Of a DNA stretch of 64,000 nucleotides, positions 1-64,000 are shown in pieces; within the stretch, counting starts at the first letter, position 1; each line of letters opens with the position of its first letter. Both the position numbers and the translations under genes were made by a program. The stretch is taken from assembly GCA_914767715.1 (NCBI GenBank), contig OU612067.1, forward strand, positions 14,203,001-14,267,000, given 5' to 3'. The notes beneath the pieces are model-generated. The model was not told the DNA's origin, did no database searches, and saw only the letters and a program-made list of their open reading frames with translations. Source of the stretch: Membranipora membranacea (Eukaryota; Bryozoa; Gymnolaemata; Cheilostomatida; Membraniporidae).

Positions 1-601
1 CAACACTTGCCTGTCTGACAAGCTATATTTCGGGGGGGGGGGGGGGGGGCAATTGACGCCCAATCAACGGGGTGGTAGGATAAAGCTTGACAACTTTCAA
101 TAACAAAGTTGGTTTAGAAGTACAAAAGTGTCAACCTTTCAGCTCTTGCCAACTACTTCACAGTTTTCTTGAAGCAGCTTAAAGTTTTAAGATCTACAAC
201 AATAATAGTGTACTGTATTTTTTAAATTGTTTTCCCCTTGCCGGCATGTGGAACTAACCTTCAATACATCTGTGATACAATTGCGATTAAGCTGGGTACA
301 TTAAACAGTAGCTAACTTTGTACAAGGGAACTTGTAAATATTCAATGGTATGATATTATAAACGCATAGTCTTTGATTAGAAAAATTGACAGGGGAGGCA
401 ACAATATGAAGAGCAGATGCGCCGGTGAGAAGATGACACTGAGTGGGCATTGTAAGCTGTATCTATGATTTGCTGGAACTTAACTCAGTCGTTGGTACTT
501 TCCCCTGACCTTGTAAACAGAATCTGGATGTAGACTCGCAATACCACTTGGTCTCTGCTCTGCCATTATTAGCGGCTAAGTTTTACTGTATATCGTCTAT
601 C
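1..601 (+). repeat. Tail of a ROCO cassette (3' flank), left edge of window
   Basis: This stretch matches the last part of the other ROCO cassettes (11048-11655, 32219-32821, 44630-45231) almost base for base. It includes a run of 18 G at 32-49. Homology stops at about 601, where the other copies continue into the backbone and this one enters unrelated sequence. It implies another ROCO gene just left of the window. I see no exon in it. Confidence 0.85.
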
Positions 602-1845
602 TGTATTTCGCTATGTTTTGCATATCTGATACAAAATATGCCTTATTCTGAGTAGTCCAAATCTCTCCAATTTATACTGACTATAATTGGCCGTACGCGT
701 GCCTCTGTCCTTGTCTGCATAATCTTATCTGTGTGCGGTAAGTCTGTCTCCCAACGCCCACCCTATTTACTCTTATTGAGCTCAAAGCGGCCTTGTCTTT
801 TACTCAGGTTTTTCAGAGCTTTTGTAGCTTTGCATATTGATTATTGATTGATGTATTATGACATCTGTTAAAATGTTAGCATTGTAAGTTTTAAACTTCT
901 ATTTTAAATATTTAAGAATTTTGCTGGCAACAATGTTTAATTTTGCAGATTGGTCTTGCTGATGTATGGCTATGGTACGGTATGGACTTCGCTTAGCTAA
1001 CCACTCCAGATGTGATGTGCGTAATTCCTTTCGCTAACGAATGGTCTGGCAGGGTCGAGGCAGATCCATGTGTAAAGAAACACCTCACCGATCGACCCGA
1101 CCCCAATTTATATATTTGTCGGAGTTGTCTTGCATCTGATTATTTTTAGATCTCTCAAGCAGCAGTCAGTATTTCTCTCAATAATCCGAGTTGTCATCCA
1201 CTACATGCACTTTCTGTGATAGAGGGATAGACCAATTTATGATTTTAGGTACCCTAGCTACCTAAGTAAGCATTGTGTTTACTTAATCATTTTTATTTTG
1301 ATGTTGTCCTAGTAATGTGTTCGCTTTTTGACTTGGCGAAGGATTTAGATTTAATAAGCCTATCAATATATCATAGCAAGCATATCACTTACTGTCGATA
1401 AGTTTTATGTTGGTATTAAAAGTGAGTAGACTTTGCTTTTCTTGTTTCTTGTTTGTTAAACTTGATCATAGGTTTAAATCGGGCGATGTGTGCTCAAGTT
1501 ATTGTTACAGGTGGTTTTCTATCACTAGGTTTTCAAACTTGAGCCAAGCCAAACAAACCTTGCAAAGCTATAATTTACCTGCACCCCAAGCGCTCAGACT
1601 AAATAAATAATTCTTTGAAGTTGTGAGGTGATATATTATTGACCCTTGTGTTAGAGGATTGTAGAATCAATAATACAACACAATATCAATCGAGTAATAA
1701 CAGAACAGGTGTTTTGTTAAATGCCCACAATGCAACTCCAAGTAAAACTTTCAAACTATTGTTACACTGGAACCAATGCGCTACACACTTTAAAGGAGTT
1801 GGAGGTGGCTCAGCTAGTTATGCCAATGCCAAAATTCCGGGAAAA
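602..1845 (-). repeat. Inverted, diverged relative of the array backbone
   Basis: From about 945 to 1845 the sequence is the reverse complement of a diverged version of backbone 17290-18150 (B1). For example, 1440-1620 matches the reverse of 17460-17650 with scattered substitutions and indels. It is clearly older than the array copies, which are nearly identical to one another. At about 1846 the orientation flips back to that of the other backbones. Positions 602-945 have no match elsewhere in the window and hold no gene I can recognise. They may be intron sequence of the GST-like relic that follows. Confidence 0.75.
949..1113 (+). pseudogene. Relic of GST last exon (plus strand)
   Basis: A 3' splice acceptor (ttttgcag, 941-948) is followed by sequence that reads as the C-terminal exon of the sigma-type glutathione S-transferase found elsewhere in the window on the minus strand (compare 51703-51539). 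It starts IGLADVWLWYGMDFA. An in-frame TAG at 994-996 breaks it, several residues differ, and the normal stop codon is lost. No exons 1-3 are visible upstream on this strand. It is a dead exon of a diverged GST paralogue in opposite orientation. Confidence 0.8.
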
Positions 1846-2412
1846 TAATACCATATATCGCAACTACACTGTACAATATACCAAGGCCCAAATAAAAGTT
1901 CAGGAAATAACCAGTTGTTGCAAGAGTCAAGAGCCCAGTGGAATCAAAGTCAGGTTGGACATAACACCATTCAGGACAACAAGCCATATCCTGCGCCATT
2001 GCCATAAGTCTAAAAAGTTTAGTCAACATAGGTTTATGACTGTCAGTTTCTAAGTGACAGTAACAGTGACAAAGACTGTCATTTTATAGTCTGAGTTTAC
2101 ATCCAAATTGCAATAATACTAACTGTAAGAGACAGAGCACGTATTAGATCCATATTTGTAGAGTCGGATTATCGCCTACCCAGTATACGTGTGTATTATA
2201 TATATCATGATGATTTACAGATTAATGAGTATGGTAAGGGATACTGGTGAATTTGAAATAGTCTTTGTTAAAGCCCCAAATAATAATGTAGAAACCCACC
2301 CAATAGGCCTACCAAGATTATTCACAGGCTATTGTTTTGGAATCGGCCAAGCCATAGATGGACATGTCGTGTAAATAAATTCTACTAATTTTACGTGTCT
2401 TTTTACGCCCTA
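1846..2412 (+). repeat. Partial backbone copy B0, left part
   Basis: Directly oriented copy of backbone sequence equivalent to 16066-16587 of B1. The earlier part of the backbone, including the cysteine-rich peptide gene, is missing here. It ends at the CTA target site of the fold-back insertion. No gene is seen; the short ORF at 2189-2374 is disrupted by indels in the other copies. Confidence 0.75.
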
Positions 2413-3424
2413 TAGGCCAGAAGCAGCTATAGCATAAGTTGTTTGGCACGGACAATATTGGATGGCAGGATACTGATCATGTTTTATATTTCATTGATGT
2501 ATGTTCTGTAAAATTCACCGGGTGAACCCAGCTGTAGTGGTCAAATTTAGAAATTAAAAGGTGTTTTGTTTTGGCATTATATGTGTGGGGAAATAACTCC
2601 TATTCTGTGTAATCTAACTAATCTAATCATCAGGGAATTCCAGGTTGAAATTGCATTGTGGGATTTTGTTGACATGGCAATTAATTCACCAAGTAAACTT
2701 GTAGAGAAGTCGGCTCGTATCAGACCAGCACAAATTGAAAAGATTCAATTAAATTATGTCAAGCTTTTTATGGGACTAGTATGATATTGTATGGTCTTAA
2801 GACCACTGTATTTGGGCAATTACAAACAACATTTTTTGATGTTTCAATTGCCTCTTATGTCATTTCTCGGCTGGATATCTTTTGCATAACACATGAGCAA
2901 AGAGTTCAATGAGTGCCTCACTTTTCAGAAAGAAACCCAACTGTCAGAGTCTGAAAAACTTAGATATGCCAGCTTCGCATTCTTTCCTAACATGCTTATG
3001 ATGTGATATGGGGATATGCGGTAGCGCTGTCTCTCACCAACCACCTCATGCAATGATAAAACATATACAATGTAGAACCCAGGACTATAGTCTTGACTTG
3101 TGCCAACTGCATCAAACTCTTGACTTCTAATAACATATCGATAGTGTGAATATTTGGGATATGCAGTAGTGCTGCGGCTGACCTCTTCAACTGGGTACAC
3201 ACTTTTTTCCTACATCAAATTTGTCTCACGCTATCATGTGTTGAGCAGTTTTACGTCTAGGCTGCTTTTTGTCTTGTTCTCGTTGAGATGTAGTGCTGTC
3301 GCTGACCACCTTTTATAATGATGTGATAGAATATATTGTTAAAATCATACATATAGTCGTGTTTCCTGCTGACCGTATTAATCACTTAACATTTTCACTT
3401 GCCTAAGCGATTGTGAAGAAAATT

Positions 3425-4005
3425 GCAGGTATGCTGCCGCGCTGCCGCTGACATGATTGCTACAACAGGATACACTCTCAATTTTGGATTCAACACGTTG
3501 TTCTACCCTAGATATACCCTTGTTTTAAACTCGTAACATTTCACTTATTATTAGCGATTGTGAGAAAAATTGCGATACGCTGCCGCGCTGCCGATCTTCC
3601 GCTGACATGATTGCTACGACTGGGTCCATTTGCCTGCATTCCGAGTGGCTCCTGATCCACTGGTCACGCCGCGGAGTGACCAGTGGATCGGGAGCAACAG
3701 GCATGCAGGCAATTGGATCAAACTTGTTCTAGGTTACACCCTTATTTCTTTATATTCAGCACATTGTTATACCCTTGAAACACCTTTTATTTAAACTCTT
3801 AATATTTCACTCATTAAAAGCAATTTTTAGAAGAAATGAGGATATGCTGCCGCGTTGCCGCTGACATGATTGCTACAACTGGGTACACCCTTAATTTTGA
3901 ATTCAGCACGTTGTTCCACACTAGAAACACGCTTTATTGAATTCTTAACATTTCACTTATTATATGCAGTTTTCAGAAATATTGCGGGTATGCTGCCGCA
4001 AGACA
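3425..4005. repeat. Tandem repeats of about 140 bp inside the fold-back element
   Basis: Related units begin near 3425, 3570, 3845 and 3985. Each has the motif tgctgccgcgctgccgctga followed by gacatgattgctacaac and an AT-rich tail ending in ttcactta. The spacing is about 140-145 bp except where the hairpin at 3625-3717 interrupts one unit. Looser relatives occur at about 3010-3320. Confidence 0.7.
3625..3717. mobile_element. Short palindromic element (MITE-like hairpin)
   Basis: The two halves form an inverted repeat. The outer arms are tgcctgca and tgcaggca. The inner arms are gctcctgatccactggtcac and its near-perfect inverse, with one mismatch, around a short loop at about 3666-3675. It interrupts a monomer of the surrounding tandem repeat, so it is younger than that repeat. 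A clean target duplication is not evident. Confidence 0.6.
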
Positions 4006-4389
4006 GTATCATACTAACCTCATAAAGATCTGACATTATACTTATTGAAATTTTTTAATTTGTCCTGATCTAACACAAGCAGACTTCTGCAAGTTTACTT
4101 GGTAAATAAATTGGCAAGTCAACAAAATCCCCACAATGCAGTTTCAACCTGGAATTCCCTGAAGATTAAATTAGTAAGATTACACAGAATGGGAGTTATG
4201 TCCCCACACCTATTATGCAAAAACAAAACACCTTTTAATTTCTAAATATGACCACTACAACTGGGTACACCCGGTGAATTTTACAGAAGAAACATCAATG
4301 AAGTATAATATGCGATCAGTTTCCTGCCATCAAAAATTGTCCGTGCCATTATTTTATAGAGCAGTTACAGCTAGGCTGCTTCTGGCCTA

Positions 4390-5965
4390 CTATCAGGCAT
4401 GTCAAAGAGATCAACACTCTTGTATGACAATCCAGTTCATGTAGGGTCTTCATGATGGTACCAGGAGATTTAAAAGTTTCAGGTTGCAGATAACTCCACA
4501 CAATAACAAACCAAAACCTGTCAGCCAATCAAAACAAAACACAAGCACATGGGTCCATTTATAAGGGTACAATAATAGTGATAGATGTGCAGATAACACC
4601 ACAGAAGTAATGTCCAATATCACCAATAACGCAGACAAGGCTTCATTGTTGGCCTGAATCCCAGGCTACCAGTGTGCACCAATTCAGCTTCTTATTTCTC
4701 AGCAGAGACTTAGGAAAACCACTAACTGGGCCTTCCACCGTTGAGATTGCAAGAAAAATCATATTATTTATTTGATGCAAATGAATTATAATTTTCAGAT
4801 CGTTGGCGGGAGTATTGTGTCTAGAGGCTAAAGTAACCTTATAGGAAGTTAATTAAATGTTGGTTAAAAACGTTATTTAAATTCTTAAGAATGGGCAGCA
4901 ACATAATGGGTGCCATAGGGGCTAGGCCGCCAATGTCTGCGGCAATTTCCTCTCAGTTTGTAGGCAGGTCGTAGCACACAAACATGTCCCAGTAGTCAGT
5001 GGGCTGCATTGGGATTCAATTCAAACCCACGCCTTTCAACACTTTTGCATGCTGAGGGACGCGCTCTAACTAGCTGAGCCACCTCCTAGTCCTTAACAGT
5101 GTGTAACTCATTAGTTCTAGGGTAAAGATAATTTTAAAGTTTTACTGGGAGTTGCATTGTTGACATTTAACTAAAAACCTGTTCTGTTATTACTCGATCG
5201 ATATTGTGCTGTATTATTAAATCTACAATCCTCTAACACAAGGGTCAATAATATATCACCTCACAACTTCAAAGAATTATTTATTTAGTCTGAGCGCTTG
5301 GGGTGCAGGTAAATTTTAGTTTTGCAAGGTTTGTTTTGCTCGGCTCAAGTTTGAAAACCTAGTGATAGAAAACCACCTGTAACAATAACTTGAGCACACA
5401 CCTCCCGATTTAAACCTATGATCAAGTTTAACAAACAAGAAACAAGCAAGCAAAGTCTACTCACTTCTAATACCAACATCAAACTTATCGACAGTAAGTG
5501 ATATGCTTGCTATGATATATTGATAGGCTTAATAAATCTAAGAGGCGTGAATCTAAGAAAATTCTGATATGCACTGTGAGAATTGGAGAAAATTTTTTGC
5601 ATTCACTTGCTTTAGTAATATAGGTGAAGCAATCATATCCCTTTTGAACTGTGGGTCAGAATATGGAAAACATAATTAAGGGACTAATAACTGGTTTGTG
5701 ACGATGTGTAGTGACACATTGTGCATATCAAACCATTATATTTGGCATGAGCATTTGTTACCATAGAACTTGCCCTGGGTAAACAGGCCAAATAACACAT
5801 AATACAAAACTTCATAAGTACTTCACATTTGTCCTGATCCATACCTCAGGGCAATTTGTAGAAATTGTCTATCAATTGCCACCCGTATTATATGTAATAG
5901 CAGTTAACAAGAATTCGGACACAAAATTGATCCGCCCAAAGAATTCTGGCCAATGTACACTACAG
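4390..5965 (+). repeat. Partial backbone copy B0, right part
   Basis: Direct copy of backbone, equivalent to 16588-18569 of B1, up to the ROCO boundary. About 0.4 kb that includes GST exon 4 is deleted at about 5545, where the sequence jumps from the text equivalent to 17734 to that equivalent to about 18163. It contains one tRNA-derived SINE-like repeat and no gene that I can support. Confidence 0.8.
4894..5089 (-). repeat. tRNA-derived SINE-like repeat
   Basis: Read on the minus strand it begins ggaggtggctcagctag, which fits a tRNA-type box A. About 45 bases on it has gggtttgaattgaatccc, a slightly expanded box B. The cloverleaf does not fold properly, because the anticodon arm does not pair and the T-loop is too long, so it is not a working tRNA gene. 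About 110 bp of non-tRNA body follows. The same insertion sits at the same place in every backbone copy, so it predates the amplification. Confidence 0.55.
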
Positions 5966-6793
5966 CCACTCACTCACTACTATACCTGAGAGTATTGGTC
6001 AGCTGACTAATCTCACCTCACTGGATATCAGAGGCTACTCACTCACTACCATACCTGAGAGCATCGGTCAGCTGACTAATCTCACCTCACTGAGTATCTT
6101 CATCGACTCACTCCCTACCATACCTGAGAGCATCAGTCAGCTGACTAATCTCACCTCATTAAGTATCAGCAGCCGCTCACTCACTACCATATCTGAGAGC
6201 ATCGGTCAGCTGACTAATCTCACCTCACTGAGTATCTGGAGCTACTCACTCACTACCATACCTGAGAGTATCGGTCAGCTGAGTAACCTCACCTCACTGA
6301 CTATCGACGGCCACTCACTCACTACCATATCTGAGAGCATCGGTCAGCTGACTAATCTCACCTCACTGAGTATCTGGAGCTACTCACTCACTACCATACC
6401 TGAGAGTATCGGTCAGCTGACTAATCTCACCTCACTGGATATCATAGGCTACTCACTCACTACCATACCTGAGAGCATCGGTCAGCTGACTAATCTCACC
6501 TCACTGGATATCATCGGCTACTCACTCACTACCATACCTGAGAGCATCGGTCAGCTGACTAATCTCACCTCACTGAGTATCTTCATCGACTCACTCCCTA
6601 CCATACCTGAGAGCATCAGTCAGCTGACTAATCTCACCTCATTAAGTATCAGCAGCCGCTCACTCACTACCATACCTGAGAGAATCGGTCAGCTGACTAA
6701 TCTCACCTCACTGCACATCAGCGGCAACTCACTCACTACCATCCCTGAGAGTATTGGTCAGCTGACTAATCTCACCTCACTGACTATCAGCAG
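5966..6793 (+). repeat. LRR-coding minisatellite, twelve 69-bp units
   Basis: Twelve uninterrupted 69-bp units, each coding one 23-residue LRR of the type SLTTIPESIGQLTNLTSLxI, followed by a diverged last unit at 6794-6862. Units 4-6 have no counterpart in the other copies, which have nine. Most of the change between units is confined to the final 12 or so bases, which encode the variable surface residues. Confidence 0.95.
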
Positions 6794-9700
6794 CCGCTCA
6801 CTCACTGCCATACCTGAGATCATCTTCGACATTATATCGTTGCAACAGCTCAGATGTGATGGCTGTTATTCTCTAACATCACCACCTAGAGAGGTCTGTG
6901 AACAGGGCATTTTTGCTGTTAGAAGGTACGTCTCTGACTTGCATTTGGAGAGAGGGCGTAACCAGCATCTTATTCCTGTTACGGTTATTGGGAATCGCAA
7001 AGCAGGAAAAACAAGTCTAGTGTTGAGTGTTCAGCAAAATAAAAGAGTGCTAACTGCACGTAATCCTGCTGAGAGCAAATTGGATGAGGCAACAAGAGTC
7101 TTCAAAGTATGCGAGGCGGATGTCAATGAAAGTTCTAAATTGGTATTTTCTGACTTTGGAGGGCAAAAGATTTCCAGTTTCTCATACCAGTTGAGCTTCA
7201 AAGCCCGTTGCCTTCCGCTGCTTGTAATAGATATAGCGGATTTTGACAGATTAGCCTCACCGGATTGAGAAGAAGTAGCATGCCAAGAACTTTGTATAAA
7301 GTGGCTGACACACCTGTATCTCTCATGTCCGAGTCTCGGCCGACCAATAATAGTCCTAACACATTGTGACAGAGTTACTAATGAATGCTTGAAACATCGA
7401 ACGCAACAACTTGTGAACACTACAGAAACTCTACGTATGAGGATAATCAAGGAGGAGAACAAAGTAGGATCTACATTGAGCCCATTCTTTATCATGGCTA
7501 GCTTCGCAGATATCACTGAACTGTTTGTAAGGACAGAAAACATTGCCAACCTATCAAAGACCTCTAATCTAGCTGACATTGAGAGACTTAAAGAATTCCT
7601 TGAAGCTGCAGGATCTAAGATTATCACAGAATTACCGGCAAGCTGGTACCGAATACTCATCAAAATAACAAGTGACAAAGACAGGCCGTTCTTCACCCTT
7701 TCTGAGATAGACGAGCTCTTTCCTGATGACACTGATCATGTGGCACTTCAGTATCTTCATGATTCAGGCAGAATAATGTGGTTCAAGAGTGTCGAAGGTC
7801 TCGCCTCCTTTATATTCCATCGCCCTGAGGTTCTCACTGCTCTTATTGAGACGCTGTATAATCACACTCAAGATGCCGCCTGGGTTACACGATTAGCTAG
7901 CTTTACCTCATATATCTGGGCCGGAAAGACAATCGAGACTAGAAAATATACGGAGATGGTCAATCAGTTTCAATCAACAGGGGTTATGGAAGCTGCATTG
8001 CTCCATCATTTACTAGAACAAGAATCAGAGCTTCACCCTGACATTGGAATTGAAGTCCTGAAAACTTTCCACCTTATACACAAATTCGCAGATAAATGTA
8101 TTATCCCTTACTTTGCTACCAGGAAAGTCTCAATTCCTGCCATTCATACTCATCTCATCCCACTGAAAGTAGATCTGTTTCTACAAGGTCTCCCTATCCC
8201 CACATATGTCTACTCACTCATTACGGCGGCATATCTAGACATCAATGTGAATCCAGTCAATCATGTCGAGGCTGGAAGGAATGGCGCTAATGTCACAGAG
8301 ATCACCGGTCTGTTCAAATACCTTGTTCATGATGAATCTGCAAGATGTGTGACATTAACCATCCTCTGCCCGGCCAAGAGAATCTGCGAGGCGTGGAGGG
8401 ATCAATTGGACACGCTGAGCAAACTAACAACTGAATTAAAAACCGTGTGGAAGGCTGTCCGTTATGAGAGTGTTTTCTATTGCTCACATTGTCTGCTGAA
8501 CAACATACAAAACCCAACTACGAATGTTGATCCTGCTTGGCTCGAGAAGCCACTACAACTAGAGAGCAGTTTTTCAGGAGATGAGACATGCTACTGCCGA
8601 CATGTGAAGAATAGTGAGGTTGATCGATCGATTCCACTCCCACTGATGTATCCATGTAAGTAGCAAAACCATTATCTTTTCTAGAAATATCCAGATCACA
8701 TTTGATGTGTTATTCTTGCTCATCTTTGTCAGCTCATGTCAATTCTTTTTATGGCAAGACATTATTCCTAAACTAGGATGTTTTACTGAAGTTTTTTTTT
8801 ATGTAGTTCTCTAGTACCAGGTTTTTGACAGAGATGTTGGGTCAAAATCACATTTTATGCAGACAAATTTTGGTCAAACATAATACAGTCAAGCAGGTGA
8901 TGATAGATGATAGATAGATGATGAGTTTATTTGGTTTATTATACTTGATGGTCTCATTGCAGGTTTGACCAGCAGCGAGCTAGGAATTGATAGATTACAA
9001 GACTATGTGACAAATCTCACGGCTCTGTCCGGTAAGTCAGATAAGTCAGCTCCGACAGGGCTTCACAATTATTCAATCTGATCATGGATTCTAATTAAAA
9101 TCCTCTTGAACTACCAGAAATTACTTATTCGCAGGCTGATTGTTAGGTTAGGAAAATTGCAAAGAATACTCTAATTGAATCCAATCAAAAGCAACTGGAC
9201 ACAAATGGAAGAGAATGCATTATAAAGCAGGTTGATCTGCTTTAAAAATTAGCGTTTGGTGTGTTTATTCCTATTTTCGCGCATAGCTTCAACATCGGTG
9301 TAGCAGTGACAACCTCTAAAACTACATTAATTTATTCTCATAGATAAGTCGCAAGTGATGAAACTGCTTGTGGAAAAGTATCCACTAGACATGAGCGACA
9401 TCAGACTGTTATGTGATCTCAGTGATCAGTACATCATACCCTATACACAAACTCATGTGAAACGATGTGGGCTCGTGCTGTTCAACAAAGATGGTAGAGT
9501 CAACGCGCTAGAGGAGGCCTATGCTATGGACGACGGCCTCACAAGAGCAGGCATTGAGACGAAGAAGACAGAATGGTCTAGTGCTATACAGCTGTTTGAC
9601 TTGATAGAAACTCAAATCACAGAACTGGTCTCATGTGGACTATCCCTACTTGTGATGTCCATCATGTCGCATGGTATAGCTGGAATGCTAACAGGAAGTG

Positions 9701-10532
9701 ACCGCACACAGGCAATCATTTCTGACATCCTCAAAGAAACAGAGAAACAACTCCCAGGGCATATACCGTTGGTAAAAAGAGTTATTAACCTTTTGTTCAC
9801 TTATGTCATTTTTGGAATAGTTTCACAGGGTTTACATGAGATCTACCAGTACCAGTCATGTGACCACATCCACCATTGTAAATTTCTGCAAAAAATGATG
9901 ATGTGAGTTAGTCTGAGAACAGACACAACGCCAGGATGATGATGTGGAACACAAAGAAATTCAAACTTTGCATCCACTCCACACGTTATACGTTTCAGCT
10001 TGAAATGGGTATCAACTACAATTCCCAAACAAGAGCATGTATGTATGTAACCTTGCCCCTTTACTGTTTTGAAAACATGATGATTTGTAGTTGTATTCTA
10101 TCGTCGTAGATAATTATGATCCAAGCCTGTCAGGGTGAACATAAAGCTTCTGGATCAACCTCTACAAGCAGCCTAAGAGAAACCCAGGGCTCAACAGAAA
10201 AGGATAACCAGCTGATCAAACTGAAGAGGCCTCACACCTTGTTACTCATGTCTACAGTACATGGAGGGATGTCTGTCAGAGGGGCGTTCACTGGAGCTAT
10301 CGCGAGACAGATAGTTAAAGCTGATGGTAAGACTACTATAGAAGAGATGGTGACTAAGGCTAATATAGATCTAAAGAAGAACGAACCAGATCAGTACAAT
10401 CAGACACCAGAACTAAGAAGTACACTTCAGAAGAGTCTAGTACTTCCACCAGGGGAGCAGAAATCTGATTCTCTACAAAGCCTGAATAAACCATCTAAGA
10501 TCAGTCTTCTCAAAAAGCTTGGTGTTCTTTAG
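5966..10532 (+). pseudogene. ROCO copy 1: LRR-Roc-COR-caspase gene with nonsense codon
   Basis: Four exons with matching phases: 5966-8655, 8963-9031, 9344-9771 and 10110-10532. The product has twelve 23-residue LRRs, a Roc GTPase (P-loop GNRKAGKTS at 6990-7016; DFGGQ; THCD at 7359-7370), a COR region, a cysteine-containing linker, and a caspase domain with catalytic His in MSHG (9670-9672) and Cys in QACQG (10128-10130). A TGA at 7266-7268 replaces the GGA (Gly) of the other copies and stops translation inside Roc; beyond it the frame is intact to the final TAG. There is no ATG in frame before Roc, and the first exon starts at the cassette boundary after a weak acceptor (tacag). Roc/COR proteins are signalling GTPases and caspases cleave after Asp. 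The fused product would be a cytosolic sensor with a built-in protease. This copy is probably inactive. Confidence 0.8.
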
Positions 10533-11655
10533 AAAGCAAACACATAACAATCTCTCTCAGTTTAGTTACATTCATCGGCCATCACTCGGGGAACCTGAAT
10601 TCATAGACTTTCAACAAGCATGTATAGAAATGTGTGTATAAATATAATGCCAATGCAAGGATGTAGTATAGACATATTATTCATCTATTCATTTCAATAT
10701 CATTACTAAGCGTATTATAACAACGCACCCCTAATTTTTTTCCATGTTTGAGTTCTTGTAATTTTTGTAATTGTTCATCTACAACTATTCTGTATTATTT
10801 CTATAACATGTAATATATATTTACTAATAATGAATACTTTCATAGTAATATGCTTCTCTCCATCACCCCTGCTGGTAGTTAAGCCAGTCAGATATTTGGC
10901 TATCTTTGGAAATTTCTCATTCATTACCATACTTTATTTCTGTATCATATTCAATACAGCAAATATATCCTACACCTATTACACTATGTGATGCTACCGA
11001 GAATCTATGTTGAAATGATAGATTGAGAAGACAATTATCAATGCGAACAACACTTGCCTGTCTGACAAGCTATATTTCGGGGGGGGGGGGGGGGGGAGGG
11101 GGGCAATTGACCCCCAATCAAGGGGGGTGGTAGGATAAAGCTTGACAACTTTCAATAACAAAGTTGGTTTAGAAGTACAAAAGTGTCAACCTTTCAGCTC
11201 TTGCCAACTACTTCACAGTTTTCTTGAAACAGCTTAAAGTTTTAAGATCTACAACAAATAGTGTACTGTATTTTTGAAATTGTTTTCCCCTTGCCGGCAT
11301 GTGGAACTAACCTTCAATACATCTGTGATACAATTGCGATTAAGCTGGGTACATTAAACAGTAGCTAACTTTGTACGAGGGAACTTGTAAATATTCAATG
11401 GTATGATATTATAAACGCATGGTCTTTGACTAGAAAAATTGACAGGGGAGGCAACAATATGAAGAGCAGATGTGCCGGTGAGAAGATGACACTGAGTGGG
11501 CATTGTAAGCTGTATTTATGATTTGCTGGAACTAAACTCAGTCGTTGGTACTTTCCCCTGACCTTGTAAACAGAATCTGGATGTAGACTCGCAATACCAC
11601 TTGGTCTCTGCTCTGCCATTATTAGCGGCTAAGTTTTACTGTATATCGTCTATCT
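10533..11655 (+). other. 3' flank of ROCO copy 1, no gene seen
   Basis: Untranslated and flanking DNA shared by the ROCO cassettes. It contains a G run (11079-11103, interrupted by one A). No convincing exon is present; the small minus-strand ORF at 11395-11619 has no recognisable domain. Homology with the GST units resumes at ggcattcg (11656). Confidence 0.7.
11079..11103 (+). repeat. Poly-G tract, possible G-quadruplex
   Basis: Eighteen G, one A and six G. Equivalent tracts of differing length lie at 32-49, 32250-32270 and 44660-44680, always at the same place in the ROCO 3' flank. Confidence 0.9.
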
Positions 11656-11914
11656 GGCATTCGTCAAATCATCATATTATGATGATTTTGTGTAGAGTGG
11701 CTAGGGACGCTTGGCTCCATGCATGATACAGAATGGCCACTACTTTGAAATATCTTGGACTTACAGAATGCTATGCATACTTGTTTCTCAACATAATAAA
11801 GAGGAATCAAAATTAATGTGTGATAAATCTTACAGGTGTAAGGCCACAATTAGGCCGCAAAAGATTACCTATTAGGCCGCACTGGCAAAAAGGCCGCAGG
11901 TTGCCCACAGCTGG

Positions 11915-12140
11915 CGTCAATCATTGTATCCTGAAGTTGATAAAAGTCACAAGAATAGATATTTTTATGACATTTTATGTAATCCTTTTCAATTGGTTTG
12001 ATTAGCCCTTGGACCTTGGCAAAAATTGTGCAGTGTCATCTAACATAGATATTTGAAGCTCAAATGGCGTAGATCATTGTATTCTGACGTTGATAAAAGT
12101 CACAAGAATAGATATTTTTATGACATTTTATGTAATCATT
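11915..12140 (+). repeat. 153-bp tandem repeat, about 1.5 units
   Basis: The segment starting at atcattgtat (11920) recurs 153 bp later (12073). B3 and B4 have the same number; B2 and B5 carry one extra unit. Non-coding. Confidence 0.85.
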
Positions 12141-14051
12141 TGTAAAAATTGACTGCTTTTTCCATGACACTTCGTCCCTGACACCAAATTTCATTGCATT
12201 TGATAGAGCTAGATTTTAATTTATTTTGTTTTGTAATAGGAATTACTATTTTTGGATTCACTTTTCTTAGGAAATATGAGGCAAGTTTTTGTTAACCAAA
12301 TAAGGTTAGCAAATGCAGTTTTACAGCGGTGATCAAGGGAAGTCACTCTGAAAAATATAACATAACATACATATAATACATACAATATAATCATTCATAG
12401 TCATAAAGAATATTCTCATGAAATATACCAATAACTATATTGTATTATTTTTTGTTTACATAACAGTTTTGACACATATAAAGCAGTCAACGAAGTACTT
12501 TATGCACACAAATCAACACCAGACAAGTTTTACATCCTCTGTCGTGTGCTTTTTCCTGATAGAGAGTTTGAGTGTGACAGAGTAATGAGTCATGTTACAA
12601 TCCTTATAACATTTGGGCTCACATGTTCCAGATTGTCTCCCATTTTACCAGCAATTGAGAATATTTATCTCTACAGTAACAAACCTTCCTGCAGGCCTTC
12701 CTGCGCCCCTGTTGCCCTCCCACCCCCGAGCCCCCTGAGCCCCTGTTGCACCCTCATTGCAACATAATACTACCAACACAACCCTTGCCCCGCCACTTTA
12801 CAAGTCATAGGTACAGCCCTGCTGAAGATCGTCATCATAGAAATACATCTTGTTATGCAAGGTTTGTCCTGCTTACTTGAGTATCGTTCCATTACTGCAT
12901 TTATATAAAGAAGGGGCCCAGTATTTGTGGTGATTGATTTAAGGTAAGGCCACACGTTCTCATGCAAATTTCTGCTTCTTCTTGCAAATATAATTTCGTA
13001 CTAATGTCAACCTGCCACACATGATTCTCATCTCCGAAAATTGTATGAGCGCAATCCTTCTGCGCTAATACGAACCATAGCCCTAACAGTGATATGAAAT
13101 AAAAAGATTTATACCAAGGAGAAGCTGTTACTCGTTGTTTATACCAACCGCCCAGTGATTCAGCTTCTATGTATGCCTCAACCATCTCCTAATAATTGTT
13201 TCAATTTGATACTCATAATTCACTGTATCCCTTCCCCTCTTACTCCGGGTCCAAAATTGAATGAGAAACTCTACATATTGATCATCCACTCCATCTTTTT
13301 ACCAAAGTTGTGTTTGCATAGATATGACCTTGACTTTTCAATCAAAACGGGCAGCCACTTTCAGATAGCATTTTGTGAAAATTTATACTATCTGGTTACG
13401 TACATTGTTAACATACAGCGTTCCACAAATTGTGGAAATCCCAATCCGAACGACAGTTTACATGAAATTTACTCCTAATTGTGAGAAAACAACCCCATAT
13501 GACTTCACTTTAAGACAGATTTTTATTTTGGTTTTACTAACAAGAAAATTCAGTGACAATTGTATGACATGGCAGCCTAGAACCCTAAATGTTTCAACTC
13601 TGGCTTAAGATGTTTGCTATTGAATTGTGTTAAATGCAGATGAGAAGTCCCAAAAGTAAACATCACATATTGCATACGAGGCATTCTGGTCTATAACGTA
13701 AGTGACACTTTCAGGACCTGTATTGGGTAAACTGGCTTGCTCTGTATGCAACTATTGCCATGGGTAGTGGTTAGTGATATATTGCTATAGAAGAATTTGG
13801 AAAGACGCATCGTGATGGTGTGACGTGTTTCAATTCCTTATTTTGCCTGACAGTTGTGGTTTCCCACAGTTTTACAAGTTTGGCAAGCATTCATTATTCC
13901 CTCCATAATAATCAAAATATGATTTTTCCCAGAATAACAATAATAACTAGCTTTATCAACAGTGATCATAACAAAATGAATACAACCCTGAAGTTAATTA
14001 ATGGATATTCAATAGTTAACATTTGGCCTTGTGATGGGGGATCTTGTGCAC

Positions 14052-14058
14052 TATATAA
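14052..14058 (+). promoter_or_regulatory. TATA box of cysteine-rich peptide gene 1
   Basis: TATATAA 77 bp upstream of the start codon, in the context gcactatataagctgg. The distance leaves room for a start site near the ctcaacacagtcatc stretch and a 5' leader of about 45-50 bases. Confidence 0.7.
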
Positions 14059-14134
14059 GCTGGTTTTGCAGGCTCAACACAGTCATCATCTAGATCAGCA
14101 GTCGAGCAGATAGAGATATTTCAGCTTCTTCACA

Positions 14135-14730
14135 ATGGCACGATTCATATTGGTGGTTATTGCTTGCCTGTTCATGGCCGCTGTTGGTGAGAATACTTTA
14201 ATTATTTATAGTTATTGTAATATGACGACTACAGTATTTATTCATGTGAACTATGTTCTGTTTATCGATTAAGAATATTTCAAACTATTAAAACTGTGAT
14301 TTTCTTAATAAATAATAGTAAATTGATAATACACAAAGAAGAAATCTCAGACTTTGAGATAACAAAGTCAAGAACTAGTTGAGAATTTAAACAAAATTGC
14401 AAGCGTGACATGAAACAATTCATGATCGTTTAAATGCTAATTAAAATCTTTTAATTTTTTCAGTTGATGCTGTCTTCGTCACAGAAAAATTCTGCAGGAG
14501 TTTGAACCCTGAGGGTTTTGAACAGTGCGTGCAAACTAAAGACTGCGTCGGCTACGGCACCCGCAATAAATACTGCTGTACTGATTGCAAATTTAATACT
14601 TGTATGCCTGATGATGAATGTTGGTCCGACGGTAAGTATTTTAAAGTTTCAATTTTTTTTATCTCCATATGTTGCCCATTCAGCAGATTACAACTATGAA
14701 GATTTGCTCAAACCGAAAATATATACCTAA
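14135..14730 (+). CDS. Secreted cysteine-rich peptide, copy 1
   Basis: Three exons: 14135-14186, 14464-14631 and 14684-14730. The phases agree and give 88 residues. Exon 1 is a signal peptide (MARFILVVIACLFMAAV) cleaved probably near residue 20. Exon 2 has all eight cysteines, spaced C-X10-C-X5-C-X9-CC-X2-C-X4-C-X5-C, enough for four disulfides. The CC pair and the acidic residue before the third Cys recall WAP-type cores but the spacing does not fit that family, so I leave it unassigned. Exon 3 adds a short acidic/aromatic tail (DYNYEDLLKPKIYT). Intron 2 is only 52 bp and its acceptor is cagcag, so two forms differing by one Ala are possible. Likely an extracellular defence or signalling peptide; the function is unknown. 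Confidence 0.8.
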
Positions 14731-15252
14731 TGGTCTAATATGTGACTGATTCTAGGGCTATATGGTTTCAGAATTTCGATAGTCTAGACTCTAGAGTCTA
14801 GAGTGTCTTAAGAACGTTGTCTCCAATTGATTAAGTTACGTTGTGTCCAATTATTAAGTACGCTGTGTCTAATTATGAACAAAAGGATATTATTTTTTGT
14901 TTCTTAATCTTTGTAATTTAATATAATTCTGACTCTCTGGAATAACTGATGACTACCTCTCTTTTATTTCCATGAGTCAGATCTCTTTGTTGATTACAAT
15001 TTAGAAGGGGGGGGGGGCGTCGGACAAAAGGGGTGGCAAAAGTCTATCTTGGTCTCTGTCAGCAACAACCCTTTATTAAATTGATGGAAGATGACCTCTT
15101 AGGCAAGATGCAAAGAATGTTTTTGACCCAGTAAATCTTAAAGCTTCAGCTGTGTTCAAAGGCAATCACAAAGTTCCCATGCATTGATTGGAACTCAAAA
15201 TGAAGCGAATCCCTCACCATTTGAAATGGGATGCTTGAAAAAAATTCAAAAA

Positions 15253-15310
15253 GGTCTACCGCAGTCGGGAATTGAACCAGTCTTTGATGCTATCCACTGT
15301 GCTCGGCCCT
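15253..15310 (-). repeat. Second tRNA-like remnant
   Basis: On the minus strand, ggccgagcacagtgg resembles a box A of Ser/Leu type tRNAs, and ggttcaattcc (15278-15268) is a near-perfect box B. The boxes are too close together for a tRNA, so this is a degraded tRNA-derived repeat. Confidence 0.4.
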
Positions 15311-17086
15311 AATCGAACGAAGGAACACAAACCAATACGCAACTAAATTGAACCCATGCTTTTGCCATGATTCCATAGCTCCTCAAGTTGATGTGAACAC
15401 AATGAATGGCAACTTAGTGAATGTCAAAGGTTGCTGACGCATGTAAAATTAGACTGAGAACTTCAAAACAATACCAAACAATATGATAGCGACACTGTGA
15501 CTTAAATTAAATGATTTACACCAGGACTTATGATAGCATCAAAGTAGAGAACTGCTTTCTTAGCTTTGTCAAATTCACTAAAGTATATTTTTATTTGTGT
15601 CTTATAGGTAGTTGATACATCCGCCATCACCAGAACGGACAAGCTGCGCAAGTACTTCACTATGCCCTTCTGACCTATGAATATGACGAATTCCTTTGAA
15701 CACATCATTTTCTATCATAATCTTAGCTACAAAACAATAAAACTTCATCAAAGAACCCACAGTGATTTCATTTATGAGCTCTTGAAGTTGTAATGAGTAC
15801 AAGTGCTGCCCCGGCAGGGGGGCGTCAGATGTGGGGGCACGAGTCTAGGGGGCTCAGACTAGCTACACAGTCATGATGACAGACCATTTGATTGAAAACC
15901 ACATCATGAGTAATTTGTTGAAGTGCGTTTTTTCAGGTTAGTCATTATTGTCGAGCATGTGCTGGGGTATCCAGCAGTACGGTCATAACCTTGCCATAAT
16001 GCCTGGTCAAAATACCATCAGGACAAAATGCGCAGAGAGCATGATATGCCAATGAAAAAAAATGCAGGAAATATACAAAGGCCCAAATAAACTTTCGTTA
16101 AAACACCAGTTGTTGCAACAGTCAAGAGCCCAGTGGAATCAAAGTCAGGTTGGACATAACACCATTTGGGACAACAAGCCACATCCAGCGTTTAGTCAAC
16201 ATAGGTTTATGACTGTCAGTTTCTAAGTGACAGTAACAGTGACAAAGACTGTCATTTTATAGTCTGAGTTTACATCCAAATTGCAATAATACTAACTGTA
16301 AGAGACAGAGCACGTATTAGATCCATATTTGTAGGGTCGGATTATCGCCTACCCAGTATGCATGTGTATTATATATATCACGATGATTTACAGATTAATG
16401 AGTATGGTAAGGGATACTGGTGAATTTGAAATAGTCTTTGTTAAAGCCCCAAATAATAATGTAGAAACCCACCCAATAGGCCTACCAAGATTATTCACTG
16501 GCTTTTGTTTTGGAATCGGCCAAGCCATAGATGGACATGACGTGTAAATAAATTTTACTAATTTTACGTGTCTTTTTACGCCCTATCAGGCCTGTCAAAG
16601 AGATCAACACTCTTGTATGACAATCCAGTTCATGTAGGGTCTTCATGATGGTACCAGGAGATTTAAAAGTTTCAGGTTGCAGATAACTCCACACAATAAC
16701 AAACCAAAACCTGTCAGCCAATCAAAACAAAACACAAGCACATGGGTCCATTTATAAGGGTACAATAATAGTGATACATGAGCAGATAACACCACAGAAG
16801 CAATGTCCAATATCACCAATAACGCAGACAAGGCTTCATTGTTGGCCTGAATCCCAGGCTACCAGTGTGCACCAATTCAGCTTCTTATTTCTCAGCACAG
16901 ACTTAGGAAAACCACTAACTGGGCCTTCCACCGTTGAGATTGCAAAAAAAATCATATTATTTATTTGATGCAAATGAATTATAATTTTCAGATCGTTGGC
17001 GGGAGTATTGTGTCTAGAGGCTAAAGTAACCTTATAGGAAGTTAATTAAATGTTGGTTAAAAACGTTATTTAAATTCTTAAGAATG

Positions 17087-17282
17087 GGCAGCAACATAAT
17101 GGGTGCCATAGGGGCTAGGCCACCAATATCTGCGGCAATTTCATCTCAGTTTGTAGGCAGGTCGTAGCACACAAACATGTCCCAGTAGTCAGTGGGCTGC
17201 ATTGGGATTCAATTCAAACCCACGCCTTTCAACACTTTTGCATGCTGAGGGACGCGCTCTAACTAGCTGAGCCACCTCCTAG
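17087..17282 (-). repeat. tRNA-derived SINE-like repeat in B1
   Basis: Orthologous to 4894-5089, with box A near 17274 and box B at about 17204-17221 on the minus strand. Differs from B0 by a few substitutions (caccaatatctg for cgccaatgtctg). Confidence 0.55.
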
Positions 17283-18889
17283 TCCTTAACAGTGTGTAAC
17301 TCATTAGTTCTAGGGTAAAGATAATTTTAAAGTTTTACTGGGAGTTGCATTGTTGACATTTAACTAAAAACCTGTTCTGTTATTACTCGATCGATATTGT
17401 GCTGTATTATTAAATCTACAATCCTCTAACACAAGGGTCAATAATATATCACCTCACAACTTCAAAGAATTATTTATTTAGTCTGAGCGCTTGGGGTGCA
17501 GGTAAATTTTAGCTTTGCAAGGTTTGTTTTGCTCGGCTCAAGTTTGAAAACCTAGTGATAGAAAACCACCTGTAACAATAACTTGAGCACACACCTCCCG
17601 ATTTAAACCTATGATCAAGTTTAACAAACAAGAAACAAGCAAGCAAAGTCTACTCACTTCTAATACCAACATCAAACTTATCGACAGTAAGTGATATGCT
17701 TGCTATGATGTATTGATAGGCTTAATAAATCTAAACCCTTCACCGAGTCAAAATGCAAACACATTACTAGAACAACATCAAAAATAAAAAACAATTTAGT
17801 AAACACAATGTTTAGTTAGCTCGGGCACCTAAAAACATAACTTGGTCTCTTTATCACAGAAAGTGCATGTAATGGATGATAACTCATATTATTGAGAGAA
17901 ATACGGACGGCTGTTTGACAGATCTAAAAATAATCAGATGCAAGACAACACCGACAAATTTACAAATTGGAGTCGGGTCGACCGGCGAGGTATTTCTTTA
18001 CACGCGGATCTACCTCAAACTTGGCCGACCATTGTTTAGCGAAAGGAGTTACGCTCATCACATCTGGTGTGGCTAGTTTAGTTTACCGCACCATAACCAT
18101 ACATCAGCAAGACCAATCTGCAAAATTAAATAATGTTGTCTGCATAATTCTTCTGCATGCAGAGAGGCGTGAATCTAAGAAAATTCTGATATGCACTGGA
18201 AGAATTGGAGAAAATTTTTTGCATTCACTTGCTTTAGTAATATAGGTGAAGCAATCATATCCCTTTTGCACTGTGGGTCAGAATATGGAAAACATAATCA
18301 AGGGACTAATAACTGGTTTGTGGCGATGTGTAGTGACACATTCTGCATATCAAACCATTATATTTGGCATGAGCATTTGTTACCATAGAACTTGCCCTGG
18401 GTAAACAGGCCAAATAACACATAATACAAAACTTCATAAGTACTTCACATTTGTCCTGATCCATACCTCAGGCCAATTTGTAGAAATTGTCTATCAATTG
18501 CCACCCGTCTTATATGTAATAGCAGTTAACAAGAATTCGGACTCAACTTCTGGCCAATGTACACTACAGTACGAAAACACTTTGACTATGACCCAGGTAC
18601 TGTATTCTATTGATTAGCAGAGATATGTAAAAGTTGTCTTACCTCGTTTCCGAAAAGAAATTTCTTAGATCCGCAACTTTTTGATAGCTTCTCAGCCAAG
18701 TTAAGGGCGGTGACCCATCTCTGTTTGGCTTTCTCCAAGACTTCGTCCTTGTTTTCTGGCTCTGGGACAGACTTGAACACCATCCAAGCGTAGATATGTG
18801 GAACGGCGTAGGAGTTCATTACATCCTGAGCTGTCTCGAGCACCATATCGTGTAAAGTCTCTTCCCATGGGGTCTTTCCAGCCATACCT

Positions 18890-19040
18890 GTGAAAGGTTG
18901 ATTAAACGTTTATTAAACGTTGATTAAAGGTTGATTAAATGTTGTTTCAAGGTTGATTCAAGGTTGATTCAAGGTTGATTCAAGGTTGATTCAAGGTTGA
19001 TTCAAGGTTGATTAAAATTAAATTAATTAAATTAAAATTA
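18890..19040. repeat. 11-bp minisatellite and AT-rich run in GST intron 2
   Basis: Repeats of tcaaggttgat, six in a row between about 18953 and 19015, flanked by related attaaacgttg variants and a run of attaa words. It lies just upstream (in gene sense) of the exon 3 acceptor. Confidence 0.9.
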
Positions 19041-19833
19041 AAGGTAGGGAACATGAGTTATAACAAACATCATGATCGCTGTGTAGTGGTTAGAAGTTCT
19101 GTTTGAATCAAGTAGCATCATTTGTTGTGACATTGGCGCACTGTATTAACAACCTTGTTTTTGGCAACCTTTTTTTTAGCTGCATGACGAGGTTAGCACT
19201 GTATACCTATGTCACAAGCGTTGCTCCACACTCAAGGCAAATTCATTCATCTTTTCGGGGACTAGAAAGTTATGAATCGAATGAGAAGGATGTGCAGCCT
19301 TGAAAATATACCAAAAACTACGGTGTAAGCTGGTTAATTCAAACTTCATAATTCAGAATTCCTTTTAAGGAAAATTGGTCCCTTCAGCCAGATCTCAATG
19401 CATTCTAATATCACTTAATTCAGATTCTGCTTAATAAGAACACATTTTTGTGTTCCCCAGAGGTTAGAATTAAGTATACGGCGCTGTATATTATTAAGCT
19501 AACTGTATGGGAAAACCTTTAGGAAACCCAATGAGAAAACTACTCAAGTAAGTGGCCGATCAAATCGTACTCAGTTTAATCTAAGAAGAGTACAAGGAGA
19601 ATTGAACCCACCAAATTTCTTGGCGACGTGTCTGGCGATGACGTTGGAGCAGCAGATGAGACCATCACTAGTTGTTAATGTGGGCAGCTGACCCAATGGC
19701 TGAGCTGTAAATAAGAAGAGTAAAATTATAAGTCAAATGTAAAATATGGTTAAAACTTTCCAATTTATCTCAAATCAGCAATAATTCATCTTCATTATTT
19801 CAAAAACATGTCATCTATGATGCGGGTAAAAGC

Positions 19834-19939
19834 ACAGCCAGCCCTTAAAAGCGTTCGGGATGGCTATCGCGGCCGTAGGCGGTCGTTGGACCGCCTACGG
19901 CCGCGATAGCCATCCCGAACGCTTTTAAGGGCTGGCTGT
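19834..19939. mobile_element. Perfect 106-bp palindromic MITE in GST intron 1
   Basis: Two 51-bp arms, exactly complementary (19834-19884 and 19889-19939), around the 4-base loop gttg. Both sides carry gggtaaaagc (19824-19833 and 19940-19949), a 10-bp direct repeat that reads as a target-site duplication. A target of 9-11 bp is typical of Mutator-like transposases. The GC-rich arms stand out from the AT-rich intron. Confidence 0.85.
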
Positions 19940-20388
19940 GGGTAAAAGCTGTGGCTTTTTGATTTTGTCAGTTTTCTTCTTTTTTGGGTCACAATAACAG
20001 GTGATCAAATAAAAAGTTAACTTAAAACAAAGAATATTGTAGCTACTATTACTTCTTATACAGTTATTGATAAACGTTATCCAAAAATACTAAAGATAGA
20101 TAAAGATAAAGATAAGGCTAATTGGAGGTTGTTGGAGTTGTCTGGTCTTGAGACAGAACCCAAAGATGGCTTATTTTCTTAAAAATGATTCAGATTGCCA
20201 AATAAAGTATTAAAGCAGAAAAATTGATTTCACAGATACTTACATGGCTTCATCTCAGCCCATTGCTCGAAGGTGACTCGCTTGTCCTCCATCTTCTTGC
20301 CGGCGATGGCGTACAGCATACGAGTGGCCTCACCACGAGCTCGGATACCGAAGTACAGAAGGGAATCATCTCCTTTCTTGCCAGCCAT

Positions 20389-21490
20389 TTTATTTCAGTG
20401 GTTTTGCTGTTTAAAATATAATAAGATTGATTTAGGATATATCCTCAGCCCGCTAGCATTTTAGTACTCGAAATTCGCTGTGCATAACAGGCGAACAGCG
20501 AAATCATATCTGGAGCTCTAGTCTAAGTGCTCAGACAGCTGCAATGTGAGTGTTTGATAACGTAATGTTGCTAACTCGCTTTGCAGCCGTCTGAGCACTT
20601 AGACTACTGGAGGAGCTCATGAGATGAATCAGAATGTGCACAACACATCACATCCTGATGCTCTTTGTTTACTTGCAGTGCAGTAGGAATCAAATTCAAA
20701 TTCTGCTATTTGGTTATTGTTGTGCAGAGCTTTTCAACAAGACGCAACACGGGAAAATCATTGTGCCGTCATCAGATAATCATCTCTTTGCATCCTAGTT
20801 TGAATATCAAGGCTATGCCATTACTTCCACCCCTCCCATCATCAAAACACCTCAGAAACTCAAGCTAATCACAGTCTAGATCATGGCTGGGCAACCTTTT
20901 ATTGAAAAAGGCCACATTTTACGCAGGCTCAACTCAAAAGGCCGCAACATATCTTCCAGGGATAAAATTGGAACTGGAGTAACAATTTTGGCACTTCTAT
21001 TTTGTAAAAACTGCAGTATGTTGCAAGAAACATCAACCAAGCAGATATACCGGTTTATCTAATCTTCAGGAGTTTTGTGATGTCGTTTTACCTCATGATT
21101 TTATTGTGTACATATATGTTTCATGTGTATGACAAAGGGCAGGATGTGTGTGGGAGGGGTGCTGTAGTTTCCTCCCAGGAGCCAAAGTGTAAAAAAGTGG
21201 CGATTGGAAAAAAATAATTTCGCGCAGCGTAAAAATAATTTTGACGCCCTGTTATAATTTTGGTCTGACAGCGCCTGCCCTCCTGCAACAGGGGAAATCT
21301 TTTGCAAATGGTTGTGAAATGAATGCATAATGCCGGAGTAATTGTGACAAATTGTAACACTTTCGTCCAAAATTTTGCAGTTTTGCAAAAAATAATAATT
21401 ACTATTATGTTAGAGAACTTTGTAATTTTTAATATGCCAATGTCACTGTTTTGTGTCATTTCGAAAGAAAAACAACTTGAAAAAGTCATT
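20389..21490. other. GST copy 1 upstream region
   Basis: Promoter and flank of the minus-strand GST gene. A possible 5' UTR intron acceptor (tttaaacag on the minus strand, near 20409) lies just before the start codon. A terminal-inverted-repeat element is at 20513-20618. The rest, to 21490, has only short ORFs without recognisable domains. Confidence 0.5.
20513..20618. mobile_element. Small inverted-repeat element in the GST promoter
   Basis: The inverted arms tagtctaagtgctcagac and gtctgagcacttagacta, extended by gctgcaa/ttgcagc, enclose about 35 bp. The outer ends are gagctc. It lies 125-230 bp upstream of the GST start codon. No clear target duplication. Confidence 0.6.
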
Positions 21491-21750
21491 GGCATTCGGC
21501 AAATCATCATATTATGATGATTTTGTGTAGAGTGGCTAGGGACGCTTGGCTCCATGCATGATACAGAATGGCCACTACTTTGAAATATCTTGGACTTACA
21601 GAATGCTATGCATACTTGTTTCTCAACATAATGAAAGAGGAATCAAAATTAATGTGTGATAAATCTTACAGGTGTAAGGCCACAATTAGGCCGCAAAAGA
21701 TTACCTATTAGGTCGCACTGGCAAAAAGGCTGCAGGTTGCCCACAGCTGG

Positions 21751-22129
21751 CGTCGATCATTGTATCCTGACGTTGATAAAAGTCACAAGAATAGATATTT
21801 TCATGACATTTTATGTAATCATTTTCAATTGGCTTGATTAGCCCTTGGAACTTGGCAAAAATTGTGCAGTGTCATCTAACATAGATATTTGAAGCTCAAA
21901 TGGCGTAGATCATTGTATTCTGACGTTGATAAAAGTCACAAGAATAGATATTTTTATGACATTTTATGTAATCATTTTCAATTGGTTTGATTAGCCCTTG
22001 GACCTTGGCAAAAATTGTGCAGTGTCATCTAACATAGATATTTGAAGCTCAAATGGCGTAGATCATTGTATTCTGACATTGATAAAAGTCACAAGAATAG
22101 ATATTTTTATGACATTTTATGTAATCATT
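21751..22129 (+). repeat. 153-bp tandem repeat, about 2.5 units
   Basis: Units start near 21755, 21908 and 22061. The third unit distinguishes B2 and B5 from the other backbones. Confidence 0.9.
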
Positions 22130-24037
22130 TGTAAAAATTGACTGCTTTTTCCATGACACTTCGTCCCTGACACCAAATTTAATTGCATTTGATAGAGCTA
22201 GATTTTAATTTATCTTGTTTTGTAATAGGAACTACTATTTCTGGATTCACTTTTCTTAGGAAATATGAGGCAAGTTTTTGTTAACCAAATAAGGTTAGCA
22301 AATGCAGTTTTACAGCGGTGATCAAGGGAGGTCACTCTGAAAAATATAACATAACATACATATAATACATACAATATAATCATTCATAGTCATAAAGAAT
22401 ATTCTCATGAAATATACCAATAACTATATTGTATTATTTTTTGTTTACATAACAGTTTTGACACATATAAAGCAGTCAACGAAGTACTTTATGCACACAA
22501 ATCAACACCAGACAAGTTTTACATCCTCTGTTGTGTGCTTTTTCCTGATAGAGAGTTTGAGTGTGACAGAGTAATGAGTCATGTTACAATCCTTATAACA
22601 TTTGGGCTCACATGTTCCAGATTGTCTCCCATTTTACCAGCAATTGAGAATATTTATCTCTACAGTAACAAACCTTCCTGCAGGCCTTCCTGCGCCCCTG
22701 TTGCCCTCCCACCCCCGAGCCCCCCGAGCCCCTGTTGCACCCTCATTGCAACATAATACTACCAACACAACCCTTGCCCCGCCACTTTACAAGTCATAGG
22801 TACAGCCCTGCTGCAGATCGTCATCATAGAAATACATCTTGTTATGCAAGGTTTGTCCTGCTTACTTGAGTATCGTTCCATTACTGCATTTATATAAAGA
22901 AGGGGCCCAGTATTTGTGGTGATTGATTTAAGGTAAGGCCACACGTTCTCATGCAAATTTCTGCTTCTTCTTGCAAATATAATTTCGTACTAATGTCAAC
23001 CTGCCACACATGATTCTCATCTCCGAAAATTGTATGAGCGCAATCCTTCTGCGCTAATACGAACCATTCCCCAACAGTGATATGAAATAAAAAGATTTAT
23101 ACCAAGGAGAAGCTGTTACTCGTTGTTTATACCAACCGCCCAGTGATTCAGCTTCTATGTATGCCTCAACCATCTCCTAATAATTGTTTCAATTTGATAC
23201 TCATAATTCACTGTATCCCTTCCCCTCTTACTCCAGGTCCAAAATTGAATGAGAAACTCTACATATTGATCATCCACTCCATCTTTTTACCAAAGTTGTG
23301 TTTGCATAGATATGACCTTGACTTTTCAATCAAAACGGGCAGCCACTCAGATAGCATTTTGTGAAAATTTATACTATCTGGTTACGTACATTGTTAACAT
23401 ACAGCGTTCCACAAATTGTGGAAATCCCAATCCGAACGACAGTTTACATGAAATTTACTCCTAATTGTGAGAAAACAACCCCATATGACTTCACTTTTAG
23501 ATAGATTTTTCTTTTGGTTTTACTAACAAGAAAATTCAGTGACAAGTTTATGACATGGCAGCCTAGAACCCTAAATGTTTCAACTCTGGCTTAAGATGTT
23601 TGCTATTGAATTGTGTTAAATGCAGATGAGAAGTCCCAAAAGTAAACATCACATATTGCATACGAGGCATTCTGGTCTATAACGTAAGTGACACTTTCAG
23701 GACCTGTATTGGGTAAACTGGCTTGCTCTGTATGCAACTATTGCCATGGGTAGTGGTTAGTGATATATTGCTATAGAAGAATTTGGAAAGACGCATCGTG
23801 ATGGTGTGACGTGTTTCAATTCCTTATTTTGCCAGACAGTTGTGGTTTCCCACAGTTTTACAAGTTTGGCAAGCATTCATTATTCCCTCCATAATAATCA
23901 AAATATGATTTTTCCCAGAATAACAATAATAACTAGCTTTATCAACAGTGATCATAACAAAATGAATACAACCCTGAAGTTAATTAATGGATATTCAATA
24001 GTTAACATTTGGTCTTGTGATGGGGGATCTTGTGCAC

Positions 24038-24044
24038 TATATAA
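24038..24044 (+). promoter_or_regulatory. TATA box of cysteine-rich peptide gene 2
   Basis: TATATAA 77 bp before the start codon, identical in context to copy 1. Confidence 0.7.
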
Positions 24045-24120
24045 GCTGGTTTTGCAGGCTCAACACAGTCATCATCTAAATCAGCAGTCGAGCAGATAGA
24101 CATAATTCAGCTTCTTCACA

Positions 24121-24689
24121 ATGGCACGATTCATATTGGTGGTTATTGCTTGCCTGTTCATGGCCGCTGTTGGTGAGAATACTTTAATTAGTTATAGTTA
24201 GTGTAATATGACGACTACAGTATTTATTCATGTGAACTATGTTCTGTTTATCGTTTAAGAATATTTCAAACTATTTAAAATGTGATTTTCTCAATAAATA
24301 ATTGTAAATTGATAATACAAAAAGAAGAAATCTCAGACTTTGAGATAACAAAGTCCAGAACTAGTTGAGAATTTAAACAAAATTGCAAGCGTGACATGAA
24401 ACAATTCATGATCGTTTAAATGCTAATTAAAATCTTTTAATTTTTTCAGTTGATGCTGTCTTCGTCACAGAAAAATTCTGCAGGAGTTTGAACCCTGAGG
24501 GTTTTGAACAGTGCGTGCAAACTAAAGACTGCGTCGGCTACGGCACCCGCAATAAATACTGCTGTACTGATTGCAAATTTAATACTTGTATGCCTGATGA
24601 TGAATGTTGGTCCGACGGACCGTAAGTATTTTAAAGTTTCAATTTTTTTTATCTCCATATGTTGCCCATTCAGCAGATTACAACTATGA
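24121..24689 (+). CDS. Secreted cysteine-rich peptide, copy 2, altered C-terminus
   Basis: Exons 24121-24172, 24450-24621 and 24674-24689. The signal peptide and all eight cysteines are as in copy 1. Four extra bases (gacc) at the end of exon 2 move the GT donor from phase 1 to phase 2. Exon 3 is therefore read in another frame and stops after WSDGPRLQL, giving about 79 residues. The acidic DYNYEDLL tail is lost but the cysteine core is intact, so the peptide may still be made. Confidence 0.72.
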
Positions 24690-25241
24690 AGATTTGCTCA
24701 AACCGAAAGTATATACCTAATGGTCTAATATGTGACTGATTCTAGGGCTATATGGTTTCAGAATTTCGATAGTCTAGACTCTAGAGTCTAGAGTGTCTTA
24801 AGAACGTTGTCTCCAATTGATTAAGTTACGTTGTGTCCAATTATTAAGTACGCTGTGTCTAATTATGAACAAAAGGATATTATTTTTCGTTTCTTAATCT
24901 TTGTAATTTAATATAATTCTGACTCTCTGGAATAACTGATGACTCCCTCTCTTTTATTTCCATGAGTCAGATCTCTTTGTTGATTACAATTTAGAAGGGG
25001 GGGGGGCGTCGGACAAAAGGGGTGGCAAAAGTCTATCTTGGTCTCTGTCAGCAACAACCCTTTATTAAATTGATGGAAGATGACCTCTTAGGCAAGATGC
25101 AAAGAATGTTTTTGACCCAGTAAATCTTAAAGCTTCAGCTGTGTTCAAAGGCAATCACAAAGTTCCCATGCATTGATTGGAACTCAAAATGAAGCGAATC
25201 CCTCACCATTTGAAATGGGATGCTTGAAAAAAATTCAAAAA

Positions 25242-25299
25242 GGTCTACCGCAGTCGGGAATTGAACCAGTCTTTGATGCTATCCACTGTGCTCGGCCCT
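25242..25299 (-). repeat. Second tRNA-like remnant in B2
   Basis: Same element as 15253-15310, with box A-like and box B-like motifs on the minus strand. Confidence 0.4.
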
Positions 25300-27076
25300 A
25301 ATCGAACGAAGGAACACAAACCAATACGCAACTAAATTGAACCCATGCTTTTGCCATGATTCCATAGCTCCTCAAGTTGATGTGAACACAATGAATGGCA
25401 ACTTAGTGAATGTCAAAGGTTGCTGACGCATGTAAAATTAGACTGAGAACTTCAAAACAATACCGAACAATATGATAGCGACACTGTGACTTAAATTAAA
25501 TGATTTACACCAGGACTTATGATAGCATCAAAGTAGAGAACTGCTTTCTTAGCTTTGTCAAATTCACTAAAGTATATTTTTATTTGTGTCTTATAGGTAG
25601 TTGATACATCCGCCATCACCAGAACGGACAAGCTGCGCAAGTACTTCACTATGCCCTTCTGACCTATGAATATGACGAATTCCTTTGAACACATCATTTT
25701 CTATCATAATCTTAGCTACAAAACAATAAAACTTCATCAAAGAACCCACAGTGATTTTATTTATGAGCTCTTGAAGTTGTAATGAGTACAAGTGCTGCCC
25801 CGGCAGGGGGGCGTCAGATGTGGGGGCACGAGTCTAGGGGGCTCAGACTAGCTACACAGTCATGATGACAGACCATTTGATTGAAAACCGCATCATGAGT
25901 AATTGTTGAAGTGCGTTTTTTCAGGTTAGTCATTATTGTCGAGCATGTGCTGGGGTATCCAGCAGTACGGTCATAACCTTGCCATAATGCCTGGTCAAAA
26001 TACCATCAGGACAAAATGCGCAGAGAGCATGATATGCCAATGAGAAAAAATCCAGGAAATATTCCAAGGCCCAAATAAACTTTCGTTAAAACACCAGTTG
26101 TTGCAACAGTCAAGAGCCCAGTGGAATCAAAGTCAGGTTGGACATAACACCATTTGGGACAACAAGCCACATCCAGCGTTTAGTCAACATAGGTTTATGA
26201 CTGTCAGTTTCTAAGTGACAGTAACAGTGACAAAGACTGTCATTGTATAGTCTGAGTTTACATCCAAATTGCAATAATACTAACTGTAAGAGACAGAGCA
26301 CGTATTAGATCCATATTTGTAGGGTCGGATTATCGCCTACCCAGTATACATGTGTATTATATATATCACGATGATTTACAGATTAATGAGTATGGTAAGG
26401 GATACTGGTGAATTTGAAATAGTCTTTGTTAAAGCCCCAAATAATATAATGTAGAAACCCACCCAATAGGCCTACCAAGATTATTCACAGGCTATTGTTT
26501 TGGAATCGGCCAAGCCATAGATGGACATGTCGGGTAAATAAATTTGACTAATTTTATGTGCCTTTTTACGCCCTATCAGGCCTGTCAAAGAGATCAACAC
26601 TCTTGTATGACAATCCAGTTCATGTAGGGTCTTCATGATGGTACCTGGAGATTTAAAAGTTTCAGGTTGCAGATAACTCAACACAATAACAAACCAAAAC
26701 CTGTCAGCCGATCAAAACAAAACACAAGCACATGGGTCCATTTATAAAGGTACAATAATAGTGATACATGAGCAGATAACAGCACAGAAGCAATATCCAA
26801 CATCACCAATAACGCAGACAAGGCTTCATTGTTGGCCTGAATCCCAGGCTACCAGTGTGCACCAATTCAGCTTCTTATTTCTCAGCACAGACTTAGGAAA
26901 ACCACTAACTGGGCCTTCCACCGTTGAGATTGCAAGAAAAATCATATTATTTATTTGATGTAAATGAATTATAATTTTCAGATCGTTGGCGGGAGTATTG
27001 TGTCTAGAGGCTAAAGTAACCTTATAGGAAGTTAATTAAATGTCGGTTAAAAACGTTATTTAAATTCTTAAGAATG

Positions 27077-27272
27077 GGCAGCAACATAATGGGTGCCATA
27101 GGGGCTAGGCCGCCAATGTCTGCGGCAATTTCCTCTCAGTTTGTAGGCAGGTCGTAGCACACAAACATGTCCCAGTAGTCAGTGGGCTGCATTGGGATTC
27201 AATTCAAACCCACGCCTTTCAACACTTTTGCATGCTGAGGGACGCGCTCTAACTAGCTGAGCCACCTCCTAG
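27077..27272 (-). repeat. tRNA-derived SINE-like repeat in B2
   Basis: Orthologous insertion to 4894-5089; shares the cgccaatgtctg variant with B0 and B5. Confidence 0.55.
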
Positions 27273-27949
27273 TCCTTAACAGTGTGTAACTCATTAGTTC
27301 TAGGGTAAAGATAATTTTAAAGTTTTACTGGGAGTTGCATTGTTGACATTTAACTAAAAACCTGTTCTGTTATTACTCGATCGATATTGTGCTGTATTAT
27401 TAAATCTACAATCCTCTAACACAAGGGTCAATAATATATCACCTCACAACTTCAAAGAATTATTTATTTAGTCTGAGCGCTTGGGGTGCAGGTAAATTTT
27501 AGCTTTGCAAGGTTTGTTTTGCTCGGCTCAAGTTTGAAAACCTAGTGATAGAAAACCACCTGTAACAATAACTTGAGCACACACCTCCCGATTTAAACCT
27601 ATGATCAAGTTTAACAAACAAGAAACAAGCAAGCAAAGTCTACTCACTTCTAATACCAACATCAAACTTATCGACAGTAAGTGAAATGCTTGCTATGATG
27701 TATTGATAGGCTTAATAAATCTAAATCCTTCGCCGAGTCAAAATGCAAACACATTACTAGAACAACATCAAAAATAAAAAACAATTTAGTAAACACAATG
27801 TTTAGTTAGCTCGGGCACCTAAAAACATAACTTGGTCTCTTTATCACAGAAAGTGCATGTAATGGATGATAACTCATATTATTGAGAGAAATACGGACGG
27901 CTGTTTGACAGATCTAAAAATAATCAGATGCAAGACAACACCGACAAAT

Positions 27950-28114
27950 TTACAAATTGGAGTCGGGTCGACCGGCGAGGTATTTCTTTACACGCGGATC
28001 TGCCTCAAACTTGGCCGACCATTGTTTAGCGAAAGGAGTTACGCTCATCACATCTGGTGTGGCTAGTTTAGCGAAGTCCATACCGCACCATAACCATACA
28101 TCAGCAAGACCAAT
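27950..28114 (-). pseudogene. Orphan GST exon 4
   Basis: Intact 55-codon last exon of the GST (starts IGLADVWLWC, ends GRPDSNL then TAA) with its acceptor (attttgcag, minus strand). Exons 1-3 are absent: the ROCO cassette occupies their place from 28585. Without them it cannot make a GST. It shows what the C-terminus of copies 1 and 2 should be. Confidence 0.85.
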
Positions 28115-28584
28115 CTGCAAAATTAAATAATGTTGTCTGCATAATTCTTCTGCATGCAGAGAGGCGTGAATCTAAGAAAATTCTGATATGCACTGGAAGA
28201 ATTGGAGAAAATTTTTTGCATTCACTTGCTTTAGTAATATAGGTGAAGCAATCATATCCCTTTTGCACTGTGGGTCAGAATATGGAAAACATAATCAAGG
28301 GACTAATAACTGGTTTGTGGCGATGTGTAGTGACACATTGTGCATATCAAACCATTATATTTGGCATGAGCATTTGTTACCATAGAACTTGCCCTGGGTA
28401 AACAGGCCAAATAACACATAATACAAAACTTCATAAGTACTTCACATTTGTCCTGATCCATACCTCAGGCCAATTTGTAGAAATTATCTATCAATTGCCA
28501 CCCGTCTTATATGTAATAGCAGTTAACAAGAATTCGGACACAAAATTGATCCGCCCAAAGAATTCTGGCCAATGTACACTACAG

Positions 28585-29205
28585 CCACTCACTCACTACT
28601 ATACCTGAGAGTATTGGTCAGCTGACTAATCTCACCTCACTGGATATCAGAGGCTACTCACTCACTACCATACCTGAGAGCATCGGTCAGCTGACTAATC
28701 TCACCTCACTGAGTATCTTCATCGACTCACTCCCTACCATACCTGAGAGCATCAGTCAGCTGACTAATCTCACCTCATTAAGTATCAGCAGCCGCTCACT
28801 CACTACCATACCTGAGAGTATCGGTCAGCTGACTAATCTCACCTCACTGGATATCATAGGCTACTCACTCACTACCATACCTGAGAGCATCGGTCAGCTG
28901 ACTAATCTCACCTCACTGGATATCATCGGCTACTCACTCACTACCATACCTGAGAGCATCGGTCAGCTGACTAATCTCACCTCACTGAGTATCTTCATCG
29001 ACTCACTCCCTACCACACCTGAGAGCATCAGTCAGCTGACTAATCTCACCTCATTAAGTATCAGCAGCCGCTCACTCACTACCATACCTGAGAGTATCGG
29101 TCAGCTGACTAATCTCACCTCACTGCACATCAGCGGCAACTCACTCACTACCATCCCTGAGAGTATTGGTCAGCTGACTAATCTCACCTCACTGACTATC
29201 AGCAG
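28585..29205 (+). repeat. LRR-coding minisatellite, nine 69-bp units
   Basis: Nine full units and a diverged last one (29206-29274). Relative to copy 1, the three units equivalent to 4-6 are absent. Unit 7 has a Thr for Ile change (accacacct). Confidence 0.95.
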
Positions 29206-31703
29206 CCGCTCACTCACTGCCATACCTGAGATCATCTTCGACATTATATCGTTGCAACAGCTCAGATGTGATGGCTGTTATTCTCTAACATCACCACCTA
29301 GAGAGGTCTGTGAACAGGGCATTTTTGCTGTTAGAAGGTACGTCTCTGACTTGCATTTGGAGAGAGGGCGTAACCAGCATCTTATTCCTGTTACGGTTAT
29401 TGGGAATCGCAAAGCAGGAAAAACAAGTCTAGTGTTGAGTGTTCAGCAAAATAAAAGAGTACTAACTGCACGTAATCCTGCTGAGAGCAAATTGGATGAG
29501 GCAACAAGAGTCTTCAAAGTATGCGAGGCGGATGTCAATGAAAGTTCTAAATTGGTATTTTCTGACTTTGGAGGGCAAAAGATTTCCAGTTTCTCATACC
29601 AGTTGAGCTTCAAAGCCGGTTGCCTTCCGCTGCTTGTAATAGATATAGCGGATTTTGACAGATTAGCCTCACTGGATGGAGAAGAAGTAGCATGCCAAGA
29701 ACTTTGTATAAAGTGGCTGACACACATGTATCTCTCATGTCCGAGTCTCGGCCGACCAATAATAGTCCTAACACATTGTGACAGAGTTACTAATGAATGC
29801 TTGAAACATCGAACGCAACAACTTGTGAACACTACAGAAACTCTACGTATGAGGATAATCAAGGAGGAGAACAAAGTAAGATCTACATTGAGCCCATTCT
29901 TTATCATGGCTAGCTTCGCAGATATCACTGAACTGTTTGTAAGGACAGAAAACATTGCCAACCTATCAAAGACCTCTAATCTAGCTGACATTGAGAGACT
30001 TAAAGAATTCCTTGAAGCTGCAGGATCTAAGATTATCACAGAATTACCGGCAAGCTGGTACCGAATACTCATCAAAATAACAAGTGACAAAGACAGGCCG
30101 TTCTTCACCCTTTCTGAGATAGACGAGCTCTTTCCTGATGACACTGATCATGTGGCACTTCAGTATCTTCATGATTCAGGCAGAATAATGTGGTTCAAGA
30201 GTGTCGAAGGTCTCGCCTCCTTTATATTCCATCGCCCTGAGGTTCTCACTGCTCTTATTGAGACGCTGTATAATCACACTCAAGATGCCGCCTGGGTTAC
30301 ACGATTAGCTAGCTTTACCTCATATATCTGGGCCGGAAAGACAATCGAGACTAGAAAATATACGGAGATGGTCAATCAGTTTCAATCAACAGGGGTTATG
30401 GAAGCTGCATTGCTCCATCATTTACTAGAACAAGAATCAGAGCTTCACCCTGACATTGGAATTGAAGTCCTGAAAACTTTCAACCTTATACACAAATTCG
30501 CAGATAAATGTATTATCCCTTACTTTGCTACCAGGAAAGTCTCAATTCCTGCCATTCATACTCATCTCATCCCACTGAAAGTAGATCTGTTTCTACAAGG
30601 TCTCCCTATCCCCAGATATGTCTACTCACTCATTACGGCGGCATATCTAGACATCAATGTGAATCCAGTCAATCATGTCGAGGCTGGAGCCTATGCTATG
30701 GACGACGGCCTCACAAGAGCAGGCATTGAGACGAAGAAGACAGAATGGTCTAGTGCTATACAGCTGTTTGACTTGATAGAAACTCAAATCACAGAACTGG
30801 TCTCATGTGGACTATCCCTACTTGTGATGTCCATCATGTCGCATGGTATAGCTGGAATGCTAACAGGAAGTGACCGCACACAGGCAATCATTTCTGACAT
30901 CCTCAAAGAAACAGAGAAACAACTCCCAGAGCATATACCGTTGGTAAAAAGAGTTATTAACCTTTTGTTCACTTATGTCATTTTTGGGATAGTTTCACAG
31001 GGTTTACATGAGATCTACCAGTACCAGTCATGTGACCACATCCACCATTGTAAATTTCTGCAAAAAATGATGATGTGAGTTAGTCTGAGAACAGACACAA
31101 CGCCAGGATGATGATGTGGAACACAAAGAAATTCAAACTTTGCATCCACTCCACACGTTATACGTTTCAGCTTGAAATGGGTATCAACTACAATTCCCAA
31201 ACAAGAGCATGTATGTATGTAACCTGCCCCTTTACTGTTTTGAAAACATGATGATTTGTAGTTGTATTCTATCGTCGTAGATAATTATGATCCAGGCCTG
31301 TCAGGGTGAACATAAAGCTTCTGGATCAACCTCTACAAGCAGCCTAAGAGATGCCCAGGGCTCAACAGAAAAGGATAACCAGCTGATCAAACTGAAGAGG
31401 CCTCACACCTTGTTACTCATGTCTACAGTACATGGAGGGATGTCTGTCAGAGGGGCGTTCACTGGAGCTATCGCGAGACAGATAGTTAAAGCTGATGGTA
31501 AGACTACTATAGAAGAGATGGTGACTAAGGCTAATATAGATCTAAAGAAGAACGAACCAGATCAGTACAATCAGACACCAGAACTAAGAAGTACACTTCA
31601 GAAGAGTCTAGTACTTCCACCAGGGGAGCAGAAATCTGATTCTCTACAAAGCCTGAATAAACCATCTAAGATCAGTCTTCTCAAAAAGCTTGGTGTTCTT
31701 TAG
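28585..31703 (+). CDS. ROCO copy 2: short LRR-Roc-COR-caspase, in-frame deletion
   Basis: Two exons, 28585-30943 and 31281-31703, open throughout, giving 926 residues from the exon start. It has nine LRRs, a complete Roc domain (GNRKAGKTS, DFGGQ, THCD) and most of COR. At 30688/30689 sequence equivalent to ROCO3 41855-43097 is missing. This takes out the end of the COR region, the linker exon and the first strand of the caspase, and joins EAG to AYAMDD in frame. Catalytic His (MSHG) and Cys (QACQG, Cys codon 31299-31301) remain, as does the p10-like part. The putative substrate-pocket Arg in NKDGR is lost, so protease activity is doubtful. No start codon is visible upstream of Roc. Copy-specific changes include Gly for Arg in KAGCLP and Asn for His in KTFNLIH. 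Confidence 0.78.
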
Positions 31704-32821
31704 AACGCAAACACATAACAATCTCTCTCAGTTTAGTTACATTCATCGGCCATCACTCGGGGAACCTGAATTCATAGACTTTCAACAAGCATGTATAGAA
31801 ATGTGTGTATAAATATAATGCCAATGCAAGGATGTAGTATAGACATATTATTCATCTATTCATTTCAATATCATTACTAAGCGTATTATAACAACCCACC
31901 CCTAATTTTTTTCCATGTTTGAGTTCTTGTAATTTTTGTAATTGTTCATCTACAACTATTCTGTATTATTTCTATAACATGTAATATATATTTACTAATA
32001 ATGAATACTTTCATAGTAATATGCTTCTCTCCATCACCCCTGCTGGTAGTTAAGCCAGTCAGATATTTGGCTATCTTTGGAAATTTCTCATTCATTACCA
32101 TACTTTATTTCTGTATCATATTCAATACAACAAATATATCCTACACTTATTACACTATGTGATGCTACCGAGAATCTATATTGAAATGATAGATTGAGAA
32201 GACAATTATCAATGCGAACAACACTTGCCTGTCTGACAAGCTATATTTCGGGGGGGGGGGGGGAGGGGGGCAATTGACGCCCAATCAAGGGGGTGGTAGG
32301 ATAAAGCTTGACAACTTTCAATAACAAAGATGGTTTAGAAGTACAAAAGTGTCAACCTTTCAGCTCTTGCCAACTACTTCACAGTTTTCTTGAAACAGCT
32401 TAAAGTTTTAAGATCTACAACAAATAGTGTACTGTATTTTTGAAATTGTTTTCCCCTTGCCGGCATGTGGAACTAACCTTCAATACATCTGTGATACAAT
32501 TGCGATTAAGCTGGGTACATTAAACAGTAGCTAACTTTGTACGAGGGAACTTGTAAATATTCAATGGTATGATATTATAAACGCATGGTCTTTGACTAGA
32601 AAAATTGACAGGGGAGGCAACAATATGAAGAGCAGATGTGCCGGTGAGAAGATGACACTGAGTGGGCATTGTAAGCTGTATCTATGATTTGCTGGAACTA
32701 AACTCAGTCGTTGGTACTTTCCCCTGACCTTGTAAACAGAATCTGGATGTAGACTCGCAATACCACTTGGTCTCTGCTCTGCCATTATTAGCGGCTAAGT
32801 TTTACTGTATATCGTCTATCT
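31704..32821 (+). other. 3' flank of ROCO copy 2, no gene seen
   Basis: Nearly identical to 10533-11655, with a shorter G run (32250-32270). No supportable coding region. Confidence 0.7.
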
Positions 32822-33081
32822 GGCATTCGTCAAATCATCATATTATGATGATTTTGTGTAGAGTGGCTAGGGACGCTTGGCTCCATGCATGATACAGAAT
32901 GGCCACTACTTTGAAAAATCTTGGACTTACAGAATGCTATGCATACTTGTTTCTCAACATAATGAAAGAGGAATCAAAATTAATGTGTGATAAATCTTAC
33001 AGGTGTAAGGCCACAATTAGGCCGCAAAAGATTACCTATTAGGCCGCACTGGCAAAAAGGCCGCAGGTTGCCCACAGCTGG

Positions 33082-33307
33082 CGTCAATCATTGTATCCTG
33101 AAGTTGATAAAAGTCACAAGAATAGATATTTTTATGACATTTTATGTAATCATTTTCAATTGGTTTGATTAGCCCTTGGACCTTGGCAAAAATTGTGCAG
33201 TGTCATCTAACATAGATATTTGAAGCTCAAATGGCGTAGATCATTGTATTCTGACGTTGATAAAAGTCACAAGAATAGATATTTTTATGACATTTTATGT
33301 AATCATT
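33082..33307 (+). repeat. 153-bp tandem repeat in B3
   Basis: Units start at about 33086 and 33239, the same copy number as B1. Confidence 0.85.
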
Positions 33308-35216
33308 TGTAAAAATTGACTGCTTTTTCCATGACACTTCGTCCCTGACACCAAATTTCATTGCATTTGATAGAGCTAGATTTTAATTTATTTTGTTTTG
33401 TAATAGGAATTACTATTTTTGGATTCACTTTTCTTAGGAAATATGAGGCAAGTTTTTGTTAACCAAATAAGGTTAGCAAATGCAGTTTTACAGCGGTGAT
33501 CAAGGGAAGTCACTCTGAAAAATATAACATAACATACATATAATACATACAATATAATCATTCATAGTCATAAAGAATATTCTCATGAAATATACCAATA
33601 ACTATATTGTATTATTTTTTGTTTACATAACAGTTTTGACACATATAAAGCAGTCAACGAAGTACTTTATGCACACAAATCAACACCAGACAAGTTTTAC
33701 ATCCTCTGTCGTGTGCTTTTTCCTGATAGAGAGTTTGAGTGTGACAGAGTAATGAGTCATGTTACAATCCTTATAACATTTGGGCTCACATGTTCCAGAT
33801 TGTCTCCCATTTTACCAGCAATTGAGAATATTTATCTCTACAGTAACAAACCTTCCTGCAGGCCTTCCTGCGCCCCTGTTGCCCTCCCACCCCCGAGCCC
33901 CCTGAGCCCCTGTTGCACCCTCATTGCAACATAATACTACCAACACAACCCTTGCCCCGCCACTTTACAAGTCATAGGTACAGCCCTGCTGCAGATCGTC
34001 ATCATAGAAATACATCTTGTTATGCAAGGTTTGTCCTGCTTACTTGAGTATCGTTCCATTACTGCATTTATATAAAGAAGGGGCCCAGTATTTGTGGTGA
34101 TTGATTTAAGGTAAGGCCACACGTTCTCATGCAAATTTCTGCTTCTTCTTGCAAATATAATTTCGTACTAATGTCAACCTGCCACACATGATTCTCATCT
34201 CCGAAAATTGTATGAGCGCAATCCTTCTGCGCTAATACGAACCATAGCCCTAACAGTGATATGAAATAAAAAGATTTATACCAAGGAGAAGCTGTTACTC
34301 GTTGTTTATACAAACCGCCCAGTGATTCAGCTTCTATGTATGCCTCAACCATCTCCTAATAATTGTTTCAATTTGATACTCATAATTCACTGTATCCCTT
34401 CCCCTCTTACTCCAGGTCCAAAATTGAATGAGAAACTCTACATATTGATCATCCACTCCATCTTTTTACCAAAGTTGTGTTTGCATAGATATGACCTTGA
34501 CTTTTCAATCAAAACGGGCAGCCACTCAGATAGCATTTTGTGAAAATTTATACTATCTGGTTACGTACATTGTTAACATACAGCGTTCCACAAATTGTGG
34601 AAATCCCAATCCGAACGACAGTTTACATGAAATTTACTCCTAATTGTGAAAAAACAACCCCATATGACTTCACTTTTAGACAGATTTTTCTTTTGGTTTT
34701 ACTAACAAGAAAATTCAGTGACAAGTTTATGACATGGCAGCCTAGAACCCTAAATGTTTCAACTCTGGCTTAAGATGTTTGCTATTGAATTGTGTTAAAT
34801 GCAGATGAGAAGTCCCAAAAGTAAACATCACATATTGCATACGAGGCATTCTGGTCTATAACGTAAGTGACACTTTCAGGACCTGTATTGGGTAAACTGG
34901 CTTGCTCTGTATGCAACTATTGCCATGGGTAGTGGTTAGTGATATATTGCTATAGAAGAATTTGGAAAGACGCATCGTGATGGTGTGACGTGTTTCAATT
35001 CCTTATTTTGCCAGACAGTTGTGGTTTCCCACAGTTTTACAAGTTTGGCAAGCATTCATTATTCCCTCCATAATAATCAAAATATGATTTTTCCCAGAAT
35101 AACAATAATAACTAGCTTTATCAACAGTGATCATAACAAAATGAATACAACCCTGAAGTTAATTAATGGATATTCAATAGTTAACATTTGGTCTTGTGAT
35201 GGGGGATCTTGTGCAC

Positions 35217-35223
35217 TATATAA
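35217..35223 (+). promoter_or_regulatory. TATA box of cysteine-rich peptide gene 3
   Basis: TATATAA 77 bp before the start codon at 35300. Confidence 0.7.
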
Positions 35224-35299
35224 GCTGGTTTTGCAGGCTCAACACAGTCATCATCTAAATCAGCAGTCGAGCAGATAGAGATATTTCAGCTTCTTCACA

Positions 35300-35895
35300 A
35301 TGGCACGATTCATATTGGTGGTTATTGCTTGCCTGTTCATGGCCGCTGTTGGTGAGAATACTTTAATTATTTATAGTTATTGTAATATGACGACTACAGT
35401 ATTTATTCATGTGAACTATGTTCTGTTTATCGATTAAGAATATTTCAAACTATTAAAAATGTGATTTTCTCAATAAATAATAGTAAATTGATAATACACA
35501 AAGAAGAAATCTCAGACTTTGAGATAACAAAGTCAAGAACTAGTTGAGAATTTAAACAAAATTGCAAGCGTGACATGAAACAATTCATGATCGTTTAAAT
35601 GCTAATTAAAATCTTTTAATTTTTTCAGTTGATGCTGTCTTCGTCACAGAAAAATTCTGCAGGAGTTTGAACCCTGAGGGTTTTGAACAGTGCGTGCAAA
35701 CTAAAGACTGCGTCGGCTACGGCACCCGCAATAAATACTGCTGTACTGATTGCAAATTTAATACTTGTATGCCTGATGATGAATGTTGGTCCGACGGTAA
35801 GTATTTTAAAGTTTCAATTTTTTTTATCTCCATATGTTGCCCATTCAGCAGATTACAACTATGAAGATTTGCTCAAACCGAAAGTATATACCTAA
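35300..35895 (+). CDS. Secreted cysteine-rich peptide, copy 3
   Basis: Exons 35300-35351, 35629-35796 and 35849-35895, giving 88 residues with signal peptide, eight cysteines and the DYNYEDLL tail. The phase-1 donor and the cagcag acceptor are as in copy 1. The tail ends PKVYT rather than PKIYT. Intact. Confidence 0.8.
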
Positions 35896-36418
35896 TGGTC
35901 TAATATGTGACTGATTCTAGGGCTATATGGTTTCAGAATTTCGATAGTCTAGACTCTAGAGTCTAGAGTGTCTTAAGAACGTTGTCTCCAATTGATTAAG
36001 TTACGTTGTGTCCAATTATTAAGTACGCTGTGTCTAATTATGAACAAAAGGATATTATTTTTTGTTTCTTAATCTTTGTAATTTAATATAATTCTGACTC
36101 TCTGGAATAACTGATGACTCCCTCTCTTTTATTTCCATGAGTCAGATCTCTTTGTTGATTACAATTTAGAAGGGGGGGGGGGGCGTCGGACAAAAGGGGT
36201 GGCAAAAGTCTATCTTGGTCTCTGTCAGCAACAACCCTTTATTAAATTGATGGAAGATGACCTCTTAGGCAAGATGCAAAGAATGTTTTTGACCCAGTAA
36301 ATCTTAAAGCTTCAGCTGTGTTCAAAGGCAATCACAAAGTTCCCATGCATTGATTGGAACTCAAAATGAAGCGAATCCCTCACCATTTGAAATGGGATGC
36401 TTGAAAAAAATTCAAAAA

Positions 36419-36476
36419 GGTCTACCGCAGTCGGGAATTGAACCAGTCTTTGATGCTATCCACTGTGCTCGGCCCT
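36419..36476 (-). repeat. Second tRNA-like remnant in B3
   Basis: Same element as 15253-15310. Confidence 0.4.
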
Positions 36477-38253
36477 AATCGAACGAAGGAACACAAACCA
36501 ATACGCAACTAAATTGAACCCATGCTTTTGCCATGATTCCATAGCTCCTCAAGTTGATGTGAACACAATGAATGGCAACTTAGTGAATGTCAAAGGTTGC
36601 TGACGCATGTAAAATTAGACTGAGAACTTCAAAACAATACCAAACAATATGATAGCGACACTGTGACTTAAATTAAATGATTTACACCAGGACTTATGAT
36701 AGCATCAAAGTAGAGAACTGCTTTCTTAGCTTTGTCAAATTCACTAAAGTATATTTTTATTTGTGTCTTATAGGTAGTTGATACATCCGCCATCACCAGA
36801 ACGGACAAGCTGCGCAAGTACTTCACTATGCCCTTCTGACCTATGAATATGACGAATTCCTTTGAACACATCATTTTCTATCATAATCTTAGCTACAAAA
36901 CAATAAAACTTCATCAAAGAACCCACAGTGATTTCATTTATGAGCTCTTGAAGTTGTAATGAGTACAAGTGCTGCCCCGGCAGGGGGGCGTCAGATGTGG
37001 GGGCACGAGTCTAGGGGGCTCAGACTAGCTACACAGTCATGATGACAGACCATTTGATTGAAAACCGCATCATGAGTAATTGTTGAAGTGCGTTTTTTCA
37101 GGTTAGTCATTATTGTCGAGCATGTGCTGGGGTATCCAGCAGTACGGTCATAACCTTGCCATAATGCCTGGTCAAAATACCATCAGGACAAAATGCGCAG
37201 AGAGCATGATATGCCAATGAAAAAAAATCCAGGAAATATACCAAGGCCCAAATAAACTTTCGTTAAAACACCAGTTGTTGCAACAGTCAAGAGCCCAGTG
37301 GAATCAAAGTCAGGTTGGACATAACACCATTTGGGACAACAAGCCACATCCAGCGTTTAGTCAACATAGGTTTATGACTGTCAGTTTCTAAGTGACAGTA
37401 ACAGTGACAAAGACTGTCATTTTATAGTCTGAGTTTACATCCAAATTGCAATAATACTAACTGTAAGAGACAGAGCACGTATTAGATCCATATTTGTAGG
37501 GTCGGATTATCGCCTACCCAGTATACATGTGTATTATATATATCACGATGATTTACAAATTAATGAGTATGGTAAGGGATACTGGTGAATTTGAAATAGT
37601 CTTTGTTAAAGCCCCAAATAATATAATGTAGAAACCCACCCAATAGGCCTACCAAGATTATTCACAGGCTATTGTTTTGGAATCGGCCAAGCCATAGATG
37701 GACATGTCGGGTAAATAAATTTGACTAATTTTATGTGCCTTTTTACGCCCTATCAGGCCTGTCAAAGAGATCAACACTCTTGTATGACAATCCAGTTCAT
37801 GTAGGGTCTTCATGATGGTACCTGGAGATTTAAAAGTTTCAGGTTGCAGATAACTCCACACAATAACAAACCAAAACCTGTCAGCCGATCAAAACAAAAC
37901 ACAAGCACATGGGTCCATTTATAAAGGTACAATAATAGTGATACATGAGCAGATAACACCACACAAGCAATATCCAACATCACCAATAACGCAGACAAGG
38001 CTTCATTGTTGGCCTGAATCCCAGGCTACCAGTGTGCACCAATTCAGCTTCTTATTTCTCAGCACAGACTTAGGAAAACCACTAACTGGGCCTTCCACCG
38101 TTGAGATTGCAAGAAAAATCATATTATTTATTTGATGCAAATGAATTATAATTTTCAGATCGTTGACGGGAGTATTGTGTCTAGAGGCTAAAGTAACCTT
38201 ATAGGAAGTTAATTAAATGTTGGTTAAAAACGTTATTTAAATTCTTAAGAATG

Positions 38254-38449
38254 GGCAGCAACATAATGGGTGCCATAGGGGCTAGGCCACCAATATCTGC
38301 GGCAATTTCCTCTCAGTTTGTAGGCAGGTCGTAGCACACAAACATGTCCCAGTAGTCAGTGGGCTGCATTGGGATTCAATTCAAACCCACGCCTTTCAAC
38401 ACTTTTGCATGCTGAGGGACGCGCTCTAACTAGCTGAGCCACCTCCTAG
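38254..38449 (-). repeat. tRNA-derived SINE-like repeat in B3
   Basis: Same insertion as in the other backbones; carries the caccaatatctg variant shared with B1 and B4. Confidence 0.55.
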
Positions 38450-39117
38450 TCCTTAACAGTGTGTAACTCATTAGTTCTAGGGTAAAGATAATTTTAAAGT
38501 TTTACTGGGAGTTGCATTGTTGACATTTAACTAAAAACCTGTTCTGTTATTACTCGATCGATATTGTGCTGTATTATTAAATCTACAATCCTCTAACACA
38601 AGGGTCAATAATATATCACCTCTCAACTTCAAAGAATTATTTATTTAGTCTGAGCGCTTGGGGTGCAGGTAAATTTTAGCTTTGCAAGGTTTGTTTTGCT
38701 CGGCTCAAGTTTGAAAACCTAGTGATAGAAAACCACCTGTAACAATAACTTGAGCACACACCTCCCGATTTAAACCTATGATCAAGTTTAACAAACAAGA
38801 AACAAGCAAGCAAAGTCTACTCACTTCTAATACCAACATCAATCTTATCGACAGTAAGTGATATGATGTATTGATAGGCTTAATAAATCTAAATCCTTCA
38901 CCGAGTCAAAATGCAAACACATTACTAGAACAACATCAAAAATAAAAAACAATTTAGTAAACACAATGTTTAGTTAGCTCGGGCACCTAAAAACATAACT
39001 TGGTCTCTTTATCACAGAAAGTGCATGTAATGGATTATAACTCATATTATTGAGAGAAATACGGACGGCTGTTTGACAGATCTAAAAATAATCAGATGCA
39101 AGACAACACCGACAAAT

Positions 39118-39282
39118 TTACAAATTGGAGTCGGGTCGACCGGCGAGGTATTTCTTTACACGCGGATCTGCCTCAAACTTGGCCGACCATTGTTTAGCGA
39201 AAGGAGTTACGCTCATCACATCTGGTGTGGCTAGTTTAGCGAAGTCCATACCGCACCATAACCATACATCAGCAAGACCAAT
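39118..39282 (-). pseudogene. Orphan GST exon 4
   Basis: Complete last exon of the GST with intact frame and stop but no exons 1-3; the ROCO cassette begins 472 bp away at 39754. Confidence 0.85.
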
Positions 39283-39753
39283 CTGCAAAATTAAATAATG
39301 TTGTCTGCATAATTCTTCTGCATGCAGAGAGGCGTGAATCTAAGAAAATTCTGATATGCACTGGAAGAATTGGAGAACATTTTTTGCATTCACTTGCTTT
39401 AGTAATATAGGTGAAGCAATCATATCCCTTTTGCACTGTGGGTCAGAATATGGAAAACATAATCAAGGGACTAATAACTGGTTTGTGGCGATGTGTAGTG
39501 ACACATTGTGCATATCAAACCATTATATTTGGCATGAGCATTTGATACCATAGAACTTGCCCTGGGTAAACAGGCCAAATAACACATAATACAAAACTTC
39601 ATAAGTACTTCACATTTGTCCTGATCCATACCTCAGGCCAATTTGTAGAAATTATCTATCAATTGCCACCCGTCTTATATGTAATAGCAGTTAACAAGAA
39701 ATTCGGACACAAAATTGATCCGCCCAAAGAATTCTGGCCAATGTACACTACAG

Positions 39754-40374
39754 CCACTCACTCACTACTATATCTGAGAGTATTGGTCAGCTGACTAATC
39801 TCACCTCACTGGAGATCAGAGGCTACTCACTCACTACCATACCTGAGAGCATCGGTCAGCTGACTAATCTCACCTCACTGAGTATCTTCATCGACTCACT
39901 CCCTACCATACCTGAGAGCATCAGTCAGCTGACTAATCTCACCTCATTAAGTATCAGCAGCCGCTCACTCACTACCATACCTGAGAGTATCGGTCAGCTG
40001 ACTAATCTCACCTCACTGGATATCATAGGCTACTCACTCACTACCATACCTGAGAGCATCGGTCAGCTGACTAATCTCACCTCACTGGATATCATCGGCT
40101 ACTCACTCACTACCATACCTGAGAGCATCGGTCAGCTGACTAATCTCACCTCACTGAGTATCTTCATCGACTCACTCCCTACCATACCTGAGAGCATCAG
40201 TCAGCAGACTAATCTCACCTCATTAAGTATCAGCAGCCGCTCACTCACTACCATACCTGAGAGTATCGGTCAGCTGACTAATCTCACCTCACTGCAGATC
40301 AGCGGCAACTCACTCACTACCATCCCTGAGAGTATTGGTCAGCTGACTAATCTCACCTCACTGACTATCAGCAG
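39754..40374 (+). repeat. LRR-coding minisatellite, nine 69-bp units
   Basis: Nine units and a diverged last one (40375-40443). Private changes are ATA TCT in unit 1 and CAG for CTG (Gln for Leu) in unit 7; the latter puts a polar residue at a conserved LRR position. Confidence 0.95.
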
Positions 40375-43300
40375 CCGCTCACTCACTGCCATACCTGAGA
40401 TCATCTTCGACATTATATCGTTGCAACAGCTCAGATGTGATGGCTGTTATTCTCTAACATCACCACCTAGAGAGGTCTGTGAACAGGGCATTTTTGCTGT
40501 TAGAAGGTACGTCTCTGACTTGCATTTGGAGAGAGGGCGTAACCAGCATCTTATTCCTGTTACGGTTATTGGGAATCGCAAAGCAGGAAAAACAAGTCTA
40601 GTGTTGAGTGTTCAGCAAAATAAAAGAGTACTAACTGCACGTAATCCTGCTGAGAGCAAATTGGATGAGGCAACAAGAGTCTTCAAAGTATGCGAGGCGG
40701 ATGTCAATGAAAGTTCTAAATTGGTATTTTCTGACTTTGGAGGGCAAAAGATTTCCAGTTTCTCATACCAGTTGAGCTTCAAAGCCCGTTGCCTTCCGCT
40801 GCTTGTAATAGATATAGCGGATTTTGACAGATTAGCCTCACTGGATGGAGAAGAAGTAGCATGCCAAGAACTTTGTATAAAGTGGCTGACACACCTGTAT
40901 CTCTCATGTCCGAGTCTCGGCCGACCAATAATAGTCCTAACACATTGTGACAGAGTTACTAATGAATGCTTGAAACATCGAACGCAACAACTTGTGAACA
41001 CTACAGAAACTCTACGTATGAGGATAATCAAGGAGGAGAACAAAGTAGGATCTACATTGAGCCCATTCTTTATCATGGCTAGCTTCGCAGATATCACTGA
41101 ACTGTTTGTAAGGACAGAAAACATTGCCAACCTATCAAAGACCTCTAATCTAGCTGACATTGAGAGACTTAAAGAATTCCTTGAAGCTGCAGGATCTAAG
41201 ATTATCACAGAATTACCGGCAAGCTGGTACCGAATACTCATCAAAATAACAAGTGACAAAGACAGGCCGTTCTTCACCCTTTCTGAGATAGACGAGCTCT
41301 TTCCTGATGACACTGTTCATGTGGCACTTCAGTATCTTCATGATTCAGGCAGAATAATGTGGTTCAAGAGTGTCGAAGGTCTCGCCTCCTTTATATTCCA
41401 TCGCCCTGAGGTTCTCACTGCTCTTATTGAGACGCTGTATAATCACACTCAAGATGCCGCCTGGGTTACACGATTAGCTAGCTTTACCTCATATATCTGG
41501 GCCGGAAAGACAATCGAGACTAGAAAATATACGGAGATGGTCAATCAGTTTCAATCAACAGGGGTTATGGAAGCTGCATTGCTCCATCATTTACTAGAAC
41601 AAGAATCAGAGCTTCACCCTGACATTGGAATTGAAGTCCTGAAAACTTTCCACCTTATACACAAATTCGCAGATAAATGTATTATCCCTTACTTTGCTAC
41701 CAGGAAAGTCTCAATTCCTGCCATTCATACTCATCTCATCCCACTGAAAGTAGATCTGTTTCTACAAGGTCTCCCTATCCCCACATATGTCTACTCACTC
41801 ATTACGGCGGCATATCTAGACATCAATGTGAATCCAGTCAATCATGTCGAGGCTGGAAGGAATGGCGCTAATGTCACAGAGATCACCGGTCTGTTCAAAT
41901 ACCTTGTTCATGATGAATCTGCAAGATGTGTGACATTAACCATCCTCTGCCCGGCCAAGAGAATCTGCGAGGCGTGGAGGGATCAATTGGACACGCTGAG
42001 CAAACTAACAACTGAATTAAAAACCGTGTGGAAGGCTGTCCGTTATGAGAGTGTTTTCTATTGCTCACATTGTCTGCTGAACAGCATACAAAACCCAACT
42101 ACGAATGTTGATCCTGCTTGGCTCGAGAAGCCACTACAACTAGAGAGCAGTTTTTCAGGAGATGAGACATGCTACTGCCGACATGTGAAGAATAGTGAGG
42201 TTGATCGATCGATTCCACTCCCACTGATGTATCCATGTAAGTAGCAAAACCATTATCTTTTCTAGAAATATCCAGATCACATTTGATGTGTTATTCTTGC
42301 TCATCTTTGTCAGCTCATGTCAATTCTTTTTATGGCAAGACATTATTCCTAAACTAGGATGTTTTACTGAAGTTTTTTTTTATGTAGTTTTCTAGTACCA
42401 GGTTTTTGACAGAGATGTTGGGTCAAAATCACATTTTATGCAGACAAATTTTGGTCAAACATAATACAGTCAAGCAGATGATGATAGATGATAGATAGAT
42501 GATGAGTTTATTTGGTTTATTATACTTGATGGTCTCATTGCAGGTTTGACCAGCAGCGAGCTAGGAATTGATAGATTACAAGACTATGTGACAAATCTCA
42601 CGGCTCTGTCCGGTAAGTCAGATAAGTCAGCTCCGACAGGGCTTCACAATTATTCAATCTGATCATGGATTCTAATTAAAATCCTCTTGAACTACCAGAA
42701 ATTACTTATTCGCAGGCTGATTGTTAGGTTAGGAAAATTGCAAAGAATACTCTAATTGAATCCAATCAAAAGCAACTGGACACAAATGGAAGAGAATGCA
42801 TTATAAAGCAGGTTGATCTGCTTTAAAAATTAGCGTTTGGTGTGTTTATTCCTATTTTCGCGCATAGCTTCAACATCGGTGTAGCAGTGACAACCTCTAA
42901 AACTACATTAATTTATTCTCATAGATAAGTCGCAAGTGATGAAACTGCTTGTGGAAAAGTATCCACTAGACATGAGCGACATCAGACTGTTATGTGATCT
43001 CAGTGATCAGTACATCATACCCTATACACAAACTCATGTGAAACGATGTGGGCTCGTGCTGTTCAACAAAGATGGTAGAGTCAACGCGCTAGAGGAGGCC
43101 TATGCTATGGACGACGGCCTCACAAGAGCAGGCATTGAGAAGAAGAAGACAGAATGGTCTAGTGCTATACAGCTGTTTGACTTGATAGAAACTCAAATCA
43201 CAGAACTGGTCTCATGTGGACTATCCCTACTTGTGATGTCCATCATGTCGCATGGTATAGCTGGAATGCTAACAGGAAGTGACCGCACACAGGCAATCAT

Positions 43301-44113
43301 TTCTGACATCCTCAAAGAAACAGAGAAACAACTCCCAGAGCATATACCGTTGGTAAAAAGAGTTATTAACCTTTTGTTCACTTATGTCATTTTTGGAATA
43401 GTTTCACAGGGTTTACATGAGATCTACCAGTACCAGTCATGTGACCACATCCACCATTGTAAATTTCTGCAAAAAATGATGATGTGAGTTAGTCTGAGAA
43501 CAGACACAACGCCAGGATGATGATGTGGAACACAAAGAAATTCAAACTTTGCATCCACTCCACACGTTATACGTTTCAGCTTGAAATGGGTATCAACTAC
43601 AATTCCCAAACAAGAGCATGTATGTATGTAACCTTGCCCCTTTACTGTTTTGAAAACATGATGATTTGTAGTTGTATTCTATCGTCGTAGATAATTATGA
43701 TCCAGGCCTGTCAGGGTGAACATAAAGCTTCTGGATCAACCTCTACAAGCAGCCTAAGAGGAACCCAGGGCTCAACAGAAAAGGATAACCAGCTGATCAA
43801 ACTGAAGAGGCCTCACACCTTGTTACTCATGTCTACAGTACATGGAGGGATGTCTGTCAGAGGGGCGTTCACTGGAGCTATCGCGAGACAGATAGTTAAA
43901 GCTGATGGTAAGACTACTATAGAAGAGATGGTGACTAAGGCTAATATAGATCTAAAGAAGAACGAACCAGATCAGTACAATCAGACACCAGAACTAAGAA
44001 GTACACTTCAGAAGAGTCTAGTACTTCCACCAGGGGAGCAGAAATCTGATTCTCTACAAAGCCTGAATAAACCATCTAAGATCAGTCTTCTCAAAAAGCT
44101 TGGTGTTCTTTAG
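39754..44113 (+). CDS. ROCO copy 3: intact LRR-Roc-COR-caspase fusion
   Basis: Exons 39754-42236, 42544-42612, 42925-43352 and 43691-44113. All junctions keep phase, giving 1,133 residues from the exon start. Residues 1-230 are LRRs (nine 23-mers plus a last one). Roc lies at about 265-410, with P-loop GNRKAGKTS 273-281, DFGGQ from 327 and THCD from 396. COR follows to about residue 780 and ends in a Cys-containing linker (YCSHCLL, CYCRHVK). The caspase fills about 870-1120: it has RCGLVLFNKDGR, catalytic His960 in MSIMSHG, Cys1000 in IQACQGE, an Asp-bearing linker (STEKD) that could be a processing site, and a p10-like part with SVRG and QTPELRSTL. Known roles: Roc-COR is a GTP-controlled dimerisation switch and caspases are apoptotic or inflammatory proteases. 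By inference, ligand sensing by the LRRs would activate the caspase directly, without adaptor domains. No start codon is found; the true N-terminus must come from an upstream exon or is missing. Confidence 0.85.
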
Positions 44114-45231
44114 AACGCAAACACATAACAATCTCTCTCAGTTTAGTTACATTCATCGGCCATCACTCGGGGAACCTGAATTCATAGACTTTCAACAAGC
44201 ATGTATAGAAATGTGTGTATAAATATAATGCCAATGCAAGGATGTAGTATAGACATATTATTCATCTATTCATTTCAATATCATTACTAAGCGTATTATA
44301 ACAACGCACCCCTAATTTTTTTCCATGTTTGAGTTCTTGTAATTTTTGTAATTGTTCATCTACAACTATTCTGTATTATTTCTATAACATGTAATATATA
44401 TTTACTAATAATGAATACTTTCATAGTAATATGCTTCTCTCCATCACCCCTGCTGGTAGTTAAGCCAGTCAGATATTTGGCTATCGTTGGAAATTTCTCA
44501 TTCATTACCATACTTTATTTCTGTATCATATTCAATACAACAAATATATCCTACACTTATTAAACTATGTGATGCTACCGAGAATCTATATTGAAATGAT
44601 AGATTGAGAAGACAATTATCAATGCGAACAACACTTGCCTGTCTGACAAGCTATATTTCGGGGGGGGGGGGGGAGGGGGGCAATTGACGCCCAATCAAGG
44701 GGGTGGTAGGATAAAGCTTGACAACTTTCAATAACAAAGTTGGTTTAGAAGTACAAAAGTGTCAACCTTTCAGCTCTTGCCAACTACTTCACAGTTTTCT
44801 TGAAACAGCTTAAAGTTTTAAGATCTACAACAAATAGTGTACTGTATTTTTGAAATTGTTTTCCCCTTGCCGGCATGTGGAACTAACCTTCAATACATCT
44901 GTGATACAATTGCGATTAAGCTGGGTACATTAAACAGTAGCTAACTTTGTACGAGGGAACTTGTAAATATTCAATGGTATGATATTATAAACGCATGGTC
45001 TTTGACTAGAAAAATTGACAGGGGAGGCAACAATATGAAGAGCAGATGTGCCGGTGAGAAGATGACACTGAGTGGGCATTGTAAGCTGTATCTATGATTT
45101 GCTGGAACTAAACTCAGTCGTTGGTACTTTCCCCTGACCTTGTAAACAGAATCTGGATGTAGACTCGCAATACCACTTGGTCTCTGCTCTGCCATTATTA
45201 GCGGCTAAGTTTTACTGTATATCGTCTATCT
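44114..45231 (+). other. 3' flank of ROCO copy 3, no gene seen
   Basis: Same content as 31704-32821, with a G run at 44660-44680. Confidence 0.7.
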
Positions 45232-45490
45232 GGCATTCGTCAAATCATCATATTATGATGATTTTGTGTAGAGTGGCTAGGGACGCTTGGCTCCATGCAT
45301 GATACAGAATGGCCACTACTTTGAAATATCTTGGACTTACAGAATGCTATGCATACTTGTTTCTCAACATAATAAAGAGGAATCAAAATTAATGTGTGAT
45401 AAATCTTACAGGTGTAAGGCCACAATTAGGCCGCAAAAGATTACCTATTAGGCCGCACTGGCAAAAAGGCCGCAGGTTGCCCACAGCTGG

Positions 45491-45716
45491 CGTCAATCAT
45501 TGTATCCTGAAGTTGATAAAAGTCACAAGAATAGATATTTTTATGACATTTTATGTAATCATTTTCAATTGGTTTGATTAGCCCTTGGACCTTGGCAAAA
45601 ATTGTGCAGTGTCATCTAACATAGATATTTGAAGCTCAAATGGCGTAGATCATTGTATTCTGACGTTGATAAAAGTCACAAGAATAGATATTTTTATGAC
45701 ATTTTATGTAATCATT
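45491..45716 (+). repeat. 153-bp tandem repeat in B4
   Basis: About 1.5 units, starting near 45495 and 45648. Confidence 0.85.
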
Positions 45717-47627
45717 TGTAAAAATTGACTGCTTTTTCCATGACACTTCGTCCCTGACACCAAATTTCATTGCATTTGATAGAGCTAGATTTTAATTTAT
45801 TTTGTTTTGTAATAGGAATTACTATTTTTGGATTCACTTTTCTTAGGAAATATGAGGCAAGTTTTTGTTAACCAAATAAGGTTAGCAAATGCAGTTTTAC
45901 AGCGGTGATCAAGGGAAGTCACTCTGAAAAATATAACATAACATACATATAATACATACAATATAATCATTCATAGTCATAAAGAATATTCTCATGAAAT
46001 ATACCAATAACTATATTGTATTATTTTTTGTTTACATAACAGTTTTGACACATATAAAGCAGTCAACGAAGTACTTTATGCACACAAATCAACACCAGAC
46101 AAGTTTTACATCCTCTGTCGTGTGCTTTTTCCTGATAGAGAGTTTGAGTGTGACAGAGTAATGAGTCATGTTACAATCCTTATAACATTTGGGCTCACAT
46201 GTTCCAGATTGTCTCCCATTTTACCAGCAATTGAGAATATTTATCTCTACAGTAACAAACCTTCCTGCAGGCCTTCCTGCGCCCCTGTTGCCCTCCCACC
46301 CCCGAGCCCCCCGAGCCCCTGTTGCACCCTCATTGCAACATAATACTACCAACACAACCCTTGCCCCGCCACTTTACAAGTCATAGGTACAGCCCTGCTG
46401 CAGATCGTCATCATAGAAATACATCTTGTTATGCAAGGTTTGTCCTGCTTACTTGAGTATCGTTCCATTACTGCATTTATATAAAGAAGGGGCCCAGTAT
46501 TTGTGGTGATTGATTTAAGGTAAGGCCACACGTTCTCATGCAAATTTCTGCTTCTTCTTGCAAATATAATTTCGTACTAATGTCAACCTGCCACACATGA
46601 TTCTCATCTCCGAAAATTGTATGAGCGCAATCCTTCTGCGCTAATACGAACCATAGCCCTAACAGTGATATGAAATAAAAAGATTTATACCAAGGAGAAG
46701 CTGTTACTCGTTGTTTATACCAACCGCCCAGTGATTCAGCTTCTATGTATGCCTCAACCATCTCCTAATAATTGTTTCAATTTGATACTCATAATTCACT
46801 GTATCCCTTCCCCTCTTACTCCAGGTCCAAAATTGAATGAGAAACTCTACATATTGATCATCCACTCCATCTTTTTACCAAAGTTGTGTTTGCATAGATA
46901 TGACCTTGACTTTTCAATCAAAACGGGCAGCCACTTTCAGATAGCATTTTGTGAAAATTTATACTATCTGGTTACGTACATTGTTAACATACAGCGTTCC
47001 ACAAATTGTGGAAATCCCAATCCGAACGACAGTTTACATGAAATTTACTCCTAATTGTGAGAAAACAACCCCATATGACTTCACTTTAAGACAGATTTTT
47101 CTTTTGGTTTTACTAACAAGAAAATTCAGTGACAAGTTTATGACATGGCAGCCTAGAACCCTAAATGTTTCAACTCTGGCTTAAGATGTTTGCTATTGAA
47201 TTGTGTTAAATGCAGATGAGAAGTCCCAAAAGTAAACATCACATATTGCATACGAGGCATTCTGGTCTATAACGTAAGTGACACTTTCAGGACCTGTATT
47301 GGGTAAACTGGCTTGCTCTGTATGCAACTATTGCCATGGGTAGTGGTTAGTGATATATTGCTATAGAAGAATTTGGAAAGACGCATCGTGATGGTGTGAC
47401 GTGTTTCAATTCCTTATTTTGCCTGACAGTTGTGGTTTCCCACAGTTTTACAAGTTTGGCAAGCATTCATTATTCCCTCCATAATAATCAAAATATGATT
47501 TTTCCCAGAATAACAATAATAACTAGCTTTATCAACAGTGATCATAACAAAATGAATACAACCCTGAAGTTAATTAATGGATATTCAATAGTTAACATTT
47601 GGCCTTGTGATGGGGGATCTTGTGCAC

Positions 47628-47634
47628 TATATAA
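47628..47634 (+). promoter_or_regulatory. TATA box of cysteine-rich peptide gene 4
   Basis: TATATAA 77 bp before the start codon at 47711. Confidence 0.7.
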
Positions 47635-47710
47635 GCTGGTTTTGCAGGCTCAACACAGTCATCATCTAAATCAGCAGTCGAGCAGATAGAGATATTTCAG
47701 CTTCTTCACA

Positions 47711-48306
47711 ATGGCACGATTCATATTGGTGGTTATTGCTTGCCTGTTCATGGCCGCTGTTGGTGAGAATACTTTAATTATTTATAGTTATTGTAATATG
47801 ACGACTACAGTATTTATTCATGTGAACTATGTTCTGTTTATCGATTAAGAATATTTCAAACTATTAAAAATGTGATTTTCTTAATAAATAATAGTAAATT
47901 GATAATACACAAAGAAGAAATCTCAGACTTTGAGATAACAAAGTCAAGAACTAGTTGAGAATTTAAACAAAATTGCAAGCGTGACATGAAACAATTCATG
48001 ATCGTTTAAATGCTAATTAAAATCTTTTAATTTTTTCAGTTGATACTGTCTTCGTCACAGAAAAATTCTGCAGGAGTTTGAACCCTGAGGGTTTTGAACA
48101 GTGCGTGCAAACTAAAGACTGCGTCGGCTACGGCACCCGCAATAAATACTGCTGTACTGATTGCAAATTTAATACTTGTATGCCTGATGATGAATGTTGG
48201 TCCGACGGTAAGTATTTTAAAGTTTCAATTTTTTTTATCTCCATATGTTGCCCATTCAGCAGATTACAACTATGAAGATTTGCTCAAACCGAAAGTATAT
48301 ACCTAA
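47711..48306 (+). CDS. Secreted cysteine-rich peptide, copy 4
   Basis: Exons 47711-47762, 48040-48207 and 48260-48306, giving 88 residues. It is like copy 3 except that Ala becomes Thr at the start of exon 2 (VDTVFV), next to the likely signal-peptide cleavage site. All eight cysteines and the C-terminal tail are intact. Confidence 0.8.
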
Positions 48307-48828
48307 TGGTCTAATATGTGACTGATTCTAGGGCTATATGGTTTCAGAATTTCGATAGTCTAGACTCTAGAGTCTAGAGTGTCTTAAGAACGTTGTCTCC
48401 AATTGATTAAGTTACGTTGTGTCCAATTATTAAGTACGCTGTGTCTAATTATGAACAAAAGGATATTATTTTTTGTTTCTTAATCTTTGTAATTTAATAT
48501 AATTCTGACTCTCTGGAATAACTGATGACTCCCTCTCTTTTATTTCCATGAGTCAGATCTCTTTGTTGATTACAATTTAGAAGGGGGGGGGGGCGTCGGA
48601 CAAAAGGGGTGGCAAAAGTCTATCTTGGTCTCTGTCAGCAACAACCCTTTATTAAATTGATGGAAGATGACCTCTTAGGCAAGATGCAAAGAATGTTTTT
48701 GACCCAGTAAATCTTAAAGCTTCAGCTGTGTTCAAAGGCAATCACAAAGTTCCCATGCATTGATTGGAACTCAAAATGAAGCGAATCCCTCACCATTTGA
48801 AATGGGATGCTTGAAAAAAATTCAAAAA

Positions 48829-48886
48829 GGTCTACCGCAGTCGGGAATTGAACCAGTCTTTGATGCTATCCACTGTGCTCGGCCCT
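48829..48886 (-). repeat. Second tRNA-like remnant in B4
   Basis: Same element as 15253-15310. Confidence 0.4.
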
Positions 48887-50665
48887 AATCGAACGAAGGA
48901 ACACAAACCAATACGCAACTAAATTGAACCCATGCTTTTGCCATGATTCCATAGCTCCTCAAGTTGATGTGAACACAATGAATGGCAACTTAGTGAATGT
49001 CAAAGGTTGCTGACGCATGTAAAATTAGACTGAGAACTTCAAAACAATACCAAACAATATGATAGCGACACTGTGACTTAAATTAAATGATTTACACCAG
49101 GACTTATGATAGCATCAAAGTAGAGAACTGCTTTCTTAGCTTTGTCAAATTCACTAAAGTATATTTTTATTTGTGTCTTATAGGTAGTTGATACATCCGC
49201 CATCACCAGAACGGACAAGCTGCGCAAGTACTTCACTATGCCCTTCTGACCTATGAATATGACGAATTCCTTTGAACACATCATTTTCTATCATAATCTT
49301 AGCTACAAAACAATAAAACTTCATCAAAGAACCCACAGTGATTTCATTTATGAGCTCTTGAAGTTGTAATGAGTACAAGTGCTGCCCCGGCAGGGGGGCG
49401 TCAGATGTGGGGGCACGAGTCTAGGGGGCTCAGACTAGCTACACAGTCATGATGACAGACCATTTGATTGAAAACCGCATCATGAGTAATTGTTGAAGTG
49501 CGTTTTTTCAGGTTAGTCATTATTGTCGAGCATGTGCTGGGGTATCCAGCAGTACGGTCATAACCTTGCCATAATGCCTGGTCAAAATACCATCAGGACA
49601 AAATGCGCAGAGAGCATGATATGCCAATGAAAAAAAATCCAGGAAATATACCAAGGCCCAAATAAACTTTCGTTAAAACACCAGTTGTTGCAACAGTCAA
49701 GAGCCCAGTGGAATCAAAGTCAGGTTGGACATAACACCATTTGGGACAACAAGCCACATCCAGCGTTTAGTCAACATAGGTTTATGACTGTCAGTTTCTA
49801 AGTGACAGTAACAGTGACAAAGACTGTCATTTTATAGTCTGAGTTTACATCCAAATTGCAATAATACTAACTGTAAGAGACAGAGCACGTATTAGATCCA
49901 TATTTGTAGGGTCGGATTATCGCCTACCCAGTATACATGTGTATTATATATATCACGATGATTTACAAATTAATGAGTATGGTATAAGGGATACTGGTGA
50001 ATTTGAAATAGTCTTTGTTAAAGCCCCAAATAATATAATGTAGAAACCCACCCAATAGGCCTACCAAGATTATTCACAGGCTATTGTTTTGGAATCGGCC
50101 AAGCCATAGATGGACATGTCGGGTAAATAAATTTGACTAATTTTATGTGCCTTTTTACTCCCTATCAGGCCTGTCAAAGAGATCAACACTCTTGTATGAC
50201 AATCCAGTTCATGTAGGGTCTTCATGATGGTACCTGGAGATTTAAAAGTTTCAGGTTGCAGATAACTCCACACAATAACAAACCAAAACCTGTCAGCCGA
50301 TCAAAACAAAACACAAGCACATGGGTCCATTTATAAAGGTACAATAATAGTGATACATGAGCAGATAACACCACACAAGCAATATCCAACATCACCAATA
50401 ACGCAGACAAGGCTTCATTGTTGGCCTGAATCCCAGGCTACCAGTGTGCACCAATTCAGCTTCTTATTTCTCAGCACAGACTTAGGAAAACCACTAACTG
50501 GGCCTTCCACCGTTGAGATTGCAAGAAAAATCATATTATTTATTTGATGCAAATGAATTATAATTTTCAGATCGTTGGCGGGAGTATTGTGTCTAGAGGC
50601 TAAAGTAACCTTATAGGAAGTTAATTAAATGTTGGTTAAAAACGTTATTTAAATTCTTAAGAATG

Positions 50666-50861
50666 GGCAGCAACATAATGGGTGCCATAGGGGCTAGGCC
50701 ACCAATATCTGCGGCAATTTCCTCTCAGTTTGTAGGCAGGTCGTAGCACACAAACATGTCCCAGTAGTCAGTGGGCTGCATTGGGATTCAATTCAAACCC
50801 ACGCCTTTCAACACTTTTGCATGCTGAGGGACGCGCTCTAACTAGCTGAGCCACCTCCTAG
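50666..50861 (-). repeat. tRNA-derived SINE-like repeat in B4
   Basis: Same insertion as in the other backbones; caccaatatctg variant. Confidence 0.55.
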
Positions 50862-52444
50862 TCCTTAACAGTGTGTAACTCATTAGTTCTAGGGTAAAGA
50901 TAATTTTAAAGTTTTACTGGGAGTTGCATTGTTGACATTTAACTAAAAACCTGTTCTGTTATTACTCGATCGATATTGTGCTGTATTATTAAATCTACAA
51001 TCCTCTAACACAAGGGTCAATAATATATCACCTCACAACTTCAAAGAATTATTTATTTAGTCTGAGCGCTAGGGGTGCAGGTAAATTTTAGCTTTGCAAG
51101 GTTTGTTTTGCTCGGCTCAAGTTTGAAAACCTAGTGATAGAAAACCACCTGTAACAATAACTTGAGCACACACCTCCCGATTTAAACCTATAATCAAGTT
51201 TAACAAACAAGAAACAAGCAAGCAAAGTCTACTCACTTCTAATACCAACATCAAACTTATCGACAGTAAGTGATATGCTTGCTATGATGTATTGATAGGC
51301 TTAATAAATCTAAATCCTTCACTGAGTCAAAATGCAAACACATTACTAGAACAACATCAAAAATAAAAAACAATTTAGTAAACACAATGTTTAGTTAGCT
51401 CGGGCACCTAAAAACATAACTTGGTCTCTTTATCACAGAAAGTGCATGTAATGGATGATAACTCATATTATTGAGAGAAATACGGACGGCTGTTTGACAG
51501 ATCTAAAAATAATCAGATGCAAGACAACACCGACAAATTTACAAATTGGAGTCGGGTCGACCGGCGAGGTATTTCTTTACACGCGGATCTGCCTCAAACT
51601 TGGCCGACCATTGTTTAGCGAAAGGAGTTACGCTCATCACATCTGGTGTGGCTAGTTTAGCGAAGTCCATACCGCACCATAACCATACATCAGCAAGACC
51701 AATCTGGAAATTTAAATAATGTTGTCTGCATAATTCTTCTGCATGCAGGGAGGCGTGAATCTAAGAAAATTCTGATATGCACTGGAAGCATTGGAGAAAA
51801 TTTTTTGCATTCACTTGCTTTAGTAATATAGGTGAAGCAATCATATCCCTTTTGCACTGTGGGTCAGAATATGGAAAACATAATCAAGGGACTAATAACT
51901 GGTTTGTGGCGATGTGTAGTGACACATTGTGCATATCAAACCATTATAATTGGCATGAGCATTTGTTACCATAGAACTTGCCCTGGGTAAACAGGCCAAA
52001 TAACACATAATACAAAACTTCATAAGTACTTCACATTTGTCCTGATCCATACCTCAGGCCAATTTGTAGAAATTGTCTATCAATTGCCACCCGTCTTATA
52101 TGTAATAGCAGTTAACAAGAATTCGGACACAAAATTGATCCGCCCAAAGAATTCTGGCCAATGTACACTACAGTACGAAAACACTTTGACTATGACCCAG
52201 GTACTGTATTCTATTGATTAGCAGAGATATGTAAAAGTTGTCTTACCTCGCCAAGTTAAGGGCGGTGACCCATCTCTGTTTGGCTTTCTCCAAGACTTCG
52301 TCCTTGTTTTCTGGCTCTGGGACAGACTTGAACACCATCCAAGCGTAGATATGTGGAACGGCGTAGGAGTTCATTACATCCTGAGCTGTCATGAGCACCA
52401 TATCGTGTAAAGTCTCTTCCCATGGGGTCTTTCCAGCCATACCT

Positions 52445-52600
52445 GTGAAAGGTTGATTAAACGTTTATTAAATGTTGATTAAAGGTTGATTAAATGTTGA
52501 TTCAAGGTTGATTCAAGGTTGATTCAAGGTTGATTCAAGGTTGATTCAAGGTTGATTCAAGGTTGATTAAAATTAAATTAATTAAATTAAAATTAAAGGT
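52445..52600. repeat. 11-bp minisatellite in GST copy 2 intron 2
   Basis: Same tcaaggttgat array as 18890-19040, with slight differences in the flanking variant units. Confidence 0.9.
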
Positions 52601-53388
52601 AGGGAACATGAGTTATAACAAACATCATGATCGCTGTGTAGTGGTTAGAAGTTCTGTTTGAATCAAGTAGCATCATTTGTTGTGACATTGGCGCACTGTA
52701 TTAGCAACCTTTTTTTTGGCAACCTTTTTTTTAGCTGCATGACGAGGTTAGCACTGTATACCTATGTTACAAGCGTTACTCCACACTCAAGGCAAATTCA
52801 TTCATCTTTTCGGGGACTAGAAAGTTATGAATCGAATGAGAAGGATGTGCAGCCTTGAAAATATACCAAAAACTACGGTGTAAGCTGGTTAATTCAAACT
52901 TCATAATTCAAAATTCCTTTTAAGGAAAATTGGTCCCTTCAGCCAGATCTCAATGCATTCTAATATCACTTAATTCAGATTCTGCTTAATAAGAACACAT
53001 TTTTGTGTTCCCCAGAGGTTAGAATTAAGTATACGGCGCTGTATATTATTAAGCTAACTGTATGGGAAAACCTTTAGGAAACCCAATGAGAAAACTACTC
53101 AAGTAAGTGGCCGATCAAATCGTACTCAGTTTAATCTAAGAAGAGTACAAGGAGAATAGAACCCACCAAATTTCTTGGCGACGTGTCTGGCGATGACGTT
53201 GGAGCAGCAGATGAGACCATCACTAGTTGTTAATGTGGGCAGCTGACCCAATGGCTGAGCTGTAAATAAGAAGAGTAAAATTATAAGTCAAATGTAAAAT
53301 ATGGTTAAAACTTTCCAATTTATCTCAAATCAGCAATAATTCATCTTCATTATTTCAAAAACATGTCATCTATGATGCGGGTAAAAGC

Positions 53389-53494
53389 ACAGCCAGCCCT
53401 TAAAAGCGTTCGGGATGGCTATCGCGGCCGTAGGCGGTCGTTGGACCGCCTACGGCCGCGATCGCCATCCCGAACGCTTTTAAGGGCTGGCTGT
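53389..53494. mobile_element. 106-bp palindromic MITE in GST copy 2 intron 1
   Basis: Same insertion as 19834-19939, with the gggtaaaagc duplication at 53379-53388 and 53495-53504. One substitution (gatcgcc for gatagcc) breaks a single pair of the stem. Confidence 0.85.
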
Positions 53495-53943
53495 GGGTAA
53501 AAGCTGTGGCTTTTTGATTTTGTCAGTTTTCTTCTTTTTTTGGTCACAATAACAGGTGATCAAATAAAAAGTTAACTTAAAACAAAGAATATTGTAGCTA
53601 CTATTACTTCTTATACAGTTATTGATAAACGTTATCCAAAAATACTAAAGATAGATAAAGATAAAGATAAGGCTAATTGGAGGTTGTTGGAGTTGTCTGG
53701 TCTTGAGACAGAACCCAAAGATAGCTTATTTTCTTAAAAATGATTTAGATTGCCAAATAAAGTATTAAAGCAGAAAAATTGATTTCACAGATACTTACAT
53801 GGCTTCATCTCAGCCCATTGCTCGAAGGTGACTCGCTTGTCCTCCATCTTCTTGCCGGCGATGGCGTACAGCATACGAGTGGCCTCACCACGAGCTCGGA
53901 TACCGAAGTACAGAAGGGAATCATCTCCTTTCTTGCCAGCCAT

Positions 53944-55045
53944 TTTATTTCAGTGGTTTTGCTGTTTAAAATATAATAAGATTGATTTAGGATATATCCT
54001 CAGCCCGCTAACATTTTAGTACTCGAAATTCGCTGTGCATAACAGGCGAACAGCGAAATCATATCTGGAGCTCTAGTCTAAGTGCTCAGACAGCTGCAAT
54101 GTGAGTGTTTGATAACGTAATGTTGCTAACTCGCTTTGCAGCCGTCTGAGCACTTAGACTACTAGAGGAGCTCATGAGATGAATCAGAATGTGCACAACA
54201 CATCACATCCTGATGCTCTTTGTTTACTTGCAGTGCAGTAGGAATCAAATTCAAATTCTGCTATTTGGTTATTGTTGTGCAGAGCTTTTCAACAAGACGC
54301 AACACGGGAATATCATTGTGCCGTCATCAGATAATCATCTCTTTGCATCCTAGTTTGAATATCAAGGCTATGCCATTACTTCCACCCCTCCCATCATCAA
54401 AACACCTCAGAAACTCAAGCTAATCACAGTCTAGATCATGGCTGGGCAACCTTTTATTGAAAAAGGCCACATTTTACGCAGGCTCAACTCAAAAGGCCGC
54501 AACATATCTTCCAGGGATAAAATTGGAACTGGAGTAACAATTTTGGCACTTCTATTTTGTAAAAACTGCAGTATGTTGCAAGAAACATCAACCAAGCAGA
54601 TATACCGGTTTATCTAATCTTCAGGAGTTTTGTGATGTCGTTTTACCTCATGATTTTATTGTGTACATATATGTTTCATGTGTATGACAAAGGGCAGGAT
54701 GTGTGTGGGAGGGGTGCTGTAGTTTCCTCCCAGGAGCCAAAGTGTAAAAAAGTGGCGATTGGGAAAAAATAATTTCGCGCAGCGTAAAAATAATTTTGAC
54801 GCCCTGTTATAATTTTGGTCTGACATCACCTGCCCTCCTGCAACAGGGGAAATCTTTTGCAAATGGTTGTGAAATGAATGCATAATGCCGGAGTAATTGT
54901 GACAAATTGTAACACTTTCGTCCAAAATTTTGCAGTTTTGCAAAAAATAATAATTACTATTATGTTAGAGAACTTTGTAATTTTTAATATGCCAATGTCA
55001 CTGTTTTGTGTCATTTCGAAAGAAAAACAACTTGAAAAAGTCATT
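53944..55045. other. GST copy 2 upstream region
   Basis: Counterpart of 20389-21490; no gene recognised besides the inverted-repeat element. Confidence 0.5.
54068..54173. mobile_element. Small inverted-repeat element in GST copy 2 promoter
   Basis: Counterpart of 20513-20618; differs by actagagg for actggagg next to the right arm. Confidence 0.6.
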
Positions 55046-55305
55046 GGCATTCGGCAAATCATCATATTATGATGATTTTGTGTAGAGTGGCTAGGGACGC
55101 TTGGCTCCATGCATGATACAGAATGGCCACTACTTTGAAATATCTTGGACTTACAGAATGCTATGCATACTTGTTTCTCAACATAATGAAAGAGGAATCA
55201 AAATTAATGTGTGATAAATCTTACAGGTGTAAGGCCACAATTAGGCCGCAAAAGATTACCTATTAGGTCGCACTGGCAAAAAGGCTGCAGGTTGCCCACA
55301 GCTGG

Positions 55306-55684
55306 CGTCGATCATTGTATCCTGACGTTGATAAAAGTCACAAGAATAGATATTTTCATGACATTTTATGTAATCATTTTCAATTGGCTTGATTAGCCCT
55401 TGGAACTTGGCAAAAATTGTGCAGTGTCATCTAACATAGATATTTGAAGCTCAAATGGCGTAGATCATTGTATTCTGACGTTGATAAAAGTCACAAGAAT
55501 AGATATTTTTATGACATTTTATGTAATCATTTTCAATTGGTTTGATTAGCCCTTGGACCTTGGCAAAAATTGTGCAGTGTCATCTAACATAGATATTTGA
55601 AGCTCAAATGGCGTAGATCATTGTATTCTGACATTGATAAAAGTCACAAGAATAGATATTTTTATGACATTTTATGTAATCATT
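55306..55684 (+). repeat. 153-bp tandem repeat, about 2.5 units, in B5
   Basis: Units start near 55310, 55463 and 55616, matching B2. Confidence 0.9.
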
Positions 55685-57537
55685 TGTAAAAATTGACTGC
55701 TTTTTCTCTGACACTTCGTCCCTGACACCAAATTTAATTGCATTTGATAGAGCTAGATTTTAATTTATCTTGTTTTGTAATAGGAACTACTATTTCTGGA
55801 TTCACTTTTCTTAGGAAATATGAGGCAAGTTTTTGTTAACCAAATAAGGTTAGCAAATGCAGTTTTACAGCGGTGATCAAGGGAGGTCACTCTGAAAAAT
55901 ATAACATAACATACATATAATACATACAATATAATCATTCATAGTCATAAAGAATATTCTCATGAAATATACCAATAACTATATTGTATTATTTTTTGTT
56001 TACATAACAGTTTTGACACATATAAAGCAGTCAACGAAGTACTTTATGCACACAAATCAACACCAGACAAGTTTTACATCCTCTGTTGTGTGCTTTTTCC
56101 TGATAGAGAGTTTGAGTGTGACAGAGTAATGAGTCATGTTACAATCCTTATAACATTTGGGCTCACATGTTCCAGATTGTCTCCCATTTTACCAGCAATT
56201 GAGAATACCCACCCCCGAGCCCCCCGAGCCCCTGTTGCACCCTCATTGCAACATAATACTACCAACACAACCCTTGCCCCGCCACTTTACAAGTCATAGG
56301 TACAGCCCTGCTGCAAATCGTCATCATAGAAATACATCTTGTTATGCAAGGTTTGTCCTGCTTACTTGAGTATCGTTCCATTACTGCATTTATATAAAGA
56401 AGGGGCCCAGTATTTGTGGTGATTGATTTAAGGTAAGGCCACACGTTCTCATGCAAATTTCTGCTTCTTCTTGCAAATATAATTTCGTACTAATGTCAAC
56501 CTGCCACACATGATTCTCATCTCCGAAAATTGTATGAGCGCAATCCTTCTGCGCTAATACGAACCATTCCCCAACAGTGATATGAAATAAAAAGATTTAT
56601 ACCAAGGAGAAGCTGTTACTCGTTGTTTATACCAACCGCCCAGTGATTCAGCTTCTATGTATGCCTCAACCATCTCCTAATAATTGTTTCAATTTGATAC
56701 TCATAATTCACTGTATCCCTTCCCCTCTTACTCCAGGTCCAAAATTGAATGAGAAACTCTACATATTGATCATCCACTCCATCTTTTTACCAAAGTTGTG
56801 TTTGCATAGATATGACCTTGACTTTTCAATCAAAACGGGCAGCCACTCAGATAGCATTTTGTGAAAATTTATACTATCTGGTTACGTACATTGTTAACAT
56901 ACAGCGTTCCACAAATTGTGGAAATCCCAATCCGAACGACAGTTTACATGATATTTAATCCTAATTGTGAGAAAACAACCCCATATGACTTCACTTTTAG
57001 ATAGATTTTTCTTTTGGTTTTACTAACAAGAAAATTCAGTGACAAGTTTATGACATGGCAGCCTAGAACCCTAAATGTTTCAACTCTGGCTTAAGATGTT
57101 TGCTATTGAATTGTGTTAAATGCAGATGAGAAGTCCCAAAAGTAAACATCACATATTGCATACGAGGCATTCTGGTCTATAACGTAAGTGACACTTTCAG
57201 GACCTGTATTGGGTAAACTGGCTTGCTCTGTATGCAACTATTGCCATGGGTAGTGGTTAGTGATATATTGCTATAGAAGAATTTGGAAAGACGCATCGTG
57301 ATGGTGTGACGTGTTTCAATTCCTTATTTTGCCAGACAGTTGTGGTTTCCCACAGTTTTACAAGTTTGGCAAGCATTCATTATTCCCTCCATAATAATCA
57401 AAATATGATTTTTCCCAGAATAACAATAATAACTAGCTTTATCAACAGTGATCATAACAAAATGAATACAACCCTGAAGTTAATTAATGGATATTCAATA
57501 GTTAACATTTGGTCTTGTGATGGGGGATCTTGTGCAC

Positions 57538-57544
57538 TATATAA
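57538..57544 (+). promoter_or_regulatory. TATA box of cysteine-rich peptide gene 5
   Basis: TATATAA 77 bp before the start codon at 57621. Confidence 0.7.
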
Positions 57545-57620
57545 GCTGGTTTTGCAGGCTCAACACAGTCATCATCTAAATCAGCAGTCGAGCAGATAGA
57601 CATAATTCAGCTTCTTCACA

Positions 57621-58189
57621 ATGGCACGATTCATATTGGTGGTTATTGCTTGCCTGTTCATGGCCGCTGTTGGTGAGAATACTTTAATTAGTTATAGTTA
57701 GTGTAATATGACGACTACAGTATTTATTCATGTGAACTATGTTCTGTTTATCGTTTAAGAATATTTCAAACTATTTAAAATGTGATTTTCTCAATAAATA
57801 ATTGTAAATTGATAATACAAAAAGAAGAAATCTCAGACTTTGAGATAACAAAGTCAAGAACTAGTTGAGAATTTAAACAAAATTGCAAGCGTGACATGAA
57901 ACAATTCATGATCGTTTAAATGCTAATTAAAATCTTTTAATTTTTTCAGTTGATGCTGTCTTCGTCACAGAAAAATTCTGCAAGAGTTTGAACCCTGAGG
58001 GTTTTGAACAGTGCGTGCAAACTAAAGACTGCGTCGGCTACGGCACCCGCAATAAATACTGCTGTACTGATTGCAAATTTAATACTTGTATGCCTGATGA
58101 TGAATGTTGGTCCGACGGACCGTAAGTATTTTAAAGTTTCAATTTTTTTTATCTCCATATGTTGCCCATTCAGCAGATTACAACTATGA
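57621..58189 (+). CDS. Secreted cysteine-rich peptide, copy 5, altered C-terminus
   Basis: Exons 57621-57672, 57950-58121 and 58174-58189. It has the same 4-bp insertion and short GPRLQL ending as copy 2. The residue after the first cysteine is Lys instead of Arg. Eight cysteines retained. Confidence 0.72.
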
Positions 58190-58741
58190 AGATTTGCTCA
58201 AACCGAAAGTATATACCTAATGGTCTAATATGTGACTGATTCTAGGGCTATATGGTTTCAGAATTTCGATAGTCTAGACTCTTGAGTCTAGAGTGTCTTA
58301 AGAACGTTGTCTCCAATTGATTAAGTTACGTTGTGTCCAATTATTAAGTACGCTGTGTCTAATTATGAACAAAAGGATATTATTTTTCGTTTCTTAATCT
58401 TTGTAATTTAATATAATTCTGACTCTCTGGAATAACTGATGACTCCCTCTCTTTTATTTCCATGAGTCAGATCTCTTTGTTGATTACAATTTAGAAGGGG
58501 GGGGGGCGTCGGACAAAAGGGGTGGCAAAAGTCTATCTTGGTCTCTGTCAGCAACAACCCTTTATTAAATTGATGGAAGATGACCTCTTAGGCAAGATGC
58601 AAAGAATGTTTTTGACCCAGTAAATCTTAAAGCTTCAGCTGTGTTCAAAGGCAATCACAAAGTTCCCATGCATTGATTGGAACTCAAAATGAAGCGAATC
58701 CCTCACCATTTGAAATGGGATGCTTGAAAAAAATTCAAAAA

Positions 58742-58799
58742 GGTCTACCGCAGTCGGGAATTGAACCAGTCTTTGATGCTATCCACTGTGCTCGGCCCT
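58742..58799 (-). repeat. Second tRNA-like remnant in B5
   Basis: Same element as 15253-15310. Confidence 0.4.
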
Positions 58800-60576
58800 A
58801 ATCGAACGAAGGAACACAAACCAATATGCAACTAAATTGAACCCATGCTTTTGCCATGATTCCATAGCTCCTCAAGTTGATGTGAACACAATGAATGGCA
58901 ACTTAGTGAATGTCAAAGGTTGCTGACGCATGTAAAATTAGACTGAGAACTTCAAAACAATACCGAACAATATGATAGCGACACTGTGACTTAAATTAAA
59001 TGATTTACACCAGGACTTATGATAGCATCAAAGTAGAGAACTGCTTTCTTAGCTTTGTCAAATTCACTAAAGTATATTTTTATTTGTGTCTTATAGGTAG
59101 TTGATACATCCGCCATCACCAGAACGGACAAGCTGCGCAAGTACTTCACTATGCCCTTCTGACCTATGAATATGACGAATTCCTTTGAACACATCATTTT
59201 CTATCATAATCTTAGCTACAAAACAATAAAACTTCATCAAAGAACCCACAGTGATTTTATTTATGAGCTCTTGAAGTTGTAATGAGTACAAGTGCTGCCC
59301 CGGCAGGGGGGCGTCAGATGTGGGGGCACGAGTCTAGGGGGCTCAGACTAGCTACACAGTCATGATGACAGACCATTTGATTGAAAACCGCATCATGAGT
59401 AATTGTTGAAGTGCGTTTTTTCAGGTTAGTCATTATTGTCGAGCATGTGCTGGGGTATCCAGCAGTACGGTCATAACCTTGCCATAATGCCTGGTCAAAA
59501 TACCATCAGGACAAAATGCGCAGAGAGCATGATATGCCAATGAGAAAAAATCCAGGAAATATTCCAAGGCCCAAATAAACTTTCGTTAAAACACCAGTTG
59601 TTGCAACAGTCAAGAGCCCAGTGGAATCAAAGTCAGGTTGGACATAACACCATTTGGGACAACAAGCCACATCCAGCGTTTAGTCAACATAGGTTTATGA
59701 CTGTCAGTTTCTAAGTGACAGTAACAGTGACAAAGACTGTCATTGTATAGTCTGAGTTTACATCCAAATTGCAATAATACTAACTGTAAGAGACAGAGCA
59801 CGTATTAGATCCATATTTGTAGGGTCGGATTATCGCCTACCCAGTATACATGTGTATTATATATATCACGATGATTTACAGATTAATGAGTATGGTAAGG
59901 GATACTGGTGAATTTGAAATAGTCTTTGTTAAAGCCCCAAATAATATAATGTAGAAACCCACCCAATAGGCCTACCAAGATTATTCACAGGCTATTGTTT
60001 TGGAATCGGCCAAGCCATAGATGGACATGTCGGGTAAATAAATTTGACTAATTTTATGTGCCTTTTTACGCCCTATCAGGCCTGTCAAAGAGATCAACAC
60101 TCTTGTATGACAATCCAGTTCATGTAGGGTCTTCATGATGGTACCTGGAGATTTAAAAGTTTCAGGTTGCAGATAACTCAACACAATAACAAACCAAAAC
60201 CTGTCAGCCGATCAAAACAAAACACAAGCACATGGGTCCATTTATAAAGGTACAATAATAGTGATACATGAGCAGATAACAGCACAGAAGCAATATCCAA
60301 CATCACCAATAACGCAGACAAGGCTTCATTGTTGGCCTGAATCCCAGGCTACCAGTGTGCACCAATTCAGCTTCTTATTTCTCAGCACAGACTTAGGAAA
60401 ACCACTAACTGGGCCTTCCACCGTTGAGATTGCAAGAAAAATCATATTATTTATTTGATGTAAATGAATTATAATTTTCAGATCGTTGGCGGGAGTATTG
60501 TGTCTAGAGGCTAAAGTAACCTTATAGGAAGTTAATTAAATGTCGGTTAAAAACGTTATTTAAATTCTTAAGAATG

Positions 60577-60772
60577 GGCAGCAACATAATGGGTGCCATA
60601 GGGGCTAGGCCGCCAATGTCTGCGGCAATTTCCTCTCAGTTTGTAGGCAGGTCGTAGCACACAAACATGTCCCAGTAGTCAGTGGGCTGCATTGGGATTC
60701 AATTCAAACCCACGCCTTTCAACACTTTTGCATGCTGAGGGACGCGCTCTAACTAGCTGAGCCACCTCCTAG
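60577..60772 (-). repeat. tRNA-derived SINE-like repeat in B5
   Basis: Same insertion as in the other backbones; cgccaatgtctg variant as in B2. Confidence 0.55.
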
Positions 60773-61449
60773 TCCTTAACAGTGTGTAACTCATTAGTTC
60801 TAGGGTAAAGATAATTTTAAAGTTTTACTGGGAGTTGCATTGTTGACATTTAACTAAAAACCTGTTCTGTTATTACTCGATCGATATTGTGCTGTATTAT
60901 TAAATCTACAATCCTCTAACACAAGGGTCAATAATATATCACCTCACAACTTCAAAGAATTATTTATTTAGTCTGAGCGCTTGGGGTGCAGGTAAATTTT
61001 AGCTTTGCAAGGTTTGTTTTGCTCGGCTCAAGTTTGAAAACCTAGTGATAGAAAACCACCTGTAACAATAACTTGAGCACACACCTCCCGATTTAAACCT
61101 ATGATCAAGTTTAACAAACAAGAAACAAGCAAGCAAAGTCTACTCACTTCTAATACCAACATCAAACTTATCGACAGTAAGTGAAATGCTTGCTATGATG
61201 TATTGATAGGCTTAATAAATCTAAATCCTTCGCCGAGTCAAAATGCAAACACATTACTAGAACAACATCAAAAATAAAAAACAATTTAGTAAACACAATG
61301 TTTAGTTAGCTCGGGCACCTAAAAACATAACTTGGTCTCTTTATCACAGAAAGTGCATGTAATGGATGATAACTCATATTATTGAGAGAAATACGGACGG
61401 CTGTTTGACAGATCTAAAAATAATCAGATGCAAGACAACACCGACAAAT

Positions 61450-61614
61450 TTACAAATTGGAGTCGGGTCGACCGGCGAGGTATTTCTTTACACGCGGATC
61501 TGCCTCAAACTTGGCCGACCATTGTTTAGCGAAAGGAGTTACGCTCATCACATCTGGTGTGGCTAGTTTAGCGAAGTCCATACCGCACCATAACCATACA
61601 TCAGCAAGACCAAT
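61450..61614 (-). pseudogene. Orphan GST exon 4
   Basis: Intact last exon without exons 1-3, as at 27950-28114; ROCO copy 4 starts 471 bp to the right. Confidence 0.85.
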
Positions 61615-62084
61615 CTGCAAAATTAAATAATGTTGTCTGCATAATTCTTCTGCATGCAGAGAGGCGTGAATCTAAGAAAATTCTGATATGCACTGGAAGA
61701 ATTGGAGAAAATTTTTTGCATTCACTTGCTTTAGTAATATAGGTGAAGCAATCATATCCCTTTTGCACTGTGGGTCAGAATATGGAAAACATAATCAAGG
61801 GACTAATAACTGGTTTGTGGCGATGTGTAGTGACACATTGTGCATATCAAACCATTATATTTGGCATGAGCATTTGTTACCATAGAACTTGCCCTGGGTA
61901 AACAGGCCAAATAACACATAATACAAAACTTCATAAGTACTTCACATTTGTCCTGATCCATACCTCAGGCCAATTTGTAGAAATTATCTATCAATTGCCA
62001 CCCGTCTTATATGTAATAGCAGTTAACAAGAATTCGGACACAAAATTGATCCGCCCAAAGAATTCTGGCCAATGTACACTACAG

Positions 62085-62705
62085 CCACTCACTCACTACT
62101 ATACCTGAGAGTATTGGTCAGCTGACTAATCTCACCTCACTGGATATCAGAGGCTACTCACTCACTACCATACCTGAGAGCATCGGTCAGCTGACTAATC
62201 TCACCTCACTGAGTATCTTCATCGACTCACTCCCTACCATACCTGAGAGCATCAGTCAGCTGACTAATCTCACCTCATTAAGTATCAGCAGCCGCTCACT
62301 CACTACCATACCTGAGAGTATCGGTCAGCTGACTAATCTCACCTCACTGGATATCATAGGCTACTCACTCACTACCATACCTGAGAGCATCGGTCAGCTG
62401 ACTAATCTCACCTCACTGGATATCATCGGCTACTCACTCACTACCATACCTGAGAGCATCGGTCAGCTGACTAATCTCACCTCACTGAGTATCTTCATCG
62501 ACTCACTCCCTACCACACCTGAGAGCATCAGTCAGCTGACTAATCTCACCTCATTAAGTATCAGCAGCCGCTCACTCACTACCATACCTGAGAGTATCGG
62601 TCAGCTGACTAATCTCACCTCACTGCACATCAGCGGCAACTCACTCACTACCATCCCTGAGAGTATTGGTCAGCTGACTAATCTCACCTCACTGACTATC
62701 AGCAG
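62085..62705 (+). repeat. LRR-coding minisatellite, nine 69-bp units
   Basis: Unit order as in copy 2, including accacacct in unit 7. Confidence 0.95.
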
Positions 62706-64000
62706 CCGCTCACTCACTGCCATACCTGAGATCATCTTCGACATTATATCGTTGCAACAGCTCAGATGTGATGGCTGTTATTCTCTAACATCACCACCTA
62801 GAGAGGTCTGTGAACAGGGCATTTTTGCTGTTAGAAGGTACGTCTCTGACTTGCATTTGGAGAGAGGGCGTAACCAGCATCTTATTCCTGTTACGGTTAT
62901 TGGGAATCGCAAAGCAGGAAAAACAAGTCTAGTGTTGAGTGTTCAGCAAAATAAAAGAGTACTAACTGCACGTAATCCTGCTGAGAGCAAATTGGATGAG
63001 GCAACAAGAGTCTTCAAAGTATGTGAGGCGGATGTCAATGAAAGTTCTAAATTGGTATTTTCTGACTTTGGAGGGCAAAAGATTTCCAGTTTCTCATACC
63101 AGTTGAGCTTCAAAGCCGGTTGCCTTCCGCTGCTTGTAATAGATATAGCGGATTTTGACAGATTAGCCTCACTGGATGGAGAAGAAGTAGCATGCCAAGA
63201 ACTTTGTATAAAGTGGCTGACACACATGTATCTCTCATGTCCGAGTCTCGGCCGACCAATAATAGTCCTAACACATTGTGACAGAGTTACTAATGAATGC
63301 TTGAAACATCGAACGCAACAACTTGTGAACACTACAGAAACTCTACGTATGAGGATAATCAAGGAGGAGAACAAAGTAAGATCTACATTGAGCCCATTCT
63401 TTATCATGGCTAGCTTCGCAGATATCACTGAACTGTTTGTAAGGACAGAAAACATTGCCAACCTATCAAAGACCTCTAATCTAGCTGACATTGAGAGACT
63501 TAAAGAATTCCTTGAAGCTGCAGGATCTAAGATTATCACAGAATTACCGGCAAGCTGGTACCGAATACTCATCAAAATAACAAGTGACAAAGACAGGCCG
63601 TTCTTCACCCTTTCTGAGATAGACGAGCTCTTTCCTGATGACACTGATCATGTGGCACTTCAGTATCTTCATGATTCAGGCAGAATAATGTGGTTCAAGA
63701 GTGTCGAAGGTCTCGCCTCCTTTATATTCCATCGCCCTGAGGTTCTCACTGCTCTTATTGAGACGCTGTATAATCACACTCAAGATGCCGCCTGGGTTAC
63801 ACGATTAGCTAGCTTTACCTCATATATCTGGGCCGGAAAGACAATCGAGACTAGAAAATATACGGAGATGGTCAATCAGTTTCAATCAACAGGGGTTATG
63901 GAAGCTGCATTGCTCCATCATTTACTAGAACAAGAATCAGAGCTTCACCCTGACATTGGAATTGAAGTCCTGAAAACTTTCAACCTTATACACAAATTCG
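62085..64000 (+). CDS. ROCO copy 4, partial (LRR-Roc-COR), cut by window end
   Basis: Open from the exon start to the last base of the window, 638 codons. It has nine LRRs (62085-62705), the Roc domain with GNRKAGKTS, DFGGQ and THCD, and COR up to KTFNLIHKF. It shares the private variants of copy 2 (KAGCLP, LTHMYLS, KVRSTL, KTFNLIH, and Thr for Ile in LRR 7), so it is the higher-order counterpart of that short gene. It should carry the same COR-caspase deletion just beyond the window. No start codon seen. Confidence 0.8.

Follow-up and report, generated by a model that had tools for sequence, protein, structure and literature searches.

The stretch of DNA analysed here (64,000 nucleotides, in the following called the window) carries on its plus strand, at positions 39754-44113, four exons bordered by GT and AG dinucleotides and consistent in phase, which join LRRs, a Roc domain, a COR region and a caspase in one chain. 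With a probability of about 0.6, this arrangement is best explained by a genuine LRR-Roc-COR-caspase fusion, probably from an animal, that is present here in the form of 5'-truncated and amplified copies. Judging by its introns the window would be eukaryotic, and these introns together with the likeness of the protease part to caspase-8 suggest that the gene is probably of animal origin. As evidence, the copies seem to speak more for the past existence of such a protein than for the functioning of the copy described in most detail here, copy C. In a preliminary description of this locus, a sensor, a switch and a caspase had been proposed to form a single chain, and the domain searches as well as the splice model given below support this proposal.

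Exon 1 of copy C (39754-42236) encodes the LRR array, Roc and COR, as assigned by Pfam, by matches to Roco proteins in the PDB and by a structural model of the LRRs, and is followed by exon 2 (42544-42612), which encodes a 23-residue linker. Exon 3 (42925-43352) contributes a linker and the caspase p20 with the histidine of the SHG motif, and exon 4 (43691-44113) the QACQGE cysteine loop, an intersubunit linker, a p10-like end and the stop codon, both exons being assigned by Peptidase_C14 and by alignment to caspase-8; all four lie on the plus strand. The donor GTs are located at 42237, 42613 and 43353 and the acceptor AGs end at 42543, 42924 and 43690. The borders of the four phase-consistent exons proposed earlier, with junctions 42236/42544, 42612/42925 and 43352/43691, were confirmed, and the spliced copy has 1,133 open codons, followed by a stop at 44111-44113.

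When simple splice-site matrices were applied to 39754-44113, the donors of introns 1, 2 and 3 took ranks 3, 1 and 21 among 209 GTs, i.e., the donor of intron 3 is weak, unlike the strong donors of introns 1 and 2, and the acceptors of the three introns took ranks 27-29 among 368 AGs (29 and 27 for introns 1 and 2, respectively). Strong donors that are left unused lie in exon 1 (40507), in exon 4 (43908) and in intron 3 (43484). Since the caspase match crosses the junction of exons 3 and 4, this join is backed by homology; the exon 1-2 and 2-3 joins are predicted from splice signals and phase instead of homology, and the joined exons would be transcribed together. For exon 2, which has GT-AG borders, matching phases and a GTAAGT donor, the codon score is that of coding sequence only in the predicted frame, a score equalled by 3.1% of non-coding 67-mers, and 28% of the non-coding 67-mers in this comparison are free of stops.

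Alternatively, the locus might comprise two adjacent genes, namely an LRR-Roc-COR gene that terminates just downstream of the donor of exon 1, and a caspase with a short prodomain that starts from a Met in exon 3. This would agree with the frame of exon 1, which without splicing runs into a stop at 42242-42244 just past the donor, and with the presence of an in-frame Met near the 5' end of exon 3. However, such a division is improbable, as GTAAGT occurs only twice in the 4,360 bases of 39754-44113 and both occurrences are the donors of introns 1 and 2, as the phases agree and exon 2 resembles coding sequence by its score in just one frame, as there is no AATAAA and but a single ATTAAA between exons 1 and 3, and as copy B (see below) reads both parts as one intron-free open frame.

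With respect to the domains of the spliced protein, Pfam finds LRR families (best E-value 2.3e-29), Roc, COR-A and Peptidase_C14 in this order. The LRR array of copy C consists of about ten repeats of 23 residues each, and single-sequence AlphaFold2 predicts for residues 1-200 of exon 1 an LRR solenoid with a mean pLDDT of 80-95 per ten residues; from residue 218 on the pLDDT falls below 50, and the model is unusable for Roc-COR. The motifs GNRKAGKTS, DFGGQ and THCD (40571-40951, plus strand), with computed start positions at 40571, 40733 and 40940, are presumably the G1, the G3 and a G4-like motif of Roc. Of the HMM matches called for in the preliminary description, the one to Peptidase_C14 was obtained above its cut-off, whereas those to Roc and COR-A stayed below theirs, although the PDB matches to this part are all Roco proteins. 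In numbers, Roc scores 21.1 bits (3.8e-4) on the spliced protein and 22.3 bits (1.6e-4) on the respective part alone, with a cut-off of 27, and COR-A scores 22.4 bits (1.3e-4) and, directly behind Roc on the part alone, 24.5 bits (2.7e-5), with a cut-off of 35.3. COR-B was without a Pfam match in the Roc-COR part, and NCBIfam gave only small_GTP (0.017) and EutP (0.18), each under its cut-off.

When the 609 residues of the Roc-COR part were compared by phmmer with all chains of the PDB (E ≤ 10), four distinct sequences were obtained, the best at 6.2e-6, which are prokaryotic Roco proteins only (4wnr, 3dpu, 6hlu and 8r4b). The first three are listed as prokaryotic Roco structures in the accessible part of a review of the family (PMC6337361), and 8r4b shares its PDB name with 3dpu and 6hlu. 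Within the Roc-COR part, the significant match extends over residues 15-135, comprising the PPREVCEQG linker, the P-loop and DFGGQ, and COR lies outside of it, the PDB matches over COR being below significance. With a predicted Roc domain and a predicted COR region directly after it, the protein would belong to the Roco family. The tail of exon 1 is rich in Cys and His (CSHC...CYCRH).

The caspase domain proposed for the C-terminal exons is borne out by a Peptidase_C14 match (3.9e-13 to 4.6e-12; 46.5-50.1 bits versus a cut-off of 21.4) that spans the exon 3/4 junction. MSHG, IQACQGE and SVRG start at 43245, 43700 and 43853, respectively, and the best PDB match of this part is caspase-8 (2.7e-4), to which SHG, QACQG and the p10 Arg (SVRG) can be aligned. 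The aligned SHG and QACQG provide the His-Cys dyad of C14, which together with the homology points to a member of the caspase family with a predicted catalytic dyad. The p20 query has no sequence match over roughly its first 50 residues, and the S1-pocket Arg of p20 would fall there; by eye, this unmatched start looks shortened. In contrast to caspase-8, copy C has no DED detectable by Pfam, and neither CARD, DED nor death domain was found by Pfam in the spliced protein, of which the N-terminus is missing, or between COR and p20. The further claim that COR pairing replaces the adaptor is weakened by this very truncation: Pfam finds no death fold between COR and caspase, yet the missing N-terminus could have contained an adaptor domain.

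Comparison of the window with itself by blastn reveals a tandem array with units of about 10-12 kb, the longest alignments being 97.6-99.4% identical, and in addition a higher-order repetition in which 6170-30500 matches 39751-64000 at 98.9% identity with an offset of 33.6 kb. Four units (A, B, C and D) contain LRR-Roc-COR-caspase, and two units (2 and 5) contain minus-strand exons of glutathione S-transferase (GST) in its place. This context had been missed in the preliminary description, copy C being one of four copies of which one has a stop and another a deletion.

In the six-unit comparison the left flank is shared by all units up to 39753, and therefore the LRR array begins at a rearrangement breakpoint (39753/39754), where the flank, part of a GST intron, is joined to the LRR array within a repeat. 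The sequence AATGTACACTACAG is common to the four LRR copies and the two GST units at this point, and divergence sets in after it. Over the 400 bases preceding the breakpoint, copy C has 375-397 identical columns with the other five units, unit 2 showing 38 gap columns there, and in all four copies the LRR segment starts at the same base inside a 23-residue repeat. The right breakpoint (45230/45231) lies 1.1 kb past the caspase, and from here on the aligned sequence is common to A, B, C and GST unit 2.

With the exception of copy A, the left flank carries the last GST exon, and in the GST units the next GST exon follows on the other side of the junction. GST exons thus run on across the junction position, from which it follows that the flank originally belonged to GST and that the LRR segment arrived later, an argument that needs only the neighbouring GST exons on both sides of this position. 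The GST exons of unit 2 extend over 17960-20388 (minus strand), the position of the left breakpoint falling into the intron before the last exon, and those of unit 5 over 51539-53943 (minus strand). A composite of the GST exons matches GST_N and GST_C_3 above the Pfam cut-offs, and one GST was matched over residues 10-211. With a rearrangement breakpoint as its 5' boundary (39754), the gene is visible only in part. We also considered 39754 as a normal exon start following the AG at 39753, and rejected it, as the same flank with the same AG sits within a GST intron in the LRR-free units. A six-frame reading of 36001-39760 by eye gave no evident plus-strand coding exon upstream, short ones being able to escape such a reading. 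A counterpoint to truncation is that the AG at 39753 could serve as acceptor for an exon further upstream.

Regarding the integrity of the copies, a start codon with an intact 5' end, as expected of a functional gene, is missing from copy C, where the first in-frame Met of exon 1 is codon 422; its frame is open throughout. Copy A (5966-10532, plus strand) has three extra LRR units and a stop in Roc at codon 365 in shared numbering. Copy B (28585-31703, plus strand) has suffered a deletion of 1,240 bp that removed 207 codons along with introns 1 and 2, including the last part of COR and the first part of p20; the frame is kept, and the COR part and p20 run as one open frame without an intron. 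Copy D (62085-64000, plus strand) is open as far as visible and ends at the edge of the window. Beyond codon 70 there are 20 variable codons, 17 of them nonsynonymous (one a stop) and three synonymous; codons 1-70 were left out of this count because copy A is out of register there through its three extra repeats, and within them two codons, both with nonsynonymous changes, distinguish B and D from C. Assuming a neutral synonymous share of 25.9%, obtained by simulation on copy C with transitions making up half of the changes, the probability of three or fewer synonymous codons is 0.20 under neutrality, 0.012 at omega = 0.5 and 1.1e-5 at omega = 0.2. A signal of purifying selection is absent from the variable codons, which speaks against strong constraint. 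The ratio of 17:3 does not separate drift from diversification, and the near-identity of the copies leaves open frames and such counts with little power.

It is conceivable, if rather unlikely, that copy C is a working chimeric gene which draws an exon or a promoter from the GST flank, and that the array represents a young, diversifying immune family. The 1,133 open codons of copy C, the AG at the end of the junction, the variable number of LRRs (three more in A) and the survival of the frame in the deletion of copy B would all fit, as would 17 nonsynonymous codons among 20, a proportion expected under diversification. However, the same 17:3 fits neutrality too (P = 0.20), the AG at 39753 takes only rank 72 among the 368 candidate acceptors, the Roc domain of copy A is interrupted by a stop, and copy B lacks the end of COR as well as the beginning of p20.

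Under the preferred reading of a genuine fusion, by contrast, a 5'-truncated segment of the parent gene would have replaced the initial exons of a GST gene before being amplified with the array, so leaving copies that lost their native start and are probably drifting with little or no function; copy C in particular has probably lost its function. It would be very improbable that the fusion is merely an accident of rearrangements within the array that never had a working parent protein. The locus is plainly rearranged, but one breakpoint precedes exon 1 and the other follows the caspase at a distance of 1.1 kb, and none was detected in A or C in the stretch from COR to the caspase; the splice signals of introns 1 and 2 are good, and bacteria show the same layout according to the available text of PMC8195603.

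The parent gene of such a fusion might have encoded a single polypeptide with LRRs as sensor, Roc-COR as switch and a protease like caspase-8. A ligand bound by the LRRs would alter the nucleotide state of Roc, pairing through COR would bring together two caspase domains, and the paired caspases would activate each other by proximity, cut their substrates and kill or alarm the cell, a scheme that, like the order of events at the locus, is proposed from sequence and from what is known of related proteins. As to the switch, GTP-driven dimerisation of COR, as envisaged earlier, is at odds with CtRoco, for which the accessible part of PMC6337361 reports a mainly monomeric GTP form, a dimeric nucleotide-free form and an intermediate GDP form. 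By analogy, pairing would be more likely upon hydrolysis or release of GTP than upon its binding. In the same source, pairing of Roco proteins is tied to the C-terminal half of COR, and, if this can be carried over, copy B may have lost the end of the half that pairs.

The layout is known from bacteria, and the unusual fusion is, as predicted here, a variant of the Roco kind with a caspase. In the part of Kaur et al. 2021 that was available (PMC8195603), bacterial proteins with LRRs, an AP-GTPase and COR are described with at least 24 alternative C-terminal domains including caspase and TIR, so that the earlier appraisal of the system as little-described does not hold. These LRR-AP-GTPase(Roc)-COR systems are like copy C in having N-terminal LRRs, Roc, COR and then possibly a caspase; unlike them, copy C has introns and a caspase resembling animal caspase-8; the likeness observed is one of layout. 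Bacterial AP-GTPases with COR also occur in conflict systems, as excerpts of PMC7159879 state. In animals, the sea anemone protein NG1 (LRR-Roc/Ras-COR-TIR; PMC5094078) and the TIR-ROCO proteins of Aplysia (PMC9334734), as far as these texts were accessible, likewise combine Roc-COR with an immune effector, the effector being TIR there and a caspase in copy C. The Roc-COR pair is shared with MFHAS1, LRRK1/2, DAPK1 and prokaryotic Roco proteins, and LRRs stand ahead of it in groups 1 and 2 of the Roco family, whose groups have, according to the portion of PMC6337361 at hand, LRRs only, LRRs with a C-terminal kinase, or a kinase with a death domain, in contrast to the caspase of copy C.

The word caspase is absent from the text of this review. 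A coral survey, in its available part, lists 14 caspase loci, the partner being CARD, DED or a second caspase domain where one is given, and Roc in no case (PMC4715348). The word Roc is also absent from PMC2246300 and from the accessible parts of PMC6321704 and PMC11797021, and neither ROCO nor caspase occurs as a word in PMC7385117. In the literature searched, which was partly excerpts and did not include most subscription journals, an animal Roco-caspase fusion was not found. If the fusion is genuine, a Roco protein with its own caspase would constitute a second route by which proteolytic cell death is initiated in animals and would connect animal Roco proteins with bacterial defence proteins of the LRR-GTPase-effector type. 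That the animal concerned has a young, amplifying immune family of single-chain receptors, in which Roc-COR pairing activates the caspase with no CARD, DED or death-domain adaptor, appears unlikely; were it the case, this family would be an animal counterpart of the bacterial LRR-GTPase-effector systems, and copy B with its shortened COR could be a variant or decoy. The array itself illustrates how such a gene gets cut, copied and spoiled.

The GST exons are affected as well. In unit 2 the last exon has 158 bases, compared with 165 elsewhere, and the frame is lost, and in unit 5 exon 3 differs from that of unit 2 by 49 gap bases and runs into a stop; with damage to each of the two GST copies in the window, the intact ancestor of the array unit is absent from it. 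Searched against Pfam individually, eight ORFs or exons of the array gave two weak GST matches only, and the last GST exon of unit 5 alone matches GST_C_3 at 0.0016, under the cut-off. Beside copy C this last exon persists as an orphan (39118-39282, minus strand), and the corresponding stretch is skipped by the alignment of copy A. Its 165 bases are identical in B, C, D and unit 5, an identity for which we have no explanation.

As assembled, the whole window (1-64000) is a tandem array with units of about 10-12 kb, as revealed by comparison of the window with itself, in which 6170-30500 matches 39751-64000 at 98.9% identity. The same comparison shows that 914-1820 repeats, in inverted orientation, the sequence surrounding the last glutathione S-transferase (GST) exon, a minus-strand exon in the left flank of every unit except A. 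With 88-89% identity to five units, this inverted copy is, judging from sequence, a duplicate of greater age.

In the two units without LRRs, unit 2 and unit 5, GST exons lie on the minus strand at 17960-20388 and 51539-53943, respectively, and both GST copies look damaged, the former in the last exon and the latter in exon 3. While the last exon is broken in unit 2, its sequence is identical in units B (27950-28114), C (39118-39282), 5 (51539-51703) and D (61450-61614), all on the minus strand, and in three of these four it is orphaned, i.e., it stands beside an LRR copy without the rest of the GST gene. This identity might possibly be due to recent conversion or to use of the exon in another transcript.

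At the end of COR, the domain directly following the Roc GTPase domain, exon 1 of LRR copy C carries a Cys/His-rich motif, CSHC...CYCRH (42062-42184, plus strand), a putative site that could bind zinc. In other animal Roco proteins, a similar motif may follow COR.

Between units, a small Cys-rich open frame starting with FCRSLNPEGFEQCVQTKDCVGYGTRNKYCCTDC (48021-48272, plus strand) had no match in a Pfam search. In the GST units (21748-22200 and 55303-55755), some 300 bases are partly doubled with an offset of 153 bases, against a single listed occurrence in the LRR units, and a short minisatellite of GGTTGATTAAA-like units lies within a GST unit at about 18910-19010.
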